A DNA stretch of 64,000 bases from Mucilaginibacter sp. GTDB lineage: Bacteria; Bacteroidota; Bacteroidia; Sphingobacteriales; Sphingobacteriaceae. The stretch spans positions 1-64,000 of the forward strand of contig JAQBOV010000005.1 in the NCBI GenBank assembly GCA_028287895.1, in the 5' to 3' direction. How positions within the stretch are numbered: the first letter of the stretch is position 1; each line of letters starts with the position of its first letter. This document shows, piece by piece, positions 1 to 64,000 of the stretch. The notes under the pieces are model-generated. The model made no database searches, was not told the origin of the DNA, and saw only the letters and a list, made by a program, of their open reading frames with translations. The position numbers were made by a program, and so were the translations under genes.

Positions 1-173
1 ATACGGCTGGCTACCGGAGGAGTGAATACGTCATAAATGATCACATTCGTTAGCTGGTCTTCGTTCTGGTGCAATACTGTTGCACCGTCTATCGGGCCTT
101 TCTCCTTACCCCTGCACGCGTAGAGCAATATAATCAAAGTAGTAATGGCAAATGGTATTGTAAGGGGTCTCAT
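1..173 (-). CDS. PAP2-superfamily / vanadium-dependent haloperoxidase-like lipoprotein (5' part only)
   Basis: Only the first 57 codons are inside the window; the gene runs off the left edge. The start is the ATG at 171-173 on the minus strand, 6 bp after the stop of the FG-GAP gene, so the two are almost certainly co-transcribed. The N-terminus has a lipoprotein signal ending in LYAC (Cys20). The mature start contains a stretch like HQNEDQLTNVIIYDVFTPPVASR, which resembles the beginning of vanadium haloperoxidase-related PAP2 proteins that often sit beside FG-GAP/UnbV and SusCD genes in Bacteroidota. The family call rests on this short segment and on context. The catalytic phosphatase/peroxidase motifs lie outside the window, so enzymatic activity cannot be judged. 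Confidence 0.6.
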   Translation of the reverse strand, partial: MRPLTIPFAITTLIILLYACRGKEKGPIDGATVLHQNEDQLTNVIIYDVFTPPVASR

Positions 174-179
174 AACTTT

Positions 180-3100
180 TTACTTCAAGGGTATACTTCT
201 TGTGCGGCCATAATTGTCGGTAATTATAACAGAAGCCATTTGATCATTAATATTCATAAATCTGGCGGACTGAGACAAGAAAGAATCGCCATAATAAAAC
301 TCTTGTTTAGTGATCTTGCCATTCTTATAAGTTATAGTGGCATACATATCAAGGGGTGCCAATTTAACCGGATGAGCATCCTTTTTAAGTTCAAATATTT
401 TCATGACATCCCTATTTTGACTGGCTGTAAGTAAATACTTATTGTGAGCGCCAACTAATTTAACTAATGCTTTGCCGTTGCCCGGTATGTAAATACCGCT
501 TTGAAGAATGGTTAATGGCTTAAAGCCGCCTTTTCCATCTCCTTTTAGCATTAATCCGTTAAAGGCATCATAACGGCCGGTTGTCAGTTCAGTCCCGTAA
601 TCATTGCCATTTATTATCACGTCAGGGTTGCCATCACCATCAAAATCGTCAACAGACATCCCACAAAGTTGTGAAAACTGAGCCTGTACAGGTAGCGGTA
701 TCATACTAAATTTACCTTTACCATCATTGCGCAGGTAAACAGATTGCATGATATTTGCTTTTAGCCGTAACGCACCTTTTCGCATTTCCGGGGTGATCAC
801 CTGGTCCATCGTTGCGGTAGCAAATGACTTATAATTTTGGAATTTCGACCGCATGCCTATCATTTGTTTTACAATGTCGTCGCGTGTTTGCACCGGAAAT
901 TCTTCCATTTTGCCATCCTGATCTTTTAAAAATACGGATGGAAAAGCATCATAACTGCCGTTATTGTCAAAATCTTTCGCAGTTATATAAAGCGGATATT
1001 GATCGCTTGCCCTGAAAAAGGTATTTAATCCTGAATTACCGACTATGTAATCAATATCTCCGTCGTGGTCAAAATCACCGGCAGCTATGGCATTCCACCA
1101 GCCCAATTGATCACTAACACCTGAATGAGCTGTTACATTCTTGAATACACCATGATCGTTCTTTAAAAAGGTTACCGGCATCCACTCTCCTGCTAAGATC
1201 AGATCGGGCCAGCCATCATTGTCAAAATCAGTAAACACGGCATCACAAACTAAACCTATGTTTTTCAGATCACCAGCAACTGTTGAGGTTACATCTGTAA
1301 ATTTAACATGGCCATCTTTACTGTCATTACGTAAAATAAAGCTCGAAACCGGTTTAGGATAATTCCAGGGATCAACTCTGCCGGAAACAAACAGGTCAAG
1401 CTTGCCATCTTTATTATAGTCAATTGCCCTTACACATAACTTGCTGGTAAAGTTCCTTGGCAAAGCATCGGCAGCTTCTTTAAAATTTCCTTTCCCATCG
1501 TTTATATAAAGCCTGTCCTGGTAAAAACGCGAGCCTGGCTCATTGGCATAACCGCCGCTGGCCACATACAGATCAGCTTTCCCATCGCCGTTGGCATCAA
1601 ATAACAATAATCCTTCGTCTTTAAAACTGTCTTTGGGATTGAATTCACCAGGTGGTAACAAACTGCGCTGAATAAACTTGCCATCCGGCTGCTGTAAAAA
1701 TAGTTGCGAAGGGTATTTGGATGTACCGCCAACGACCACATCATCCAGTCCATTACCATCCACGTCACCTGCTGCTAAACCGGGAGAATACTCCGAAAGT
1801 TTATGCGGCAGCAGTTTTTGAACATTAAAGTCGATCACGTCTATGTCCTGGTTCTTATAGGTAACACCCAACATTTTTGTTACCTCCCGGAACAATGATT
1901 GTTTATCAATTTCGGGCTGTTTAAAAGAATAGGGATCCCGGGCATTGGATATATTTACCTTTAGTACCTGGTCGGCTTTTACATTTTGTAATGTTTGTTT
2001 CTTTCCATTCTGCCAGCGTACGACAACCGAATCGAGGATATTTACTTTGCCAAGGCCAAAATGAGCGATATTTTGTATCGTAGACAAGTATCCCCTGAAC
2101 GGTGTATTCTCATACGCCTGGTGCTTGCCATGATCATAATATATATCGGCCCATGCACCTATTCCGTTCCTGTTATACCGACCGCCCTGGAATGCTATAT
2201 GCAAATAATGACTACCATTGGGATCCTTTTGGCGTAAAGTGTTCCGGTAGATCATGGCCTGGTCATCAATATTATTAATGATCACATCCATGTCACCGTC
2301 GTTATCAAGATCTGCATAAACTGCGCCATTTGAAAAAGTAGGTGTGGTAAAACCCCAGTTATCCGTTACATCATCAAATTGAAGTTTCCCGTTATTTTTG
2401 AATGCAAAATTCGGGATCTTGATTATCGGGATCTGATCGAGTATCTGTTTTTTGCTTGCTATGAAATAAGATTCGGCCCTGAAATTCATAAAATCATGAT
2501 CCGTCACATCCCTGGGGTATCCGTTCGTGATGATCAGATCACGGTAGCCGTCATTATCAAAATCGGTCAGCAAAGGCGCCCAGCTCCAATCCGTTTGAGA
2601 AACATTGCTTAAAAAAGATATCTCACTAAAAGCCGGATCACCTATAGAGTCATTCTGTCCAACCCTTGGCCCCTGATTTAATTGCAGCGTATTACGCGGA
2701 TACTGATACTGATACCCGAAACGATCATAGTTCTGAAATGATTGGTAACTGTTCGCGCTCATGAACATTTTTTTTCGGTAATTATCGGGAGGGTTCATGT
2801 CCAGCTCAAATACATCGGCCAGTCCGTCATTATTAATATCCTCTATTTCCTGCCCCATTGCACTCATCGATGTATGCTTAAAATACGCTTTAGACCTATC
2901 GGTAAATGTGCCGTCATGATTGTTGATATACAATATATTATCGGGCAAAAAGTCATTCGTCACATAAATATCTTTCCACCCGTCACGGTTGATATCTACC
3001 GTTGTTGCAGCATGGCCAAACCCTTCAATCAATACACCAGCCTGTTTGGAAACATCATGAAATACACAGTGCTTTAACTTCGGATCCCAGTCATTACGAT

Positions 3101-3758
3101 ATAATCTTCCTGTACTTCGGGCTGTGCCATCCTTAATAATGGGTCTGAATAAACTGGTATTATCGCTCGGCTCAACCTGATTGACGGTAAGGTACATATC
3201 CAGGTCGCCGTCATTATCATAATCAAAAAACGAGGCCATTGTCGAATAGATTTGGATACCCAGGCCATATTCCTTAGCCATTTCTTTAAAATGGGGTATA
3301 CCATTTTTGTCTACGCCCTGGTTAACATAGAGCAGGTTAAGTCTTTTTGCAGAATCGTTTAATAAGGTGTTGCATACATAAATATCAAGGAGACCATCAT
3401 TATTAATATCGACAACGGCCACGCCTCTGCCCCAGCCCCCCTTACCGCCCACTCCGGCTTCAGTTGTAACATCGTTAAACTTCAGGTCCCCCTTATTGAG
3501 GTACAATTTATTGGATACCGCGTTACCTGCAAAGTAAATATCCTGCAGACCGTCGTTATTAAAATCGCCTACACCTACTCCGCCCCCGTTGTAAATATTA
3601 AGTTTATCCAGCGGATTGATCGTGTCATTCTCAATGATCTTATTATTAAAATTTATCCCGGAATAAGAAGATGGTATCTGCTCAAATAATGTTGCCTTTT
3701 TGCACGAGAAAAATAAAACAGGTATTAACAGGTATAAAAGGTATCGAACAACTTTCAT
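180..3758 (-). CDS. FG-GAP/VCBS repeat lipoprotein with ASPIC/UnbV domain
   Basis: A 1192-residue secreted lipoprotein (signal ending LFFSC, Cys19). Many Ca-binding-type loops of the form D-x-N/D-x-D-G-x-x-D (for example DFNNDGLQDIY near residue 65 and DINNDGLLDIY near 117) recur along both halves and indicate FG-GAP/VCBS beta-propeller repeats. Near residues 530-600 there is an ASPIC/UnbV-type segment with N-R-x-G-x-G-A and H-F-G-L-G. Two propellers around this module are typical of Bacteroidota proteins encoded next to SusCD pairs. The role is unproven; surface glycan or protein binding is an inference. It follows SusD in the same direction, but a terminator-like hairpin separates them, so it is probably expressed less than SusCD. 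It is coupled to the haloperoxidase-like gene downstream. Confidence 0.88.
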   Translation of the reverse strand: MKVVRYLLYLLIPVLFFSCKKATLFEQIPSSYSGINFNNKIIENDTINPLDKLNIYNGGGVGVGDFNNDGLQDIYFAGNAVSNKLYLNKGDLKFNDVTTEAGVGGKGGWGRGVAVVDINNDGLLDIYVCNTLLNDSAKRLNLLYVNQGVDKNGIPHFKEMAKEYGLGIQIYSTMASFFDYDNDGDLDMYLTVNQVEPSDNTSLFRPIIKDGTARSTGRLYRNDWDPKLKHCVFHDVSKQAGVLIEGFGHAATTVDINRDGWKDIYVTNDFLPDNILYINNHDGTFTDRSKAYFKHTSMSAMGQEIEDINNDGLADVFELDMNPPDNYRKKMFMSANSYQSFQNYDRFGYQYQYPRNTLQLNQGPRVGQNDSIGDPAFSEISFLSNVSQTDWSWAPLLTDFDNDGYRDLIITNGYPRDVTDHDFMNFRAESYFIASKKQILDQIPIIKIPNFAFKNNGKLQFDDVTDNWGFTTPTFSNGAVYADLDNDGDMDVIINNIDDQAMIYRNTLRQKDPNGSHYLHIAFQGGRYNRNGIGAWADIYYDHGKHQAYENTPFRGYLSTIQNIAHFGLGKVNILDSVVVRWQNGKKQTLQNVKADQVLKVNISNARDPYSFKQPEIDKQSLFREVTKMLGVTYKNQDIDVIDFNVQKLLPHKLSEYSPGLAAGDVDGNGLDDVVVGGTSKYPSQLFLQQPDGKFIQRSLLPPGEFNPKDSFKDEGLLLFDANGDGKADLYVASGGYANEPGSRFYQDRLYINDGKGNFKEAADALPRNFTSKLCVRAIDYNKDGKLDLFVSGRVDPWNYPKPVSSFILRNDSKDGHVKFTDVTSTVAGDLKNIGLVCDAVFTDFDNDGWPDLILAGEWMPVTFLKNDHGVFKNVTAHSGVSDQLGWWNAIAAGDFDHDGDIDYIVGNSGLNTFFRASDQYPLYITAKDFDNNGSYDAFPSVFLKDQDGKMEEFPVQTRDDIVKQMIGMRSKFQNYKSFATATMDQVITPEMRKGALRLKANIMQSVYLRNDGKGKFSMIPLPVQAQFSQLCGMSVDDFDGDGNPDVIINGNDYGTELTTGRYDAFNGLMLKGDGKGGFKPLTILQSGIYIPGNGKALVKLVGAHNKYLLTASQNRDVMKIFELKKDAHPVKLAPLDMYATITYKNGKITKQEFYYGDSFLSQSARFMNINDQMASVIITDNYGRTRSIPLK

Positions 3759-3865
3759 TACAACAGTTTAGTTAGCGGCAATCGGTCAATTGAGTATAAT
3801 AAATATCTATAGCGTTTATATCATACCACATATACGGTAAGGATCATAAATACCACCCGCTAATT

Positions 3866-3899
3866 TATAAAAAAAGGGCAGTGATCTATATCACCACCC
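3866..3899 (-). terminator. Rho-independent terminator after SusD
   Basis: Read on the minus strand, the stem GGG-x2-GTGAT / ATCAC-x2-CCC with loop ATAG (3876-3899) is followed by TTTTTTTATAA (3866-3875). It lies 27 bp past the SusD stop and before the FG-GAP gene. It probably causes partial termination, favouring SusC/SusD over the downstream genes. Confidence 0.7.
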
Positions 3900-3926
3900 C
3901 TTCTCTTTTTTTAACTTTATTAATTA

Positions 3927-5771
3927 TTAATAATTAGTGTTTTGTTTTAATTTCCCGCCTTCAATGTCTATCTGGCTTTGAGGGATAGGATAAACCTCAT
4001 CCCTGCCTACAGTGAATTTTGCCGGGCCAAGGGTCGGATTTGGAATGCGGTTATCGGCCTTATAATAGGCATTCAAGACGCCGGCCATGTACCCGGCACC
4101 AAGCTTACCGCCAAACCTGCCGTCCATGCGTTGCAGGTCAAAGAAACGATGGCCTTCCATACCAAACTCCAGTTGCCTTTCTGTTATAAGGGCCCCAAGC
4201 GCATAAGCCTGGCCGTTGGCAGAAAACTGCCCGGTATATAAACCCACTTTATAATTAGCGGCAGGGGTATTGGTAACCCCTTTTGAGGGATCTGCATTGT
4301 CCACATAAGTTTTTACCCAATTGGATGGAAGAGCAGCCCTTGTCCTTACCGTGTTCACATCAGCTTCTGCCAGCGCCAGATTTGGAGCAGTTCCAAGTAT
4401 ATAGCATTCAGCACGCCATAATAACACATCGGCAAACCTGATGATATTATAGTTATTGGCAACACCTTGGCTTCCTGCCCAACCCGATTGGGTATCAGTT
4501 GTGGAAGCCTGGGCCGCATGATAAAATACGTTTTTTATCGGCACATAAGGAACCAGGTCACCGCGTGTCCATGGTTCGCCACCGCCCAAACCCCAGTCAA
4601 GGTATGGGATACCCCTGCGCCCTACAGTCCAGTCAAGGCGCGAATCTATAGCTTCTGCAGTAGGTGTATACGCGGCAGTAGGACCAACCCCATGATCATT
4701 ACCCAGGTTCACGTCATCATATGTCGGGAACCCTGTAGCAGGGTCAATCTGGAACATAGGCAAACCGTTGGCATCAACTTTAAATGCATTGGCTAAGTGA
4801 TATGAAGGCGTATAAAACCCGCAGCAGCTTGAATAGGTACCGCCTCCAGGGAAATTTAACACATCGCCTGCATCATCATTATTACCGTTTGAACCGTCAT
4901 TTACAGTCATTTGAGCAGCAAATACCGATTCCGGACCGTTTTTGGTTAAAGCGTTAAAGTTGTTGGCATAAGGCTCCAATGTATATTTGGCGCCACCGGC
5001 TGTAGTGCCGTTATTGATGCAATCCGTCAGCAGGGGTAAAGCTTTATCATATTCATGATTGTATACATAGGCTTTTGCCAAAAATGCCTCGGCTGCATAT
5101 TTATTGGCACGGCCTGCCTGCGGCTGGGTATTAGGAAGCACAGCCATTGCGGCGGCAAAATCCGCCTCAATTTTATCCCATATAGGGCCAGGGTTAGGCG
5201 CGCTAAGGTTACCTGACAGATAAGTGATTTTTTCGTCAACATAAGGTACATTCTGCCATATTTTAGCAAGCTCAAAGTGATAAACACCGCGTAAAAAGCG
5301 TGCTTCTCCAACAGCAATCTGGCCGGCAGCGGCAGTCATGGAGCCGTCTGTAACCAGGGGCACTTCCTGGATCACATTATTGGCCCGCACAATGCCCGCG
5401 TAGCACACCTGCCACTTAGAGCCAAGGTATCCATCGGTTGGATTAATACTCACATGCTGTTCGATAGCGGTTAAGCCCTCATCTCTCTGGTCACCGGTGC
5501 TTGAACCTTTATAGGCATCATCTGAACCGACCCCGCCCCAGCTCCAATTGCTGATACCGGAGGCAAAAGCTGAGCCTGGCTGGCCCTGGTAAAATCCGTC
5601 CAATAAGGAATAGGCTCCTATTAATAAACCATCTACACCTGCCTTAGTGTTAAGCGAAGGTCCTGCAAGTACCCCGGCGGGGCTCTTATCCAATACCTTT
5701 TTACACGAGTATGCCGTTGTAAAAAAGAGTATTGCACCTATGGCAATTAATTTAAAATTCGATTTTTTCAT
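3927..5771 (-). CDS. SusD/RagB-family outer-membrane nutrient-binding lipoprotein
   Basis: A 614-residue protein with a lipoprotein signal (TTAYSC, Cys23). It has the helical TPR-type SusD fold signatures: an N-terminal block with RANNVIQEV, a GEARFLRGVYHFELAKIWQNVPYVDE segment, and a C-terminal block with ITERQLEFGMEGHRFFDLQRM plus VYPIPQSQID. SusD proteins cap the SusC channel at the outer surface and bind incoming oligosaccharides. The gene lies 19 bp after SusC on the same strand. Length is within the usual 450-650 range, toward the long side. The glycan specificity cannot be read from sequence. The SusC/SusD pair has no adjacent hybrid two-component or anti-sigma regulator, so how it is controlled is unclear. 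Confidence 0.95.
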   Translation of the reverse strand: MKKSNFKLIAIGAILFFTTAYSCKKVLDKSPAGVLAGPSLNTKAGVDGLLIGAYSLLDGFYQGQPGSAFASGISNWSWGGVGSDDAYKGSSTGDQRDEGLTAIEQHVSINPTDGYLGSKWQVCYAGIVRANNVIQEVPLVTDGSMTAAAGQIAVGEARFLRGVYHFELAKIWQNVPYVDEKITYLSGNLSAPNPGPIWDKIEADFAAAMAVLPNTQPQAGRANKYAAEAFLAKAYVYNHEYDKALPLLTDCINNGTTAGGAKYTLEPYANNFNALTKNGPESVFAAQMTVNDGSNGNNDDAGDVLNFPGGGTYSSCCGFYTPSYHLANAFKVDANGLPMFQIDPATGFPTYDDVNLGNDHGVGPTAAYTPTAEAIDSRLDWTVGRRGIPYLDWGLGGGEPWTRGDLVPYVPIKNVFYHAAQASTTDTQSGWAGSQGVANNYNIIRFADVLLWRAECYILGTAPNLALAEADVNTVRTRAALPSNWVKTYVDNADPSKGVTNTPAANYKVGLYTGQFSANGQAYALGALITERQLEFGMEGHRFFDLQRMDGRFGGKLGAGYMAGVLNAYYKADNRIPNPTLGPAKFTVGRDEVYPIPQSQIDIEGGKLKQNTNY

Positions 5772-5790
5772 AACAATATTTTTTTTATTA

Positions 5791-8700
5791 TTAAAATGTC
5801 ATATTAACACCTACTAAATAGGTTCTCTGGTTGTTAGGATACGCGCCGTAGTCAACCCCAAAAGATGCACTTTGCTGAGGCGTAGCAGTACCACTCTGGT
5901 TAAGGTTACTAACCGATGGAACTAACTCAGGATCTAAGCCGCTATACTTGGTGATGGTAAACAAATTGGTAGCCTGAACATACACATGCAGTTTACTTAC
6001 GCCAATCGTTTTTAAGATTCCCGGATCAAAATTATAACCAAGCTGCGCAACACGGCATTTCAAAAAGGAGCCGCTTTCAATGTAAAAGGTACTTGGAATT
6101 GTGGTACCTAATGATTGGCTAACCGTCATGGCCGACTGGGTTGCACCAGGGTTGGTAACTACACCACCTACGACATTTGCCGATTTGGTCAGCAGGTCAA
6201 GATCCTTGCCGCCTGGAAAAGCGCCATAAGTATCTGTCCAGTATTTTACGTAGTTAAAATCCTTATTACCATGTGAACCATATAATACCATCGAAAAGTC
6301 GAAGTTTTTGAAGCTCGCATTCAGGTTTACACCGTATGTGAAATCAGGATTAGGGTTACCGATAAAGGTACGGTCATCGGCATTGATCTTTCCGTCACCA
6401 TTCAGGTCCTTGTAAATGTAGGCACCAGGAGTTGCGCCAGAATAACCTGGTAAGCTTGATACCTGGGAAGCATTTTGGTATATACCAGCTATTTGATAAC
6501 CGTAGAATGAGCCTATAGGCTGCCCTACCTGCTCTCTCACAAAGCTACCGATACGGGTGGCGCCGGATACATCAAAGTAATTCGGGCTAACCAGTTTAGT
6601 AATTTTGTTTTTGTATGCGGTAATGTTTGCCCCAATGCTGAACTTGAAATCCTGGCTAATGGCAGCGTGGTAGGTTGCTGCAATATCGAAACCCGTATTC
6701 TGTACGTCCCCCACGTTTACTGTAGGCGGATTTGCAGCGCCTCCTGTTGAAGGAAGTGACAGCGGGAACAATAAGCCGCTGATGGATTTTTTATAATACT
6801 CAACACTCAGATCCAGGTGATTAAATAAGGAAGCATCAACACCAATGTTAAGTATCTTATCAGTTTCCCAGGTAGTGTTAGGGTTACCGATACCGGTTTG
6901 GGCATAGCCCGTGGTGGTAGAATTTACACCGCCGGCAATGCCGTATGCAGTGTTACCAAAACCATAGTTATAGGTATCTACTGCATTTGTACCGAGGACA
7001 TTCGCATTGCTACCGGTAGAACCATAACTGCCGCGCAGTTTAAGTTCGTTGATCCAGTTAATGCTTTTCAGGAAGTCTTCCTGAGAGAGACGCCACCCTA
7101 AAGAGATAGATGGGAAAGTACCATACTGGCGGCCGGGGTAAAAGGATGAATATCCGTCACGGCGTATCGTTGCGCCCAAAAGATATTTATCAGCGTAGCT
7201 ATAATCCACGCGCCCAAACACTGACTGGGTACCTGTAGGCTGGTAAAGGAAGGTGCCATTGCCGCCGCCTAATCCTATCGAGGTAGGCAAAGTGGTACCG
7301 GCAACGGTCAGGAAATTAGGATCAAGCGTAGGAAAATTATTTGCCGACACGCCCAATTGCTGTCCGCCGGTTTGCTTAATTTCATAGCCTGCAAAAACGC
7401 TGACACTATGTTTGCCGAATGTTTGTTTATAAGTTACACTATTGGTCCAGTTGTAATTAAAAAAATATTGAGCAACTTCGGTATAACCATTTGGATTGGT
7501 ATGCGGCTCGTAATTTTCATACGGGTTATAAGTAGTGAAATAATAAAAAGTATTGCCTGCATTTCCGCCAAAAGCTGTGCGGGCAGTAAAATATTTCAGG
7601 AAGTCGGCTTCTGCAAAAACAGTTCCCTGCATGTTCCAGGTTTTAGCCCGGTCGTTTTTAGTCCTTTGCTGCTGTGCAAACGGGTTAGATCCGTTACCCA
7701 GAGGTTCGCCGGCCGGGCCATCATAAGCACCACCATAATTGCCTTTTATATCATATACAGGTATAAGCGGCATTTCGCGGTAGGTGCTTGAAATACTTCC
7801 GCCTTCCTGCTGCTGGTTGAAGGCGCTGCCGCCATTGTTCTCGCGGTAAAATACATAACCGCTTTCACCAAAACGAACGTGATTATTCAGCACGCTATAG
7901 GTGTTATTCACACGTGCCTGGTAACGTTTTTCAAAGGTCTCGATCAATGTACCCTGTTGGTTAAGGTACTGCAGGGAATACAAGTAAGTGTTTTTATCAT
8001 TACCGCCGCTTGCCGTAATGGTATGGCTCTGCTCGGGCGCGTGTTTGAAAATTTGGTGAAACCAATCTGTACCTGCCTGGTTAAATTTTTGTACCAGGTA
8101 ATCATTAGCTGGATTTAAAGCATCGAAAAAATAAGCTTTTTCAATTCCTGGATCATTGGTAACACCGGCTGAACCAAAAGCTCCAAAACTCGTTCCCCCG
8201 TGATAACCGTAAACAGGCAGGGTTCCTGGGCCTCCGGGATAAAGTTTTTCTGACGATCCGTCATTGGCTTGAAAAGCTAACGTCGATTGTTGCGACGGGC
8301 TCATCAAATGCCATACATTGCCCCCTGGAGGTACCTGGTCGCCGTAGTACATATCATAGCTAAGTACCGTTTTACCAGCCTTACCTTTTTTGGTAGTAAC
8401 GACAATTACTCCGTTACCGCCTGATACACCATAAATAGCTGCCGAACCTGCATCTTTCAATACGCTGATGCTTTCTATGTCGCTCGGGTTTACCTGGGAC
8501 ATATTGGAGGTTTGCACGCCGTCAATAACAAACAGAGGTGTACTATTGCCAAAGTTGGTGATACCGCGAACAAATACGGTGCTTGCAGATCCTGGCGCAC
8601 CCTGATTAATTACGGTAACACCGGAAGCTTGTCCCTGCAGCAATTGTTCTGAAGTAGTAACCGGAATCTTTTTTGCATCAGTTATATTCACCGTCGCTAC

Positions 8701-9078
8701 CGCACCGGTAATATCTTTTTTGCGCTGCGTTTGGTAACCAGTTACCACCACCTCATTTAAAGTACTGTTAGTAACTTCCAGCGCAATGGTACCCAAAGAC
8801 GGGCCTGTAACTGAAACTGATTTAGCCTGGTAGCCAATATAGGATATCACCAATACGTCGCCGGTTTTTGCATTGACCACAAAAACCCCATTGACATCGG
8901 TTACAACACCTACGTTTGTACCCTTGATTTTCACGGTAGCACCAATTACAGGTTGTTTGTCATCATTGCCAATGACTTTACCTGTAACCCTTGTTTGGGC
9001 GGTAACTACCAGTGAGGAGAGAGTGCATAATATCAGTATGCACATCATCCTTCCTTTTAGAAGTAAACTTTTTAACAT
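5791..9078 (-). CDS. SusC/RagA-family TonB-linked outer-membrane transporter
   Basis: A 1095-residue TonB-dependent transporter. After a cleavable signal (VVTAQ) come a carboxypeptidase-regulatory-like domain (about residues 30-95, VTGKVIGNDDKQPVIGATV and DVLVISYIGYQ), then the TonB-box/plug region (LNEVVVTGYQTQRKKDITGAV, and later PLFVIDGV, IESISVLKDAGSAAIYG, GVIVVTTKKGK). A long 22-strand-type barrel follows, ending in an aromatic residue (VNMTF), as expected for BAM-inserted proteins. With the following SusD it forms an active importer for an oligosaccharide or other large nutrient. No catalytic glycosidase is directly fused to this operon; the nearest is the upstream GH3, 877 bp away on the same strand. 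The substrate is unknown. Confidence 0.95.
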   Translation of the reverse strand: MLKSLLLKGRMMCILILCTLSSLVVTAQTRVTGKVIGNDDKQPVIGATVKIKGTNVGVVTDVNGVFVVNAKTGDVLVISYIGYQAKSVSVTGPSLGTIALEVTNSTLNEVVVTGYQTQRKKDITGAVATVNITDAKKIPVTTSEQLLQGQASGVTVINQGAPGSASTVFVRGITNFGNSTPLFVIDGVQTSNMSQVNPSDIESISVLKDAGSAAIYGVSGGNGVIVVTTKKGKAGKTVLSYDMYYGDQVPPGGNVWHLMSPSQQSTLAFQANDGSSEKLYPGGPGTLPVYGYHGGTSFGAFGSAGVTNDPGIEKAYFFDALNPANDYLVQKFNQAGTDWFHQIFKHAPEQSHTITASGGNDKNTYLYSLQYLNQQGTLIETFEKRYQARVNNTYSVLNNHVRFGESGYVFYRENNGGSAFNQQQEGGSISSTYREMPLIPVYDIKGNYGGAYDGPAGEPLGNGSNPFAQQQRTKNDRAKTWNMQGTVFAEADFLKYFTARTAFGGNAGNTFYYFTTYNPYENYEPHTNPNGYTEVAQYFFNYNWTNSVTYKQTFGKHSVSVFAGYEIKQTGGQQLGVSANNFPTLDPNFLTVAGTTLPTSIGLGGGNGTFLYQPTGTQSVFGRVDYSYADKYLLGATIRRDGYSSFYPGRQYGTFPSISLGWRLSQEDFLKSINWINELKLRGSYGSTGSNANVLGTNAVDTYNYGFGNTAYGIAGGVNSTTTGYAQTGIGNPNTTWETDKILNIGVDASLFNHLDLSVEYYKKSISGLLFPLSLPSTGGAANPPTVNVGDVQNTGFDIAATYHAAISQDFKFSIGANITAYKNKITKLVSPNYFDVSGATRIGSFVREQVGQPIGSFYGYQIAGIYQNASQVSSLPGYSGATPGAYIYKDLNGDGKINADDRTFIGNPNPDFTYGVNLNASFKNFDFSMVLYGSHGNKDFNYVKYWTDTYGAFPGGKDLDLLTKSANVVGGVVTNPGATQSAMTVSQSLGTTIPSTFYIESGSFLKCRVAQLGYNFDPGILKTIGVSKLHVYVQATNLFTITKYSGLDPELVPSVSNLNQSGTATPQQSASFGVDYGAYPNNQRTYLVGVNMTF

Positions 9079-9955
9079 GAGTTTGAGATTTAGTTGATTA
9101 ATTTATTGACTTAGTAGATATTGAATTCTTAGTGAGATTTAGAATATTAGCCTAACGGCTATTGGCTGGGGTCAAAAAGCCCTATGCGATGCCCCCGGAA
9201 ACAATTTGAGGTGAGGGAGAAATCACATAAAAGAGTGAAATGTAAAAGTTTTATCATTTAATTTTTTAATAATAAATTTTAAAAAACAATCGCTGTTCCT
9301 TGCCGCTTTAATACACCCGCGCACTTTACGGTGCCGGCATATTAAAAATTCATTATGTTATAATTATATTAGGTTATATGCGCTTTCCGGCTATACGGGA
9401 AAACTTAATTGGTACTGCATCTAATTTAAATAGAGTGTATTGTCTACACAAGTGCATTTTGAAGATTTACAAATTAATTATTTTTTGACTCCATAAAACC
9501 ATTAATATTATAAAAATGAGGAAGATAATTATAAAATAAATAATTTAGCATATAATTTATTACAAAATTGGCAATGCAAAAAACATATTATAGCTGAACG
9601 GGTACTTTCAAAAAGGCATAATTTAGTATCATAAACGGTTTACCAGAAATATATATGGAGATATTTAGCCGGTAAAAAAGCCCGGTTTTATTTATACAAA
9701 AGGTAAACATGTTAAAATATCATCATAGTTGCACGCGACAGCATTCCCCTCAATGTAATTTAATTCGAGTATAATAAATGTCCCGAAAACAGTTTATTAA
9801 GCCGGGAAATATAAAAAATTATTGCACTCAAATCATTTAAACAAAATAAAAGGCCATAACTATTTAAACAGTTATGACCCGTATTATTTTCAGGCTCTAG
9901 CTTACAACTTTACTTTTAGGCCCCTTAAACCGGATAAAATAATATCATTGTTCTT
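9079..9955. other. Long AT-rich intergenic region upstream of SusC (no gene seen)
   Basis: This 877-bp stretch is clearly more AT-rich than its neighbours and contains no convincing coding sequence. I see a small hairpin TAGCC/GGCTA at 9148-9161 in the presumed SusC 5' leader, and the terminator of the GH3 gene at the far end. I found no clean TTTG/TAnnTTTG promoter pair for SusC. The length and AT richness suggest a leader or upstream regulatory region rather than a lost gene. Confidence 0.5.
9840..9879 (-). terminator. Rho-independent terminator after the GH3 gene
   Basis: The stem CATAACT/AGTTATG extended by GG/CC across one mismatch (9852-9879, loop of 8 nt) is followed on the minus strand by TTTTATTTTGT. 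It lies about 75 bp beyond the GH3 stop codon and separates that gene from the SusC region. Confidence 0.7.
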
Positions 9956-12265
9956 TTACTTTATCCACTGCACCGATGCGGAATGCACATCCGCTGAATT
10001 AGTACCTATTTGTATGATAAACTGACCTGGTTCCCAATCATAATTGAGTTTGCTGTTATAAAATTTGAGGTACTGCGTACTAATATCAAATGATACCTCT
10101 TTTTGTTCACCGGGCTGAAGCATTATCTTTTTATAATTTTTCAATTCTTTAACGGAACGGCTGATACTTGCTACAGGATCGCTGAGGTAGAGCTGAACCA
10201 CTTCCTCGCCGGCTAATTTACCGGTATTACGAACAGTAACCGTTGCGGTCAGGTTTTCGTTACCTTTGAGGTTGGTTTTGCTTAGTTTAATATCACTATA
10301 ATTAAATGTAGTATAGCTTAAGCCGTAACCAAAAGGATAAAGCGGATCATTGGAGATATCAATATAATCCGATTTAAACTTAGCGGGGCCTTTGCCATCA
10401 AATGGGCGGCCTGTATTTTTGTGGTTATAATAGATAGGTATTTGTCCCACACTCCTGGGGAAGGTTGCAGTTATTTTGCCCCCGGGATTATAGTTGCCAA
10501 ATAACACATCAGCAATGGCATTACCTGCTTCGGTGCCCGGCGACCATACCTCGAGTATGGCATTTGCATGCTCATCTTCCCATGTCAAGGTAAGCGGGCG
10601 GCCGCTAAACAACACCAATACCAGGGGTTTACCAATTTTGGCCAGGGCTTTCAACAGCTCTTTCTGACTCTCTGGTATACTGATGTCAGACCGGCTTGAT
10701 GATTCGCCCGACATATTTGCCGATTCGCCTACCACAGCGACGATCACATCTGCTTTTTTTGCTGTTTCAACCGCTTCATCGATCATTTGCTGAGCCGGCC
10801 GGTTATCCCTGAGCTGTTTCATTCCGAAAAACCATGCGCGGGAATTCAGCAATGAATCATCCGTAATATTCGATCCTCTGGCATATAATATATTTACACC
10901 GGGCCCTGCCACCTTTTTTATTCCATCAATTACGCTTACCGATTTATTAGGATCACCTGCTATTACCCAGGTACCCAGCATCTCCGAATGGTTATCAGCC
11001 AAGGGGCCTACCAATGCGATGGTGCCTGATTTTTTTAGGGGTAATACCTGCCCTTTATTTTTGAGTAATACGAATGAGTGCTCAGCCGTTTGCCTTGCAG
11101 CACTGCGGTTTGCTTCTGTTAGTTCGTCCTTTGACTCCCGGTCTGCACTGATGGATTTAAAAGGATTATCAAATAAGCCCAGTTTATATTTCGCTTCTAA
11201 TACCCTGCGGCAAGCCAGGTCAATTTCCTGCCGGGTAACTTTTCCTTCCTTTAACGATTTCTTCAATGTGGTTAAAAACCCCTCTCCCACCATATCCATA
11301 TCAAGGCCGGCCTTCAGTGCCAATGCGGATACGGTTTGCAAATCGCCCAGGCCGTGTGCAGTCAGTTCGTTAACCGAAGTATAGTCTGACACAACAAAAC
11401 CTTTAAAGCCCCATTGTTTACGCAGCACATCGGTTAACAGCCATTGATTAGCAGTTGCAGGCACGCCATTTACCGTATTAAATGAACTCATGAAACTTCC
11501 CGCACCGGCATCCACTGCAGCTTTGTACGGCGGCAGGTAATCCTGATACATCTTTATTAAGCTCATATCAACCGTATTGTATTCACGGCCGGCTTCGGCA
11601 CCGCCGTATAAGGCAAAGTGCTTCACACAGGCCATTACCGCATCGCCTTTTTTCATATCACTGCCCTGGTAGCCTCTTACCATTGCTTTGGCTATCTGCG
11701 AACCAAGCCATGGGTCTTCACCCGAGCCTTCTGATATGCGTCCCCAGCGTGCATCGCGGGCAATATCGACCATCGGTGAGAAAACCCAGCTAATACCTTC
11801 ACCCGTTGCTTCACTGGCGGCAATCTTTGCAGAGCGTTCTATCAAACCCATATCCCATGTCGCCGACATACCCAGAGGGATAGGAAAAATAGTACGGTGA
11901 CCATGTATCACGTCCAGCCCGAATATTAAAGGTATATGTAATCGTGAATTTTTTACTGCCAGTTCCTGGGCCTTACCGATATAGTCGGTGCCATAGGCAC
12001 CAAATATCCCACCTATATTTCCCTTTTTAATACCTTCTTCAACTCCCTTATTTACCACCGATCCGGTTAGGGCACGGCCGCTGGTCACTAAGTTAAGCTG
12101 ACCGATTTTTTCGTCAAGGGTCATCTTACTCATCAGGCCATTAACAAAGGCATCCATTTTAGCATCGCTGCCTTTTGTTTGCGCTGCCGCCATACCCGAA
12201 GGTAAAATGATGGCCGAGATCAGTGCAATCTTCCGGAACACCCGGTTTGGGGAATAATTTTTCAT
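9956..12265 (-). CDS. bglX: Glycoside hydrolase family 3 beta-glucosidase (BglX-like), periplasmic
   Basis: A 769-residue secreted enzyme (signal peptide ending MAAAQ). The N-terminal (beta/alpha)8 domain carries IFGLDVIHG, the GEDPWLG and KHFALYG (about 215-221) substrate motifs and the nucleophile loop GFVVSDYTS (Asp294). The second alpha/beta domain (about 400-600) includes SGRPLTLTW and WSPGTEAGNAIADVLFGNYNPGGK. A C-terminal fibronectin III-like domain (about 680-755, LAGEEVVQLYLSD) completes the usual BglX architecture at normal length. It releases terminal beta-linked glucose, or a related sugar, from oligosaccharides in the periplasm. It is divergent from a Nudix-type sugar regulator, which may control it. 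It has its own terminator, so it is not in one transcript with the SusC gene downstream. Confidence 0.93.
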   Translation of the reverse strand: MKNYSPNRVFRKIALISAIILPSGMAAAQTKGSDAKMDAFVNGLMSKMTLDEKIGQLNLVTSGRALTGSVVNKGVEEGIKKGNIGGIFGAYGTDYIGKAQELAVKNSRLHIPLIFGLDVIHGHRTIFPIPLGMSATWDMGLIERSAKIAASEATGEGISWVFSPMVDIARDARWGRISEGSGEDPWLGSQIAKAMVRGYQGSDMKKGDAVMACVKHFALYGGAEAGREYNTVDMSLIKMYQDYLPPYKAAVDAGAGSFMSSFNTVNGVPATANQWLLTDVLRKQWGFKGFVVSDYTSVNELTAHGLGDLQTVSALALKAGLDMDMVGEGFLTTLKKSLKEGKVTRQEIDLACRRVLEAKYKLGLFDNPFKSISADRESKDELTEANRSAARQTAEHSFVLLKNKGQVLPLKKSGTIALVGPLADNHSEMLGTWVIAGDPNKSVSVIDGIKKVAGPGVNILYARGSNITDDSLLNSRAWFFGMKQLRDNRPAQQMIDEAVETAKKADVIVAVVGESANMSGESSSRSDISIPESQKELLKALAKIGKPLVLVLFSGRPLTLTWEDEHANAILEVWSPGTEAGNAIADVLFGNYNPGGKITATFPRSVGQIPIYYNHKNTGRPFDGKGPAKFKSDYIDISNDPLYPFGYGLSYTTFNYSDIKLSKTNLKGNENLTATVTVRNTGKLAGEEVVQLYLSDPVASISRSVKELKNYKKIMLQPGEQKEVSFDISTQYLKFYNSKLNYDWEPGQFIIQIGTNSADVHSASVQWIK

Positions 12266-12558
12266 CGATATAAATTGTTTTTTAGTGGCGATGAAACTAT
12301 CATGAGCCGTTTTATTAATTTTGGTTTGTGAGCAATGGCTCCTGATGGTTTCATTTTAGTGAAAACAGGTTTAATTTGCTAGCGGAACGTTGGATAAATA
12401 ATATCTTTACAACAATTATTCAATTCCGTCACCTACTATTGATTTTTAGTTTCAAATTGGTTTATATACCACTGCCAAAAGCAGCATGGTGTATTTTGAA
12501 CACAATAGTATTTATTATAATTCGGATAATCAAAGTATTTTTTGTACAATAGCATAAA
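12266..12558. promoter_or_regulatory. Divergent intergenic region between bglX and the Nudix regulator
   Basis: This 293-bp AT-rich region must carry promoters for both flanking genes. A TAATTTTG box (TAnnTTTG type) on the plus strand near 12317 points to the regulator, but no matched -33 element is clear. A short GTGT-N7-ACAC inverted repeat at 12489-12503 is the only operator-like element I see, and it is weak. Confidence 0.35.
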
Positions 12559-13320
12559 ATGTTTACTAAACAGGAGCTTATAGAGTTTTGCCAAACAGCG
12601 CGCAGTAGCTATCTCGACCATATTTCGATCGATTGCGTTATTTTTGGCTTCCATAGCGGGCAACTGAAAGTTTTGTCGCTTAAAATAAAAAATGAGGAAT
12701 CATGGTATCTTCCGGGTGGATTTGTACGCAAGAATGAACCTATTGACATGGCCGCCAACCGTATCCTAAAGGAGCGCACCGGCTTGGATGAAATATTTTT
12801 GCAGCAGTTTCATGTTTTTGGCGACCCCGAAAGATCAAGGCCGCACCACGATCTGTATAAAGATATGCTGCCGCCCGAAGAAAACTGGTTCTCTAACCGC
12901 TTTTTAACCATTGGGTATTATGCTCTGGTTGATTTTGTACACGTAAATTCGACACCAGACCAGCATTCTGAAAGCTGTACATGGTATGACCTGAGCGATC
13001 TGCCTGATCTTAAACTGGATCATGCGCGCATATTAAAGACCGCACTGGATACCCTCCGCCTCCAGCTTAACTATCAACCCATCGGTTATAACCTGATGCC
13101 AAAGGAATTTACGATGCCCGAATTGCAAAAGCTGTATGAGACCATCCTGGATAAAAAGCTTGACAGGCGCAATTTTCAGCGCAGGATGCTTGGCTTTGGT
13201 ATTTTAAACCGGTCTGATCAACCGCGAAAAGGCGGAGCGCATAAAGCACCCTACCTCTATTCTTTCGACCTTAAAAATTATCAGAATGCCTTGAAAGAAG
13301 GATTGAAGAGCGGGTGGTGA
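12559..13320 (+). CDS. Nudix-domain transcriptional regulator with C-terminal winged helix (NrtR/AraR-type)
   Basis: A 253-residue protein. Residues about 20-150 form a Nudix fold (VIFGFHSGQLKVLSLKIK, then WYLPGGFVRKNEP). The Nudix box GX5EX7REUXEEXGU is degenerate: the REL-EE part reads RILKERTGL, so the catalytic glutamates are not all present and pyrophosphohydrolase activity is unlikely. The C-terminal part (about 170-250, FTMPELQKLYETILDKKLDRRNFQRRML) is a winged-helix DNA-binding domain. This architecture is the NrtR superfamily, whose Bacteroidota members often regulate sugar catabolism using the Nudix domain as a ligand sensor. Its position divergent to a GH3 glucosidase supports that role; the ligand is unknown. 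Confidence 0.88.
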   Translation: MFTKQELIEFCQTARSSYLDHISIDCVIFGFHSGQLKVLSLKIKNEESWYLPGGFVRKNEPIDMAANRILKERTGLDEIFLQQFHVFGDPERSRPHHDLYKDMLPPEENWFSNRFLTIGYYALVDFVHVNSTPDQHSESCTWYDLSDLPDLKLDHARILKTALDTLRLQLNYQPIGYNLMPKEFTMPELQKLYETILDKKLDRRNFQRRMLGFGILNRSDQPRKGGAHKAPYLYSFDLKNYQNALKEGLKSGW

Positions 13321-13455
13321 GTTTTGATATGGAATTTTTCACTTTACTTTTTTTTCAAGTGCTCAACCGGGCCTGGCCGTTGCGAATTGCCAATTTTAAA
13401 TTGATATTACCTTGATTCGAAAATTCAAAATTAAACATTCGAAATCCGGGGCATT

Positions 13456-13839
13456 CTAACTGTTTGAATGCAGCGCTACGCCGTTTCCTTCAGTATCTAT
13501 AAAAAATGCCATGTAGCCGATATCATCCGTTATCTTTGTTTTAGGCATGGTTACCTTACCGCCGGCGGCTTCTATCTTTGACAGTGCTATATCTAGGTCG
13601 GGATTGCCGTTAAAATAGATTTTTGCACCATCAGCACCGGGTTTATGCATGGGGCCTTGTACCAATCCTCCTGACACTTTCCCGTTCATAACATCAGCGG
13701 GGAAAAACGCCATCTTCATTCCCATCATTTCCGTTTCTTCCATTTTGGTGGAGAAAATTGCTTCATAAAATTTTTTAGCCCTGGCAATATCGTTTACCGA
13801 TATTTCAAACCAGTTCAGAATGTTTACTGTGCCGTCCAT
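13456..13839 (-). CDS. VOC (glyoxalase/bleomycin-resistance fold) protein
   Basis: A 127-residue single-domain VOC protein starting VNILNWFEISVNDIARAKKFYEAIF and ending with a second beta-alpha-beta half (IEAAGGKVTMPKTKITDDIGYMAFFIDTEGNGVALHS). Members of this subfamily are small metal-binding or dimeric proteins of unknown substrate, often near AraC-type regulators. The gene is divergent from the GlxA-type regulator with about 150 bp between starts. No terminator is obvious between its stop and the convergent Nudix gene. Biochemical function cannot be assigned. Confidence 0.88.
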   Translation of the reverse strand: MDGTVNILNWFEISVNDIARAKKFYEAIFSTKMEETEMMGMKMAFFPADVMNGKVSGGLVQGPMHKPGADGAKIYFNGNPDLDIALSKIEAAGGKVTMPKTKITDDIGYMAFFIDTEGNGVALHSNS

Positions 13840-13933
13840 AGTTTTAGTTTTTTGAGGTTTTACGTTTTTTATCCCGGCAAACCTAAGCCGAATTCAACAA
13901 ACTGATGATGGGGAAATACGACAACCTTAGGGG

Positions 13934-13964
13934 TTGATTGCGCCAGGCACTTGCATTACCTTTG
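13934..13964 (+). promoter_or_regulatory. Bacteroidota-type promoter for the GlxA/AraC regulator
   Basis: TTG (13934-13936), a 20-nt spacer, then TACCTTTG (13957-13964) match the TTTG / TAnnTTTG vegetative promoter of Bacteroidota. Transcription would begin near 13971, about 23 nt before the ATG at 13994. Confidence 0.6.
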
Positions 13965-13993
13965 TTTAATACCATTATTAGAATCAGTAAATC

Positions 13994-14977
13994 ATGAAAC
14001 ATGTTTCAATAATTATCCCACAGGGCCCGATTATATTAAGCAGCGTTATAGGCACTTATAAAGTGCTTGCTTTTGTCAACCACTTTATGCAGGCCAGGGG
14101 CAAAAAACCTGCTTTTGATATTCACCTGGTTGGATTGAGCACAGAGAGCGAACTGTATGATGGCTTATTTGCCATACGGCCCGGCTCACTCCTGAGTGAG
14201 ATACAAAAGACTGAGCTGATCATCATCCCTGCTTTTTATGGTAACCCGCTTGAGGGCCTGAAGCGTAACATGGATTTTGTACCCTTTATAACCGATCAAT
14301 ACAAGCATGGCGCCGAAGTGGCCAGTCTTTGCACCGGAGCTTTCCTGCTGGCATCAACCAACCTGCTCAAAGGTAAAGCCTGCACCACGCATTGGATGGC
14401 GGCGGATATTTTCAGACAGGCATTTCCCGAGGTCAGATTAATGCCCGAGAAACTGCTCATCGATGAATTGGGAATATATTCAAGCGGAGGTGCATACTCA
14501 TTCCTTAATCTGGTGGTTTACCTGGTTGAAAAATATTGCGGCCGCGATGTTGCCGTACACTGCGCCAAAGTAATGGAAATAGAGATAGACCGTCAAAGCC
14601 AGTCGCCCTTTATGATATTTAGCGGGCAGAAAGAGCACCAGGATGAGTCCATCAAAAAGGCGCAGCTCTATATAGAGCGTAATGTAGGCACCAAGATATC
14701 TGTCGACCAGCTATCGGAGATGTTCGCCATCAGCCGCCGTAATTTTGAGCGCAGGTTTAAAAAGGCTACTGCTAATACCCCGGTAGAATATCTTCAGCGT
14801 GTAAAGATAGAAGCCGCTAAAAAAAGCCTGGAATCGGGCCGTGAGAATGTGAATGAAGTGATGTATGCTGTCGGCTATTCAGATCATAAAGCTTTTCGCA
14901 ACATATTTAAAAAAATAACAGGATTGTCGCCTATCGGGTATCGTAATAAATACAACAGGGAAATGGCGGTTAATTAA
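13994..14977 (+). CDS. GlxA-family AraC transcriptional regulator with DJ-1/PfpI-like domain
   Basis: A 327-residue protein. The N-terminal half (1-200) is a DJ-1/PfpI-type class I amidotransferase fold with the nucleophile-elbow segment EVASLCTGAFLLAS (Cys113) and the following TTHWMA. The C-terminal 100 residues contain two AraC/XylS helix-turn-helix motifs (ISVDQLSEMFAISRRNFERRFKKATANTP and VNEVMYAVGYSDHKAFRNIFKKITGLSP). It probably senses a small metabolite or stress through the N-terminal domain. The target is unknown; the divergent VOC gene is the simplest candidate. The upstream promoter is clear. Confidence 0.92.
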   Translation: MKHVSIIIPQGPIILSSVIGTYKVLAFVNHFMQARGKKPAFDIHLVGLSTESELYDGLFAIRPGSLLSEIQKTELIIIPAFYGNPLEGLKRNMDFVPFITDQYKHGAEVASLCTGAFLLASTNLLKGKACTTHWMAADIFRQAFPEVRLMPEKLLIDELGIYSSGGAYSFLNLVVYLVEKYCGRDVAVHCAKVMEIEIDRQSQSPFMIFSGQKEHQDESIKKAQLYIERNVGTKISVDQLSEMFAISRRNFERRFKKATANTPVEYLQRVKIEAAKKSLESGRENVNEVMYAVGYSDHKAFRNIFKKITGLSPIGYRNKYNREMAVN

Positions 14978-15086
14978 TGCGGATGGCGGAAGTCAATTAC
15001 CAAATGAATAACTCAAAAACAGTTCCGCAGTCGGCATTCTGCCATCTGCATTTAAAACATTCCTATATTTTTCCTATTCTTGTTTC

Positions 15087-16955
15087 ATGTATCTGCTCAA
15101 GAAAATACCCCTTGCCCTGGCGCTGCTATGGTCCGCCGCAGGCTTTGCTCAAACCACTCTTCCCGTCCCGTTAAATCTGCAGGCTACCTATATCAAAGGC
15201 ACACGCAGCATGAGCGGCGCACCCGGCAAAAATTACTGGCAAAATAAAGCTGACTATACCATTACGGTTAACTTTAATCCGCAAAGCAGGTTACTCAATG
15301 GCACGGCAGATATCGATTATACCAACAACAGCCCCGATACCTTAACCGAGATCTGGTTTAAATTATATCCCAATCTTTTCAAAAAAGGAGCGGTACGCAG
15401 CGTGCCCGTCCGTCCGCAAGAGGTTACCGATGGTGTAAAAATTAAAAAGCTGAGCATTGATCGGCAGGATCAGGATACCGCTAAACTGACCATAAACGGA
15501 ACCAACATGGTCGTAAAGGTGCCCGGATTGCTGCCCGGGCGCACCATACATTTTAATATTGCCTACGATTATACACTGAATAAAACTTCGCATATCCGTA
15601 CCGGGCAAGTGGATTCAGGTGCATTTTTTATCGCATATTTCTTTCCCCGCGTGGCCGTTTACGACGATATTGACGGATGGAACCAAAACCCCTATCGGGG
15701 CACCGAAGAATTTTATAATGATTTTTGCCATTTCAATGCCGCCATCACCGTACCGGGGAATTACCAGGTCTGGGCTACCGGTAATTTGATTAACCCCAAA
15801 GAGGTTTATACCGATCGGTATATTAAGCGCATAAGCGATGCCGGCTTCAGTGATAGGGTAACCGATATCATCACAGAACAGGACCTGAAAGAAGGCAATA
15901 TATCACCCCATAATCCGACCAATACCTGGAAATTTGAAGCGGATAGTGTAACTGACCTTGCATTTGCCATGAGCGACCATTATGTATGGAAAGCCTCCAG
16001 CCTTATTGTCGACCTGAAAACAAGCAGGCGTACAAGAGTTGATGCAGTATTTAATGCCGGTCACAAGGATTACTTCGCCGTCATTGATTATGCCCGTAAA
16101 ACCGTGGAGGCTATGAGCTATACCTTTCCTAAATGGCCCTACCCCTACCCCCATGAAACCGTATTTGACGGCCTTGACCAAATGGAATATCCCATGATGG
16201 TGAATGATAATCCTGAGGAAAAAGTATTTGATGCCATTACCCTTACCGACCACGAGATATTCCATACCATGTTCCCTTTTTACATGGGCGTTAACGAAAC
16301 CAAATATGGCTGGATGGACGAAGGCTGGGCAACCATCGGCGAATGGGTGATCAGTCCGCTTATTGATTCTACGATAGTAGACAATTTTGCGGTACCGCAG
16401 TATGAGGCTGTTGCCGGTAAAGAAGCAGATCAGCCTATCATCACTTTAACTACGCAACTTTCAGGTCCTTCATTTGAGCCCGACTCCTATGGTAAACCCG
16501 GCTTGGGGTATTATTATATCCGTGACTTGCTGGGCCAGGGGCTGTTTACCAAAGCCCTGCACTATTACCTGCAGCAATGGCACGGCAAGCACCCTATGCC
16601 ATACGACTTTTTCAATTGCATCAACACGGCGTCGGGTCAAAATCTCAACTGGTTTTGGAAAAGATGGTTCTTTGATAATGGCTTCCCTGACCTTGCCATT
16701 ACCCGTGTAACACTGAAAAAAGGGCATTATACGATCATCATTACCAACAAAGGCACCAAGCCCGTCCCGATCGATCTTACTTTATATTACAGCGATGGCA
16801 GCACACAATTGTTGCATCAAAACATATCCGCATGGAAGAACGGCAAAACCTTTACCATCACCCACAATGCGCATAAACGCATCGGAAAAATGGTATTAGG
16901 CACCACTTATGACCCTGATGTGAATAAGCAAAATAATGTTTGGGAAGCGAAGTAG
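15087..16955 (+). CDS. Secreted M1-family zinc metallopeptidase
   Basis: A 622-residue protein with a signal peptide (WSAAGFAQ). Residues about 45-260 form the beta-saddle N-terminal domain. The catalytic domain contains HEIFH (389-393, HExxH) and the third zinc ligand Glu412 in WMDEGWA, 19 residues after the second His, as in M1 aminopeptidases. The C-terminal part (about 530-615) is a short beta-sandwich. Several Sphingobacteriaceae have such peptidases, probably trimming peptides in the periplasm or outside the cell. The chosen start, ATG at 15087, gives the signal peptide; another open frame overlapping the 5' end is a shadow. The gene stands alone and ends before a shared terminator. Confidence 0.92.
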   Translation: MYLLKKIPLALALLWSAAGFAQTTLPVPLNLQATYIKGTRSMSGAPGKNYWQNKADYTITVNFNPQSRLLNGTADIDYTNNSPDTLTEIWFKLYPNLFKKGAVRSVPVRPQEVTDGVKIKKLSIDRQDQDTAKLTINGTNMVVKVPGLLPGRTIHFNIAYDYTLNKTSHIRTGQVDSGAFFIAYFFPRVAVYDDIDGWNQNPYRGTEEFYNDFCHFNAAITVPGNYQVWATGNLINPKEVYTDRYIKRISDAGFSDRVTDIITEQDLKEGNISPHNPTNTWKFEADSVTDLAFAMSDHYVWKASSLIVDLKTSRRTRVDAVFNAGHKDYFAVIDYARKTVEAMSYTFPKWPYPYPHETVFDGLDQMEYPMMVNDNPEEKVFDAITLTDHEIFHTMFPFYMGVNETKYGWMDEGWATIGEWVISPLIDSTIVDNFAVPQYEAVAGKEADQPIITLTTQLSGPSFEPDSYGKPGLGYYYIRDLLGQGLFTKALHYYLQQWHGKHPMPYDFFNCINTASGQNLNWFWKRWFFDNGFPDLAITRVTLKKGHYTIIITNKGTKPVPIDLTLYYSDGSTQLLHQNISAWKNGKTFTITHNAHKRIGKMVLGTTYDPDVNKQNNVWEAK

Positions 16956-17000
16956 AATGTGCCGGTGCCTCGGCAGATAAGGGCGCATCAAATCAGGAAT

Positions 17001-17040
17001 AAACAAAAAAGACCGCCTCATTACCGTTTACCGGGCGGTC
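17001..17040 (-). terminator. Rho-independent terminator between the M1 peptidase and a small lipoprotein gene
   Basis: GACCGCC (17011-17017) and GGCGGTC (17034-17040) form a stem with a 16-nt loop. On the minus strand it is followed by TTTTTTGTTTATT, a good U-tract for the lipoprotein gene ending at 17060. On the plus side the tail TTCCTTATT is weaker but may also stop the peptidase transcript. Confidence 0.75.
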
Positions 17041-17059
17041 TTCCTTATTGAATGAATAT

Positions 17060-17581
17060 TTATTGAACCTTGGTATGTTGAATGATGTCACACCGATAAA
17101 TTTCATTAGTGGCAACGAGTTTGATTTCAGGATTAGTTCCTGCTGCGGCGCTTTCAACGTCGGTATCGCTTAAAAACTGGTGAGGCGTAAATCCGGTGTT
17201 AAATACGATATCCACCTCCTGCCATAACGCATTGTAACCCGGGCCACCCTCCTGTATAGCATTGGTAACGGTAACAAAACCGGCTGCTTCGTAAAGGATA
17301 TTTATCGACTTGTTCTTAGCCAGAAGACTTGCCGCCGGCTGATCTGTAAATTGCTTTGAGTTCATCATAAACAGCTGGCCGTCATAATAAACATTGGTTA
17401 CACCGGCAACCCCGTTAGGATTTGAACTCAAATTAGTTTTGCTGTTTAGCTTTGCCGTAGAAGCAGGGGCCATGTCCTTCATTTTTGCCGTAGAAGCAGG
17501 GGCCATGTCCTTCATTGAGGTTTTGTTGCAGGCAGCAAGCAAGATCATGCCTGCAGCTGCCAGGTTAAGTATAGTTTTCAT
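17060..17581 (-). CDS. Small lipoprotein of unknown function with an internal 11-residue tandem repeat
   Basis: A 173-residue protein with a lipoprotein signal (MILLAAC, Cys18). Residues following the lipid anchor contain two exact copies of MKDMAPASTAK, produced by a perfect 33-bp tandem duplication, forming a short flexible linker. The rest (about residues 60-173) is a compact domain with no motif I recognise, including QGGPGYNALWQEVDIVF-like and NPEIKLVATNEIYRCDI-like strands. It is monocistronic with a strong terminator. The function is unknown. The repeat could vary in copy number between strains. Confidence 0.75.
   Translation of the reverse strand: MKTILNLAAAGMILLAACNKTSMKDMAPASTAKMKDMAPASTAKLNSKTNLSSNPNGVAGVTNVYYDGQLFMMNSKQFTDQPAASLLAKNKSINILYEAAGFVTVTNAIQEGGPGYNALWQEVDIVFNTGFTPHQFLSDTDVESAAAGTNPEIKLVATNEIYRCDIIQHTKVQ
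17451..17516. repeat. Perfect 33-bp tandem duplication inside the lipoprotein gene
   Basis: Two identical 33-bp units (17451-17483 and 17484-17516) lie in frame and encode the doubled MKDMAPASTAK segment. Identity over both units indicates a recent duplication. Confidence 0.95.
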
Positions 17582-17788
17582 GTTTTAAAAGATTTTCATA
17601 ACTAATCAAAATATAAAACAGGCGGGCTTTAAGCCCTAATAACTATTTAAAACGGAAAGATTTAAGTGACAGCAATATGAAATAAGTGCCTTATTTCTAG
17701 TTACGTACAGAAAATAAAAGGGTTGCCCAGTGTTAATAAAAAAGGAAGGCGTCCGCCCGGGGTGAACCAGTGACAGCACGGAAAGCAA

Positions 17789-18316
17789 CTATCTTTGCAG
17801 GTTAATGATCCGACGGGAATTTCCGTCGGCTGTGATTGTACTGCTGTTGAGGGTAACCGTACCGGCCCTGAGGCCAACCTGGTCAAAACTATCAACTATC
17901 GATCCGTAGTTAGTAACCGGAGCGCCTTGGTAATATAAATAATTGATGATGATCTTTTTATCAGCGGTAACGGTATAGGCGGCTGTGTCGATATTTTCAC
18001 CTTCCCTGATATACAATTTACCATCAGCCGTAAAATGGAAATGATCGCCGGGCTGGCCCAAATAATTAGAGCCCGAGCTCTGTGCGCGTGCAAAAATACT
18101 TGTTGAATAAGTAGAGTCGTTCACCAGAATCCAGTCGCCCGAAAGTTGTATGGTAACGTTTACATGACCCATAACGGGATCAGGATTGGGTAAAGGGCTT
18201 ATAATATCGTTAGCCGGAGCGGTAACACTCAGCTCGGGATTAATATAATTTTTTTGACACGAGAACAATACTGCACATAAGCATGCGAACAGTAATATGG
18301 TAGTTATCCTTTTCAT
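17789..18316 (-). CDS. Lipocalin-like small lipoprotein (paralogue of the gene at 33.4 kb)
   Basis: A 175-residue protein with a lipoprotein signal (LCAVLFSC, Cys20). I start it at the ATG at 18316; the longer open frame would run through a terminator U-tract and bury the signal peptide. The mature part has a lipocalin/DUF5004-like pattern: GDWILVNDS near residue 58, FHFTADGKLYIREGENIDTAAYTV in the middle, and a C-terminal beta strand. The same pattern (FTKYGNLYINEGLENLIDTAVYTL) occurs in the lipoprotein at 33,428-33,907, so the two are divergent paralogues. A small outer-membrane or periplasmic beta-barrel lipid or hydrophobe binder is an inference from the fold. The specific role is unknown. 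Confidence 0.75.
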   Translation of the reverse strand: MKRITTILLFACLCAVLFSCQKNYINPELSVTAPANDIISPLPNPDPVMGHVNVTIQLSGDWILVNDSTYSTSIFARAQSSGSNYLGQPGDHFHFTADGKLYIREGENIDTAAYTVTADKKIIINYLYYQGAPVTNYGSIVDSFDQVGLRAGTVTLNSSTITADGNSRRIINLQR

Positions 18317-18418
18317 ACTAATTCGGGCTAAATCTGCTTGTGTGTACGCATCAGCAGGAAATAAGGTTTCAAATAGTCGTATAATTTTAATTGTTAAGTG
18401 CCTGAAAAATTGCATCAT

Positions 18419-18454
18419 ACAAAAAAAACCGCCGGTAATTGCTTACGGCGGTTT
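18419..18454 (-). terminator. Rho-independent terminator of the DUF2383 gene
   Basis: AAACCGCCG (18426-18434) pairs with CGGCGGTTT (18446-18454), and the minus strand then runs TTTTTTTTGTATG. It lies 22 bp after the DUF2383 stop codon, so the two lipoprotein/DUF2383 genes are separate units. Confidence 0.85.
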
Positions 18455-18476
18455 CCAATTGTGTGAGTGATTGTCT

Positions 18477-18956
18477 TTATTCCACGCTGTCACGTAGTTC
18501 CTTTATTTCATCATGCGCCTCTATCAGTTCTTCCAGCTGACTCAACAACATTTCGCGGATATAGCCTGCCAATACTTCATTGTTCAGCGCATCCTCGTAT
18601 GATCTCTTAATGGCATCTTCACCAAATTCGCATTCTTCCAGTATGCTGTGGCGATCATGCCCTGTAAAGGTTTCTTTAACGGCTATCCATGCCCGGTGCA
18701 GTTTGCCGCCTGCTGAGGTGCCGGTTTCCATGCTCCTGCCAAAAGCGGCTACCTCGGTGCCAAGCTCCACTTTATAACGCCGGCTGTCGTCAATAAATCT
18801 TAAAAACATGGGAATAAGGTCGGCATCGCCTTCAGTTTTGTCTATTTCTTTTAATGCCCGCTCGTAACCCTCAATACGGTCATTGTTGATCAAGATCAGG
18901 TCATTTAAGATCTCGATCGTTTTCGTTGTATTTTCCATAGTACTTACTTTTTCCAT
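18477..18956 (-). CDS. PA2169-family four-helix-bundle protein (DUF2383)
   Basis: A small acidic all-helical protein (159 residues from the upstream ATG; a start at the internal ATG at 18938, giving MENTTKTIEILND, is at least as likely). The opening TIEILNDLILINNDRIEGYERAL and later RYKVELGTEVAAFG and CEFGEDAIKRSYEDAL segments match the ferritin-like DUF2383/PA2169 family, which is common in Bacteroidota and often linked to stress or storage functions. The key residues E, H and D/E, spaced along four helices, resemble ferritin-like metal sites, but metal binding is not shown. It is monocistronic. Confidence 0.82.
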   Translation of the reverse strand: MEKVSTMENTTKTIEILNDLILINNDRIEGYERALKEIDKTEGDADLIPMFLRFIDDSRRYKVELGTEVAAFGRSMETGTSAGGKLHRAWIAVKETFTGHDRHSILEECEFGEDAIKRSYEDALNNEVLAGYIREMLLSQLEELIEAHDEIKELRDSVE

Positions 18957-19127
18957 TTATGTAAATAACCCCCGACATTCTTCCATTGTTTAATATTTTT
19001 TCAATAAAATATCCAAAAATTATTAAAATTAAATTTAAAGGAAATATTTACAGGGACTTAGCGAAATTTACGGCAACTGCGCTATACAAAAGCTAAACCT
19101 TACGCCATTTTGCTTGTTAATGCGGAT

Positions 19128-19655
19128 ATGAAAAAAGAGATCATTGCAACTACCGCTTTAGCCGGTATAGGCATAGCAGCACTGGCTTTGGCAGCCAGAA
19201 ATGAACCGCTTGAAACCGTTGATCACCTAGAGCTGGACAAGTACATGGGCATATGGTATGAAATAGCTTCTTTCCCCAAATGTTCACAGAAGGACTGTAC
19301 CTGCACCACTGTCGAGTACAGCTTGCGCGATGATGGCAAAATAGCTGTTAAAAATAGTTGTATGGTAGATGGCAAACCCAAAATTACGGAAGGGAAAGCT
19401 TCCATTACCAATAAAAAAACCAATGCCCGGCTGAATGTGCAGTTTTCATGGCCTTTTAGCGGCAGACACTGGATTATAGCCCTGGCAGCAGACTACAGCT
19501 ATGCCGCAGTAGGCCACCCCAACCGCAAATACCTGGTGATACTGGGCCGCAAGCCGGTAATGGACAGCATGACCTACAACCACCTGGTACTGGTTGCAGC
19601 GGGGAAAGGTTTTGACATCAGAAACCTGGTCAAGACGACGCATGAGACTGTTTGA
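19128..19655 (+). CDS. Lipocalin family protein (Blc-like)
   Basis: A 175-residue protein starting at the ATG at 19128 (an upstream TTG in frame is less likely). It begins with a hydrophobic anchor (MKKEIIATTALAGIGIAALALAA). The bacterial-lipocalin signature follows: VDHLELDKYMGIWYEIASFP (the G-x-W strand A motif), then paired cysteines in CSQKDCTCTTVEY and a C-terminal YNHLVLVAAGKGFDI. Blc-type lipocalins bind lipids at the outer membrane and are often induced by envelope stress. The N-terminus has no clear lipobox Cys, so it may be inner-membrane or periplasm anchored. It stands alone between unrelated genes. Confidence 0.88.
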   Translation: MKKEIIATTALAGIGIAALALAARNEPLETVDHLELDKYMGIWYEIASFPKCSQKDCTCTTVEYSLRDDGKIAVKNSCMVDGKPKITEGKASITNKKTNARLNVQFSWPFSGRHWIIALAADYSYAAVGHPNRKYLVILGRKPVMDSMTYNHLVLVAAGKGFDIRNLVKTTHETV

Positions 19656-20090
19656 TTTCGGATTTCGAATGTCCTATTTGATTTTTTTTGGGCATTATTG
19701 CTTTTTTGCCTGAATCTGAATTTACATTAAAGAATTTTCCGAATTAGGTCATTCAATGAATTCAGGTTCTGACGTTTGATGACATGGGTATTGAGGCAGC
19801 CGAAGCATGAAGGCGGGCAAGGCCGCTGCGCGCTTACCCTTGGAGGGCCCTGCGGGGCGACATCCTCCCTTTGGCTTATTTCCACCTTCGGAATTTGCAA
19901 CATCTGATACCTGGCAAATGACGCCCCCGGGGCTGTGGCAGGACGGACAAACAGGATAATATAGCAGATATTTTGATGAGTATTTCCCAGTGCTGTTATT
20001 TAGTAAAATAGCTATTTTGCCGGTCCAATATAAACCATCGCCGGCATATCCTGTTAAGGTATCCCGCTGATACTAAATCTAAGTTCTAAA
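19656..20090. other. 435-bp intergenic region with a G/C-rich hairpin, no gene seen
   Basis: The sequence between the lipocalin and DUF1080 genes contains no coding sequence I can support. At 19842-19868 a compact hairpin is visible: GGAGG-GCCC, loop TGCG, GGGC, five unpaired bases, CCTCC. The G/C-rich core in AT-rich DNA looks like a repeat or structured element, but there is no U-tract and no recognisable riboswitch. Confidence 0.4.
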
Positions 20091-20789
20091 ATGATGATCA
20101 TGACAAAAAAATCGATTCTGAAAGGCTTTGGAACGGGCCTTAGCCTCATTCTGTTACTGGGCTTTAACCAGGCCAATGCACAGCTCACCGGCAAAGGCTG
20201 GAAACAGCTTTTTGATGGCAGGGATCTTAACGGCTGGAAGCATGTGGGTCCGGGTACCCATTATGTTCAGGATGGCACCATCCGCAGCCACGGTGGTATG
20301 GGCTTACTATATTATACAGGCGGCAAAGTAAGTAATTGTACCATTAGAGTGGTTTACCAGATGCAAAAATCAAACAGCAACTCGGGTGTATTTATCCGCA
20401 TACCGCTTGAACCGCGCGAAGAATGGATGCCCGTATTTTATGGTTACGAAGTTCAGATCGATAATCACCCCGAAACCTCTAAAGAAGATGACTACCATGT
20501 TACCGGCACTTTGTATTCATTAACCAAACCTTTGGCCAAACCAGGCAAACCCGGCCCTGAATGGAACACCATGGAGATCACCCTTGACGGCCCGCGCACC
20601 ATTGTGTATGTCAACAGCGAAAAAGTAACCGACTATAAAGAAGGCGATCCTACCCCGGCACGTAAATTTGATTTCGAGCCATATCGCGGTTTAAGGCCAA
20701 ATACAGGCTGGTTCGGCTTGCAAAATCATGGCAATGAAGACATTGTTTATTTTAAGGAAGTTGCTATAAAACCGCTCAAAAAGAAGTAA
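20091..20789 (+). CDS. Secreted DUF1080 protein (3-keto-disaccharide hydrolase-like)
   Basis: A 232-residue secreted protein (signal peptide ending QANAQ) made of one jelly-roll DUF1080 domain, with GWKQLFDGRDLNGWKHVG near residue 35 and later KPGPEWNTMEITLDG and WFGLQNHG. DUF1080 proteins are linked to cleavage of 3-keto-glycosides by beta-elimination. The next gene, 8 bp downstream, is a Gfo/Idh/MocA oxidoreductase, which is the partner expected to oxidise the sugar C3-OH. The two therefore form a short operon for 3-keto-sugar chemistry in the periplasm. The substrate is not determined. Two or three in-frame ATGs lie within the first residues, so the exact start is uncertain by a few codons. 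Confidence 0.88.
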   Translation: MMIMTKKSILKGFGTGLSLILLLGFNQANAQLTGKGWKQLFDGRDLNGWKHVGPGTHYVQDGTIRSHGGMGLLYYTGGKVSNCTIRVVYQMQKSNSNSGVFIRIPLEPREEWMPVFYGYEVQIDNHPETSKEDDYHVTGTLYSLTKPLAKPGKPGPEWNTMEITLDGPRTIVYVNSEKVTDYKEGDPTPARKFDFEPYRGLRPNTGWFGLQNHGNEDIVYFKEVAIKPLKKK

Positions 20790-20797
20790 TCAGCACC

Positions 20798-22324
20798 ATG
20801 AAAAAAACGGACGAACGGATATCTGCCGGTCACCAGATCAGCCGGAAAGATTTTATAAAGAAAGCAGCCATAGCCACGGCCGGATTTTACATTGTGCCCC
20901 GCTATGTATTAGGCGGAAAGGGTTACACCCCGCCAAGCGATAAACTATACATTGCTGCCGTAGGCTGCAGCGGCGAAGCAGAGAATGATATTCGACACTA
21001 TGCCACAGCACCTAAAAAGAACGCCGAGATCGCTTTTTTGTGCGATGTGGATGATCGTGGAGCTGCACCACGTATCAAGGAATTCCCTAAAGCCAAATTT
21101 TACCACGACTGGCGCGAAATGTTTGACAAGGAAAGCAAGCATTTTGATGCCGTTACGGTAGCCATCCCCGATCATAACCATGCCATTGTGGGCCTTAGCG
21201 CCATGCAATTGCACAAGCACCTTTATCTGCAAAAGCCATTAACGCACGATATTTACGAGGCGCGTATATTAACCGAGGCAGCCAAAAAGTATAATGTAGT
21301 TACTCAAATGGGCGATCAGGGCGCCTCGTGCGAAGGTATGCGCATCATGCGCGAATGGTTTGAAGCCGGACTGATTGGCGACATCCAAAAGGTATATTGC
21401 TGGACGGACAGGCCCGTATGGCCCCAGGGTATATCATGGCCGGCTGCAAAGCCGCCTGTACCCAAAGAACTAAAATGGGACCTGTGGCTGGGCACCGCGC
21501 AGCAAACCAATTATATTGACAACCTGGTGCCCTTTAACTGGCGCGGATGGTGGCAATTTGGCACGGGCGCTTTAGGCGATATGGGTTGCCACATTATGGG
21601 CCCTCCATTTAAATTATTAGGATTAGGTTATCCCACCGAAGTATCAGGCAGTGCAAGTACGGTTTACAAAGGCATATTTAAAGAAGGTATTTACCCTGAA
21701 AGCGGGCCCGTATCGAGCGCTATCAAATTCAAGTTCAAACAGCACAGCGGAAAAGACCTCGACCTGTACTGGATGGATGGCGGCATTACTCCCGAACGCC
21801 TAACAGAGCTTGACCCGGATGTAAATATGAACGAAGCATTGGGCGATATACCCAGTGAAAATGATTTCGAGGGATGTACGCTATTCATCGGCGCTAAAGG
21901 AAAAGTATCCTGCGGCTGGGGCGGCAGTCACCCCCGGTTGCTACCCTTGCACCTCAATAAGGATGTGAACGTTCCTAAAAAGTATCCGCGTGTGGAAGGT
22001 GACATGGACGGACACTGGTGGCAATGGGTGGACGCCAGCATCGCCGGAGCCGGAAAAATGGAGGTCGACTCGCCTTTTGTAGGCTATGCCGGGCCGCTTA
22101 CCGAAACCGTGCTGATGGGCAACCTGTTGCTTCGTACGTTCGATATACAGGAAAAGATAAAACGCAACGACCCGGTTTACGGCAGCATGGAAGGCCTCAA
22201 ATTCAGCGGCAGGTACAAGGCCCTGCTATGGGATGGCGCCAACATGAGGGTAACCAACTACGAACCTGCCAACCAGTTCATCAAACGGGAATACCGTAAA
22301 GGATGGGGTGAGTTGAAATTGTAA
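20798..22324 (+). CDS. Gfo/Idh/MocA family oxidoreductase, Tat-like exported
   Basis: A 508-residue NAD(P)-dependent oxidoreductase with an N-terminal Rossmann fold (KLYIAAVGCSGEAENDI near residue 48, then the cofactor-binding VAIPDHNHAIV and the conserved EKP-like motif, here LQKPLTHD) and a C-terminal alpha/beta domain with WWQFGTGALGDMGCHIMG. The N-terminus (SRKDFIKKAAIATAGF) resembles a twin-arginine signal with RK in place of RR, consistent with periplasmic export with bound cofactor. It is coupled to a DUF1080 gene. In this family it would oxidise a glycoside hydroxyl to a 3-keto group, or reduce it back. Substrate is unknown. Confidence 0.92.
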   Translation: MKKTDERISAGHQISRKDFIKKAAIATAGFYIVPRYVLGGKGYTPPSDKLYIAAVGCSGEAENDIRHYATAPKKNAEIAFLCDVDDRGAAPRIKEFPKAKFYHDWREMFDKESKHFDAVTVAIPDHNHAIVGLSAMQLHKHLYLQKPLTHDIYEARILTEAAKKYNVVTQMGDQGASCEGMRIMREWFEAGLIGDIQKVYCWTDRPVWPQGISWPAAKPPVPKELKWDLWLGTAQQTNYIDNLVPFNWRGWWQFGTGALGDMGCHIMGPPFKLLGLGYPTEVSGSASTVYKGIFKEGIYPESGPVSSAIKFKFKQHSGKDLDLYWMDGGITPERLTELDPDVNMNEALGDIPSENDFEGCTLFIGAKGKVSCGWGGSHPRLLPLHLNKDVNVPKKYPRVEGDMDGHWWQWVDASIAGAGKMEVDSPFVGYAGPLTETVLMGNLLLRTFDIQEKIKRNDPVYGSMEGLKFSGRYKALLWDGANMRVTNYEPANQFIKREYRKGWGELKL

Positions 22325-22330
22325 ACCACT

Positions 22331-22426
22331 TGTCATCGCCATACGCCTAAGGGGCAGAAGCAACCGCAAGCTATACAGCGCAGATCTGTATGGTATGCGG
22401 CTGCCGCCCTATCGCTCACAATGACA
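22331..22426. repeat. Nested inverted-repeat element between the Gfo/Idh and GH13 genes
   Basis: Outer arms TGTCAT (22331-22336) and ATGACA (22421-22426) enclose further paired segments: GGGGCAG (22351) with CTGCCgCCC (22401), CCGCA (22364) with TGCGG (22396), and TATACAG (22372) with CTGTATG (22386) around a 7-nt loop. The overall form, about 96 bp, resembles a REP or miniature repeat element. Neither flanking gene has a better terminator, so it may also stop transcription from both sides. Confidence 0.5.
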
Positions 22427-22500
22427 TCAGCTGACCACTCATTGAGCATGCCGGCATCTGCGGGCAACTACTTCGGCCCGAACGGACGGACACTTTCTCA

Positions 22501-23835
22501 TCAATAAGTAAACACCATGTATCCCCATGGGTCCATCTTCCAGGGTTTGCTGGTTAAAGGCTCATCCTGCTTGCGGAATATGTTAAAGGGTTTACCGATC
22601 AGGCTGTCGTCATCAATAGTAATGACTTGAGGGCTTGCCGAAAGGTTAAGGATAACCAATACCTTTTTACCGCCCTTTTCCCGTACGTAGGCATACACGG
22701 CTCTGTCGTTACCGATATTCACCTTGCGGAAGGAGGCGTCTGCTGATAACGCCGGGTTAAACTTGCGCAGGTTCAGGAGGGTTCTGTAAAATTTCTCGCG
22801 GTCATATTTCCCAAACTTCATAGGATCCTTATCAAAGAACTTGACAGGGCGTAGTATAGGCTCCTCCTGCCCGCTATAAATCAATGGAACGCTATGCGGC
22901 ATGGTTTGTGTAAATACAGCAAATGGCGCATGCGATTCAGCCGGGAAGAGGCCATAATCAGCCTTGTTCCAGCTATTTTCATCATGGTTACTGGTAAAAT
23001 ACAGCTCCAATGCCGTTTTTGGGTAGATCTTGTCGTATTTGGCTTTAATGGTATCAAGCGATGAAGCCGGACGTGCACCCTTAGCCACCTGTGCCATCAT
23101 GTGGAACATATCCCAGGGATAAGTGGCATCAAAGCCGCTTGTCAGCAGGTAGGGTTTATCCCCCTCGGCCAAAAAGAACAGGCTGCGGCCCTGGCGTAAT
23201 TGGCTGATGCATCTTTTCCAGAAATCGCCGGGCACATTCCAGGCGACATCGCAACGGAAACCATCGATATTGGTATTTACAAGCCAGTATTTCATGGCAT
23301 TGATCATACTGTCCTGCATTGCCCTATTTTTATAATTCAACTGGCGGGTATCGGTCCAGTCATAAGGTATTGCGGGCTTGCCGTTTTTATCTTTGACATA
23401 AAAATCGGGATGCTTCTTGATCCAGATGTGATCGGCCCCGGTATGGTTGGGCACCCAATCGATGATCACTTTCATCCCCAGCTTATGGGCTTCGGCTACC
23501 AGCTTCTTGAAATCTTTCAGATTGCCAAATTCAGGATTAACAGCTGTATAATCAGAAACTGCATAATAACTGCCCAATGTGCCTTTTCTTCCCACTTTGC
23601 TTATTGGGTTAACAGGCATGAACCAAAGGGTTTGCACACCCATTTCCTGCAGGCGGCCGAGGTGCTTGCCGAAGGCCTTAAAAGTACCTTGCTTTGTGTA
23701 TTGGCGCACATTGACCTCGTAGACATTACCCTGCATTATCCATGCGGGATGCCCGTTAAGAGCTGTGCCAGCCTGGCAAAAAGCAATAGAACATGCCCAT
23801 ATCTGTATGAGCATCAACACGAAAAGTTTCTTCAT
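22501..23835 (-). CDS. Secreted alpha-amylase-family glycoside hydrolase (GH13)
   Basis: A 444-residue enzyme; the longest open frame begins upstream, but the ATG at 23835 gives the normal signal peptide (MKKLFVLMLIQIWACSIAFCQ). All four GH13 regions are present: I, DWVPNH (126-131); II, GFRCDVA with nucleophile Asp196; III, FLAEGD with acid/base Glu224; and IV, SNHD with Asp285 as transition-state stabiliser. A short C-terminal beta domain follows (KGGKKVLVILNLSASPQVITID). It would hydrolyse alpha-glucans such as maltodextrin in the periplasm or outside. It stands alone, divergent from the NYN-domain gene. Confidence 0.95.
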   Translation of the reverse strand: MKKLFVLMLIQIWACSIAFCQAGTALNGHPAWIMQGNVYEVNVRQYTKQGTFKAFGKHLGRLQEMGVQTLWFMPVNPISKVGRKGTLGSYYAVSDYTAVNPEFGNLKDFKKLVAEAHKLGMKVIIDWVPNHTGADHIWIKKHPDFYVKDKNGKPAIPYDWTDTRQLNYKNRAMQDSMINAMKYWLVNTNIDGFRCDVAWNVPGDFWKRCISQLRQGRSLFFLAEGDKPYLLTSGFDATYPWDMFHMMAQVAKGARPASSLDTIKAKYDKIYPKTALELYFTSNHDENSWNKADYGLFPAESHAPFAVFTQTMPHSVPLIYSGQEEPILRPVKFFDKDPMKFGKYDREKFYRTLLNLRKFNPALSADASFRKVNIGNDRAVYAYVREKGGKKVLVILNLSASPQVITIDDDSLIGKPFNIFRKQDEPLTSKPWKMDPWGYMVFTY

Positions 23836-23954
23836 GAACTTGTGATGGATGGTTAACCGGGATAAATATAAACATAGGATCAAACTTTTATAGTATATTT
23901 CGCTTTCTGATAGCAAATTGTTGCTGTTAATTAAAACAATCAGCGGATTAAACT

Positions 23955-24716
23955 ATGGAAGCTTATAAAGACCTGAAACTGGCAGTACTGATAGATGCTG
24001 ACAATGTACCTTACGCCAACGTGAAAGAGATGTTTGAGGAAATAGCAAAGTACGGCACACCGACCTTTAAAAGAATATACGCCGACTGGACAAAGCCGAC
24101 GGTTTCGGGCTGGAAAAATGTGCTTCTGGAAAATGCCATTACGCCGATACAGCAATACAGCTATTCGGTAGGGAAAAATGCATCAGACAGTGCATTGATC
24201 ATAGATGCCATGGATATTTTATACACCGGCAAGGTGGATGGTTTCTGCATAGTATCCAGCGACAGCGACTTTACCAGGCTGGCAACGCGATTGAGGGAAG
24301 CGGGAATGAGGGTGATAGGCATAGGCGAAAAGAAAACCTTAAACCCATTTATTACTGCTTGTGATAAGTTTATCTATATAGAGATACTAAAAAAAACGAA
24401 AGCAATACAAACAGAATATAGTAGTAAGGAAATATCAAAAAACACATCCGCACCGGCATCTCATCCTTTAAATAAGATCGATCCGGAAGTAATAGAAATA
24501 ATTTCTGACAGTATAGATGACCTTGCAGATGAAAACGGCTGGACCTATTTAGGTGATCTGGGCAGCCTGATCATAAAAAAGAAACCTGATTTTGACCCCC
24601 GCAATTACGGCTTCCCGAAAATGTCGCCCATGATACGGAGTATGACCCAATTTGAGACGGACGAAAGGGATACGGGTAAAAAGAATGTGAAACATATTTA
24701 TGTAAGGAAAAAATAG
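23955..24716 (+). CDS. NYN-domain protein with C-terminal OST-HTH/LOTUS domain
   Basis: A 253-residue protein. Residues 8-150 form a PIN-like NYN nuclease domain of the LabA type, with the acidic residues AVLIDADNVPYANV, SDSALIIDAMD and CIVSSDSDFTRLATRLREAG placed as expected for a metal-dependent ribonuclease active site. After a linker, residues about 170-250 form an OST-HTH/LOTUS domain (VIEIISDSIDDLADENGWTYLGDLGSLIIKKKPDFDPRNYG), which in this family binds RNA. The pair of domains suggests an RNA-targeting nuclease or RNA regulator; no substrate is known. It is adjacent to the convergent CLC gene with no strong terminator between them. Confidence 0.92.
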   Translation: MEAYKDLKLAVLIDADNVPYANVKEMFEEIAKYGTPTFKRIYADWTKPTVSGWKNVLLENAITPIQQYSYSVGKNASDSALIIDAMDILYTGKVDGFCIVSSDSDFTRLATRLREAGMRVIGIGEKKTLNPFITACDKFIYIEILKKTKAIQTEYSSKEISKNTSAPASHPLNKIDPEVIEIISDSIDDLADENGWTYLGDLGSLIIKKKPDFDPRNYGFPKMSPMIRSMTQFETDERDTGKKNVKHIYVRKK

Positions 24717-24732
24717 CTGTTACCCAGCACTT

Positions 24733-26130
24733 CTATTTTCCGCGCAGTTTAGCTTTGTATTCTGACAACTTTTCATTGATGAGATTTCTTCTGCGCTGAA
24801 CAGATTGCCCTATGGATGTCCCGGCGCCGCCAGGGTCAAATATCTTGGGCACGGCAATGCGCTGCGAACTATAAATACCCGAATGCCCGCTAAAGAAATA
24901 AGCAGTGAAACAGGCAATAGCAAAATACAAAGCATATTCACCACCAAATAATTCGATGCCCATAAAAGTGCAGGCAAGTGGCGTGTTGGTAGCACCGGCA
25001 AAAACGCCTATAAAGCCCAGCGCTGCAAATAAACCGAGCGGAGCATTTAATAATTGCGACAACGTATTACCCAGTGTAGCGCCAATATAAAATAGGGGCG
25101 TTACCTCGCCCCCTTTAAAACCTGTACCGACTGTAATGGTGGTGTAGACAGTTTTCCATAACCAGCTCCATGTACCGGCACCGCCATGGTGAAAAGCGGA
25201 TGAGATCGTAACCGAATCGGCAAATTGAGCATCAACACCCAGACTCAGGTAGTCCTGCCTGCCCAAAAGCAAGGTCAGGCCGATAATAATAAGCCCGCCT
25301 GCTGCGGGTATCAGCCATGTAATTTTGATCAAACGCAGCGATATATTTTTAATGCCATGTGCCAGCTCGGCAAATACATAGCTGACCAGCCCGAAAAGTA
25401 CGGATGCCAGAATGATCTTGGCCAGCAGGAAGTAATCGAAATGGATAAAACTGAATGCAAATGGTGGTTTGGTAATAAAGGGATCGATATGATAAAGGGT
25501 GTGGTGAATACCCCACAGGGCCACGGTTTGATCGGCAAAAATACTGGCGATCAGGCAGGGAATAATGGCATCATATTGTAATCGCCCGATAGCCAGTACT
25601 TCGATGGCAAAGATGGTTCCGGCCAGTGGCGTGCCGAATACCGCACCGAAGCCTGCCGCTACACCTGCCATGAGCACCGTGCGCGAATCTTTCTCATTCA
25701 GCCCGAAAAAACGGCCAAAGAAATCGGCGATACTACCCCCGATCTGCACTGCGGTTCCCTCGCGGCCTACCGATGCCCCAAATAAATGACTGATGACGGT
25801 TGCACCCAGTACCAATGGAGCCATACGCTTAGGTACTCCCCCACCGGGCCGATGTATTTCATCCATAATAAGGTTGTTGCCTTTTTCAGATGATTTACCA
25901 TAAAGCTTATATACAAAATGAATAAAGACACCTGCTAATGGCAATAAATATAACAGCCAGGGATGTGTAAAGCGGAAATGGATAGCCAGATTAAGCAACC
26001 ATAAAAACAGGGATACCACGCTGCCTATGGTAATGGCCACAGGGATCGTCAGCAAGGTCCATCGAACCAGGTGATTCAGTATCAGCAAATGCGGGAACGT
26101 AAATATTTTGGTATAGCTAAAACGCTTCAT
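24733..26130 (-). CDS. CLC-family fluoride/proton antiporter (CLC-F type)
   Basis: A 465-residue membrane protein of the CLC family with the expected ~10 hydrophobic helices. Two sequence marks point to the fluoride subclass: GNNLIMDEIHRPGGGVP (84-100) in the first filter region, and GREGTAVQ (122-129) in the second. The C-terminal filter GGEVTPLF (about 345) and the GATNTPLACTFMGIELFG helix are also typical. A fluoride-type riboswitch lies 5' of the gene, and this is strong evidence that the transported ion is fluoride: export of F- in exchange for protons protects enolase and pyrophosphatase. The start at 26130 leaves 32 nt to the aptamer. Confidence 0.9.
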   Translation of the reverse strand: MKRFSYTKIFTFPHLLILNHLVRWTLLTIPVAITIGSVVSLFLWLLNLAIHFRFTHPWLLYLLPLAGVFIHFVYKLYGKSSEKGNNLIMDEIHRPGGGVPKRMAPLVLGATVISHLFGASVGREGTAVQIGGSIADFFGRFFGLNEKDSRTVLMAGVAAGFGAVFGTPLAGTIFAIEVLAIGRLQYDAIIPCLIASIFADQTVALWGIHHTLYHIDPFITKPPFAFSFIHFDYFLLAKIILASVLFGLVSYVFAELAHGIKNISLRLIKITWLIPAAGGLIIIGLTLLLGRQDYLSLGVDAQFADSVTISSAFHHGGAGTWSWLWKTVYTTITVGTGFKGGEVTPLFYIGATLGNTLSQLLNAPLGLFAALGFIGVFAGATNTPLACTFMGIELFGGEYALYFAIACFTAYFFSGHSGIYSSQRIAVPKIFDPGGAGTSIGQSVQRRRNLINEKLSEYKAKLRGK

Positions 26131-26162
26131 GCCTATGAAATAAAAATATAATAAAACTTATT

Positions 26163-26226
26163 TCGCAGGCGCCATCAGACCTGCATCAATGCAGGACGGT
26201 TCGAATAGGTGGAACACCATCACCTT
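26163..26226 (-). ncRNA. Fluoride (crcB-motif) riboswitch controlling the CLC-F gene
   Basis: On the minus strand the leader reads GGUGAUGGUGUUCCACC (26224-26208), UAUUCG, AACCGU, the stem CCUGCAU/AUGCAGG (26195-26180) and CUGAUGGCGCCUGC (26178-26165). This matches the fluoride aptamer pattern GGNGAUGGNGUUCNCC ... AACCG ... CUGAUGRCNCCUNC. GGUG/CACC forms one stem, and GGUGU pairs with GCGCC as the pseudoknot (with two G-U pairs). A second hairpin, GAAATAA/TTATTTC (26164-26137), overlaps the 3' edge of the aptamer and ends just before the start codon, so control is probably at translation. I matched it to the motif by eye, not by covariance scoring. Confidence 0.88.
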
Positions 26227-26308
26227 GTAGATGCAATTATACAGAAAAGGATGTCATTTTATAAAACAAAGATTTTTTATCTTTAAATGTTCAATTAAAA
26301 CCTAATCC

Positions 26309-27127
26309 ATGCAAAATCAAAACAAATTGTGGCGCTCTTTCTTTGCAATCGGGCTTGCCGCTATCGCTGTTCAGCAACTAAGCTATGCCGATTTCAGACC
26401 TGTTATCCTGCCCGCGGGCTATCCGGTATGGCTTACCCACCGCCTGATGTGGGCATGGATAGTTGGCATAGCACTCATGGCGGCCTCCACGGTTATTATT
26501 TCCGAAATAAAGGCAAGGACCGTATCGCTCATACTGGGCAGCTTATTACTGCTATTTGTGCTCGTTTTTCAAATCCCCGGGCAGCTATACGGTCCTAACT
26601 TCCGTCACCTGGGGGTGTGGACGGACGCATTTAAAGAACTGACACTAAGCGGAGGCACTTTTATTATTGCAGGATCATTACCTGGGGAAAGTAATGCATC
26701 TGCCCTTATTAAACTATTGGAGAAGCTTATCCCTGTTGGAAAGTACTTTTTAGCCATTACCATGGTAGTATTTGGTATCGACCATTTTCTTTATCCCGGT
26801 TTTGTAGCTACATTGGTACCGAACTGGATACCAGGCCATATCTTGTGGACCTATTTGTCCGGCGCAGCATTGATTGCTTCGGGCCTGGGCATCCTGTTAA
26901 ATATAAAACGCCAATTGGCTGCCAAATTATTGGGGATAACGATCTTTCTATGGCTCATTATATTGCATATACCACGTGCCCTTGCTGATCCGCATAGCGG
27001 AAACGGTAACGAGTTGACCAGCCTATTTGAAGCATTAGCCTTTAGTGGGATCGCTTTTATGATCTCGGGGAAACCAGTAAAACAGGCAGCTTTAAGAACG
27101 CGGCAAGCACCAGCGGCAACGGAGTGA
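26309..27127 (+). CDS. Multi-pass membrane protein, DoxX-like
   Basis: A 272-residue integral membrane protein with about eight hydrophobic segments (residues about 10-30, 45-65, 72-88, 108-122, 142-160, 168-190, 196-215, 240-255). The second half repeats the layout of the first and includes GIDHFLYPGFVATLVPNWIPGHILWTYLSG, similar to DoxX/DoxD-like proteins. It is divergent from the CLC-F gene, with the riboswitch on the other strand between them. No catalytic motif is visible. DoxX relatives act in sulfur or thiosulfate metabolism or stress, but this is too distant to assign. Confidence 0.7.
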   Translation: MQNQNKLWRSFFAIGLAAIAVQQLSYADFRPVILPAGYPVWLTHRLMWAWIVGIALMAASTVIISEIKARTVSLILGSLLLLFVLVFQIPGQLYGPNFRHLGVWTDAFKELTLSGGTFIIAGSLPGESNASALIKLLEKLIPVGKYFLAITMVVFGIDHFLYPGFVATLVPNWIPGHILWTYLSGAALIASGLGILLNIKRQLAAKLLGITIFLWLIILHIPRALADPHSGNGNELTSLFEALAFSGIAFMISGKPVKQAALRTRQAPAATE

Positions 27128-27200
27128 AAGGCGGACCGGATATCGATGTTATTTTCTGTAACAAAAACAGCCGGTTTTTGTCTTAATTAAAAATAAGGTT

Positions 27201-27464
27201 ATGACAAAAGAATCATTTTCAATTCATGGCGAGAACCTGCTTAAAAAAGTTAAGGAACTGATAGAAGAAGGCAATGTAAGGAAGATCACTATTATTGATA
27301 AATCAGGTAAAGAGCTGGCAAGTTTCCCTTTAACCGTTGGCGTTGTAGGCGCTTTATTATTACCTATGCTGGCCGCTATAGGCGCACTTGCAGCCCTGAT
27401 TACCGAATGTACCATCACAGTAGAAAGAGAAGGAGGATCTGCAAAAGAAGGAAATGAGCAATAA
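27201..27464 (+). CDS. Small DUF4342 membrane protein
   Basis: An 87-residue protein. The first 40 residues are a soluble alpha/beta-like segment (ENLLKKVKELIEEGNVRKITIIDKSGKELASFPLTVGVVGA), and residues about 45-70 are a hydrophobic helix (LLLPMLAAIGALAALI). This matches DUF4342. The protein starts with an ATG 73 bp after the DoxX-like gene and could be co-transcribed with it. The function is unknown. Confidence 0.8.
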   Translation: MTKESFSIHGENLLKKVKELIEEGNVRKITIIDKSGKELASFPLTVGVVGALLLPMLAAIGALAALITECTITVEREGGSAKEGNEQ

Positions 27465-27480
27465 TAATAATAATAATAAT
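27460..27480. repeat. Seven-unit AAT microsatellite at the stop codon of the DUF4342 gene
   Basis: The DUF4342 reading frame ends in TAA and the repeat then continues as (AAT)n through 27480. It lies between two convergent genes 20 bp apart. Confidence 0.9.
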
Positions 27481-27482
27481 CG

Positions 27483-28175
27483 CTATATATCCAGCGCAGC
27501 AGCTGTAAGCGCGCTTACCTCACCATCAGGGTTTAGCCCGACAGAATCCTGGAAAAGCTTCACCGCCTGGTAGGTTTGCTCACCAAAAACATTATCGATG
27601 CCGCCGGTGTCAAAGCCGCGACGGGTCAATTCAGTCTGTATTTTCCCTACTTCGGGCGATACCATGTAGGGGCTTGTCAGCCGGTGGATGACGATGGATG
27701 GGGGTGTAAACGGCAGTGTAGGACTGGGATGATAAGTAACGCCCGGTACTAATATTCCCATATCCCAGCGACGCCCGTCAACCACCGAATTGATGATACC
27801 GTCTTCTTTTCCATGTGCCTCTACCGTGCCGCCATTACCATCTGAAACTACGATATGCCCTATTTCCCCGTTACCTGCTAACCTCAGTATAACTGCGCCG
27901 GGGGTCGATTTGGCCTCCTCAATAGTAATAATATGCCCGAGTTTATTGGCGTCGCGGCCCCAGTAGTCACTATACGCATCAGCCGTATGCGGGTTGCCAT
28001 GGTTGTTGGCACAGCCATACAATTTGCCGAAGGTTTGATAATAAAGCCAGGATACAAATTCGGCGCAATCCCAGGGCCCTTTGTAATCGGCATCGTCTTT
28101 AGGCACCAGCGTACCCAGAACATAAGGTTCGCCCAAATGCTTATCACCTAAAGAAACAATCTCGTCGCCTGTCAT
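27483..28175 (-). CDS. NlpC/P60-like cell-wall hydrolase with C-terminal peptidoglycan-binding domain
   Basis: A 230-residue protein started at the ATG at 28175 (MTGDEIVSLG); the longer frame upstream adds no signal peptide. The N-terminal ~140 residues have an NlpC/P60 fold with Cys in GPWDCAEFVSW, His in GEIGHIVVSDG, and a polar residue in the third position. The C-terminal 60 residues are a PG_binding_1 domain (EVGKIQTELTRRGFDTGGIDNVFGEQTYQAVKLFQDSVG). No classical export signal is visible, so secretion is uncertain; such proteins act on peptidoglycan or in phage or toxin-like contexts. It stands alone and convergent with the DUF4342 gene. Confidence 0.82.
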   Translation of the reverse strand: MTGDEIVSLGDKHLGEPYVLGTLVPKDDADYKGPWDCAEFVSWLYYQTFGKLYGCANNHGNPHTADAYSDYWGRDANKLGHIITIEEAKSTPGAVILRLAGNGEIGHIVVSDGNGGTVEAHGKEDGIINSVVDGRRWDMGILVPGVTYHPSPTLPFTPPSIVIHRLTSPYMVSPEVGKIQTELTRRGFDTGGIDNVFGEQTYQAVKLFQDSVGLNPDGEVSALTAAALDI

Positions 28176-28381
28176 TAATTTTATTATTTGCCAAATAAAA
28201 TTACGCAATATTAATAAATTATATGGTGACAATATGATGACAGTAAAATATCCAGGGTAAATCAGGGTAGCTCATCCACCTGCAGCAACGAGTAGAGCTA
28301 TAAATTCCCAAACGCGAGCCTTCCTGAACACCGTTGAAAAACAAACAACAAGTGAAAAAAATGCACCTTCGAAATTCGAAA

Positions 28382-29029
28382 TCAACTCAAAATCTCCCCT
28401 ATCTCATCAAATCCTTTTTCTTTAGCCAGGTCGGCGGGGAGTTTGCCGCCTTCCATGCGTGCGTTGGTTTCGGCGCCATTTTCGAGCAGTAATATCAGTA
28501 ATTCCAGATTGCCGTTTTGGGCTGCCGTGTGCAAGGGGGTGGCGCCTGCCTGTTGTTTTACATTTACCATTGCCCCATTCTCTATCAGCATACGGGCAAT
28601 CTGGGTATAATTACCAGCAGCAGCTGAGTGGATAGGGAACACATGAAAACCATTGTTGGACGGCAAGTTAACATCCGCCCCTTTGAGCACCAGATAACGA
28701 CCCACCTCAAACTGCCCAAAATAACAGGCCAGTCCAAGCGGGGTAAAACCATCGTCAGCATACCTATTTATGGCATCAGGGTGGGTGAATACCAAATGGG
28801 CAACCACATCAAATTTACCCACAGCCGAGGCCTCAAACAAACTGATCTCGTTCACGTATTTCAGCAACAGTGTGGCAACCTCCGGCTTTTTGTAATAACA
28901 GGACAGCATGAGCGGCGAAACATTCAGGGAAGTTGTCTTTGTCGCCAGTGAGGGATCTTGCAGCAGCAAGTCGTTCAGCCTGTTCAGGTCAGCAGCGGCG
29001 ATATATTCCTCCAGTAGTTCAACACTCAT
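28382..29029 (-). CDS. Ankyrin-repeat protein
   Basis: A 215-residue protein composed almost entirely of ankyrin repeats. Clear units include SPLMLSCYYKKPEVATLLLKY, GFTPLGLACYFGQFEVGRYLVLKGADVNL, FPIHSAAAGNYTQIARMLIENGAMVNV and TPLHTAAQNGNLELLILLLENGAETNA, ending in the cap KLPADLAKEKGFDEIGEIL. It probably mediates protein-protein contacts. No signal peptide is seen, so a cytoplasmic location is expected. The partner is unknown and the neighbours give no hint. It is divergent from the DUF6624 gene. Confidence 0.88.
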   Translation of the reverse strand: MSVELLEEYIAAADLNRLNDLLLQDPSLATKTTSLNVSPLMLSCYYKKPEVATLLLKYVNEISLFEASAVGKFDVVAHLVFTHPDAINRYADDGFTPLGLACYFGQFEVGRYLVLKGADVNLPSNNGFHVFPIHSAAAGNYTQIARMLIENGAMVNVKQQAGATPLHTAAQNGNLELLILLLENGAETNARMEGGKLPADLAKEKGFDEIGEILS

Positions 29030-29190
29030 ACTCCAATATTACTAAAAAAATAAATCGAATGGAGATTCGGTTTATAAATTCGTACAAAATAGGACTGATA
29101 CCGGCATCTGCACCTATTCAATTGCCCTTTCTACTTGGTAAACAGAGCGTTTTTTTACTTTCTTTGCACAGCAGACCGGGTGGCCGGGGT

Positions 29191-29215
29191 CTTTGGTCTA
29201 ACCAAAGTCGTTTTT
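29191..29215 (+). terminator. Orphan terminator-like hairpin upstream of the DUF6624 gene
   Basis: CTTTGGT (29191-29197) and ACCAAAG (29201-29207) form a perfect 7-bp stem with a 3-nt loop, followed by TCGTTTTTAATA. No plus-strand gene lies upstream of it nearby, so it may end a short RNA or act in the leader of the next gene. Confidence 0.5.
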
Positions 29216-29288
29216 AATAAATATTGTTGTTATCGGGGACCTTAGCTGGGTCGACTTTATTGGCTAGATCAGTTAAAAAATATTACGG

Positions 29289-29882
29289 ATGAAAACAGCT
29301 TCAATTTTCGTGGTCTTGTGTCTTATGAGCCTGAATGCGCTTTGTCAATCCAAGATTGATACACTGCTTCAAAAAAAAATCATATTCATGTTTAGGAAAG
29401 ACCAGAAGTGGCGAATCGAATCAGAAAAACTAATTAATGGAAAAAAATCTGCGTATAACGAAGCTGCTATAAACCGCAATATGGCGAAAACAGACAGTTT
29501 AAACATGGGTGAGGCAAAATCGATTATCGCAAAATATGGCTTTCCAGGGTATGATCTTGTGGGCGAAGGATATAGCAACGATTTTTGGGCTATCGTTCAG
29601 CACTGTGATGATGATGTGAAATTTCAACAGTACGTATTGGTACTTTTGAGTGAGCAAGTTAACTCACACAATGCATCGGCAGAAAATTTTGCGCTTTTGC
29701 AGGACAGGGTTCTAATCGGTACGGGAAAAAAGCAATTGTTTGGTACCCAGGTTAGGTATAATCCTAAAACGAAAACCGCAAAACCACTTCCCACTCAGGA
29801 TTCTGCCAATGTCGATAAACGCAGGAAATCAGTCGGCCTGTCACCTTTGAATGAATACCTGAAACTGTTTGACAGAAATTAA
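29289..29882 (+). CDS. Secreted DUF6624 protein
   Basis: A 197-residue protein with a signal peptide (LMSLNALCQ). The mature part is mainly helical with the DUF6624 landmarks: DFWAIVQHCDDDVKFQQYVLVLL (about 98-120) and ALLQDRVLIGTGKKQLFGTQVRYNPKTKTAKPLP (about 135-168), then NVDKRRKSVGLSPLNEYL. The family's function is not known. It is followed 280 bp later by ftsK, with an independent promoter for ftsK in between, so it is probably a single-gene unit. Confidence 0.85.
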   Translation: MKTASIFVVLCLMSLNALCQSKIDTLLQKKIIFMFRKDQKWRIESEKLINGKKSAYNEAAINRNMAKTDSLNMGEAKSIIAKYGFPGYDLVGEGYSNDFWAIVQHCDDDVKFQQYVLVLLSEQVNSHNASAENFALLQDRVLIGTGKKQLFGTQVRYNPKTKTAKPLPTQDSANVDKRRKSVGLSPLNEYLKLFDRN

Positions 29883-30131
29883 CTTTCATTTAATCTGAGT
29901 ATTGAAAGCAATAAGCTTTAGTAAGCCCTTATTAATAAATCCTTTCTAAATTCTGCTTGCAGAAGTCTTAGTTTACAGCCAGACGTGCTCATATGCCCTT
30001 TACTGGCGATCCGGACAAAATAAAAAACAGGCGGAGAGAAAAGATGAAAATAATACTTGGCAAAGTCTTACAATACGGGTAAGTTAAAAAAATTAAAAAT
30101 CATCCCTAATATTTCTTTAATCTATTAACTT

Positions 30132-30139
30132 TATATTTG
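30132..30139 (+). promoter_or_regulatory. Bacteroidota -7 box for ftsK
   Basis: TATATTTG (TAnnTTTG type) ends 23 nt before the ftsK start codon. The -33 partner is weak (TTTC/TTTA region near 30113-30118), so only the -7 element is convincing. Confidence 0.5.
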
Positions 30140-30162
30140 CGTTTCAACGCCGTAATGTAAGG

Positions 30163-32697
30163 ATGCCGATAAAAGGGAATCAGTTTAAATCAAATACTTT
30201 AAGGGACGATAGTAAACCCGACCGGTCTTCGTCTAAAGGCGAAAAGGAAAAGCCTGCCAAACAAAAGCAGGAAAGGATGCAAAAGTTCAGCCTGAGTGAT
30301 GGGCGACCGCCAAAGATAGCCGGGCTGTTTTTCCTTGTGATGTCGGTTTTTTTCCTCATTGCTTTTACATCCTACCTGTTTACCTGGCAGGATGATCAGA
30401 GCTATGTGTCGCCTGCCAATGGCGGCTGGCATAACCTGTTTAAAACCCAGCAGGAACTTTTAGACAATGGCGTTAAAAACCCGGTAGTGGATAACTGGCT
30501 GGGCAAATTTGGCGCATTGTTATCTAACCAGTTTATTTTTGAGTGGTTTGGCATCGCCTCCTTCCTGTTTGTTTTTGTGTTTTTTATAGCGGGTTACCGC
30601 CTGCTGTTCAAGGTGCGTTTATATCCTTTAAGCAAAACCCTGGGATATTCTTTCTTCCTGATTGTATTTACATCGATCGCCCTTGGCTTTTTTCATGCCT
30701 TTATCAGCGATGTGCCGCATTTCCTTGAGGGTAACTTCGGTTTCTGGACCAACCGTTTGATGGATGCCCAGATTGGGCAGGCAGGCACAGCCGGGATATT
30801 GATATTTGCCGCATTGACGGTATTGATCATTGCTTATAATATTGATTTCAAAATACCGCGCAAACCCAAAACTTTGAACGAAGATGTGGTGGACCATGTA
30901 GTTCCTGAGCCTGTTGATATTGAAGATGAATATCCATCCAGACCTATTGAGTGGCCCAAGAACGGTAACCGGGTTAAGGATGAAAAGATAAAAGGCGAAC
31001 CGCTTATACAAAACTCAGTTTTTCATGAGCCCATGGTGCTAACACCAGATCCGGCTGCAAAGCATGAGCCCGAGTTTGAGGACGAAATACCGCTCACTAT
31101 TGATACGGCCAGGCCAACCAGCGTTTTAAATATCGAGAAGGCTGATGATGATAAACAAAATGATCTGCTCAAGCAATTTGGCACTTATGATCATAAACTT
31201 GAGCTGGCTTCCTATAAATATCCACCGCTTGACCTGCTGGAGAACTACGGTTCAAATAAAATAACTGTCAATTCTGAAGAACTGGAAGCCAACAAGAATA
31301 AGATCGTTGAGACGCTGAACCATTACAATATCGAGATAGATAAAATAAAGGCGACTATAGGACCTACGGTTACACTATATGAGATCATCCCGGCCCCTGG
31401 TGTCCGTATCTCGAAGATCAAGAACCTGGAGGATGATATTGCACTTAGTCTGGCTGCATTGGGTATTCGTATCATCGCCCCTATGCCGGGCAAGGGTACC
31501 ATCGGTATCGAAGTGCCCAACCAAAACCCCGAAATGGTTTCGATGCGTTCTATCCTGGCTACCGAGAAGTTCCAGAATACAACCATGGACCTGCCTATTG
31601 CCTTGGGTAAAACCATATCGAACGAAGTATTTATTGCAGATCTGGCCAAGATGCCCCATTTATTGGTTGCAGGTGCTACCGGGCAGGGTAAATCCGTTGG
31701 TATCAATGCCATATTGATCTCATTGCTGTATAAAAAACACCCTGCCGAACTTAAATTCGTGCTGGTTGACCCTAAAAAGGTTGAATTAACGCTTTTCCGT
31801 AAAATAGAGCGGCATTTCCTGGCCAAACTGCCGGATGAGGCTGATGCGATCATTACCGACACTAAAAAAGTAGTGAATACACTGAATTCCCTTTGTATCG
31901 AAATGGATCAGCGGTATGACCTGCTCAAAGATGCCCAGGTTCGTAACCTGAAGGAATACAACCAAAAATTCATCAACCGCAAAATAAGCGATCCGGAAAA
32001 ACATCGTTATCTACCGTTTATTGTACTGGTGATAGACGAATTTGCCGACCTGATGATGACCGCTGGTAAAGAGGTGGAAATGCCCATAGCCCGTATCGCC
32101 CAGCTGGCCCGGGCGGTGGGTATTCATTTGGTGATCGCTACACAAAGGCCATCGGTAAATATTATTACGGGTACTATTAAGGCCAACTTCCCTTCCAGAC
32201 TGGCTTTCCGTGTGTTGTCAAAGATCGATTCGCGCACCATATTAGACGCCGGTGGAGCCGATCAACTCATTGGCCGTGGCGATATGTTGTTATCTACAGG
32301 CAGTGACCTGATACGTCTGCAATGCGCATTTGTGGACACACATGAGGTAGAAAGAGTTTCTGATTACATCGGTAATCAGAAAGGCTACCCTACTGCCTTG
32401 CTGCTGCCCGAATATGTGGGCGAAGGCGAAAGCAGCAGCACCAAGGAGTTTAATCCCGATGACCGTGACCCGATGTTTGAAGAAGCTGCCCGCCTGATCG
32501 TGATGCATCAGCAAGGTTCTACTTCATTAATCCAGCGCAAGCTAAAACTGGGATATAACCGCGCAGGCCGTATCATTGACCAGTTGGAAGCCGCCGGTAT
32601 TGTGGGTCCGTTTGAAGGCAGCAAGGCACGCGATGTTTTATACCCGGATGAATACAGTTTGGAAAGACATCTTGAAAATTTATCAAAACCAATTTAA
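30163..32697 (+). CDS. ftsK: DNA translocase FtsK/SpoIIIE
   Basis: An 844-residue septal DNA motor. The N-terminal quarter has four membrane helices (about 50-230), followed by a low-complexity acidic/Pro linker (about 240-345). The C-terminal motor contains the FtsK beta domain (VTLYEIIPAPGVRISKIKNLEDDIALSLAA), Walker A GATGQGKS (504-511), Walker B in LVIDEFADLM, and the conserved RPSVNIITGTIKANFPSRLAFRV. It ends in a winged-helix gamma domain (STSLIQRKLKLGYNRAGRIIDQLEAAGIV) that reads orienting polar sequences. It pumps chromosome ends to the division septum and activates XerCD. The linker is shorter than in E. coli, as is usual outside gammaproteobacteria. Confidence 0.97.
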   Translation: MPIKGNQFKSNTLRDDSKPDRSSSKGEKEKPAKQKQERMQKFSLSDGRPPKIAGLFFLVMSVFFLIAFTSYLFTWQDDQSYVSPANGGWHNLFKTQQELLDNGVKNPVVDNWLGKFGALLSNQFIFEWFGIASFLFVFVFFIAGYRLLFKVRLYPLSKTLGYSFFLIVFTSIALGFFHAFISDVPHFLEGNFGFWTNRLMDAQIGQAGTAGILIFAALTVLIIAYNIDFKIPRKPKTLNEDVVDHVVPEPVDIEDEYPSRPIEWPKNGNRVKDEKIKGEPLIQNSVFHEPMVLTPDPAAKHEPEFEDEIPLTIDTARPTSVLNIEKADDDKQNDLLKQFGTYDHKLELASYKYPPLDLLENYGSNKITVNSEELEANKNKIVETLNHYNIEIDKIKATIGPTVTLYEIIPAPGVRISKIKNLEDDIALSLAALGIRIIAPMPGKGTIGIEVPNQNPEMVSMRSILATEKFQNTTMDLPIALGKTISNEVFIADLAKMPHLLVAGATGQGKSVGINAILISLLYKKHPAELKFVLVDPKKVELTLFRKIERHFLAKLPDEADAIITDTKKVVNTLNSLCIEMDQRYDLLKDAQVRNLKEYNQKFINRKISDPEKHRYLPFIVLVIDEFADLMMTAGKEVEMPIARIAQLARAVGIHLVIATQRPSVNIITGTIKANFPSRLAFRVLSKIDSRTILDAGGADQLIGRGDMLLSTGSDLIRLQCAFVDTHEVERVSDYIGNQKGYPTALLLPEYVGEGESSSTKEFNPDDRDPMFEEAARLIVMHQQGSTSLIQRKLKLGYNRAGRIIDQLEAAGIVGPFEGSKARDVLYPDEYSLERHLENLSKPI

Positions 32698-32753
32698 TAT
32701 TAACCGGTAGCTTATTCCGCGATCTTACTATCGGAATAAGGATAAAAACAGCT

Positions 32754-33425
32754 ATGAAAAAATTACTGATCTATTCCCTGCTCGCCTTAACCGTAAATTC
32801 CGCCTTCGCTCAAAAAGATGCAGAGGCAAAAAAGATATTGAAACAGGTGAGTGCCAAATACAGGTCGTATGATGTAGTAAAAGCAGATTTTACATTTATG
32901 CTGGATGATCCGCAGGCCAATATTAAGGATAGCCAAACCGGTACGCTGATTGCCCGCTCAAAAACAAATAAATTCAAGGTTATCATTTATAACCCCGGCG
33001 ATAAAACCACCGTAGCGCAGGAGATCACCAGCGATGGTAAAAACCAATGGACCTACAATAAAAAAGATAATGAGGTTGAGCTGAATGAAGTTGACCATGG
33101 GCAGGATAACCTGAACCCGGCACAACTGTTTACGATCTATGAGCGTGGCTACAAATACGTTTATAACGGCGATGAAAAAATTGACGGCAAACTTTGCCAG
33201 ATTATAGACCTTACGCCGGAAGACAGCAAAAAACAATTCTTTAAGATTCGTTTAAGCATAGATAAAGTTAAAAAACTGATCTGCAACGCGCTTATATTCG
33301 ATAAGAATGGCAGCAAGTATACCTATACCATACGCACCTTTATCCCGAATGTAAAGCTACCTGATAATATCTTCACCTTTGATAAAAAAGATCATCCGGG
33401 CGTGGAGTTAGTAGACTTGAGATAG
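32754..33425 (+). CDS. lolA: LolA-like outer-membrane lipoprotein carrier
   Basis: A 223-residue periplasmic protein with a signal peptide (TVNSAFAQ). The fold and motifs fit LolA: KADFTFMLDDPQANIKDSQTGTLIARSKTNKFKV, TSDGKNQWTYNKKDNEVELNEV and QFFKIRLSIDKVKKLICNALIFDKNGSKYTYTI. LolA carries lipoproteins from the LolCDE complex to the outer membrane. The gene lies 56 bp downstream of ftsK on the same strand, and the pair is frequent in Bacteroidota. Convergent with a small lipoprotein gene 2 bp away. Assignment to LolA rather than a LolA-like paralogue is likely but not proven. Confidence 0.88.
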   Translation: MKKLLIYSLLALTVNSAFAQKDAEAKKILKQVSAKYRSYDVVKADFTFMLDDPQANIKDSQTGTLIARSKTNKFKVIIYNPGDKTTVAQEITSDGKNQWTYNKKDNEVELNEVDHGQDNLNPAQLFTIYERGYKYVYNGDEKIDGKLCQIIDLTPEDSKKQFFKIRLSIDKVKKLICNALIFDKNGSKYTYTIRTFIPNVKLPDNIFTFDKKDHPGVELVDLR

Positions 33426-33427
33426 AC

Positions 33428-33907
33428 CTACTTTTTAAATTTGATCTGCTCGTAACGCGGTCCCTGGGATGTGGAAACACCTTGGGTAAGCACCAGTGAA
33501 ACACTGTCAACAGAGGTAATTACAAATGGCAGCGAACTTGACTGGTTCGTGTTTGATACACCATTCACACTTAAATAGTTATTGACCCAGCTAACCTGAT
33601 TGCTTATTGATGATAAAGTATAAACTGCGGTGTCTATCAGATTCTCAAGACCCTCATTAATATACAAATTACCGTATTTTGTAAACTTATAATGATCGGT
33701 TGCAGTACCGTGATACATAATATTATTGCCGTTATAAGAAATGGTATCGGTTACGATATTCCAGTTCCCAACAAGCAGATTACTGCTGACAAGGGCTCTG
33801 CTGGTATCGACCTTTGAAGTTTTCACAGGGCTAACCTTACTTTTGCTGCAGGAAACCATCGCTATTATAATAACAGCTATAAAGGATATGGTGTAAATGT
33901 ATTTCAT
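33428..33907 (-). CDS. Lipocalin-like small lipoprotein (paralogue of the gene at 17.8 kb)
   Basis: A 159-residue lipoprotein started at the ATG at 33907 so that the lipobox AMVSC (Cys20) is preserved. The pattern LLVGNWNIVTDT, HYKFTKYGNLYINEGLENLIDTAVYTL and a long hydrophobic strand near the end is shared with the gene at 17,789-18,316, although overall identity is low. A small lipocalin-type barrel is the likely fold. It ends 2 bp from the convergent LolA gene and has no room for a separate terminator. Specific ligand unknown. Confidence 0.75.
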   Translation of the reverse strand: MKYIYTISFIAVIIIAMVSCSKSKVSPVKTSKVDTSRALVSSNLLVGNWNIVTDTISYNGNNIMYHGTATDHYKFTKYGNLYINEGLENLIDTAVYTLSSISNQVSWVNNYLSVNGVSNTNQSSSLPFVITSVDSVSLVLTQGVSTSQGPRYEQIKFKK

Positions 33908-34063
33908 GACATGGAATTTGAAGCCGGCGATAATCAAATGTCTGCTGTTGTTTAAACGACCAAGTTAATATTAAATTATCAAATTAAATACCATACGAAC
34001 TTTGACGGTAAAATGCTACAGGGACGATAAATATTAATGCAACACTTTGACTGAGCAGGATCG

Positions 34064-34483
34064 CTAGAAAATCAATTCCTGTATCACCTGCGGCTCATTA
34101 AAATTACTGTAGCGCAACCATTGTGGTTTTATCTTGATATGAACGAGTCCGGGCCAGGTTTCGGCGCGCTCTCTGGCGTCGGGGAAGGCTCTGAAATAAA
34201 TTTCTTTCAAATTTTCCGCTACGGTATCATTTCCTAAAACTTCAGCGGTACCCTCATACTGTATGGTAGTTTCATCATCCCAACCGATCACCAATGCTAC
34301 TTTAGGGTTTTGCAAAATATTATGGTATTTTCTTGACGTCTTAATGGTATCAAAAATGATCTCCATATTGACACCAACGGCTATACCCACCAAAGCTGCC
34401 TCCGATTGATGCGATTTATTGGTTGTAGCAATTACACCCAGTGGGTGTTGTTTTATGAATTGATAAACCAGGTCTTTCATCAT
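34064..34483 (-). CDS. PNPOx-like flavin-binding protein (pyridoxamine 5'-phosphate oxidase family)
   Basis: A 139-residue split-barrel protein. Recognisable segments are LGVIATTNKSHQSEAALVGIAV (first strands), DTIKTSRKYHNILQNPKVALVIGWDDETTIQYEGTAEVL, and HIKIKPQWLRYSNF. Many such small proteins bind FMN or F420 and reduce small substrates, or act as flavin-dependent stress enzymes. It does not carry the full residue set of PdxH. It is monocistronic, with its start 168 bp upstream of the divergent propeller gene. A more precise function is not supportable. Confidence 0.85.
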   Translation of the reverse strand: MMKDLVYQFIKQHPLGVIATTNKSHQSEAALVGIAVGVNMEIIFDTIKTSRKYHNILQNPKVALVIGWDDETTIQYEGTAEVLGNDTVAENLKEIYFRAFPDARERAETWPGLVHIKIKPQWLRYSNFNEPQVIQELIF

Positions 34484-34651
34484 AAAGGCAGATCATCCAA
34501 GTTAAAATTAGGACATTTTTAATTAATAATAAAAACAGAAAATGATCATTTCAAAATCCCGCTTAATAAATTATTGATTTTCAGTGATGAGAAGTCGCCT
34601 TAAACTTTTAAATTAGGCAACCAATTAAACGTTAATTAAACGCTAAACTTC

Positions 34652-36319
34652 ATGTTAAAAAAAAGCACGGTCCTGTTGCTGACCATCTTTTGTTGTTTCA
34701 GTTGCAAAAAAAAAGAAACTTCAAAACCAAATACTGCCATTAATGTTCCTATTGCCGATGTACCCAATGATCAGCATATATCTGTTCTTACCCAGCACAA
34801 TAACAACACAAGGGCAGGTTTAAACAACCAGGAAAAAAAACTAACAACCAGCAATGTTAATTCAACATCGTTCGGCAAGCTGTTTTCATTAACTGTGGAT
34901 GACCAGGTATATGCCCAACCGCTATTGGTTGGCAATTTGCCTATCAACTCAGGCAATCATAATGTTGTTTATATAGCCACGGTAAATAATACCCTGTATG
35001 CTTATGACGGAGACAGCGGCAAATTGTATTGGAAGAAAAACTATACAGCCACAGGTTTGCGGCCGCCAAGAAATACGGATATGACAGGTGCTTGCGGAGG
35101 CCAATATCAGGACTTTAGCGGCAATATGGGAATAGTAGGCACGCCTGTGATCGATTCGGCAGCACAAACCATTTATTTTGTAGCCAGGAACACCAGTAAC
35201 GGTGCCGGTTATCTTCAGTATTTACACGCGGTAAATATCCTTGATGGCAGCGAGCGTACCGGCAGCCCGGTAAAAATTACCGCTGCTTATAATGGAACCG
35301 GCGACGGCAACGTTAACGGTGTAATTACATTTGATCCGCAAAAGCAAAATCAGCGCCAGGGTTTAACATTGGTAAACGGTATGGTGTATGTAACTTTCTC
35401 GTCTCATTGTGATTGGGGGCCTTATCATGGCTGGATATTAGGCTATAATGCATCATCACTGCAACAACAAATTGTTTATAACGATACACCCAACGGATAT
35501 GATGGCGGTATATGGACAAGTGGTACGGGCATGGCTGCCGATGCCCAGGGCAATCTTTACGTGGTAGTAGGTAATGGTACTGTTGGTGGAGGCAATGACC
35601 CAACCGTGCTGACCAACCGCGGAGAAAGCGCCATGAAACTTTCTGTTTCCGGCTCGACGCTAAAAGTGCTCAGCTATTTTACGCCTTTTAATTTCCAATT
35701 TCTTGAGAATAATGACCTGGATTACGGGGGCATGGGCGCATTTTTGATACCTAATTCAAATTACTATTTTACCGGATGTAAGGATGGGAATCTTTATTTA
35801 CTGAATAAAGATAACATGGGTGGTTTTACAGTTGCTTCAAATAATATTCAGCAAACGATTTTCTTAAATGGAAATGCAAATATGCATTGCCAGCCAGCTT
35901 ATTATAAAGGAAGTACAAATGAGTTTGTATATATATGGTCTGAAAATGATCAGTTACGTGCACTTCCTTTTAACCGCAGCAGCAACTTAATTGATGCCGG
36001 TAGCCAGGCAATTGCCACGATAACCGGCCCCAGGGGGCAAAGCGGCGCTGTATTATCGGTATCATCAAACGGGACTACAGCCGGTACCGGCATCCTTTGG
36101 GCCTCATACGCGGCAAGCGGCGATGCAGAGCATACCGTTAGCCCGGGCATATTAAGGGCTTTTGACGCCAATGACATTACCAAAGAGTTATGGGACAATA
36201 ATCAAAACTCCGCTGATAATGCAGGAACATATGCCAAATTTTCATCACCTACTATAGCAAACGGACATGTTTACCTCCCTACCTTTTCAAACCAGGTGGC
36301 AGTGTATGGGATAAAATAA
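34652..36319 (+). CDS. Secreted beta-propeller lipoprotein (PQQ/pyrrolo-quinoline-type repeats)
   Basis: A 555-residue lipoprotein (TIFCCFSC, Cys18; Lys-rich start of mature form). The mature protein looks like a bladed propeller: NNTRAGLNNQEKKLTTSNV, DDQVYAQPLLVGNLP, VVYIATVNNTLYAYDGDSGKLYWKKNY, GIVGTPVIDSAAQTIYFVARN, and a C-terminal TIANGHVYLPTFSNQVAVYGI. The opening blade pattern is shared by many secreted proteins of soil Bacteroidota. No catalytic motif is seen. A binding or scaffolding role is possible but not assigned. Followed by a strong palindromic terminator. Confidence 0.82.
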   Translation: MLKKSTVLLLTIFCCFSCKKKETSKPNTAINVPIADVPNDQHISVLTQHNNNTRAGLNNQEKKLTTSNVNSTSFGKLFSLTVDDQVYAQPLLVGNLPINSGNHNVVYIATVNNTLYAYDGDSGKLYWKKNYTATGLRPPRNTDMTGACGGQYQDFSGNMGIVGTPVIDSAAQTIYFVARNTSNGAGYLQYLHAVNILDGSERTGSPVKITAAYNGTGDGNVNGVITFDPQKQNQRQGLTLVNGMVYVTFSSHCDWGPYHGWILGYNASSLQQQIVYNDTPNGYDGGIWTSGTGMAADAQGNLYVVVGNGTVGGGNDPTVLTNRGESAMKLSVSGSTLKVLSYFTPFNFQFLENNDLDYGGMGAFLIPNSNYYFTGCKDGNLYLLNKDNMGGFTVASNNIQQTIFLNGNANMHCQPAYYKGSTNEFVYIWSENDQLRALPFNRSSNLIDAGSQAIATITGPRGQSGAVLSVSSNGTTAGTGILWASYAASGDAEHTVSPGILRAFDANDITKELWDNNQNSADNAGTYAKFSSPTIANGHVYLPTFSNQVAVYGIK

Positions 36320-36341
36320 AAACAGATATTTATAGCGTATA

Positions 36342-36372
36342 GCGATGGGTTTTCGAAACCCATCGCCATTTT
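36342..36372 (+). terminator. Rho-independent terminator after the propeller gene
   Basis: GCGATGGGTTTC and GAAACCCATCGC (36342-36365) form a perfect 24-nt palindrome, folding as a long hairpin, followed by CATTTTGTTATT on the plus strand. Confidence 0.8.
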
Positions 36373-36373
36373 G

Positions 36374-36565
36374 TTATTCCGCTTCCCCGCCTTCACCGGT
36401 CTCCTGTGTCACTTGGGCAATAATATCAGCAATTGTTCCTTTTTTCAATACTGACAGCACTTGCTCCTGGTCATCGAAGGCCTCGCCCAAATATAAACGT
36501 GCAAAATAAGGCGCTCCGTATCTCACCCCGGAACGCCTGTAACAACAATTGATTGTTATTACCAA
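36374..36565 (-). CDS. Short ORF after glmM, possibly not a real gene
   Basis: A 63-codon frame lies 46 bp after glmM on the same strand. Its second half, with FDDQEQVLSVLKKGTIADIIAQVTQ and an acidic tail, looks protein-like, but the first half is unusual (MVITINCCYRRSGV). A terminator-like hairpin for the glmM operon lies inside the frame at 36510-36537, which argues against the full-length version. I list it only for completeness. It may be the remnant of a longer gene. Confidence 0.25.
   Translation of the reverse strand: MVITINCCYRRSGVRYGAPYFARLYLGEAFDDQEQVLSVLKKGTIADIIAQVTQETGEGGEAE
36502..36537 (-). terminator. Terminator-like hairpin of the hexosamine operon
   Basis: GGCG-x-TCCG (36510-36518) pairs with CGGA-x-CGCC (36529-36537) across one internal mismatch. 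On the minus strand it is followed by TTATTTTGC. It lies about 75 bp after the glmM stop, where the end of the nahK-to-glmM transcript is expected. Confidence 0.6.
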
Positions 36566-36611
36566 CTAAATCTCAGGTTAAACCCAAGTTCATCAATGAC
36601 TGATAAAGTGA

Positions 36612-37991
36612 TTAGCAGATGCCCGACATCGTTTCCAAAATATCTTTTATCAGGATTTCCGCTAAATTTTTGCTTTTTGCTTCAGCATAAATCCGTATAA
36701 TGGGTTCAGTATTTGAACGCCGTAAATGAACCCAGCCTTCAGGGTAGTCAATTTTTAAACCATCGATCATACTTTGAGGCTTGTCCGCGTGAACGTTCCG
36801 AAGCTTGTCGATAATGGTATCGATACTTGCGCCTTGGCCAAGCGTTAGTTTATTTTTAGAGATAAAGTAATTGGGATAGGTACGACGCAAGGCTGATGCC
36901 GGCTTGTCAAATTTTGCCAGGTGTGACAGAAACAAAGCAATTCCTACCAATGCGTCTCTGCCGTAGTGCAATTCCGGCAAAATTATCCCGCCATTTCCTT
37001 CTCCGCCAATCAATGCGTTAACGTCCTTCATCTTTTTTACCACGTTCACTTCGCCAACCGCCGAGGCAAAATATTTTGCCCCCGCCTTTTGGGTTACCTC
37101 CTGAAGTGCACGGGTCGATGATAAGTTTGAAACCGTATTGCCCTTTTTGTTTTTTAGCATATAATCAGCAATCGCTACTAATGTATATTCCTCTCCGAAC
37201 ATACTTCCGTCTTCTGATACAAAACACAAACGGTCTACATCCGGGTCTACGGCAATTCCCAGATCGGCCTTTTGGCGGATCACTTCCCTTGAAAGGTCAG
37301 TTAAGTTTTCCGGCAAAGGTTCCGGGTTATGAGCAAATTTTCCGTCTGGTTGGCAATGCAACTGATAAATTATATTTACACCAAGCGCTTTTAACAATTC
37401 GGGCACGAAAACGCCTCCGGTTGAATTAACTGCATCGACTACTATTTTAAAATTTGCCTTTTTAATGGCTGGAAGGTCCACCATTGACAGGTTTACAACC
37501 TGCTCAATATGTTTTTTCAGATAAGTTTCATCATTGGTAACATGGCCAAGCTCAGTTACTTCAGCGAATACAAAATCGCTATTTTCAGCCATTTCCAAAA
37601 CTTTTTTTCCATCCGCGTCGTCAATAAACTCTCCATAACGATTTAAAAGTTTTAAAGCATTCCATTGTTCAGGGTTATGGCTGGCAGTAAGAATAATCCC
37701 CCCGGCAGCCTGCTCAGCAGGCACAGCAATTTCAACAGTCGGGGTGGTCGATAGCCCCAGGTCAATGACATCAATCCCTAAGCCCTGGAGGGTACCGATA
37801 ACAAGGCGGTTTATCATCAAGCCCGACATACGCGCATCGCGGCCGACAACGATTTTTTTGATGCCCGATTTCTGAACTGCCCAGCTCCCAAATGCTGAAG
37901 TGAATTTTACCACATCCAGCGGCGTTAAACCCTCACCCGCATTGCCGCCAATAGTGCCCCTGATTCCTGAAATTGATTTAATAAGTGTCAT
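36612..37991 (-). CDS. glmM: Phosphoglucosamine mutase-type enzyme (GlmM)
   Basis: A 459-residue alpha-D-phosphohexomutase. Catalytic serine loop TASHNP (102-107, Ser104), metal-binding DPDVDR (249-254), GEGNGG-type sugar loop (in ALIGGEGNGGIILPE) and phosphate-binding RRSNTEPIIRIYAEA near the C-terminus are all present. It interconverts hexosamine 1- and 6-phosphates. Most bacteria use GlmM for cell-wall synthesis, but here it is the last gene of an operon with an NahK-like kinase and a NagB-LmbE fusion. This suggests the catabolic reaction GlcNAc-1-P to GlcNAc-6-P. Whether this is the only GlmM in the genome cannot be told from the window. Confidence 0.92.
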   Translation of the reverse strand: MTLIKSISGIRGTIGGNAGEGLTPLDVVKFTSAFGSWAVQKSGIKKIVVGRDARMSGLMINRLVIGTLQGLGIDVIDLGLSTTPTVEIAVPAEQAAGGIILTASHNPEQWNALKLLNRYGEFIDDADGKKVLEMAENSDFVFAEVTELGHVTNDETYLKKHIEQVVNLSMVDLPAIKKANFKIVVDAVNSTGGVFVPELLKALGVNIIYQLHCQPDGKFAHNPEPLPENLTDLSREVIRQKADLGIAVDPDVDRLCFVSEDGSMFGEEYTLVAIADYMLKNKKGNTVSNLSSTRALQEVTQKAGAKYFASAVGEVNVVKKMKDVNALIGGEGNGGIILPELHYGRDALVGIALFLSHLAKFDKPASALRRTYPNYFISKNKLTLGQGASIDTIIDKLRNVHADKPQSMIDGLKIDYPEGWVHLRRSNTEPIIRIYAEAKSKNLAEILIKDILETMSGIC

Positions 37992-38055
37992 TTTAAAAAA
38001 TAATAGTGTTACTGGTTAAATTACTGCGCTAGCAGCACCGGCCTGTTGGCCAGAC

Positions 38056-39102
38056 TTATAAGGTTTGGAGTAATGGATTTTGATGGATATATTGTTCCCA
38101 TTGCCAAGCCGAATACATCATGTGATGTAAATCCAATTCAGCTTTCCAGTTCAATGTATTTTTTGATTTGGTAATGTCTGCCCAAACCTGGGTAATGTCT
38201 CCGCTGCGTTTTGAGCCTACCGTATATTTTAAGGTAACCCCTGTCGCCTTTTGAAAAGCATTGATCATCTCTAACACGGAAGTGCCTTTTCCCGTACCGA
38301 TATTGAATACATCGTAATTTTTTGAAGTTTGGCTCTCCAGCAGTTTGATAGCTTCGACATGGGCCTTGGCCAGATCGACCACATGAATATAATCGCGTAT
38401 ACAGGTTCCGTCAAAGATTTCATAATTATCGCCGTAAATCGTAATTGCGCCCCGCTTTCCTATAGCACTTTGGGTGAAATAGGGAACCAGGTTTTGAGGG
38501 ACCCCTAAAGGCAATTCGCCGATTAGCGCGGATTCATGCGCTCCAACCGGGTTGAAATATCTTAAGGATATCGCCTTGCAGTTCTTACGGGCATCGATCA
38601 CCTCCTGCAAAATTTCTTCGGCGATCTGTTTGGTGTTTCCATAGGGCGATTCGGCCTTTTTTATAGCCGCTTTTTCGGTAACCGGCAATTGATCGGGCTG
38701 CCCGTAAACGGTGCAGGAAGAAGAAAAGACCAGGTTTGTTTTTCTTTCTGAGAATGCCGATAATAAGTGAATGAGTGAATTAAGATTATTACGGTAATAT
38801 TTTAGCGGAGAATGAACGGATTCGCCCACTGACTTAAACGCCGCAAAGTGAATTACACCGGAAATTTCAGGACGGTCGTCCACAAAGTCTTTCACCATAT
38901 CGGCGTTATTAAGATCGATGTTGTGGAAAGATGGAGCTACCCCTGAAATTTTTGTAATCTGATCAACAATAAAAGGTTTTGAATTGGATAAGTTATCAAT
39001 TATTATAACCTTATAACCTTGTGACTGAAGCTCAACAACGGTATGCGAGCCAATATACCCTGTGCCACCTGTTACTAAAATTGTTTTTGAATCTGTTTTC
39101 AT
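38056..39102 (-). CDS. galE: UDP-glucose/UDP-N-acetylglucosamine 4-epimerase (GalE)
   Basis: A 348-residue extended SDR. GxxGxxG motif GGTGYIG (12-18), Tyr154 and Lys158 of the YxxxK catalytic pair in SPYGNTK, the Ser/Thr in VFSSSCTVYG (126-134), and the C-terminal signature RYFNPVGAHESALIGE are as in GalE. It exchanges the 4-OH of UDP-sugars. In this operon the likely substrate includes UDP-GalNAc/UDP-GlcNAc, since the other genes act on amino sugars. It lies between the permease (15 bp) and glmM (64 bp), all co-directional. Confidence 0.93.
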   Translation of the reverse strand: MKTDSKTILVTGGTGYIGSHTVVELQSQGYKVIIIDNLSNSKPFIVDQITKISGVAPSFHNIDLNNADMVKDFVDDRPEISGVIHFAAFKSVGESVHSPLKYYRNNLNSLIHLLSAFSERKTNLVFSSSCTVYGQPDQLPVTEKAAIKKAESPYGNTKQIAEEILQEVIDARKNCKAISLRYFNPVGAHESALIGELPLGVPQNLVPYFTQSAIGKRGAITIYGDNYEIFDGTCIRDYIHVVDLAKAHVEAIKLLESQTSKNYDVFNIGTGKGTSVLEMINAFQKATGVTLKYTVGSKRSGDITQVWADITKSKNTLNWKAELDLHHMMYSAWQWEQYIHQNPLLQTL

Positions 39103-39117
39103 ATATATGATAATCTG

Positions 39118-40359
39118 TTATAAGCGCGACCGGCTTTTAATTTTATGACCTGAAGCTGCGTAATACCCTATAAATACATAGCAGGGTATCAGTATCCAAT
39201 AAGCCTGGTGCGGATTTAAGACGTCTGCAAGCCGCCCGTAAAGCAGGGGGATGATGGCTGCACCTGCTATGGCCATAATCATTAACGAGGATCCTATCTT
39301 GGTGAACCTTCCCAGACCTTGCATAGCTAAGGGCCATATAGCCGGCCACATTAAAGAATTAGCCAGTCCAAGTAAGGCGATAAACAATACGGAGGTATAA
39401 CCATCTGTAAGGAGTGCAGCAAGCGTAAAGATAATACCTAACAGGGCAGACGCTTTTAAAGCCTTTTCCTGGGTAAAGTACCTGGGTATGCAAACTATGC
39501 CGATGATATAGCCGGCAATCATTCCAGATAACGTGCAGGAGGTAAAGAATTTAGCGGTTGATAAGGCAATACCCTGTGAAGCCCCGTAGCTGATAATCGT
39601 ATCGCCCGCCATAACTTCAGCACCCGTATATAGAAACAAGGTCGCTACCCCCATCAGCAGATGGGGGAACTGGAAAATGCTGGTCTTGTCTGAATTAGCA
39701 GCTGCAAGGGATTTATCTTCCTGTTCAGTATTTATTTCGGGTAACTGCGAGAAATAAATAAGTGCGGATAATACCACCAGTATACTCGTGATGATCAAAT
39801 AGGGCACAATCACTCTGGAGGCTAACTCATTCAAAACAATGGCGCGCTGCACACTGTCCAGTCGGGCGATACTTTCTTTTAAACCGTCCGTGTTTTTTAA
39901 TATGATTGCGCCCAGCACGATCGGTGCGATGGCGCCTGCAACTTTATTACAGATACCCATGATACTTATTCGCCGGGCGGCGCTTTCCACCGGGCCCAGG
40001 ATAGTTATATAGGGATTGGATGCTGTTTGTAAAATAGCCAGCCCTGTTCCCTGAATAAACAAGCCTAAAAGGAATAACATATAGGTCCGGCTCATGACCG
40101 CAGGTATAAAAATCAATGCGCCAGCGGCCATCATCATTAACCCAAGGGCCATGCCTTTTTTAAACCCGGTAGCCTTGAGCACCCAGGATGAAGGTATTGC
40201 CATAACCAGGTAGGATATATAAAAGGCAAATGCCACCAGGTACGACTCAAAATTATTGAGCTGGCACGCCAATCGTAAATAAGGGATTAAAACCGAGTTT
40301 AACCAGGTCACAAACCCAAAAACAAAGAATAGTGCCCCAATGATGAAAATTGGATTCAA
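39118..40359 (-). CDS. FHS-type sugar MFS permease (NagP/FucP-like), 5' end displaced by a frameshift
   Basis: A 413-residue, 12-helix MFS protein of the FucP/GluP (FHS) branch (VFGFVTWLNSVLIPYLR, then LQTASNPYITILGPVESAARRI). It probably imports the monosaccharide released by this locus, GlcNAc or GalNAc with H+. The frame here has no ATG; it begins with a TTG and is closed by an in-frame TAG just upstream. An ATG at 40417 opens a frame (MAKVTSGSAAVNHPIEK) that would join this one if one A is removed from the run of seven at 40365-40371, giving IEKTHLNPIFIIG. This looks like an assembly indel or a true frameshift at a homopolymer. Full length would be 432 residues. Confidence 0.85.
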   Translation of the reverse strand: MNPIFIIGALFFVFGFVTWLNSVLIPYLRLACQLNNFESYLVAFAFYISYLVMAIPSSWVLKATGFKKGMALGLMMMAAGALIFIPAVMSRTYMLFLLGLFIQGTGLAILQTASNPYITILGPVESAARRISIMGICNKVAGAIAPIVLGAIILKNTDGLKESIARLDSVQRAIVLNELASRVIVPYLIITSILVVLSALIYFSQLPEINTEQEDKSLAAANSDKTSIFQFPHLLMGVATLFLYTGAEVMAGDTIISYGASQGIALSTAKFFTSCTLSGMIAGYIIGIVCIPRYFTQEKALKASALLGIIFTLAALLTDGYTSVLFIALLGLANSLMWPAIWPLAMQGLGRFTKIGSSLMIMAIAGAAIIPLLYGRLADVLNPHQAYWILIPCYVFIGYYAASGHKIKSRSRL

Positions 40360-40417
40360 ATGGGTTTTTTTCTATAGGATGATTAACAGCTGCGCTGCCT
40401 GAGGTGACCTTTGCCAT
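40360..40417 (-). other. Displaced 5' end of the MFS permease, with A7 frameshift site
   Basis: On the minus strand, ATG at 40417 opens 20 codons, then a run of seven A (plus coordinates 40365-40371) shifts the frame by +1 relative to the permease. Deleting one A aligns both parts without loss. The first residues (AKVTSGSAAVNHPIEK) are as expected for a permease N-terminus before helix 1. Confidence 0.75.
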
Positions 40418-40475
40418 AACTTAATCGTTAAATTTGTTTCTTGTTTATAGATCAATCAATAATGTGGTTTGAATT

Positions 40476-42419
40476 TTAATAGTTAAATCTGACAAAGGCT
40501 TCGATGGCTTCATACTCGGCGAGCCCTAAAGCATTATATACTTTAGCAGTCTGACGGGTTCTGTCTTCTGCACGAACCCAAAATTCCCTTTCATCATCTC
40601 CCGGAAATACAGCCCGGTCTTTTTGCGATTGATGTTTAAAGATGGCCAATCGCTTACGTTCTACCTCTTTTGGCGATAAAGGAACCGCCATTTGAATTTC
40701 AGCGATCTCAAACTCCTGCCATGCGCCGCGGTATAACCATAACCAGCAATCCTTTACCCATTCCTCCGTTTGTTTTAACCGTTTCAATGCCGCAATAATA
40801 ATATCAAAGCATATCTTATGCGTGCCGTGAGGATCTGCAAAATCTCCGGCCGCAAAAATCTGATGAGGCTTTACCTGCTGTAACAGCCGCATGGTTTGCC
40901 GGATATCATCTTCGTAGGTGAGATCTTTCTGGCTTTTGGCCCGGTCATAAAAGGGCAGGTTCATAAAGTGGATATGTGCATCTTTTACACCCGAAAATCT
41001 CGCCCCGGCGATCGCTTCGCCTTTGCGGATAAGTCCCTTTACCGTTCGGATTTCATGGGTGTCCGGCTGGCCGGGTGTTTTTGTTGCCATGAAGGCTCTC
41101 ATACTCCCATACAGCAGCTTTTGCGCACTAACATCTTGACTGCCAGACCCGGCAAAATCAATAGCGAACTCCACGAAACGCAGCGCGTCATCATCCCAAA
41201 CTGCGGTATTGCCCGATGTCTGGTAGGCCACATGCACCTGATGGCCCTGATCTGCCAAGCGGATAAAAGTGCCCCCCATAGAGATCACATCGTCATCCGG
41301 ATGCGGAGAAAATACAATTACCCGTTTTTTTGCAGGTTCTGCCCGCTCAGGACGTTGACGGTCATCAGCAATTGATTTGCCGCCCGGCCAACCGGTTATA
41401 GTATGCTGGATTTTATTAAAGATGTGAATGTTGATATCGTAAACAGGACCTTTGCCGGTGGCTAACTGGGACATGCCATGGTTATTGTAATCCTCTTCCG
41501 TTAGCTTTAAAATTGGTTTTGCAAGGGTTTGTGAGAGCCAGATCACCGCCTTTTTAGTCAGATCCTCATCCCAGGTACAATCTTTGGCCAGCCAGGGCGT
41601 TTTAAACCGCGTAAGCTCCGCCGCTGCGTCCTGGTCCAGTACGAATTCCACATTTTCACCTAATTGCAGGTAAGTAGCCGGCACATCGGAAGAAATTTCA
41701 CCCTCAATGGCTTTTTGTACAATAGCCGCTTTCTTTGAATTAAAAGCCATTAAAATAATCTTTCGGGCCTTAAAAATAGTGCCAATGCCCATGGTGATAG
41801 CTTTTACCGGCACATTCTGTTTCCCTCCGAAGTCTTTTGCGGCATCACTCCGGGTCAGATCGTCAAGGGTAACCAGCCTGGTGCCGGAATTTGGTGCAGA
41901 TCCCGGTTCGTTAAATCCGATATGCCCGGTACGTCCAATCCCCAGGATTTGAAGATCCAGACCACCCATAGCACTTATTTTTTGCTCATAGTCATGGCAA
42001 AAGGCGCTGATTTCCTGCAAAGCAAGTGTGCCGTCAGGTATATGCACATCTGCCATATTGATATCAATATGATCAAAAAGATGTGCCTTCATATTGGCAG
42101 CATAGCTCTGGCCTGCATTTGGCTTTATCGGATAGTACTCATCCAGATTAAAAGTAACTACATTTCGAAAGCTTAATTCTTCTTCTTTATGCAGTCTAAT
42201 TAATTCATTATAAACTTCAATTGGGCTGGCACCCGTTGCAAATCCTAAAACGGCTTTTTGTCCCTTCTTTTGCCTGGATAGGATAAGGTCCGCTATTTCC
42301 CGTGCTATTTTTTTGGAGGCTATGCTTTGATCTGAGTATACGGTGACCGGCAATTTTTCAAATCGCGTTTCTTGTAAAAAGTTTAGTCTTGTGGTTTTGT
42401 TGAATTTAATATTATTCAT
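40476..42419 (-). CDS. nagB: Glucosamine-6-phosphate deaminase fused to a LmbE/PIG-L deacetylase domain
   Basis: A 647-residue two-domain protein. Residues 1-300 are NagB-like (ATGASPIEVY, then FNLDEYYP with Asp93, equivalent to Asp72 of E. coli NagB; GIGRTGHIGFNEPGS with His166 and Glu171 for His143 and Glu148). Asp141 of E. coli, part of the acid/base set, is Thr164 here, so the mechanism may differ. Residues about 365-600 form a LmbE/PIG-L metal-dependent N-deacetylase (SPHPDDD at 371-377, FADPHGTHK later). One polypeptide could therefore deacetylate an amino-sugar phosphate and then deaminate it to fructose-6-phosphate, replacing separate NagA and NagB. That coupling is an inference. Second gene of the operon. 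Confidence 0.92.
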   Translation of the reverse strand: MNNIKFNKTTRLNFLQETRFEKLPVTVYSDQSIASKKIAREIADLILSRQKKGQKAVLGFATGASPIEVYNELIRLHKEEELSFRNVVTFNLDEYYPIKPNAGQSYAANMKAHLFDHIDINMADVHIPDGTLALQEISAFCHDYEQKISAMGGLDLQILGIGRTGHIGFNEPGSAPNSGTRLVTLDDLTRSDAAKDFGGKQNVPVKAITMGIGTIFKARKIILMAFNSKKAAIVQKAIEGEISSDVPATYLQLGENVEFVLDQDAAAELTRFKTPWLAKDCTWDEDLTKKAVIWLSQTLAKPILKLTEEDYNNHGMSQLATGKGPVYDINIHIFNKIQHTITGWPGGKSIADDRQRPERAEPAKKRVIVFSPHPDDDVISMGGTFIRLADQGHQVHVAYQTSGNTAVWDDDALRFVEFAIDFAGSGSQDVSAQKLLYGSMRAFMATKTPGQPDTHEIRTVKGLIRKGEAIAGARFSGVKDAHIHFMNLPFYDRAKSQKDLTYEDDIRQTMRLLQQVKPHQIFAAGDFADPHGTHKICFDIIIAALKRLKQTEEWVKDCWLWLYRGAWQEFEIAEIQMAVPLSPKEVERKRLAIFKHQSQKDRAVFPGDDEREFWVRAEDRTRQTAKVYNALGLAEYEAIEAFVRFNY

Positions 42420-42492
42420 AGGTGCATATAGTTAGCAGAAAACAAAAACTTGACCTCCCTACAGTTGCAGCAAAGGGATCTTGGTCATAGAA

Positions 42493-43620
42493 TTATATAT
42501 TCACTTTCAATGATGATGCGACGTTGTTTATGATTTTTTCCAAAACAGGACGATGGTCTTCCAGTTTGCGCAGCAACTGGATCTGGGCCTTTGCCCGCTG
42601 AAGATTGTGACCTTTAAAGTGTATCTTATAATATTTATCGCCTTGTATAAAATCCGTTAAAAAGCGCACCGCCTGCATATACGGTAATAGAAATACGCCA
42701 TAGATAAGGGATTTTATCTCCGCGTCCGTCAAAAACACAATTGTTTCTTTTAAATAGCCTTTCGTATAAGCTTCAAATAAGATCATATTGATGTTTATTT
42801 TTGAAAGGTCCTTTTCATCCTCCGCTGCCGTATTGGTTACCGTTCGCATCGCATCCCCAAAATCATAAGCAACGTAGCCTGGCATTACCGTATCTAAATC
42901 AATAACACATTGTGCCCTGTCGTTCTTGTCTAATAATACGTTGTTAAACTTGGTGTCATTGTGGGTGATGCGTAACGGGAGCTTTCCTGCTTTTCCCCAG
43001 TTCAGGATAGTTCCCATTTCTTCTATTCTTTCGTTAAGAAACATAATTTCAGGAATGCAGTCTTTTACCAGCTCACCGGTATTTTCTTCTACGGTCTGAT
43101 GAAACGTTTTTAACCGGCTTTCAATATTATGAAACTCCGGTATCGTTTCTGAGAGTAAGCTGGAATCCAGGTCAGCCAGCAGCGACTGGAATCGCCCAAA
43201 GGCCTTTCCTCCTTCAAATGCCTGGTGTTCTGTTTCAATGATATCGTAGCTATTGGTTTCTTTCAAATAAATATATAGCCTCCAAAAGCCTCCTTTATCG
43301 TCCAGGTAATAAAATAAATCATCTTTTGTCGGAATCAGCGTAAGCACCTCCAGGGCCGGGTTGGCGCCAGCGATAAGACTTATTTTTTTACGTAAATGCG
43401 TCGTGACTAATTCAATATTGCGGATAAGGCCGGGAATATCCTTAAATACATAATTGTTGATGTGCTGCAATAAATAGTCAGGAAAATTACTATAGCTGTT
43501 CCTGACATAGTAAGTTCCGTTAATGTGTCCGGACCCATATGGGGTAACTTCGGCAATATCCCCTTCAACACAAAATTTTGCTAATATATCAGCATGGGCA
43601 TATGCAATACTTGTTTTCAT
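42493..43620 (-). CDS. NahK-like N-acetylhexosamine 1-kinase (APH family)
   Basis: A 375-residue aminoglycoside-phosphotransferase-fold kinase. The catalytic loop HNDTKFNN (220-227, Asp222) and the Mg-binding DLDTVMPGYVAYDFGD (241-) follow the NahK/desulfatase-associated branch, with the N-terminal G-rich GSGHINGTYY. NahK phosphorylates C1 of GlcNAc and GalNAc. It is the first gene of a five-gene operon for hexosamine metabolism and starts about 150 bp from the palindromic operator. Kinase action on GalNAc, GlcNAc or both is an inference from family and context. Confidence 0.88.
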   Translation of the reverse strand: MKTSIAYAHADILAKFCVEGDIAEVTPYGSGHINGTYYVRNSYSNFPDYLLQHINNYVFKDIPGLIRNIELVTTHLRKKISLIAGANPALEVLTLIPTKDDLFYYLDDKGGFWRLYIYLKETNSYDIIETEHQAFEGGKAFGRFQSLLADLDSSLLSETIPEFHNIESRLKTFHQTVEENTGELVKDCIPEIMFLNERIEEMGTILNWGKAGKLPLRITHNDTKFNNVLLDKNDRAQCVIDLDTVMPGYVAYDFGDAMRTVTNTAAEDEKDLSKININMILFEAYTKGYLKETIVFLTDAEIKSLIYGVFLLPYMQAVRFLTDFIQGDKYYKIHFKGHNLQRAKAQIQLLRKLEDHRPVLEKIINNVASSLKVNI

Positions 43621-43735
43621 AAATGTCTTTTTCTTTTATTAATTCCAGGTTTTTTAAGATTGTTTGTTCAGCACCAATGCCCATCTGTTGTTAGTTGAGT
43701 TCGAATACTTGGATTTAACTCGTACATTAAATGTC

Positions 43736-43751
43736 ATGTGTGCGAACATCA
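43736..43751. promoter_or_regulatory. Secondary LacI-type operator half-site
   Basis: The left half ATGTGTGC (43736-43743) matches the main palindrome exactly. The right half GAACATCA matches only partly. It lies 58 bp from the main site and may help looping or may be coincidence. Confidence 0.35.
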
Positions 43752-43775
43752 TTTTGTTCGGTCTGTTATCGGCAA

Positions 43776-43806
43776 CAAACATATTAAATTAAAATGTGTG
43801 CGCACA
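43776..43806 (-). promoter_or_regulatory. Promoter for the nahK operon, overlapping the operator
   Basis: On the minus strand TATGTTTG (43783-43776) is a TAnnTTTG -7 box, and TGTG (43806-43803) stands where the -33 TTTG is expected, inside the palindrome. Transcription would start near 43769, giving a leader of about 150 nt before nahK. Confidence 0.55.
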
Positions 43807-43812
43807 CATTTT
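43791..43812. promoter_or_regulatory. Perfect 22-bp palindromic operator of the LacI-family regulator
   Basis: Core ATGTGTGC|GCACACAT (43794-43809) is perfectly palindromic, extended by AAA/TTT on both sides. The central GC|GC symmetry and half-sites are of LacI-family type. Two degenerate copies lie next to the LacI-family gene at 57-58 kb, which makes that protein the likely binder. Confidence 0.75.
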
Positions 43813-43825
43813 TTTTCATTTTTAT

Positions 43826-43855
43826 TTTGATTCTAAATTTTTATCACTACGTTTG
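43826..43855 (+). promoter_or_regulatory. Promoter for the SusC operon
   Basis: TTTG (43826-43829), an 18-nt spacer, then TACGTTTG (43848-43855) match the Bacteroidota vegetative promoter closely. It lies 14 bp to the right of the palindrome, so the operator sits just upstream of the -33 element. Confidence 0.6.
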
Positions 43856-44121
43856 GTTGCGATTGACTCCGGGGCGAACCGGGTTGCTGGAAAAGAAAGC
43901 TCCTGTACTGGCTTGGTGCCAAAAGTATTTTACGGACTGCTCCTCCTGGACGGTCAACTAAGGCTGCTACGCTTTTTAGTTACCGGGGGAATTATAAAAG
44001 GAGGTGAACGCAAGGGAGGCGGCGACCTATGATTATGCAGCCGGAGAATGGCTTTAACTTACTGATATACACGAAATAAACCAAATAAATTTAAAACCAT
44101 GATTACTAAACTAACTAAATT

Positions 44122-47100
44122 ATGAACAGAAAACTAACTAAAATTAACCGATGGCTGATCGCACCCTACCTCTGTACCTTACTCTTTACCGGTATTGCCG
44201 TTAGCGAAGTAAAAGCCAATGCTGCCGGTTTGAATTCATGGCACGCAAAAACAGGCCTCGGGTACAGCGCTGCAGATATCGTGGTACTGGGAACTGTAAA
44301 GGATAAACAGGGACCCCTGCCGGGTGTAACCGTTGAATTAATAGGAAATAATAAAATAGTTACCAGCACCGACAATAAAGGTAACTTCAGTATTAAGGTT
44401 CCGCAAAACGGCACCTTACTGTTCAGATCAGTCGGCTATAGGTCCATAAAAATACCGGTCAACGGCAATCGCAGCCTTGAGATTACCTTGGAAGAGGATA
44501 ATACGAGTCTAAATGAAGTTACCGTGGTGGGTTATGGCTCCCAAAAGAAGAGCGATTTAACTGGTTCGATAAGCAGTATTAAAAGCCAGGATATCGCCCT
44601 GCTTCCAACCCAAAGGGTGGATCAGGCAATTCAGGGACGTGCTGCGGGTGTACTGGTGTTAAATACGGACGGCTCCCCTGGTGGTAATACCACCATCCGG
44701 ATAAGGGGGATGAATTCCATTAACGGCGGCAATAATGCCCTTATCGTTATTGATGGCTTGCAGGGGGGTAACCTTACTTCTTTAAACCCGAATGATATAG
44801 AATCTGTTGAAATTTTGAAAGACGCATCTGCTACAGCCATTTATGGCTCCCAAGGCGCAAACGGTGTCGTATTAATTACCACCAAGCAGGGCAAAATAGG
44901 CAAACCGATAATCAGGTATACCTTTGACGGCAGCTTCGCCAGTATTGCCAAGAGGCCGGATCTGTTAAATGCAGCCGACTATGCCCGGGAAACCAATGCG
45001 GTTGCCCTGGCAAAAAATGGAAGCGGAATTAATCCTTTGCCTATTTTTTCAGATGCACAAATCCAGGATTTTCAAAAAAACGGAGGCACCAATTGGCTGA
45101 ATGTTATTTACCGCACCGCATTTACGCAAAATCACCAGTTGTCTGTCAGCGGCGCCTCAGAAAAAGTTAATTACCTGGTTTCCGGGGGGTATTTAGATCA
45201 GCAGGGAATATTACTCAATTCTCAATATAAGCGGTTCTCTCTTCGAACCAATATAAAAGCTGATATGACCAGCTGGGCCGCCTTTGGGCTAAACTGGGCG
45301 GCATCGAAAGAAAACGCCAGCTCACCGCCATTCGGAGGAAGTACTGACTGGCCAAATAACCCTGTAGGTGCCGCAGCAAGGTTCTCGCCTACCATACCGG
45401 TATATGATGCCAACGGGAATTACAGCAAGTCCTCACTCTTTTACGGAAACCCTACGCTTTGGAACCCTTTGGCAAGTGCGGTTGAACCACAGATTGACAA
45501 CGGGACGATTACCAATAACTTAAGTGCGTATTTGGAATTTAAACTGTTGACCGGGTTGACCTTAAGGATATCGGGCGGAGCAAGGATCGCAACACAACAA
45601 GATCTTAGCTACCTCAATTTAAATACATTCACGGGGGCACAGCTCAATGGCTCCGGCGCCATTTTAGATAATCAAAGTGAGTATTACCAGAATTCAAATA
45701 TCCTGACTTACGATAAAACCTTTAAGAAACATCATCTTAATCTTACTGCGGTCGCAGAACAAAAATATGATAAGCTGTTTAGCTCATCAATTAATGCCAG
45801 TGACTTTTTGGTACAGCAAACAGCTATCAATGACCTTTCGGGCGCAGGTATTAAAACAATAGGGTCTTCTTTTAATGACAGGGTTGTTAATTCTTACCTG
45901 GGACGCATCAATTACAGTTATGCTGATAAGTACCTGTTAACGGCAAGTTACCGCGCGGATGGGTCCTCCGTGTTTGGAAAGAATAACAAATGGGGTTATT
46001 TCCCATCTGCATCATTGGCCTGGAGGGCAGTACAAGAAAACTTCATTAAAGACCTGAATATTTTTTCAGATCTGAAAATCCGTGCAAGCTGGGGGATCAC
46101 TGGTAATCAGGGCATCAACCCTTACCAAACCCTGGCCCGGACCAGTTCTGGTGTTTTATACCCCTATGATGGATCTGATGCTGCAAATGTTGGGTTTTAT
46201 TTATCATCGGCAGCAAATCCGAACCTTAAATGGGAGAGCACAGCGCAAACGGATATAGGTTTAGATGCCGGTTTTTTTAACGGAAGATTATCCGTAACTG
46301 CTGATTATTATAAAAAAACGACGACCAACTTACTGATGCCTCGTCAGCTGCCAACCTACACCGGCCTGGGAAGCATTCTGGACAATGTTGGCTCCATGGG
46401 AAACAAAGGGATTGAACTTGCAATTGAAGGCACGCCGCTGGTCGGAAAGTTTCAATGGAATGCTGGATTTAATATCAGTGCAAATAAGACCACCGTCTTA
46501 GATTTGGGTGGTATTGATAAAATTGGATATATATCCGGCGGATCCGGATCGGGCACTAACCTGCCCTTTATGTACTTGGTAAAAGGCCAGGACTTTGGTC
46601 AGATGCTGGGCTGGGGCTATCAAGGTGTGTGGAAGACAAGCCAGGCTGCACAAGCCGCCAGGTATGGGCAATTACCAGGAGATCCCCATTATACTGACGT
46701 CAATAATGATGGAAAAATTAACATCAACGACATGAAGGTGATCGGTAATTCTTTACCAAAGTTCATTTTTGGTTTCAATAACCGGCTGGGTTATAAAAAC
46801 TTCGAGTTCATCTTCCTGATCCAGGGCGTGCAGGGGAATAATATATTCAATGTCTCAAGAATAGCTTTAGAATCCCCCGGTGGCACCAGTGCCGGTTTGT
46901 TAAACCGCTGGACTCCTCAAAATCAAAACTCTTCCATTCCTGCAATTATTGACCAGCGTACCAGAGAGCAGGCCAATTTGGTCAGTACGATTTCCTTGCC
47001 TTCAACTGGTAATAACCGGATATCCCGCTGGATAGAAGACGGGTCCTACGTGCGGTTAAAAAATGTAACATTGGCTTATAATTTCCCTAAAATTTTAACA

Positions 47101-47286
47101 GATAAAATCAAACTGCATAATTTAAAGGTGTATGTAAGCGCTACCAATCTTTTGACGATAACCAAATATTCCGGAAATGATCCTGAGGTAAGTTCCTATA
47201 CCGGGAATGACGCCCAGCTGGGTTCTGATTTTAATAATTATCCGCAATCAAAAATATTTAATATAGGCTTAAACACCTCATTTTAA
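44122..47286 (+). CDS. SusC/RagA-family TonB-linked outer-membrane transporter (amino-sugar locus)
   Basis: A 1054-residue TonB-dependent transporter. After an N-terminal export segment come a carboxypeptidase-like domain (about 55-115, VLGTVKDKQGPLPGVTVELIG and FRSVGYRS), then the plug (LNEVTVVGYGSQKKSDLTGSISS, ALIVIDGLQGG, IESVEILKDASATAIYGSQGANGVVLITTKQGK) and the barrel ending in a terminal Phe (NIGLNTSF). It starts a plus-strand operon with SusD, GH123, a DUF5107-TPR protein and a DUF5009 acetyltransferase. Together with the nearby GH109 this suggests import of GalNAc- or GlcNAc-containing glycans. It carries a long leader of about 260 nt. Confidence 0.95.
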   Translation: MNRKLTKINRWLIAPYLCTLLFTGIAVSEVKANAAGLNSWHAKTGLGYSAADIVVLGTVKDKQGPLPGVTVELIGNNKIVTSTDNKGNFSIKVPQNGTLLFRSVGYRSIKIPVNGNRSLEITLEEDNTSLNEVTVVGYGSQKKSDLTGSISSIKSQDIALLPTQRVDQAIQGRAAGVLVLNTDGSPGGNTTIRIRGMNSINGGNNALIVIDGLQGGNLTSLNPNDIESVEILKDASATAIYGSQGANGVVLITTKQGKIGKPIIRYTFDGSFASIAKRPDLLNAADYARETNAVALAKNGSGINPLPIFSDAQIQDFQKNGGTNWLNVIYRTAFTQNHQLSVSGASEKVNYLVSGGYLDQQGILLNSQYKRFSLRTNIKADMTSWAAFGLNWAASKENASSPPFGGSTDWPNNPVGAAARFSPTIPVYDANGNYSKSSLFYGNPTLWNPLASAVEPQIDNGTITNNLSAYLEFKLLTGLTLRISGGARIATQQDLSYLNLNTFTGAQLNGSGAILDNQSEYYQNSNILTYDKTFKKHHLNLTAVAEQKYDKLFSSSINASDFLVQQTAINDLSGAGIKTIGSSFNDRVVNSYLGRINYSYADKYLLTASYRADGSSVFGKNNKWGYFPSASLAWRAVQENFIKDLNIFSDLKIRASWGITGNQGINPYQTLARTSSGVLYPYDGSDAANVGFYLSSAANPNLKWESTAQTDIGLDAGFFNGRLSVTADYYKKTTTNLLMPRQLPTYTGLGSILDNVGSMGNKGIELAIEGTPLVGKFQWNAGFNISANKTTVLDLGGIDKIGYISGGSGSGTNLPFMYLVKGQDFGQMLGWGYQGVWKTSQAAQAARYGQLPGDPHYTDVNNDGKININDMKVIGNSLPKFIFGFNNRLGYKNFEFIFLIQGVQGNNIFNVSRIALESPGGTSAGLLNRWTPQNQNSSIPAIIDQRTREQANLVSTISLPSTGNNRISRWIEDGSYVRLKNVTLAYNFPKILTDKIKLHNLKVYVSATNLLTITKYSGNDPEVSSYTGNDAQLGSDFNNYPQSKIFNIGLNTSF

Positions 47287-47296
47287 CCGTAACAAC

Positions 47297-48718
47297 ATGA
47301 AAAATCGAAAATTTCAGTTAAAGAAATTAAACTTTTCCCTTATTGTCCTATTGGTCATGATAATGGGATGTAAAAAGTTGGATGAACATCCCAAGAACTT
47401 TGTGACACCCGATAGTTTTTATAAAACGCAAACCCAGATTGAATCCACTTTCGCCTCTTCCATGAACGCTTTATGGACCGCCTGGTCCGCTTATGGATAC
47501 GGCATGGCTGTATTTTCCCATGATGACCAGCTAGCCGGCGGTGATTTAAATATACCCGCAAACTGGGGAAGTAACCTCTGGGCCGCCCATTATAACGCCA
47601 TCATGAACCTTAACCTTTCCATTGCCGCTTTAAATAAGGGCCTGAGTGGCGTGTCAAAAGCCAATACAGATCAATTAATGGGGCAGGCAAAATTTCTTCG
47701 GGCCTATAATTATTTTATGCTGGTAAGAATGTTCGGCGCATTGCCATTAATTACCGAGGAAACCGCGGATCCTTTTACGGCTAAGATTGCCCGCTCGCCG
47801 ATTACGGACATATATAAGCTGATCATCAGTGATTTTACCACCGCTATCGCTACCCTACCTGCCACCTGGCCTGATGCACAGCGGGGAAGGCCGACGATGG
47901 ATGCGGCAAAAGGCTTATTGGCAAAAGTGTACCTGACGATGGCCACATACCCTTTGAATGATGCTAGCTATTATCCAAAGGCTGCAGATCTGGCCGGGCA
48001 GGTCATCCAGGCGGGTACTTATGATTTAGAAACGGACATCAATAAGGTTTTTGCCCTGGATACCAAATACGGGAAAGAAATGATGTTCAGCTTTAATTCC
48101 AATTATGTAGCCATGGCAACAGACCCGCATATCTGGTCGGATATCGACGGCTGGGGGGATGAGTCAGTGGAACCTTTATGGGAACAGACTTTTCCGGTGC
48201 AAGCAAGAAAAGACGCCTATCTGCAAACCCAGGATGCCAATGGCGTAAATTATAAAACCTTAGGGCGCTTACCAGGTATCAAAAAGTATTTATACGATAC
48301 CAAGGCGGATTTTGACGCAGGCAGGTCGGTGGTAAACATACCGATCATTCGTTTTGCTGATGTGTTATTGATTTTTGCAGAAGCGGATAACATGGCCCAT
48401 AGCGGCCCTACACAAGCTGCGATTGATGCTATAAACCGGGTTATTGACCGCGCCAATGGCTATACGGTCAACGCCCAGGATCCGAGGGCAACCTTAGCCC
48501 TGTCGGCTGCAGACTTTGATACCAAGGTGATCGATGAAAGGAACTGGGAACTTTGTTTTGAATATGACCGTTGGTTCGATTTGATCCGCAAGCATATTTT
48601 AAAGGAAAAAAGTATTCCCTCGATCCAGCAAAATTTTTCGGATAACGATTATTTATTTCCTGTTCCTGAAAACGACCTGAGACTAAACCCGCTGTTGACT
48701 CAAAATCCCGGTTATTAA
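47297..48718 (+). CDS. SusD/RagB-family lipoprotein (amino-sugar locus)
   Basis: A 473-residue lipoprotein (VMIMGC, Cys25), 10 bp after SusC. SusD signatures: AAHYNAIMNLNLSIAALNKG, QAKFLRAYNYFMLVRMFGALPLI, then IPIIRFADVLLIFAEADNMA and VIDERNWELCFEYDRWFDLIRKHIL near the C-terminus, ending YLFPVPENDLRLNPLLTQNPGY. It is shorter than the other SusD of the window. It is expected to bind the substrate on the cell surface and act as the lid of the SusC channel. Specificity is inferred from neighbours only. Confidence 0.95.
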   Translation: MKNRKFQLKKLNFSLIVLLVMIMGCKKLDEHPKNFVTPDSFYKTQTQIESTFASSMNALWTAWSAYGYGMAVFSHDDQLAGGDLNIPANWGSNLWAAHYNAIMNLNLSIAALNKGLSGVSKANTDQLMGQAKFLRAYNYFMLVRMFGALPLITEETADPFTAKIARSPITDIYKLIISDFTTAIATLPATWPDAQRGRPTMDAAKGLLAKVYLTMATYPLNDASYYPKAADLAGQVIQAGTYDLETDINKVFALDTKYGKEMMFSFNSNYVAMATDPHIWSDIDGWGDESVEPLWEQTFPVQARKDAYLQTQDANGVNYKTLGRLPGIKKYLYDTKADFDAGRSVVNIPIIRFADVLLIFAEADNMAHSGPTQAAIDAINRVIDRANGYTVNAQDPRATLALSAADFDTKVIDERNWELCFEYDRWFDLIRKHILKEKSIPSIQQNFSDNDYLFPVPENDLRLNPLLTQNPGY

Positions 48719-48747
48719 TCAAGTAATAAACAATCTTCAACAAAAAA

Positions 48748-50628
48748 ATGAAAAAACAATCATTTATACCAGTACATTCCTTAAGCAGCTCAAAGCCAGA
48801 CAACGGCAGTGTTGCTGAAAAACTGTGGTCCGCTGCCTTATTATTTACATTTATTTTAATTTGCTTGTTTTTCGCCCCTTGCGCAGATGTATATGGCCAA
48901 ATCGCTAAAACAGGAGCGAATGAAAGTGAGTCGGTTACGGACCGGGCTAACGAAGAGCTCGCCGTTTGGGCGGCCCCTGCCGAACAGAAAATACGTCCCA
49001 CGGACAGGGTGGAAACCGATAACCTGGTTTGGTCAAAACAGGGCAAGAAGATCGCTGTTGCCGGCGCAGGCAATGAGCATGTTCCGTTTCAGGTAGTCAT
49101 TACCGCACCGGTTCCGGCCGGTCATAAGGCTGTTGCTCCCGGTGGATTTTTTATAAAGTGCTCTGAACTTACTTCCAAAGAAGGAAAGACTATTCCGCAA
49201 GCACAAATTAATTTCTATCTCGAACATTACATTATGCTTTACGGCGTATCCGGTACTGTGGGGGCGACGGGTTACTGGCCTGATGCACTGGCGCCGATCA
49301 AGGAACCATTCAGTATGGCTGCGCAGTATGCTGTGGTACGCAACCGCCCGATATGGGTTGATATTGCCGTTCCCTCTTCAACGCCGGGCGGGATATACCA
49401 TGGCACCATAACAGTCACCCAGAATAATAAGCAAGTGGAAACCTTAAATGTGCAGCTGGAGGTTTACCGCTTCTCGCTACCGGAGAAAACCCATATGATC
49501 AGCTATATGAATATCTCCAAAGAATCGCTTGCTCATTTTTATCATATGCCGGCTTCTTCTCCTTACATTGATAAACTTACGCAGACCTATTATGACTTTT
49601 TATACGCCCATAGAATGGAGCCCTGGTTCAATGATCAGCTCCTGCCAAAAATTGAAGTTAAAGGCGAGAAGGTTGTAGTGAAGTTTGACGATGCCAGGTA
49701 TGAGTATTACTTAAATAAACTGCATACCAACCGGGTACTCCTGGATGCTTTCCCATCCGGCTTGAAAAAGGAAAACGGCGGCGTTTTGTTTTCAAACCTA
49801 TTTGACACGCAGATAAAATCTTATTTATCGCAAGTGGCAAAATACTTTGAACTACACGGATGGAAAGACAGGCTTGTATTTAACAGCCCTATTGATGAAC
49901 CTAATACCCGCCAGGACTATGAAGATACACGTCACTGGGCTGTTTTGGTGCACCAAGCAGCTGCCGGTGTTCCGTTTTTGGCAACCGAATCTCCAATACC
50001 GGATAACGTGGACTGGGGTACGCTTCGCGGCTATGTGAACAACTTTTCAATCCACGGAAACGCACTGAATAAGGAGGATGTTAAAAAAGCCATACGCGAA
50101 GAACAGGCTAAGGGGGGCGAAATGACATGGTATATCTCCTGCGACCAGGCCTATCCGCAACCTAATTATTTTATTGATGCACCTGCTCAGGACCCGCTTA
50201 TGGTTCCATGGATTACGGATCAATATCACATGAACGGCATCCTTTACTGGGCAATAAACTTTTGGTCCGAAACACCCAGCCCATGGCTGGATGCAGTTAC
50301 TTTCATATCGGGTTTCTCCTGCAGCGGAGGCTATGTCTTAAACGGAGAGGGTTCTTTGCTTTATCCGGGGGATAACACCAGGCAGTATACCGGTGAACCT
50401 AACGTGGATGGTCCGGTTTCTTCAATCCGCTTTGAACTGCTCCGTAAAGGCATTGAAGACTATGAATATCTTTGGATGTTAAAAAACAGGGGCGATAAAG
50501 AATTTGCTGAATCGCAGGTTAAAAACATGGTTGTCGATGTGAGTTCCTTTTCACGAAATAACGAAACGCTTTATTTAGTCCGGAAAAATATGGCGCGGCG
50601 CTTAGAGCAAACCATAACAAATAAATGA
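48748..50628 (+). CDS. GH123-like glycoside hydrolase (DUF4091), likely beta-N-acetylgalactosaminidase
   Basis: A 626-residue secreted protein with a longer than usual N-terminal tail before the hydrophobic signal (residues 27-50). An N-terminal beta-sandwich (about 65-240) precedes a barrel with LVFNSPIDEPNTRQD, where the adjacent Asp383-Glu384 pair is what GH123 uses for substrate-assisted catalysis on the 2-acetamido group. The end, GIEDYEYLWMLKNRGD, is the DUF4091 signature. Family GH123 includes enzymes acting on beta-GalNAc. It follows SusD by 29 bp in the same operon. The family assignment is good; activity on GalNAc is inferred from family and locus. Confidence 0.85.
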   Translation: MKKQSFIPVHSLSSSKPDNGSVAEKLWSAALLFTFILICLFFAPCADVYGQIAKTGANESESVTDRANEELAVWAAPAEQKIRPTDRVETDNLVWSKQGKKIAVAGAGNEHVPFQVVITAPVPAGHKAVAPGGFFIKCSELTSKEGKTIPQAQINFYLEHYIMLYGVSGTVGATGYWPDALAPIKEPFSMAAQYAVVRNRPIWVDIAVPSSTPGGIYHGTITVTQNNKQVETLNVQLEVYRFSLPEKTHMISYMNISKESLAHFYHMPASSPYIDKLTQTYYDFLYAHRMEPWFNDQLLPKIEVKGEKVVVKFDDARYEYYLNKLHTNRVLLDAFPSGLKKENGGVLFSNLFDTQIKSYLSQVAKYFELHGWKDRLVFNSPIDEPNTRQDYEDTRHWAVLVHQAAAGVPFLATESPIPDNVDWGTLRGYVNNFSIHGNALNKEDVKKAIREEQAKGGEMTWYISCDQAYPQPNYFIDAPAQDPLMVPWITDQYHMNGILYWAINFWSETPSPWLDAVTFISGFSCSGGYVLNGEGSLLYPGDNTRQYTGEPNVDGPVSSIRFELLRKGIEDYEYLWMLKNRGDKEFAESQVKNMVVDVSSFSRNNETLYLVRKNMARRLEQTITNK

Positions 50629-50695
50629 GGCTACTGCGGCCTGCCGATGTTCCTCGGGCCTGGTAAAGTATTTAAAACACAGCCCTTCAGTGATG

Positions 50696-50734
50696 TTAAT
50701 GACTAAAGGCCTTAAAAAGGTCTTTAGTCATTAA
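50696..50734. repeat. 39-nt near-perfect inverted repeat between the GH123 and DUF5107 genes
   Basis: TTAATGACTAAAG-GCCTT and AAGGT-CTTTAGTCATTAA pair over 18 bp with one G-U and a 3-nt loop. There is no U-tract after it, so it is not a clear terminator. An mRNA-stability or processing structure, or a protein-binding palindrome, within the operon is possible. Confidence 0.6.
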
Positions 50735-50777
50735 ACAAGCGCGATCATATTATTCTATAAAAAAAGCGATTTAAACC

Positions 50778-53700
50778 ATGGATATATTTAAAAACATTAA
50801 GGCAAGCCGGCTTTGCAAAATTTTGCTGCTTATGGGCGTAATAGTGCCATCATTGGCGGCAGCACAAAGCGCACATATATCAGAACAGGAAAAGTGGATC
50901 ATGACTTACCCTTACGATGATCCCAGCCCGGTTCCTGCACTTGCAAACGCCGCAAAAAATAAGATATATCCTTATCACCTGTTCGATGGCTACCGTTTGC
51001 AAGGTAAACAGCAGAAATGGAAAGTGATAAAACTGGAAAACGATTACATAGCGGTGTTTATCCTTCCTGAAATTGGGGGCAAAGTATGGGGGGCAATAGA
51101 AAAATCGACGGGCAGGGAGTTTATATATAAGAATGAGGTCCTTAAATTCAGAAATGTAGCCTGGAGGGGGCCATGGACCTCCGGTGGGATTGAATTTAAC
51201 TTTGGTATCATCGGGCACACGCCTTCGGCAGCAAATCCCGTAGATTATACGTTGCATGAAAATAAAGACGGAAGCGTAAGCTGTATTGTCGGTAACATCG
51301 ACCTGCCCTCCCGCACTCAATGGCGTGTTGAAATAAGATTGCCCAAAGACAAGGCTTATTTTGAAACCAACGCAACCTGGTTTAACCCCACGCCAGTTAC
51401 CCAATCATACTATAACTGGATGACGGCTTCGGCTAAAGTTTCTGATGACCTGCAATTTTTCTTTCCAGGGAATATTTACCTTGGCCACAACGGCAGTTCT
51501 CATGCATGGCCTGTAGACGGATCGGGAAGGGACCTCTCCTGGTATAAAAATAATACTTTCGGCAGCAGTAAATCCTATCATATAACAGGAGCGTATACCA
51601 ACTTCATGGGCGGGTATTATCATGACTCACACTTCGGCTTTGGCCATTCGGCTTTATATGATGAAATGCCGGGGCACAAACTATGGCTATGGTCTTTAGC
51701 CAGAGACGGGGCTATCTGGACAGATTTGCTAACCGACAAAAGCGGCCAATACATAGAGTTCCAGGCAGGAAGATTATTTAATCAATATTCACCGACAGGC
51801 TTCAAAAGCCCCCTTACGCAGGTCGCTTTCCAATCGGGGGCTACCGATAGCTGGTCAGAGATCTGGTTCCCGGTAAAAGAGATAGGCGGCCTGAAGAAGG
51901 TTTCATCAAAAGGCATTATGAACGTAAGCACGGAGAAAGGCTGCCTCCGGGTCGGCATCAATGCTTTGGCGTTTGTGCAGGGGCGGCTCCTGGTAAAATC
52001 GGGCGATAAGGTGATTTACTCAGAGGAACACAATTTTAAACCGATGGACGTTTTTATGACCAAAGTTTCCATAAATGAGAAAGAGCCCTATCAAGTCACC
52101 ATCGAAGCGATGGATCTTCAGTACGATTCACAGGAGAACGATACGCTCAAACGCCCCTTTGAAACAAAGATTGTCCACCAAACCATGCAAAGCGCTTCCC
52201 AGTTATATCGCCAAGGGGTAGAGTTCAAAGCGTTTAGGGACTATAAGTCTGCTAAAACAGTATTTAAAAAATGCCTCCAAAGTGATCCTGTTCATATTGG
52301 GGCGTTAACAGGTTTAGCCGATTTGTATTATCGAAGTGCAAAATATGATTCTGCATTATACTACGTAAATGAAGCATTGCGTCTGGATACTTATAACGCT
52401 GAAGCAAATTATTGTGCCGGAAATATCTACCGGTCAAAGGCCGATTATAACAACGCGATGGAATGTTTTGGCTGGGCTGCCCGCTCGCTGGAATTCAGAA
52501 CCGGGGCCTACGCCCAAATGGCGGGAATTGAATTGAATTTACACGATATGGCGCTTTCAGCGCATTATGCTAACCAGTCGTTGGATTATAACCGGAATAA
52601 TATGAATGCGCTGCAGGTATTAGCGCTGACCTATCGAAATATGGGAAATAAGAAAATGGCTGATTCGATACTGAACGAAATTAACCGAACTGACCCGCTT
52701 AGCCATTTTGCGGATTACGAAAGATACCTGGCAAGTCCTTCAGCTGCTAATTACGCCAATTTTACTTCCCATATTAAAAATGAATTTCCATATCAAACTT
52801 TTCTGGAATTAGCGATGACTTACCTTGAACTGGGAGAGAAACAAAGTGTCATCGAATTACTTCAAAAAGCACCCTCACATCCATTGATTGCCATATGGAC
52901 TGCATACCTCAGGAATGACGTTTCGGTTTTAAATTCATCGTTATCGCTTTCTGCAGATTTTGTTTTCCCTTTCAGAAAGGAGACCCAGGCTGCACTTGAG
53001 TGGGCCACTTCTGTAAATTCAAGCTGGAAATTAAAGTATTACCTGGCACTTAATTATTTTGCAACGGACAGGAATAATGATGGTATTCATTTGCTGGCAA
53101 CATGCGGCCAGGAACCAGATTATGCCCCTTTTTATTTAACAAGAGCTTCGCTATCCGGAAAAGAAAAGCAACAAGCGCTTTCTGATCTTGGCAAAGCATA
53201 TCAGTTATCGCCCGAAGACCGGCGTACTTCCGTTGCCCTGATTGAGTACGATGAGAAAGTTAACAAGTACGATGAGGCGCTGCAGCTTGCTGATAAATCG
53301 TATAAAATGTTTGATGATTATACTTTTGCCCTGCTGTACGCCCGTCAATTGCTGAATACGGGGCAATATGAAGCTTGCGTAAATATTTTGAAAACTTCTA
53401 CTATTCTGCCGTTTGAAGGTGCCGGGCAGGGAAGGGCCGTTTATGAGCAGGCATTGCTATTAAATGCGATACAGCTAATCAAAAACAAAAAATTCAGCGA
53501 AGCTTTAAATAAAATTGAAAGGTCGCGTGAATGGCCCGAAAATCTGGGCTCAGGGAAGCCGTACGAAGCGGATGAAACCATCCAGGATTACCTTACGGCA
53601 TATTGCTGTGAAAAATTAAATCAGGCTGGTCAGGGACGCGCTTTTAAAAATAAAGTCCTAACGTTTTCGGGAAATTTTAGTGCTCATGAATTTAATAATC

Positions 53701-53909
53701 TGCTGGTTTTGAAAGTACTGAAGCAAAATGGCGATGCAAAAAAGCTTAACCAATTTTTATACCGGATCAGACAAGCGCCAATGACCGCTGTTGATCGTTG
53801 GGTAATCGCTGAGTTTACAAATGATCAGCATACTTCAATGCGCCTGCAAAAAGAGTTTTCAGGTAATAAATACTTTGCCGTTATCCAACAGATTGATCAA
53901 TTGCCTTAA
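50778..53909 (+). CDS. Secreted DUF5107 domain and TPR-repeat protein
   Basis: A 1043-residue protein with a signal peptide (SLAAAQ). The first ~450 residues are a galactose-mutarotase-like DUF5107 domain (WKVIKLENDYIAVFILPEIGGKVWGAIEKSTGREFIYKNE; WRGPWTSGGIEFNFGIIGHTP). Residues about 465-1000 are helical TPR units (FKAFRDYKSAKTVFKKCLQSDPVHIGALTGLADLYYRSAKYDSALYYVNEALRLD and many degenerate ones). Such proteins occur in many Bacteroidota glycan loci. A sugar-binding or epimerase-fold domain coupled to a protein-interaction scaffold is the most that can be said; no catalytic residues have been confirmed. Confidence 0.88.
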   Translation: MDIFKNIKASRLCKILLLMGVIVPSLAAAQSAHISEQEKWIMTYPYDDPSPVPALANAAKNKIYPYHLFDGYRLQGKQQKWKVIKLENDYIAVFILPEIGGKVWGAIEKSTGREFIYKNEVLKFRNVAWRGPWTSGGIEFNFGIIGHTPSAANPVDYTLHENKDGSVSCIVGNIDLPSRTQWRVEIRLPKDKAYFETNATWFNPTPVTQSYYNWMTASAKVSDDLQFFFPGNIYLGHNGSSHAWPVDGSGRDLSWYKNNTFGSSKSYHITGAYTNFMGGYYHDSHFGFGHSALYDEMPGHKLWLWSLARDGAIWTDLLTDKSGQYIEFQAGRLFNQYSPTGFKSPLTQVAFQSGATDSWSEIWFPVKEIGGLKKVSSKGIMNVSTEKGCLRVGINALAFVQGRLLVKSGDKVIYSEEHNFKPMDVFMTKVSINEKEPYQVTIEAMDLQYDSQENDTLKRPFETKIVHQTMQSASQLYRQGVEFKAFRDYKSAKTVFKKCLQSDPVHIGALTGLADLYYRSAKYDSALYYVNEALRLDTYNAEANYCAGNIYRSKADYNNAMECFGWAARSLEFRTGAYAQMAGIELNLHDMALSAHYANQSLDYNRNNMNALQVLALTYRNMGNKKMADSILNEINRTDPLSHFADYERYLASPSAANYANFTSHIKNEFPYQTFLELAMTYLELGEKQSVIELLQKAPSHPLIAIWTAYLRNDVSVLNSSLSLSADFVFPFRKETQAALEWATSVNSSWKLKYYLALNYFATDRNNDGIHLLATCGQEPDYAPFYLTRASLSGKEKQQALSDLGKAYQLSPEDRRTSVALIEYDEKVNKYDEALQLADKSYKMFDDYTFALLYARQLLNTGQYEACVNILKTSTILPFEGAGQGRAVYEQALLLNAIQLIKNKKFSEALNKIERSREWPENLGSGKPYEADETIQDYLTAYCCEKLNQAGQGRAFKNKVLTFSGNFSAHEFNNLLVLKVLKQNGDAKKLNQFLYRIRQAPMTAVDRWVIAEFTNDQHTSMRLQKEFSGNKYFAVIQQIDQLP

Positions 53910-53948
53910 GCGCATATTTAAATGGTATATTACCCATAACACGAATTT

Positions 53949-55187
53949 ATGACAAACGCACGAACAATTAAGCCTGCTTCATCCCCCACGGACGAGGGGA
54001 TATCATTTATACCGGCAACTGAACGGATTGCATCTGTTGACGTTTATCGCGGGTTGGTTATGCTATTGATGATGGGAGAATTATTGTCATTTAAGCACGT
54101 GTCCCAGGCCTTACCACAAAGTTCATTTTGGCAATTTCTTTATTTTAACCAGGACCATGTACCCTGGTTTGGATGCTCCCTGCATGATATGATCCAACCT
54201 TCTTTTACTTTTTTGGTTGGAGCTGTGCTGCCATATTCTATTTCAAGCAGACTAAACAAAGGGGCTACCTTCACATCGTTAATAAGGCACGCTGTGTTAC
54301 GCTCGATTATTCTCATAGCCCTTGGAATATTTTTGCGGTCCATGTCCGGGAGGCAAACCTATTACACTTTTGAAGATACCCTTACCCAAATTGGCTTAGG
54401 GTATACCTTTTTGTTTATGTTAGGCTTTTGTTCCCAGCGGACACAGTTAGCGGTATTAGCCGTAATTTTGGCAGCTTACTGGCTGGCCTTTGCCTTATAT
54501 CCCCTGCCTGCTGCGGGCTTTGATTATGCCTCAGCAGGGGTAAGTAAATATTGGCAATATAATTTTCAGGGCTTTATGGCGCACTGGAATAAGAATACAA
54601 ACTTCGCCTGGGCGTTTGACCGGTGGTTTTTAAACCTTTTTCCGCGGCAGAGCCCATTTCGTTTTAATGCCGGCGGATATGCTACCCTGAGCTTCATTCC
54701 GACATTGGGTACCATGATCCTGGGATTACTTGCCGGCAACCAATTAAAAGCGCATACAGCAAAGCTTTATAAAGTTAAATTTTTTACAATAACAGGCTTA
54801 AGCTTAGTAGCACTTGGCCTTCTTTTACATTATGGAGGAGTTAATCCAATTGTTAAACGCATCTGGACGCCTGCATGGACGATCTTCAGTGGCGGCATAT
54901 GCTATTTGTTTCTGGCTTTCTTTTACGGTTTAATTGATGTGGCCGGAAGAAAAAGCTGGTCCTTTTTTCTATTGGTAATAGGCAGCAATTCCATTGCGGC
55001 CTATGTAATATCTGACGGAGGAGTCCGGGATTTAATATCCAATTCGCTGCATATTCACCTGGGGCAAACCTATGACCAGCTGTTTGGCGGTGCTTATACC
55101 AGCCTGGTAAACGGCTCCCTGACTTTATTAATCATATGGTTGATTTTGTATTGGTTGTACAAAAAAAGAATTTTTATCAAAATTTAG
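53949..55187 (+). CDS. DUF5009 membrane acetyltransferase (HGSNAT/COG4299-like)
   Basis: A 412-residue polytopic protein with about ten hydrophobic segments. The opening RIASVDVYRGLVMLLMMGELL and HVPWFGCSLHDMIQPSFTFLVGAVLPYSI match the DUF5009/COG4299 family related to heparan-alpha-glucosaminide N-acetyltransferase; the His before PW aligns with the active-site His of HGSNAT. That enzyme acetylates terminal glucosamine across a membrane using acetyl-CoA. Last gene of the SusC operon, 39 bp after the DUF5107 gene. In this locus it may re-acetylate a glucosamine, but this is an inference. Confidence 0.85.
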   Translation: MTNARTIKPASSPTDEGISFIPATERIASVDVYRGLVMLLMMGELLSFKHVSQALPQSSFWQFLYFNQDHVPWFGCSLHDMIQPSFTFLVGAVLPYSISSRLNKGATFTSLIRHAVLRSIILIALGIFLRSMSGRQTYYTFEDTLTQIGLGYTFLFMLGFCSQRTQLAVLAVILAAYWLAFALYPLPAAGFDYASAGVSKYWQYNFQGFMAHWNKNTNFAWAFDRWFLNLFPRQSPFRFNAGGYATLSFIPTLGTMILGLLAGNQLKAHTAKLYKVKFFTITGLSLVALGLLLHYGGVNPIVKRIWTPAWTIFSGGICYLFLAFFYGLIDVAGRKSWSFFLLVIGSNSIAAYVISDGGVRDLISNSLHIHLGQTYDQLFGGAYTSLVNGSLTLLIIWLILYWLYKKRIFIKI

Positions 55188-55307
55188 CATTACAGTCGAA
55201 GTAATTAAAGACCGATTACCCTTCGAAGTTGCGCATTGGTAGGATTTTCCCCGCTCACAAGACAGTCATGCAGTTTCATCCGGTCTTTTCTTTCCCATCA
55301 TAAACAC

Positions 55308-55347
55308 AAACAGGGCAAATTAAAACGAATTTCAATCCGCCCTGTTT
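55308..55347 (+). terminator. Terminator-like hairpin after the acetyltransferase gene
   Basis: AAACAGGGC (55308-55316) pairs with GCCCTGTTT (55339-55347), with a nested AAATT/AATTT stem inside the loop. A weak T-rich tail follows (GATGTTAATTACAACGCTTTTTT). It lies between convergent genes and probably serves the plus-strand operon. Confidence 0.55.
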
Positions 55348-55450
55348 GATGTTAATTACAACGCTTTTTTTCTTGCCGCATTTATTATTACCACTGTTTT
55401 TTATTAAGTCTTTGCTGCCGTATGGAAAAAAAAAAGGACCATATTAATTA

Positions 55451-56800
55451 CTAAAAACCACTGTCATCCAGCGCAAACGTCTTTTTCCTGGTTTCCCATT
55501 TACCGCGTGTAAAGTCAGGGAACAATTGCGGTGTGCTGCCTTCTGCAATTGATTTTTCTGATAAAGGAAAAATTACGCTCATGGTAACCGAATCATACAC
55601 ATCAATAGGGGCGGGTGCTTTCTTTTTAACAGCTTCTACAAAGGCATTAAATACGAACCAATCCATACCGCCGTGGCCTGCTCCCAGGGCCTTATCCTGA
55701 TTCTTTTTCCACAAGGGATGGTCGTATTTTTCAAACCAGTCTTTGGCCGCATCCCACTGGTCATTATTTTTGGATTTTCCTTCTATATATACGGATTGGT
55801 TAACATCCATCCATAATCCTTTGGTTCCCTGAACGCGGAACCCCAAAGAATACGGACGCGGCAAATGGGTATCATGACTCAATAAGAGTGATTCCCCATT
55901 TTGGCAGTTGATCATCGTGGTGATCACATCCCCGTTTTTGTAATTAATTTTAGCGCTTGCATTACCCGGTGATAATTCTTCAATATATGCACTCAGCCCC
56001 CTTGCTTTAGAGCTTACTGAAACAAGGTTGGTAAAACGGTTGCCATGATTGATATCAACGTAATGCATCAGGGGACCTGCGCCATGGGTAGGATAAAGGT
56101 CGCCGTTTCTTTCGATATTGAACTGGGTACGCCATTGCGCTTCGCTAAAAGCTTCGGGCCCAAATTTCGTGCCCGGTCCCGGAGGCACCTTGCCATCGTT
56201 AAAGAAAATGCCGCGCAGATCGTGCTGATAGCCCCCTTCCAGATGCACTATTTCTCCAAACACTCCGCTGCGCACCATATTTAAAGCGGCCATCACGTCC
56301 CGCCGGTAGCAAACGTTTTCTAAGGTCATGTAGGGCATTCCGGTCTTTTCAGATGTATTAACAATATCCCAGTGGTCATCCACGCTCAAACCCGCAATCA
56401 CTTCACAGCCTACATACTTCCCCGCTCTCATTGCATCTATCGCCTGCTGTTTATGAAATTGCCATGGCGTAGCTATAATTACGGCATCTATATCCTTCCG
56501 GCTTAGTAATTTTTTATAGGCATCCAGGCTACCGGTGTATTCTGCAGGAAGTTTTTTATTTGCTTCTATAAACTTTTTCCGGCATGCGCTGAGCGATCTT
56601 TCCTGTATATCGCAAACAGCCACTATTTCTACGTCATCCCGTAACAGACCCTCGCCAACGTGGTTCTGCCCTCTCAGGCCCACGCCGATATACCCGAGTC
56701 TGATCTTATCGCTGTTTTTCCCAAAAAGCAAACCGGAAGGTAAAATCGTAAGGCCGGCGGCAGCTATGGTGCTATTTTTTATAAATTCTCTGCGTCGCAT
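55451..56800 (-). CDS. GH109 family alpha-N-acetylgalactosaminidase-like protein
   Basis: A 449-residue Gfo/Idh/MocA-fold protein with a Tat signal (MRRREFIKNS). NAD-binding GYIGVGLRG (36-44), followed by family-specific segments ENVCYRRDVMAALNMVR (161-), EGGYQHDLRGI (188-), LYPTHGAGPL (235-) and AGHGGMDWF. These are the hallmark sequences of GH109 alpha-N-acetylgalactosaminidases (Elizabethkingia NagA type), which cleave alpha-GalNAc using a tightly bound NAD by an oxidation-elimination route. His239 and Tyr236 in YPTHG are the probable catalytic pair. Transcribed toward the SusC operon and preceded by LacI-type operator sites. Confidence 0.92.
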   Translation of the reverse strand: MRRREFIKNSTIAAAGLTILPSGLLFGKNSDKIRLGYIGVGLRGQNHVGEGLLRDDVEIVAVCDIQERSLSACRKKFIEANKKLPAEYTGSLDAYKKLLSRKDIDAVIIATPWQFHKQQAIDAMRAGKYVGCEVIAGLSVDDHWDIVNTSEKTGMPYMTLENVCYRRDVMAALNMVRSGVFGEIVHLEGGYQHDLRGIFFNDGKVPPGPGTKFGPEAFSEAQWRTQFNIERNGDLYPTHGAGPLMHYVDINHGNRFTNLVSVSSKARGLSAYIEELSPGNASAKINYKNGDVITTMINCQNGESLLLSHDTHLPRPYSLGFRVQGTKGLWMDVNQSVYIEGKSKNNDQWDAAKDWFEKYDHPLWKKNQDKALGAGHGGMDWFVFNAFVEAVKKKAPAPIDVYDSVTMSVIFPLSEKSIAEGSTPQLFPDFTRGKWETRKKTFALDDSGF

Positions 56801-56843
56801 AATGTTTAAGATTAGTGTTTGATAATAAGTGTAGTATTGTTAC

Positions 56844-56851
56844 CAAACATA
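56844..56851 (-). promoter_or_regulatory. Bacteroidota -7 box for the GH109 gene
   Basis: Minus-strand TATGTTTG is identical to the -7 box of the nahK operon. It starts transcription about 40 nt from the GH109 start codon. The -33 element is not clear. Confidence 0.5.
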
Positions 56852-56880
56852 CAAAATTAAAATCCAAAAAATAAATTTAA

Positions 56881-56896
56881 ATGTGTTCGCACACAC
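56881..56896. promoter_or_regulatory. LacI-type operator site 1 upstream of GH109
   Basis: ATGTGTTC|GCACACAC differs from the perfect palindrome ATGTGTGC|GCACACAT at two positions, with flanking AA and TTT conserved. It lies about 37 bp upstream of the -7 box. Confidence 0.65.
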
Positions 56897-57034
56897 TTTT
56901 TTTTAACACATATGGCCTGGGCCCTAAAAATCTAATAATTTTATGTATCCTATTATTTATTAAGGTGTTATAGTTCAATATATACTCGCCATAGGTCGAT
57001 CATAAATTTACTTAAATTGATATTTGTTAAATTT

Positions 57035-57050
57035 TAGTTTGCGCACACAT
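57035..57050. promoter_or_regulatory. LacI-type operator site 2, degenerate
   Basis: TAGTTTGC|GCACACAT has the complete right half and five of eight positions in the left half. It is about 154 bp from site 1 and 100 bp from the end of the LacI-family gene, an arrangement that could allow looping. Confidence 0.5.
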
Positions 57051-57152
57051 AATGAAATAACGCCACATCATAGCGCAGCCATCAGTTCCGAACGTCTCTA
57101 TGAAAGGGAAAAGAGAAAAACCAAAGCGATTCATTAATCAAACCAAAGCACC

Positions 57153-58235
57153 TTACCTGAAGTCGGTAAACCGGCTTTCTTCATCCAGGTAGTAATTTAA
57201 ATTTTCCTTCGTAATGATATCCAGAGGCAGGTATTTCAAAATAGGAACTTCCTTTTTAAAAACCAGGTAGTCAGTCAGCTGATGAATACCCCAATAGCCC
57301 TGGCCTTTAGGATTTTGATTGATGAGGAAACTTATAATGCCTTTATTTAGAAAATACAAATTTGGGGGAAGCAGGTCGTATCCTATTATTTTAATGTGTT
57401 TAATAAACCGCTGCTCTAAATATTTAGCAATTTCATGCGCTTTAGAGGTTGTCACAAAAATACCGGCCAGATCAGGAGTGCTTTCAATAATGCCATCAAG
57501 CTGGCTGGTAAACGCTGCAAAATTGGACCGGTTTAGCTCGGTTTTTTGAATGTGATATTGAGTAAGGTGATTTTGTGAGAAATAATTTTTAAATCCTTGT
57601 TCTTTTTTAATCAAGTGCGCGGCATTACTGATTTCTTCATCAATATGCGCGATAAGGATGGAGCAGGGATTAGGTTGCCCGTAATGTATAAGCTTTCCGG
57701 CTAAAAAGCCGCTTTGATAGGAATCCTGGCCAATATAGCTTAAGGGATCAAATTCGGCAATTTGCGTATTAAAAAGCACAAATGGGATGTTCTGATTTCT
57801 CCATTTTTCGAAAAATGGCAATACCTCCCGGTAGAAAACCGGAGATAAAAAAATGCCATCGGGATTGCTCGCGGTAACTTTATCAGCCTGTTCAATAAAT
57901 GACTCTACACTAAAGGGATTAAATGCAAATTCCCCTACGGATACGCCGAATTGTTTTAAATCTTGTTCAGCCTTTTCTATTCCTAATTTGGGTGCAAGCC
58001 AGTAGGAGTCATAATGATGATCGGGTATTAAGGCGGCAATGTTGTATATTTTATTTGACCCCAGCGCCCGCGCCATTAAATTAGGCTCGTAATTCGTATC
58101 ATTAATGATCTTAAGCACTCTTTCGCGTACTTTTTCAGAAACACGCCCCCTGTTATGTATTACCCTGTCAACAGTTCCTATAGAAACTTTAGCTTTTAAT
58201 GCGATATCTTTAATACGAACACTCTTGTTATCCAT
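57153..58235 (-). CDS. LacI-family transcriptional regulator
   Basis: A 360-residue regulator: helix-turn-helix (IRIKDIALKAKVSIGTVDRVIHNRGRVSEKVRERVLKIINDTNYEPNLMARALG, about 6-55) followed by a periplasmic-binding-protein-like effector domain (about 60-350). Such a protein normally binds a palindrome with central CG and is released, or activated, by a sugar or sugar phosphate. The palindromes at 43.8 kb and beside GH109 fit. The likely inducer is an amino sugar or its phosphate. A -7 box (TAGATTTG on the minus strand) lies close to the start codon. Confidence 0.93.
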   Translation of the reverse strand: MDNKSVRIKDIALKAKVSIGTVDRVIHNRGRVSEKVRERVLKIINDTNYEPNLMARALGSNKIYNIAALIPDHHYDSYWLAPKLGIEKAEQDLKQFGVSVGEFAFNPFSVESFIEQADKVTASNPDGIFLSPVFYREVLPFFEKWRNQNIPFVLFNTQIAEFDPLSYIGQDSYQSGFLAGKLIHYGQPNPCSILIAHIDEEISNAAHLIKKEQGFKNYFSQNHLTQYHIQKTELNRSNFAAFTSQLDGIIESTPDLAGIFVTTSKAHEIAKYLEQRFIKHIKIIGYDLLPPNLYFLNKGIISFLINQNPKGQGYWGIHQLTDYLVFKKEVPILKYLPLDIITKENLNYYLDEESRFTDFR

Positions 58236-58252
58236 AACTGGTTGTCTAACCG

Positions 58253-58260
58253 CAAATCTA
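58253..58260 (-). promoter_or_regulatory. -7 box for the LacI-family gene
   Basis: Minus-strand TAGATTTG is a TAnnTTTG match, 17 nt from the start codon; the transcript would have an 11-nt leader. No -33 element is seen and no copy of the palindrome is nearby, so autoregulation is not apparent. Confidence 0.4.
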
Positions 58261-58521
58261 TTAATTATAAAAGTTAATTTTTAATGTATTAGATTTTACC
58301 GAAAAAATAATAGATTAATATATATTTATATCAAAATTCAATCGAAAATAATATTTATTAGGCCATCAGCTGAATTTGTGATCTGCAATACCTGTTCACC
58401 GATAAAATCAGCCGCGCGCATTTCCTAAAGATATATCGCTGCATGCCTGGCAAATTCAATCGCCTGACTTAGGGAAAATGTATACTTATAGCATCTTTTG
58501 ATCTCCTTCTTTGCGGGCGTT

Positions 58522-58531
58522 GGGGGGGGGG
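58522..58531. repeat. G10 homopolymer
   Basis: Ten consecutive G in otherwise AT-rich noncoding DNA, about 210 bp upstream of the SDR gene. Prone to slippage. Confidence 0.9.
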
Positions 58532-58740
58532 CAAATTAAAATTTACTGAATAGCCGCATTTTTTGTACGCGAGCATTGATGTCCGTAATGTGGCTGAATT
58601 ACATCTTCGGGCCATGAGGTTTAGCATTGGCAGGCGATAATACAAATGCGAATAAATACACTATTTTGATAAGAATTCTGTGAATTCATCAATTCATTTA
58701 ATTCCGGTTCAGACTAAAATATTAGCTTTACTCCATTAAC

Positions 58741-59562
58741 ATGAGCAAACTGCAATTCAAAAACAAATGGGTACTGGTTACCGGCGCATCATCAGGACTT
58801 GGTCAAGAAATGGCCCGCCAGCTGGCTTATCAGCACCAGGCCAACCTCGTCCTGCTGGCCCGCCGCAGAGATAAACTCGAACAGCTGAAAACAGAACTCG
58901 AAAAAGACGCTAAGGTGAACGTAAAGGTAGTTGTTGCCGACCTGTCAAACATTAAGGATGTTGATCGGGCTATGGATGATATCTTAAAAGACGAGCAATT
59001 ATACGGCTCCATTTTAAACGCAGGAGTAACCTATTTTGGCCGGCATGCCGAACTGGGTTGGGACCAGTTTGAAACTATGCTGCAAACCAACGTGGTGAGC
59101 GTCGTGCGCATCACCAACCGGCTGCTCGCCCATTTTGAGGCCACAGGAAATGAAGGTGGTATTCTCATTGTTTCCAGCATGGCCGGGCTTTTCCCGGTGC
59201 CTTACCAGTCGGCCTATTCGGCCACCAAGGCTTTCATCCTGACCTTTGCCAGAGCCCTGACACATGAGATCAAAAATCCCCGCTTTTCATTGTCTGTTTA
59301 TGCACCCGGCGGAATAGTAACAGAAATGACCGCAGGCGAAAACTTCCACGATCTGCAGGGATGGTTAATGCCCGTGAAACAGGCGGCAAAAGAAGGTATC
59401 TATGCTTTGCAAACCCGAAAATCCACTTATGTACCGGGTTTATTGAACCGGGTTGGCGGCTTCTTTATGAACCTGCTGCCATCCAAATTCATCACTGGCA
59501 AAATGAGTAAGGTTTATGAACGGGCGCTGAACAAGGCCCAAGGTCCGAATCCTAAAATCTAA
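58741..59562 (+). CDS. SDR-family NAD(P)-dependent oxidoreductase
   Basis: A 273-residue short-chain dehydrogenase. TGASSGLG (14-21) binds the cofactor; SSMAGLF with Ser145/Ser146 and Tyr159/Lys163 in AYSATKAF form the active site; NAG near residue 94 is conserved. The length and C-terminal region (LLNRVGGFFMNLLPSKFITGKMSKVYERA) are like the 3-oxoacyl- or ketone-reducing SDRs of the DltE/YqjQ type. Substrate unknown. Neighbours do not suggest a pathway. Confidence 0.9.
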   Translation: MSKLQFKNKWVLVTGASSGLGQEMARQLAYQHQANLVLLARRRDKLEQLKTELEKDAKVNVKVVVADLSNIKDVDRAMDDILKDEQLYGSILNAGVTYFGRHAELGWDQFETMLQTNVVSVVRITNRLLAHFEATGNEGGILIVSSMAGLFPVPYQSAYSATKAFILTFARALTHEIKNPRFSLSVYAPGGIVTEMTAGENFHDLQGWLMPVKQAAKEGIYALQTRKSTYVPGLLNRVGGFFMNLLPSKFITGKMSKVYERALNKAQGPNPKI

Positions 59563-59675
59563 GCCCGAAATACTAAATTTTAAAATACCAATGATGAATA
59601 ATAGTCCTCCATAGAACGTCAAATTCCGAAATCAAAAATCGTAAATAACATCTATTCTTACTATTTTTGAGCCTG

Positions 59676-59948
59676 ATGCTCACCCTGACTACCCATACCC
59701 TTGAAAAACTGGAGATCCTGCTCAGGACGGCGGGTTATAGAGTACGTTATGAAAAGGGGAACTTTAAAACCGGGGCCTGTATGCTGCTCAATAACCGCAT
59801 TATTGTAGTCAATAAGTTCTCAAACCTTGAAAGCAAAATACAGGCTATTGTTGAGCTGATGCGCGAATTAGAACTGGACTACAATTTGCTTGATGACAAG
59901 CAGATCACTTTTTTACAACTGATAAAACAAACCAAGCTGCAACTGTGA
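59676..59948 (+). CDS. Small conserved protein coupled to the PhnP-like hydrolase
   Basis: A 90-residue protein started at the ATG at 59676 (the frame also opens with an upstream TTG). The N-terminal segment is an alpha/beta unit (TLEKLEILLRTAGYRVRYEKGNFKTGACMLLNNRIIVVNKF), the rest is helical. Its stop overlaps the GTG start of the next gene in GTGA, so translation is coupled. I do not recognise the family by name, but it appears as a standard partner of the metallohydrolase in Sphingobacteriaceae. Function unknown. Confidence 0.75.
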   Translation: MLTLTTHTLEKLEILLRTAGYRVRYEKGNFKTGACMLLNNRIIVVNKFSNLESKIQAIVELMRELELDYNLLDDKQITFLQLIKQTKLQL

Positions 59949-60706
59949 CCATTACTTTTTTAGGAACCGGAACCTCACAGGGTGTACCTGTTATTGCCTG
60001 CGACTGCGAGGTTTGTACCTCGCCTGACCGGCGGGATAACCGCCTTCGTTCATCTATCCTGATTGAAACCGAAGGCAGGGTGATTGTGATCGATTCGGGG
60101 CCTGATTTCCGCTATCAGATGTTACGGGCAAAAGTAAAGCATCTTGATGCTATTGTTTTCACCCATGAGCATAAAGATCATATTGCCGGAATGGACGATA
60201 TCCGCGCCTTTAATTACCGCCAGGAAGCCGCTATTGATGTATATGCCACCGAACGCGTGCAGGAAGCGCTGAAAAGGGAATTTTCCTATATTTTCCATGA
60301 AATGAAATACCCGGGTATCCCCGAGATCAACCTGCATACGATCGGCCTACGGCCATTTTTAGTACATGGCATCAAATTTATCCCTATCGAGGTGATGCAT
60401 TATAAGCTGCCCATACTGGGCTTCCGTATCGGTGATTTCACTTATATCACCGATGCCAAAACCATTTCCGAGCACGAAAAACAAAAAATAAAGGGCACCA
60501 AAACCCTCGTTATCAATGCCCTGCAGATAGAAAAGCATATTTCGCATTTTACTTTTGTGGAGGCTATTGCATTTGCAAAAGAGATCGGTGCTCAACAAAC
60601 TTATTTTACCCATATTAGTCACCGCCTTGGTCGCCACGAATCAATACTGGCGCTGCTGCCAAAAAATATTACCCTGGCCTATGATGGTCTTGTGCTGGAA
60701 GTTTAA
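59945..60706 (+). CDS. PhnP-like metallo-beta-lactamase-fold hydrolase
   Basis: A 253-residue MBL-fold protein with a GTG start overlapping the previous stop. Zinc-binding THEHKDH (His74, His76, Asp78, His79), an N-terminal Cys cluster CDCEVC (19-24) like that of PhnP, and further His/Asp ligands (YITDAKTISEHEK; FTHISHRLG). PhnP hydrolyses cyclic phosphate ribose in phosphonate use; relatives are phosphodiesterases of the RNase Z branch. No phosphonate genes are nearby, so the natural substrate is open. Confidence 0.88.
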   Translation: MTITFLGTGTSQGVPVIACDCEVCTSPDRRDNRLRSSILIETEGRVIVIDSGPDFRYQMLRAKVKHLDAIVFTHEHKDHIAGMDDIRAFNYRQEAAIDVYATERVQEALKREFSYIFHEMKYPGIPEINLHTIGLRPFLVHGIKFIPIEVMHYKLPILGFRIGDFTYITDAKTISEHEKQKIKGTKTLVINALQIEKHISHFTFVEAIAFAKEIGAQQTYFTHISHRLGRHESILALLPKNITLAYDGLVLEV

Positions 60707-60710
60707 CCGG

Positions 60711-61199
60711 CTACAATTTAACAAAACTTACCCGCTCAATGGTGCCTTTGTACTGTTTAAGATAGCCTTTATTGTGCACGTCAATTAAGCCCCTTATAGT
60801 GATATATTTATTATTGAGCTGTGTAAACTTGCCGTCATTATAGTCAAACAGGCCTTTGCGTGTGCCGGATAAGTAAAGCGGGCATTCCTGGCTGAAATCT
60901 ACCCATAAAGCATTTTTATTAGAATGGTATACCAGCAAACTGTCATTAAACAAAGCTGACAGTTCCTTGTCTTCTTCATACTTTCCCGAAATTTCCACAT
61001 ATTTTTGATCATAGTCCTCCAGGTTGTCCACCAGCTCTTTAAAGCTTACCCGTTTAAACGTTTTGCTGTCATTACAATCGCTTTTGTATATCCTTTTTTC
61101 ATTTTTGCACGATTGGCATATCATTCCGCTCAGCAAAACCAGCAAGACCGGAAGTTTGCTTAAATAACGGAGAGATTGTTTTTGGTAGGGTAATGCCAT
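60711..61199 (-). CDS. Lipoprotein of unknown function, OB-fold-like
   Basis: A 162-residue protein with a signal region and lipobox near residue 28-31 (LLSGMICQSC). The mature part includes KRVSFKELVDNLEDYDQKYVEISGKYEEDKELSALFNDSLLVYHSNKNALWVDF and ITIRGLIDVHNKGYLKQYKGTIERVSFVKL, which looks like a small all-beta, OB-like domain. No specific function can be assigned. It is convergent with the PhnP-like gene, 4 bp apart. Confidence 0.7.
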   Translation of the reverse strand: MALPYQKQSLRYLSKLPVLLVLLSGMICQSCKNEKRIYKSDCNDSKTFKRVSFKELVDNLEDYDQKYVEISGKYEEDKELSALFNDSLLVYHSNKNALWVDFSQECPLYLSGTRKGLFDYNDGKFTQLNNKYITIRGLIDVHNKGYLKQYKGTIERVSFVKL

Positions 61200-61420
61200 A
61201 ACAACAATATTTTACAGATCAAATAATAACGTTTCCTCCTGTTCTCAAAATCTACCCGTTGCCTGAAACGTACCCTTGTGACAATATACTAAATAAAAGG
61301 TTTAATTGGTTCACAATTTCGTTACAAAGGCGAAAAAAACAACCAAAAGAATGTTTTAGCACGATAATAATGCGTTAAAGATTTATTATTGCATATCAAT
61401 CCTAAGTAAACCAGTACTAA

Positions 61421-62977
61421 ATGATGAACAAGAGATTAATCATAACATTTTTGATATTTGCGGTAATATCCGCCAGGGCACAACAAAAAATCATCCAACT
61501 ATACCCGGGCGCAGCGCCCGGTTCGCAGAGCTGGACCTGGGATGAAAAGCGCCTTGACAGCAATCTATGGCATACGCCGGTAGTCTACAATGTCACCCAT
61601 CCCTCACTTACCGTTTTTACGCCCGATCCTTCAAATAATGCGGGCACCGCTGTGATCGTTTGTCCCGGAGGCGGTTTCCAGGCGTTATCAATCAAAAGCG
61701 AGGGTACCGACGTTGCTCAATGGCTGGCCAAAAAGGGGCTTACCGCTTTCGTATTAAAATACAGGCTGATGCACAGCCTAACTGATGACCCGACTATGGA
61801 GCAGAAAACCAAGCCTGCCAAACAAACCAAGGAAGATGCACGAAAGGTTATTCCTCTGGGCATAGCTGATACCCGCCAGGCTATTGCCTATGTGCGCAAA
61901 CATGCCCTTGAATATGGTATTTCCCCATCCCGTATTGTGATCGTTGGCTTTTCGGCCGGCGGAACGATGGCGGCATCAAGCGCTTATAAATATACCGCCG
62001 AAAACAAGCCTGATTATGTTGCACCAATTTATGCTTACATGCCACAGGAGTTGCAGAGCACGATCGCGGCCGATGCGCCCCCTATGTTTCTGGTCGCTGC
62101 AAGTGACGACCAGTTTGCTCTGGGGCCACATAGTGTGGATCTGTATAACAAATGGATCGCCTCAAAACATTCAGCCGAGCTGCATTTGTATGCAAGGGGC
62201 GGCCACGGTTTTGGCATGCGCAAGCAAAATATCCCTACCGACAATTGGATTGACCGCTTTGGCGACTGGCTAAACCTGGAGGGATTGTTAAAACCGATAG
62301 ACCCTAAAGTAACGGCAGCTATGGAAAAGGCTAAACTGCTTGAAAGTCAGCAGGACTGGCAAAATCTTAGACGATATGCGGCGGCGAACAGCCAGGTGCC
62401 GCCTCCGGCACCAAACGAAAAACGGGTTGTTTTTTTGGGCAACTCTATTACTGATTCCTGGATTAATGCTGATTCCTCATTCTTCTCAGGAAAACCGTAT
62501 TACGACCGTGGCATAAGCGGGCAAACCAGCCCGCAAATGCTGGTGCGCTTTCGCCAGGATGTGATCAACTTAAAACCTGCTGTCGTATTGATATTGGCAG
62601 GCATCAATGATATTGCTGAGAACACCGGCCCCTCAAAGTTGGAAGATGTTTTCGGCAACATTGTTTCCATGGCGCAATTGGCCCAGACAGCGCATATTAA
62701 AGTAGTATTATCTTCCGTTCTGCCGTCTAATCATTTCCCCTGGCGGCCATCTATCATCCCAACAGAAAAAGTGATACAACTTAACCGGATGATAAAAGAC
62801 TACGCCGATAAAAACGGTATCGTCTACCTGGATTATTACTCGGCAATGGTTGACAATGAAAAGGGCCTGCCCAAATCATTGTCGGCCGACGGCGTGCACC
62901 CTAACCTGGCAGGATATAAGATAATGGAACCGCTGGCTGAAAAAGCGATCGGCGAGGCCCTCAAGCGGAAAAACTAG
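61421..62977 (+). CDS. Secreted alpha/beta-hydrolase and SGNH-hydrolase fusion, likely carbohydrate esterase
   Basis: A 518-residue secreted protein (AVISARAQ). Residues about 25-290 are an alpha/beta-hydrolase with oxyanion segment CPGGGF (81-86), nucleophile Ser178 in GFSAGG, Asp near 229 in ASDDQF and His262 in GGHGFG. Residues about 335-515 are an SGNH/GDSL hydrolase with GNSITDSW (Ser342), GINDIAENTG, and DGVHPN near the end. Two unrelated esterase domains joined in one chain suggest deacetylation of a carbohydrate at two positions or of two groups; the substrate is unknown. Confidence 0.9.
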   Translation: MMNKRLIITFLIFAVISARAQQKIIQLYPGAAPGSQSWTWDEKRLDSNLWHTPVVYNVTHPSLTVFTPDPSNNAGTAVIVCPGGGFQALSIKSEGTDVAQWLAKKGLTAFVLKYRLMHSLTDDPTMEQKTKPAKQTKEDARKVIPLGIADTRQAIAYVRKHALEYGISPSRIVIVGFSAGGTMAASSAYKYTAENKPDYVAPIYAYMPQELQSTIAADAPPMFLVAASDDQFALGPHSVDLYNKWIASKHSAELHLYARGGHGFGMRKQNIPTDNWIDRFGDWLNLEGLLKPIDPKVTAAMEKAKLLESQQDWQNLRRYAAANSQVPPPAPNEKRVVFLGNSITDSWINADSSFFSGKPYYDRGISGQTSPQMLVRFRQDVINLKPAVVLILAGINDIAENTGPSKLEDVFGNIVSMAQLAQTAHIKVVLSSVLPSNHFPWRPSIIPTEKVIQLNRMIKDYADKNGIVYLDYYSAMVDNEKGLPKSLSADGVHPNLAGYKIMEPLAEKAIGEALKRKN

Positions 62978-63182
62978 TATTAAAATCGCTGTGGCTCTTT
63001 GTGTTTGTGGTTAAAACTTGAACCACGAACACAAGGTATGGCTTCCTTTAAAAAGTCTGAATCTTTGGCGTGGTAACAGTTTTCATAATGACGACCAGTT
63101 AAAATGCATTTTAAAGATGCTGATTTTATCGCACGATAGAAAATTGTTACCAATGATCTATCGGCCATAAATCTTATTTGTA

Positions 63183-63190
63183 TAATTTTG
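63183..63190 (+). promoter_or_regulatory. -7 box for the NPP-type phosphodiesterase gene
   Basis: TAATTTTG (TAnnTTTG type) ends 18 nt before the ATG at 63209. No -33 TTTG at the usual distance. Confidence 0.35.
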
Positions 63191-63208
63191 GTTATTATAT
63201 TCGCTCTG

Positions 63209-64000
63209 ATGAAAAAATGCTTTACCCTGATATTGCTGCTGCTGTGCTGTTCATTAAGCGTGTTCAGCCAGGCTGATACCACTCAAAAGATCATCCCCGG
63301 CCGCAAAAACAGTGCTGAACAAAAAGACAAACCCTATGTCATCCTTATTTCTGCTGACGGTTTCCGCTATGATTACGCCCGCAAATATAAGGCTGAACAC
63401 CTTCTTCAGCTGAGTAATGACGGTGTAAAAGCTGTATCCATGGTCCCTTCCTTCCCTTCAGTAACATTTCCTAATCACTATTCCATAGCTACCGGTTTGT
63501 ATCCATCGCATGAAGGCCTGGTAAACAACTCTTTTTATGATCGCAAGCTGCACCGATTTTACAGCTATAAGGGCAAAACCGCTACCGACAGCATATGGTA
63601 TGGCGGTACGCCGCTCTGGGTGCTGGCCGAGCAGCAGCATATGGTAACGGCCAGCTTTTATTGGGTAGGCTCGGAAGCACCCATCAAAGGTATTTACCCC
63701 ACTTACTACTATGAATACAACGACAAAATAGCCATCAAACAGCGTATACAAACGGTAGTGAACTGGTTAAAACTGCCGCCGGAAAGCCGCCCCCACCTGA
63801 TCACCTTTTATTTTCCGGAGGTTGACCGCCAGGGGCATAAGCACGGGCCGAATTCCCCTGAAGTGGCCGGTGCCGTTCATTTTGTGGATTCATCCGTTTA
63901 TGAGCTAACAAAAGCTGTTAAAACCACCGGGTTAAATATAAACTTTGTTTTTGTATCCGATCATGGAATGACCGGTATTGATAATGATCATCCAATCAGC
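63209..64000 (+). CDS. NPP/alkaline-phosphatase-type phosphodiesterase (3' end beyond window)
   Basis: The gene opens at 63209 with a signal peptide (LLLLCCSLSVFSQ) and continues past the edge; 264 codons are visible. Metal and nucleophile motifs of the type I phosphodiesterase/nucleotide pyrophosphatase family are present: ISADGFRYD (Asp50), PSFPSVTFPNHYSIATGLYPSHEG with nucleophile Thr86, VDRQGHKHGPNSP (metal His and Asp) and VFVSDHGMTG. Secreted NPPs hydrolyse nucleotide-sugars, nucleotides or lysophospholipids. The gene stands alone in the window. Confidence 0.88.
   Translation, partial: MKKCFTLILLLLCCSLSVFSQADTTQKIIPGRKNSAEQKDKPYVILISADGFRYDYARKYKAEHLLQLSNDGVKAVSMVPSFPSVTFPNHYSIATGLYPSHEGLVNNSFYDRKLHRFYSYKGKTATDSIWYGGTPLWVLAEQQHMVTASFYWVGSEAPIKGIYPTYYYEYNDKIAIKQRIQTVVNWLKLPPESRPHLITFYFPEVDRQGHKHGPNSPEVAGAVHFVDSSVYELTKAVKTTGLNINFVFVSDHGMTGIDNDHPIS

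Follow-up and report, generated by a model that had tools for sequence, protein, structure and literature searches.

What does a protein do that joins a NagB-type deaminase to a LmbE-type deacetylase, in a phylum in which the standard deacetylase of amino-sugar use seems often to be missing? Chitin, mucin, glycosaminoglycans, and the cell wall supply Bacteroidota with N-acetylglucosamine (GlcNAc) and N-acetylgalactosamine (GalNAc), important foods for the phylum, yet NagA was not found in 75 of 100 genomes that carry such a fusion (the other 25 have a match at E<1e-40). The question arises from a gene of Mucilaginibacter sp. (assembly GCA_028287895.1, contig JAQBOV010000005.1, positions 1 to 64,000; this 64,000-nucleotide stretch is the window). 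The gene lies at 40476..42419 on the minus strand and, in the list of open reading frames, encodes 647 amino acids from an ATG start. Its deacetylase half may be an unrecognized stand-in for NagA, and its two enzymes probably act in sequence, feeding N-acetylglucosamine-type sugars into central metabolism.

An initial annotation had placed here a NagB domain fused to LmbE/PIG-L, with Asp93, Thr164, His166, and Glu171. The translation bears out all four residues, along with HPDD at 373-376, and the fusion itself is borne out by Pfam matches to both domains and by full-length membership in NF002557 (PRK02122), which scores 1009.2 bits against a cut-off of 384 over protein residues 8-646 and model positions 14-651 of 653. 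Glucosamine_iso scores 65.3 bits (cut-off 27) over residues 32-253, and PIG-L (PF02585) 60.4 bits (gathering score 28.2) over residues 368-544. With full-length coverage by NF002557 and over-cut-off matches to that model in 100 of 247 Bacteroidota genomes, the fusion is no product of chance. In an AlphaFold2 model (mean pLDDT 89.5, pTM 0.81), the NagB-fold half comprises residues 23-272 (41604..42353, minus strand), as delimited by the model and a structural match to 2bkv. The PIG-L/LmbE-fold half, defined by PF02585 and structural matches, comprises residues 363-647 (40479..41333, minus strand). Between them, residues 276-360 form a linker (41340..41594, minus strand) that contains TITGWPGGK and is mostly helical to about residue 338 in the model's secondary structure; its mean column conservation is 0.658 (163 rows, taken over residues 271-364). 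NagA (TIGR00221) is absent among the protein's 10 NCBIfam family matches at E<=0.001. The NagB-LmbE fusion is already catalogued as an NCBI subfamily, and the part that may be new is the role of the LmbE half.

The residues of the deaminase half were compared in an alignment of 163 distinct full-length fusion proteins, the matching sites in E. coli NagB being D72, D141, H143, and E148. The catalytic set Asp72/His143/Glu148 is represented in the window protein by D93 (codon 42141..42143), H166 (41922..41924), and E171 (41907..41909), all on the minus strand; these are conserved in 158 (with other letters in five), 161, and 163 of the 163 rows, respectively. The window protein also keeps K230. 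At the Asp141 position stands T164 (41928..41930, minus strand), in the context GIGR-T-GHIG, and a HMMER alignment sets R163-T164 opposite the N-D of the NDGH segment in Vibrio cholerae NagB (5hj5). The initial annotation read this threonine as a sign of altered chemistry or substrate and looked to its conservation in the subfamily. Threonine is indeed the commonest residue (130 of 163), but the position is not strict (S in 24, N in 7, V in 2), and this spread weakens the claim. Since Asn occupies this site in Bacillus subtilis NagB and Asp in none of the 163 fusions, aspartate is not a family-defining feature and its replacement is no evidence of altered chemistry; the threonine was accordingly rejected as a sign of a new reaction. 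The R172 position, presumably in contact with the phosphate, holds Ser in the majority of fusions from beyond the window protein's clade. The score against the NagB equivalog TIGR00502, 234.6 bits, is marginally under the cut-off of 236.9; the fusion may still work like NagB.

The LmbE half keeps the motifs of its family. Every position of HPDD (residues 373-376; 41292..41303, minus strand) is invariant, and in DPHGTH (residues 529-534; 40818..40835, minus strand) H534 is invariant and H531 is found in 156 of 163, so that H373, D375, D376, and H534 are all present in 163 of 163. We take the HPDD residues to be zinc ligands and the base, and H534 to be the likely third zinc ligand. Structural alignment of the model matched this half to BshB (6p2t; Z 22.6, rmsd 2.4, 209 residues aligned) and to diacetylchitobiose deacetylase (3wl3; Z 22.2, rmsd 4.4, 232 aligned). 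It belongs to neither curated BshB family, scoring 27.4 bits against BshB1 (TIGR04001, cut-off 182.5) and 21.1 against BshB2 (cut-off 195.25). On sequence and fold, it is best read as a zinc-dependent N-deacetylase. Like the deaminase half, it is matched by solved enzymes across almost its entire length.

The fusion is spread over 23 families, of which 21 include fusion-bearing genomes without NagA. At the threshold used for NagA, E<1e-40, 43 genomes have a match, 35 of them above the curated cut-off. Of 22 fusion-free genomes with a separate NagB on the list, 8 also lack NagA. The list of standalone NagB genes is a lower bound, with matches listed to about 252 bits against a cut-off of 236.9 and the copy in genome G065 outside it; genomes missing both NagA and a standalone NagB thus number at most 58. 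The window genome itself has NagA (319 bits), as do all seven sampled fusion genomes of its family, the window genome included. In two of 80 named loci NagA neighbors the fusion: in Flavobacterium segetis (L101) it lies directly upstream on the same strand, and in F. limicola (L120) it is nearby. In genome G068 it ends 84 bp from the fusion. In these three cases the fusion looks like a deaminase that partners NagA. Two apparent cases of a naturally split fusion were set aside as assembly breaks: in G099, two 371-aa copies and one fragment abut contig ends, and in G246 two pieces lie at contig ends, its status as one gene being deduced. Separate NagB and LmbE genes stand side by side in G065 and G026. 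This pairing was rejected as support for the role of the fusion, the LmbE protein having a signal-peptide-like start and being very distant (E 3e-4 to 5e-4).

Amino-sugar genes gather around the fusion in genomes that lack NagA. Of 72 loci, one from each of 72 among the 75 NagA-less genomes with a fusion, 37 have such a gene within about 8 kb, against 1 of 40 control regions shifted along the same contigs in 40 of those genomes. Leaving out two panel genes that had been chosen from these loci lowers the count to 26 of 72, with the controls still at 1 of 40; with the full panel, inclusion of G230, G238, and G246, which have no panel gene, makes it 37 of 75 against 1 of 40. Fisher p-values overstate the significance of these differences because the loci are related to one another. 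The neighbors include MurQ, AnmK, and AmpG-like genes. MurQ, which makes GlcNAc-6-P, is above its equivalog cut-off in the one representative scanned; among the panel genes, the AmpG-like and the GlcNAc-kinase-like ones fall short of their families' cut-offs.

Six genomes in two lineages have fusions that carry Y, N, S, or A in place of D93. The HPDD and DPHGTH motifs of all six fusions are intact; none of the six genomes has NagA (E<1e-40), and each has a further, free-standing NagB whose DEY segment and GH motif are preserved. In one of them (G246) the fusion gene is split over two contigs and was left outside the tree; the tree, which holds the other five and from which a stricter coverage filter dropped rows L192, L196, and L230 (3 of 75), requires two separate losses of the deaminase site. 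A kinship-aware pair test on this loss, with two events only, was not significant, and the fusion loci of three of the six genomes (G230, G238, and G246) have no amino-sugar neighbor from the panel. In G215, the separate NagB match is listed with one TAG inside the stretch it covers; its open frame is 241 aa and its catalytic segments are intact.

In the window, the fusion sits in an apparent GalNAc locus. Upstream of it on the minus strand is a 375-aa NahK (N-acetylhexosamine 1-kinase)-like kinase with an APH domain (42493..43620), which resembles N-acetylhexosamine 1-kinases of known structure along its full length (residues 12-367 match 4wh1 at E 5.1e-73), a likeness that predicts 1-phosphorylation. 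Downstream on the same strand follow a NagP-like MFS sugar transporter (39118..40359; NagP_SO3503 392 bits, under the cut-off of 625; gluP 310 bits, cut-off 202.55), the UDP-hexose 4-epimerase GalE (38056..39102; TIGR01179 385 bits, cut-off 262.3), and the genome's second phosphoglucosamine-mutase (GlmM)-type gene (36612..37991; TIGR03990 513 bits, cut-off 439), the other over-cut-off copy being at C31:16956. The gaps in this run, a putative operon, are 73, 116, 15, and 64 bp. Divergent from it on the plus strand are SusC (44122-47286) and SusD (47297-48718), which together span 44122..48718 and were named from their translations alone, and a glycosidase of GH123, which we take to be a beta-N-acetylgalactosaminidase family (48748..50628; GH123_cat 75.7 bits, cut-off 23.1). 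A NagX-like membrane protein without a Pfam match (53949..55187, plus strand; NagX_SO_3504 117.6 bits, under the cut-off of 480), a glycosidase of GH109, a family with alpha-N-acetylgalactosaminidases (55451..56800, minus strand; Glyco_hydro_109_C 272 bits, cut-off 27), and a LacI-type regulator (57153..58235, minus strand; LacI and Peripla_BP_4 over cut-off) lie beyond. A GalNAc path by way of UDP-sugars and GalT is unsupported, GalP_UDP_tr_C having no match in the window genome (92% complete); another uridylyltransferase is possible.

From the two folds, the intact motifs, the gene neighborhoods, and the phyletic pattern, we infer both activities, their substrate, and the order of the steps. 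The fusion would be a bifunctional enzyme of the cytoplasm that works on amino-sugar phosphates: as a zinc N-deacetylase, the LmbE half would convert GlcNAc-6-P to GlcN-6-P in place of the unrelated NagA, an amidohydrolase, and the NagB half would then isomerize and deaminate GlcN-6-P to fructose-6-P and ammonia with the standard residues Asp93, His166, and Glu171 and with Asp141 replaced by Thr, Ser, or Asn. The window genes would take GalNAc (and GlcNAc) from glycans, with release by GH123 and GH109 and import by SusC/D, and NagP-like uptake, NahK-type 1-phosphorylation, and then GalE and the second phosphomutase would lead to the fusion's substrate. Deacetylation and deamination in one protein, as the initial annotation suggested, is the best reading because of the missing NagA, the amino-sugar neighbors, and the known deacetylases that the LmbE half resembles; the further suggestion that the threonine brings altered chemistry or substrate finds no support. 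We give a GlcNAc-6-P deacetylase/GlcN-6-P deaminase whose LmbE half substitutes for NagA a probability of about 0.55, lowered from 0.6 on account of the NagA genes next to the fusion in F. segetis and G068. Also against it weigh NagA in the window genome and its family, the 8 NagA-less genomes with a separate NagB but no fusion, the loss of the deaminase site in two events only with a nonsignificant pair test, the three degenerate loci bare of panel genes, Ser at the R172 position, and the F. johnsoniae nagB deletion described below. In the open-licence literature searched, no measured activity of the fusion and no description of the LmbE half as a GlcNAc-6-P deacetylase were found.

The layout of the window also allows a route through 1-phosphates, which we consider unlikely. 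Here the LmbE half would deacetylate GlcNAc-1-P or GalNAc-1-P made by the NahK-like kinase to the free amine, the second GlmM would turn GlcN-1-P into GlcN-6-P, and the NagB half would finish, so that the fusion would act before and after the mutase. Known LmbE substrates carry GlcNAc linked at C1 and the natural substrates of GlmM are free amines, both of which speak for this route, as does the single same-strand run of kinase, fusion, transporter, GalE, and GlmM-type gene. In PMC11992087, NahK-type enzymes, B. theta BT4240 included, are reported to phosphorylate O1. A NahK relative near the fusion is rare elsewhere (4 of the 80 named loci, 2 of the 72 without NagA), whereas AnmK, MurQ, or a GlcNAc-kinase-like gene of the 6-phosphate branch is commoner (17 of 80 and 10 of 72), and the window's GlmM-type copy could be housekeeping. 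A combined proposal is likewise doubtful: the LmbE half as the missing NagA of much of Bacteroidota, a non-orthologous GlcNAc-6-P deacetylase fused to the downstream deaminase, while in the window lineage the protein also works before and after a dedicated GlmM, deacetylating HexNAc-1-P ahead of the mutase and deaminating GlcN-6-P behind it, in a GalNAc/GlcNAc route without need of NagA or AgaA/AgaS.

It is rather improbable that the fusion is mainly a GlcN-6-P deaminase, working with NagA or free GlcN-6-P, while its LmbE half deacetylates another GlcNAc compound (bacillithiol-like, cell-wall, or other). The NagA neighbor in F. segetis and G068, the presence of NagA in a quarter of fusion genomes, among them all those sampled from the window's family, and BshB as the nearest LmbE structure fit such a role; the 75 genomes without NagA, BshB scores far under both cut-offs, and the retention of LmbE motifs by deaminase-site-less proteins in NagA-less genomes argue against it. 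More improbable again is a deaminase half altered or dead for want of Asp141, with another substrate or a regulatory role. The threonine, the six degenerate deaminase halves, and the near miss against TIGR00502 could be cited for it, but the window protein retains D93, H166, E171, and K230, B. subtilis NagB has Asn at the same position, and the degenerate members differ by the loss of D93.

If the GlcNAc-6-P reading is true, a family called merely "deaminase-like" acquires a function, metabolic models of the phylum change where the LmbE half does the NagA step, and the fate of GalNAc-1-P after GalNAc kinase gets a candidate route. The natural proteins without a deaminase site and with kept deacetylase motifs make the question of NagA replacement directly testable.

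Among known systems, the window protein does not differ from other members of NF002557/PRK02122, "glucosamine-6-phosphate deaminase-like protein," a name that assigns no function to the LmbE half. The closest solved relative of the deaminase half is the monomeric NagB of B. subtilis (2bkv/2bkx; 42% identity, Z 38.3, rmsd 1.2, 242 aligned), described in its PDB title as "Structure and kinetics of a monomeric glucosamine-6-phosphate deaminase"; it shares the absence of Asp at position 141, with Asn rather than Thr, and, unlike the fusion, is single-domain. BshB (6p2t) and the Pyrococcus diacetylchitobiose deacetylase (3wl3, 8bgo) share the fold of the LmbE half (Z about 22) and presumably its HPDD motif, but are only 20-22% identical to it in structural alignments, have different substrates, and are not fused to NagB; both act on N-acetylglucosamine groups. 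The window's NahK-like kinase and GalE can be likened to the bifidobacterial NahK-GalE hexosamine route. The B. theta GalNAc kinase PUL BT4240-50 groups a NahK-like kinase, GH109, and an MFS transporter, as the window does, and the main text of PMC11992087 uses "deaminase," "deacetylase," and "epimerase" 0 times, so that it does not put a fusion of this kind after the kinase. In F. johnsoniae CI04 (L109), a fusion-family member lies between SusC-type and GH20 genes with GH18 nearby, the layout given for the chitin utilization locus (ChiUL) around Fjoh_4557 in PMC5127042; the differences are that this species also has a named NagA and that the setting is chitin rather than GalNAc. According to the same paper, deleting this chitin-locus nagB left growth on chitin unaffected, a result that its authors attribute to three further nagB-like genes, and expression of the Fjoh_4557 protein in E. 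coli was unsuccessful (PMC5127042). Compared with the NagA and NagB pathway, the proposed net reaction of the fusion, which has no NagA match, is the same, GlcNAc-6-P to fructose-6-P, and the NagA step would fall to the LmbE domain.

The fusion protein is encoded on the minus strand at 40476-42419 and comprises 647 residues, with Glucosamine_iso and PIG-L domains that each exceed the Pfam cut-off and are referred to here as the deaminase and LmbE halves. The NCBIfam model NF002557/PRK02122 covers it over its full length at 1009 bits, so this type of protein is already catalogued, as a "glucosamine-6-phosphate deaminase-like protein". Its score against the nagB equivalog model is 234.6 bits, marginally below the cut-off of 236.9. 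An AlphaFold2 model calculated from 48 sequences of the window and related loci has a mean pLDDT of 89.5 and a pTM of 0.81. In this model, residues 23-270 match Bacillus subtilis NagB (2bkv; Z 38.3, rmsd 1.2, 242 residues, 42% identity), and residues ~363-647 match both BshB (6p2t; Z 22.6, rmsd 2.4, 209 residues) and the Pyrococcus diacetylchitobiose deacetylase (3wl3; Z 22.2, rmsd 4.4, 232 residues). Another PIG-L domain of the window genome lies within an 855-residue open frame (L002, G000:C29:54856-55260).

The deaminase residues named in the initial annotation (Asp93, Thr164, His166, and Glu171) are indeed found at those numbers in the translated product. R163-T164 aligns opposite the Asn-Asp of NDGH in Vibrio cholerae NagB. 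In the B. subtilis enzyme, however, which is the nearest deaminase of solved structure, this segment is GRNGH, placing Asn at the Thr164 position; the title of its PDB entry mentions kinetics. Across a set of 163 different full-length fusions (162 relatives plus the window protein), position 164 is Thr in 130, Ser in 24, Asn in 7, and Val in 2, and is never Asp, while D93 is retained in 158, H166 in 161, and E171 in all 163. Thr is thus common in the subfamily rather than invariant, and, because B. subtilis NagB has Asn and the fusions vary among four residues, Thr164 is the usual state of a naturally variable position; the altered chemistry once proposed for it is not supported. Position 195, opposite E. 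coli NagB R172, a phosphate contact, deserves more attention than T164. Within the window's clade 45 of 51 members carry Arg there, and the window protein has Lys; in the two other groups Ser predominates (64 of 87 and 21 of 25 members), a division across the 163 proteins that may reflect different phosphate binding. Three of the seven Asn164 fusions (L115, L172, and L180) have a NahK-like kinase close by, a combination that may mark a GalNAc-linked subclade. In the LmbE half, seven fusions (L059, L063, L065, L067, L068, L086, and L087) have Asn in place of His531 of the DPHGTH motif, with the remaining LmbE motif intact; five of them come from Mucilaginibacter records and the other two from Bacteroidetes-level MAGs.

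Matches to NF002557 above cut-off occur in 100 of 247 sampled Bacteroidota genomes. A second collection holds at least 558 confirmed relatives; the 80 best of these were retained and form one group with 68-74% identity to the window protein (mostly Sphingobacteriaceae, plus Pontibacter and Christiangramia) and another with 57-60% identity (Flavobacterium, Hymenobacter, Saprospiraceae, Balneolaceae, and others). A tree of the C-terminal part clusters the window with two of the sampled genomes, G099 and G146. A match to NagA, the standard GlcNAc-6-P deacetylase (E<1e-40), is present in 25 of the 100 fusion genomes and absent from 75, and NagA-less genomes are found in 21 of the 23 families holding the fusion. 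For comparison, 22 fusion-free genomes have a separate NagB among the matches listed, 14 with NagA and 8 without. NagA is therefore missing more often in fusion carriers (75/100 vs 8/22), though its absence is possible in both.

An amino-sugar gene lies within ~8 kb of the fusion in 37 of 72 loci of NagA-less genomes vs 1 of 40 control regions taken at shifted positions of the same contigs; the other three NagA-less loci contain no amino-sugar gene of the panel, giving 37/75 overall. Excluding the AmpG-like and GlcNAc-kinase-like genes, which had been chosen from the scored loci themselves, the comparison is 26/72 vs 1/40. Neighbors in the 72 loci include GH20 (12), AmpG-like (12), ROK (6), NagP-like MFS (6), MurQ (5), AnmK (5), and a weakly GlcNAc-kinase-like BadF-type gene (5). 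MurQ yields GlcNAc-6-P, a compound that calls for a deacetylase where NagA is absent; the one MurQ representative scanned lies above the equivalog cut-off. Pedobacter glucosidilyticus (L048 and L092) has two fusion genes ~8 kb apart, each adjoined by an MFS transporter gene and one also by a NahK-like kinase and a LacI-type regulator. In two genomes, G065 and G026, NagB-like and LmbE proteins are encoded by separate genes, with the LmbE gene immediately after the NagB-like one (L136:7502-9176, L137:9101-10765); this LmbE has a signal-peptide-like start and is only very remotely similar to the fused LmbE.

Some fusions have naturally lost the deaminase site. D93 is missing from five full-length proteins in two families, f11 (Y93, V164, N166; genomes G238 and G230) and f37 (N, S, or A at 93; genomes G215, G207, and G167), and all five retain intact LmbE motifs. 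In a sixth genome, G246, the gene is in two pieces at contig ends, the first with Ala at the 93 position and the second with HPDDD and DPHGTH. NagA (E<1e-40) is absent from all six genomes, and each encodes a separate NagB in which the DEY segment and the GH motif are intact. Degenerate deaminase halves occur in 5 of 15 rows with a separate NagB listed vs 0 of 56 without (71 rows scored; Fisher p 2.3e-4, kinship ignored). On the tree, D93 loss represents two independent events, too few for a kinship-respecting pair test to reach significance.

The simplest account covering most of this evidence would be that the LmbE half acts as a deacetylase on GlcNAc-6-P and can replace NagA, and that the fused deaminase half then uses its product. 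The proposal that one protein combines deacetylation and deamination gains comparative support, and is more interesting than the Thr substitution. Contrary cases are fusions beside NagA, which is the immediately upstream, co-oriented gene in Flavobacterium segetis (L101, NagA 8731-9867, fusion 9926-11881), nearby in F. limicola (L120), and 84 bp away on the same strand in G068 (fusion C15:544008-545924, NagA C15:546008-547108). Such fusions may serve as a deaminase alongside an ordinary NagA, and the three loci (L101:8731-11881, L120, and G068 C15:544008-547108) are natural cases for the role of the LmbE half when NagA is at hand. The window's own genome also has NagA. With its other NagB/6-phosphogluconolactonase family members and a second NahK-like gene, this makes redundancy likely there.

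The window fusion lies in a same-strand run of a NahK-like kinase (E 5e-73 to the NahK structure 4wh1), the fusion, a NagP-like transporter, GalE, and a phosphoglucosamine-mutase-type gene, the genome's second such copy over cut-off, with gaps of 73, 116, 15, and 64 bp. Divergent from it are SusC, SusD, a glycosidase of GH123 (a family with GalNAc-releasing members), and then a NagX-like protein; farther out are GH109 and a LacI-type regulator. The apparent GalNAc locus also contains a 1043-residue protein (50778-53909) in which TPR repeats come after DUF5107 (440 bits). GH109 likewise has GalNAc-releasing members, such as BT4243, and the NahK-kind kinase BT4240 is required for growth of B. 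theta on GalNAc (PMC11992087); no deaminase, deacetylase, or epimerase is mentioned in that paper's main text. This precedent and the gene set (kinase, fusion, transporter, GalE, mutase, GH123, and GH109) give the window a candidate GalNAc route. One order would run from nucleotide-sugar-level epimerisation through GlcNAc-1-P and GlcNAc-6-P to the fusion; another would begin with 1-phosphate deacetylation, followed by a dedicated GlmM and deamination. A GalT C-terminal domain was not found in the window genome.

The nearest experimental work concerns the chitin locus of Flavobacterium johnsoniae. In strain CI04 (L109), a fusion of the NF002557 family is flanked by SusC-type and GH20 genes, and GH18 is close by, an arrangement that fits the layout published around nagB, Fjoh_4557. 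According to that study (PMC5127042), whose main text lacks the word "deacetylase", deletion of Fjoh_4557 left chitin use unaffected, which the authors ascribe to three other nagB-like genes; expression of the protein in E. coli was not achieved, and the deacetylation step is assigned to a separate NagA, Fjoh_3974. The window protein belongs to a known family, and only the function of its LmbE half would be new.
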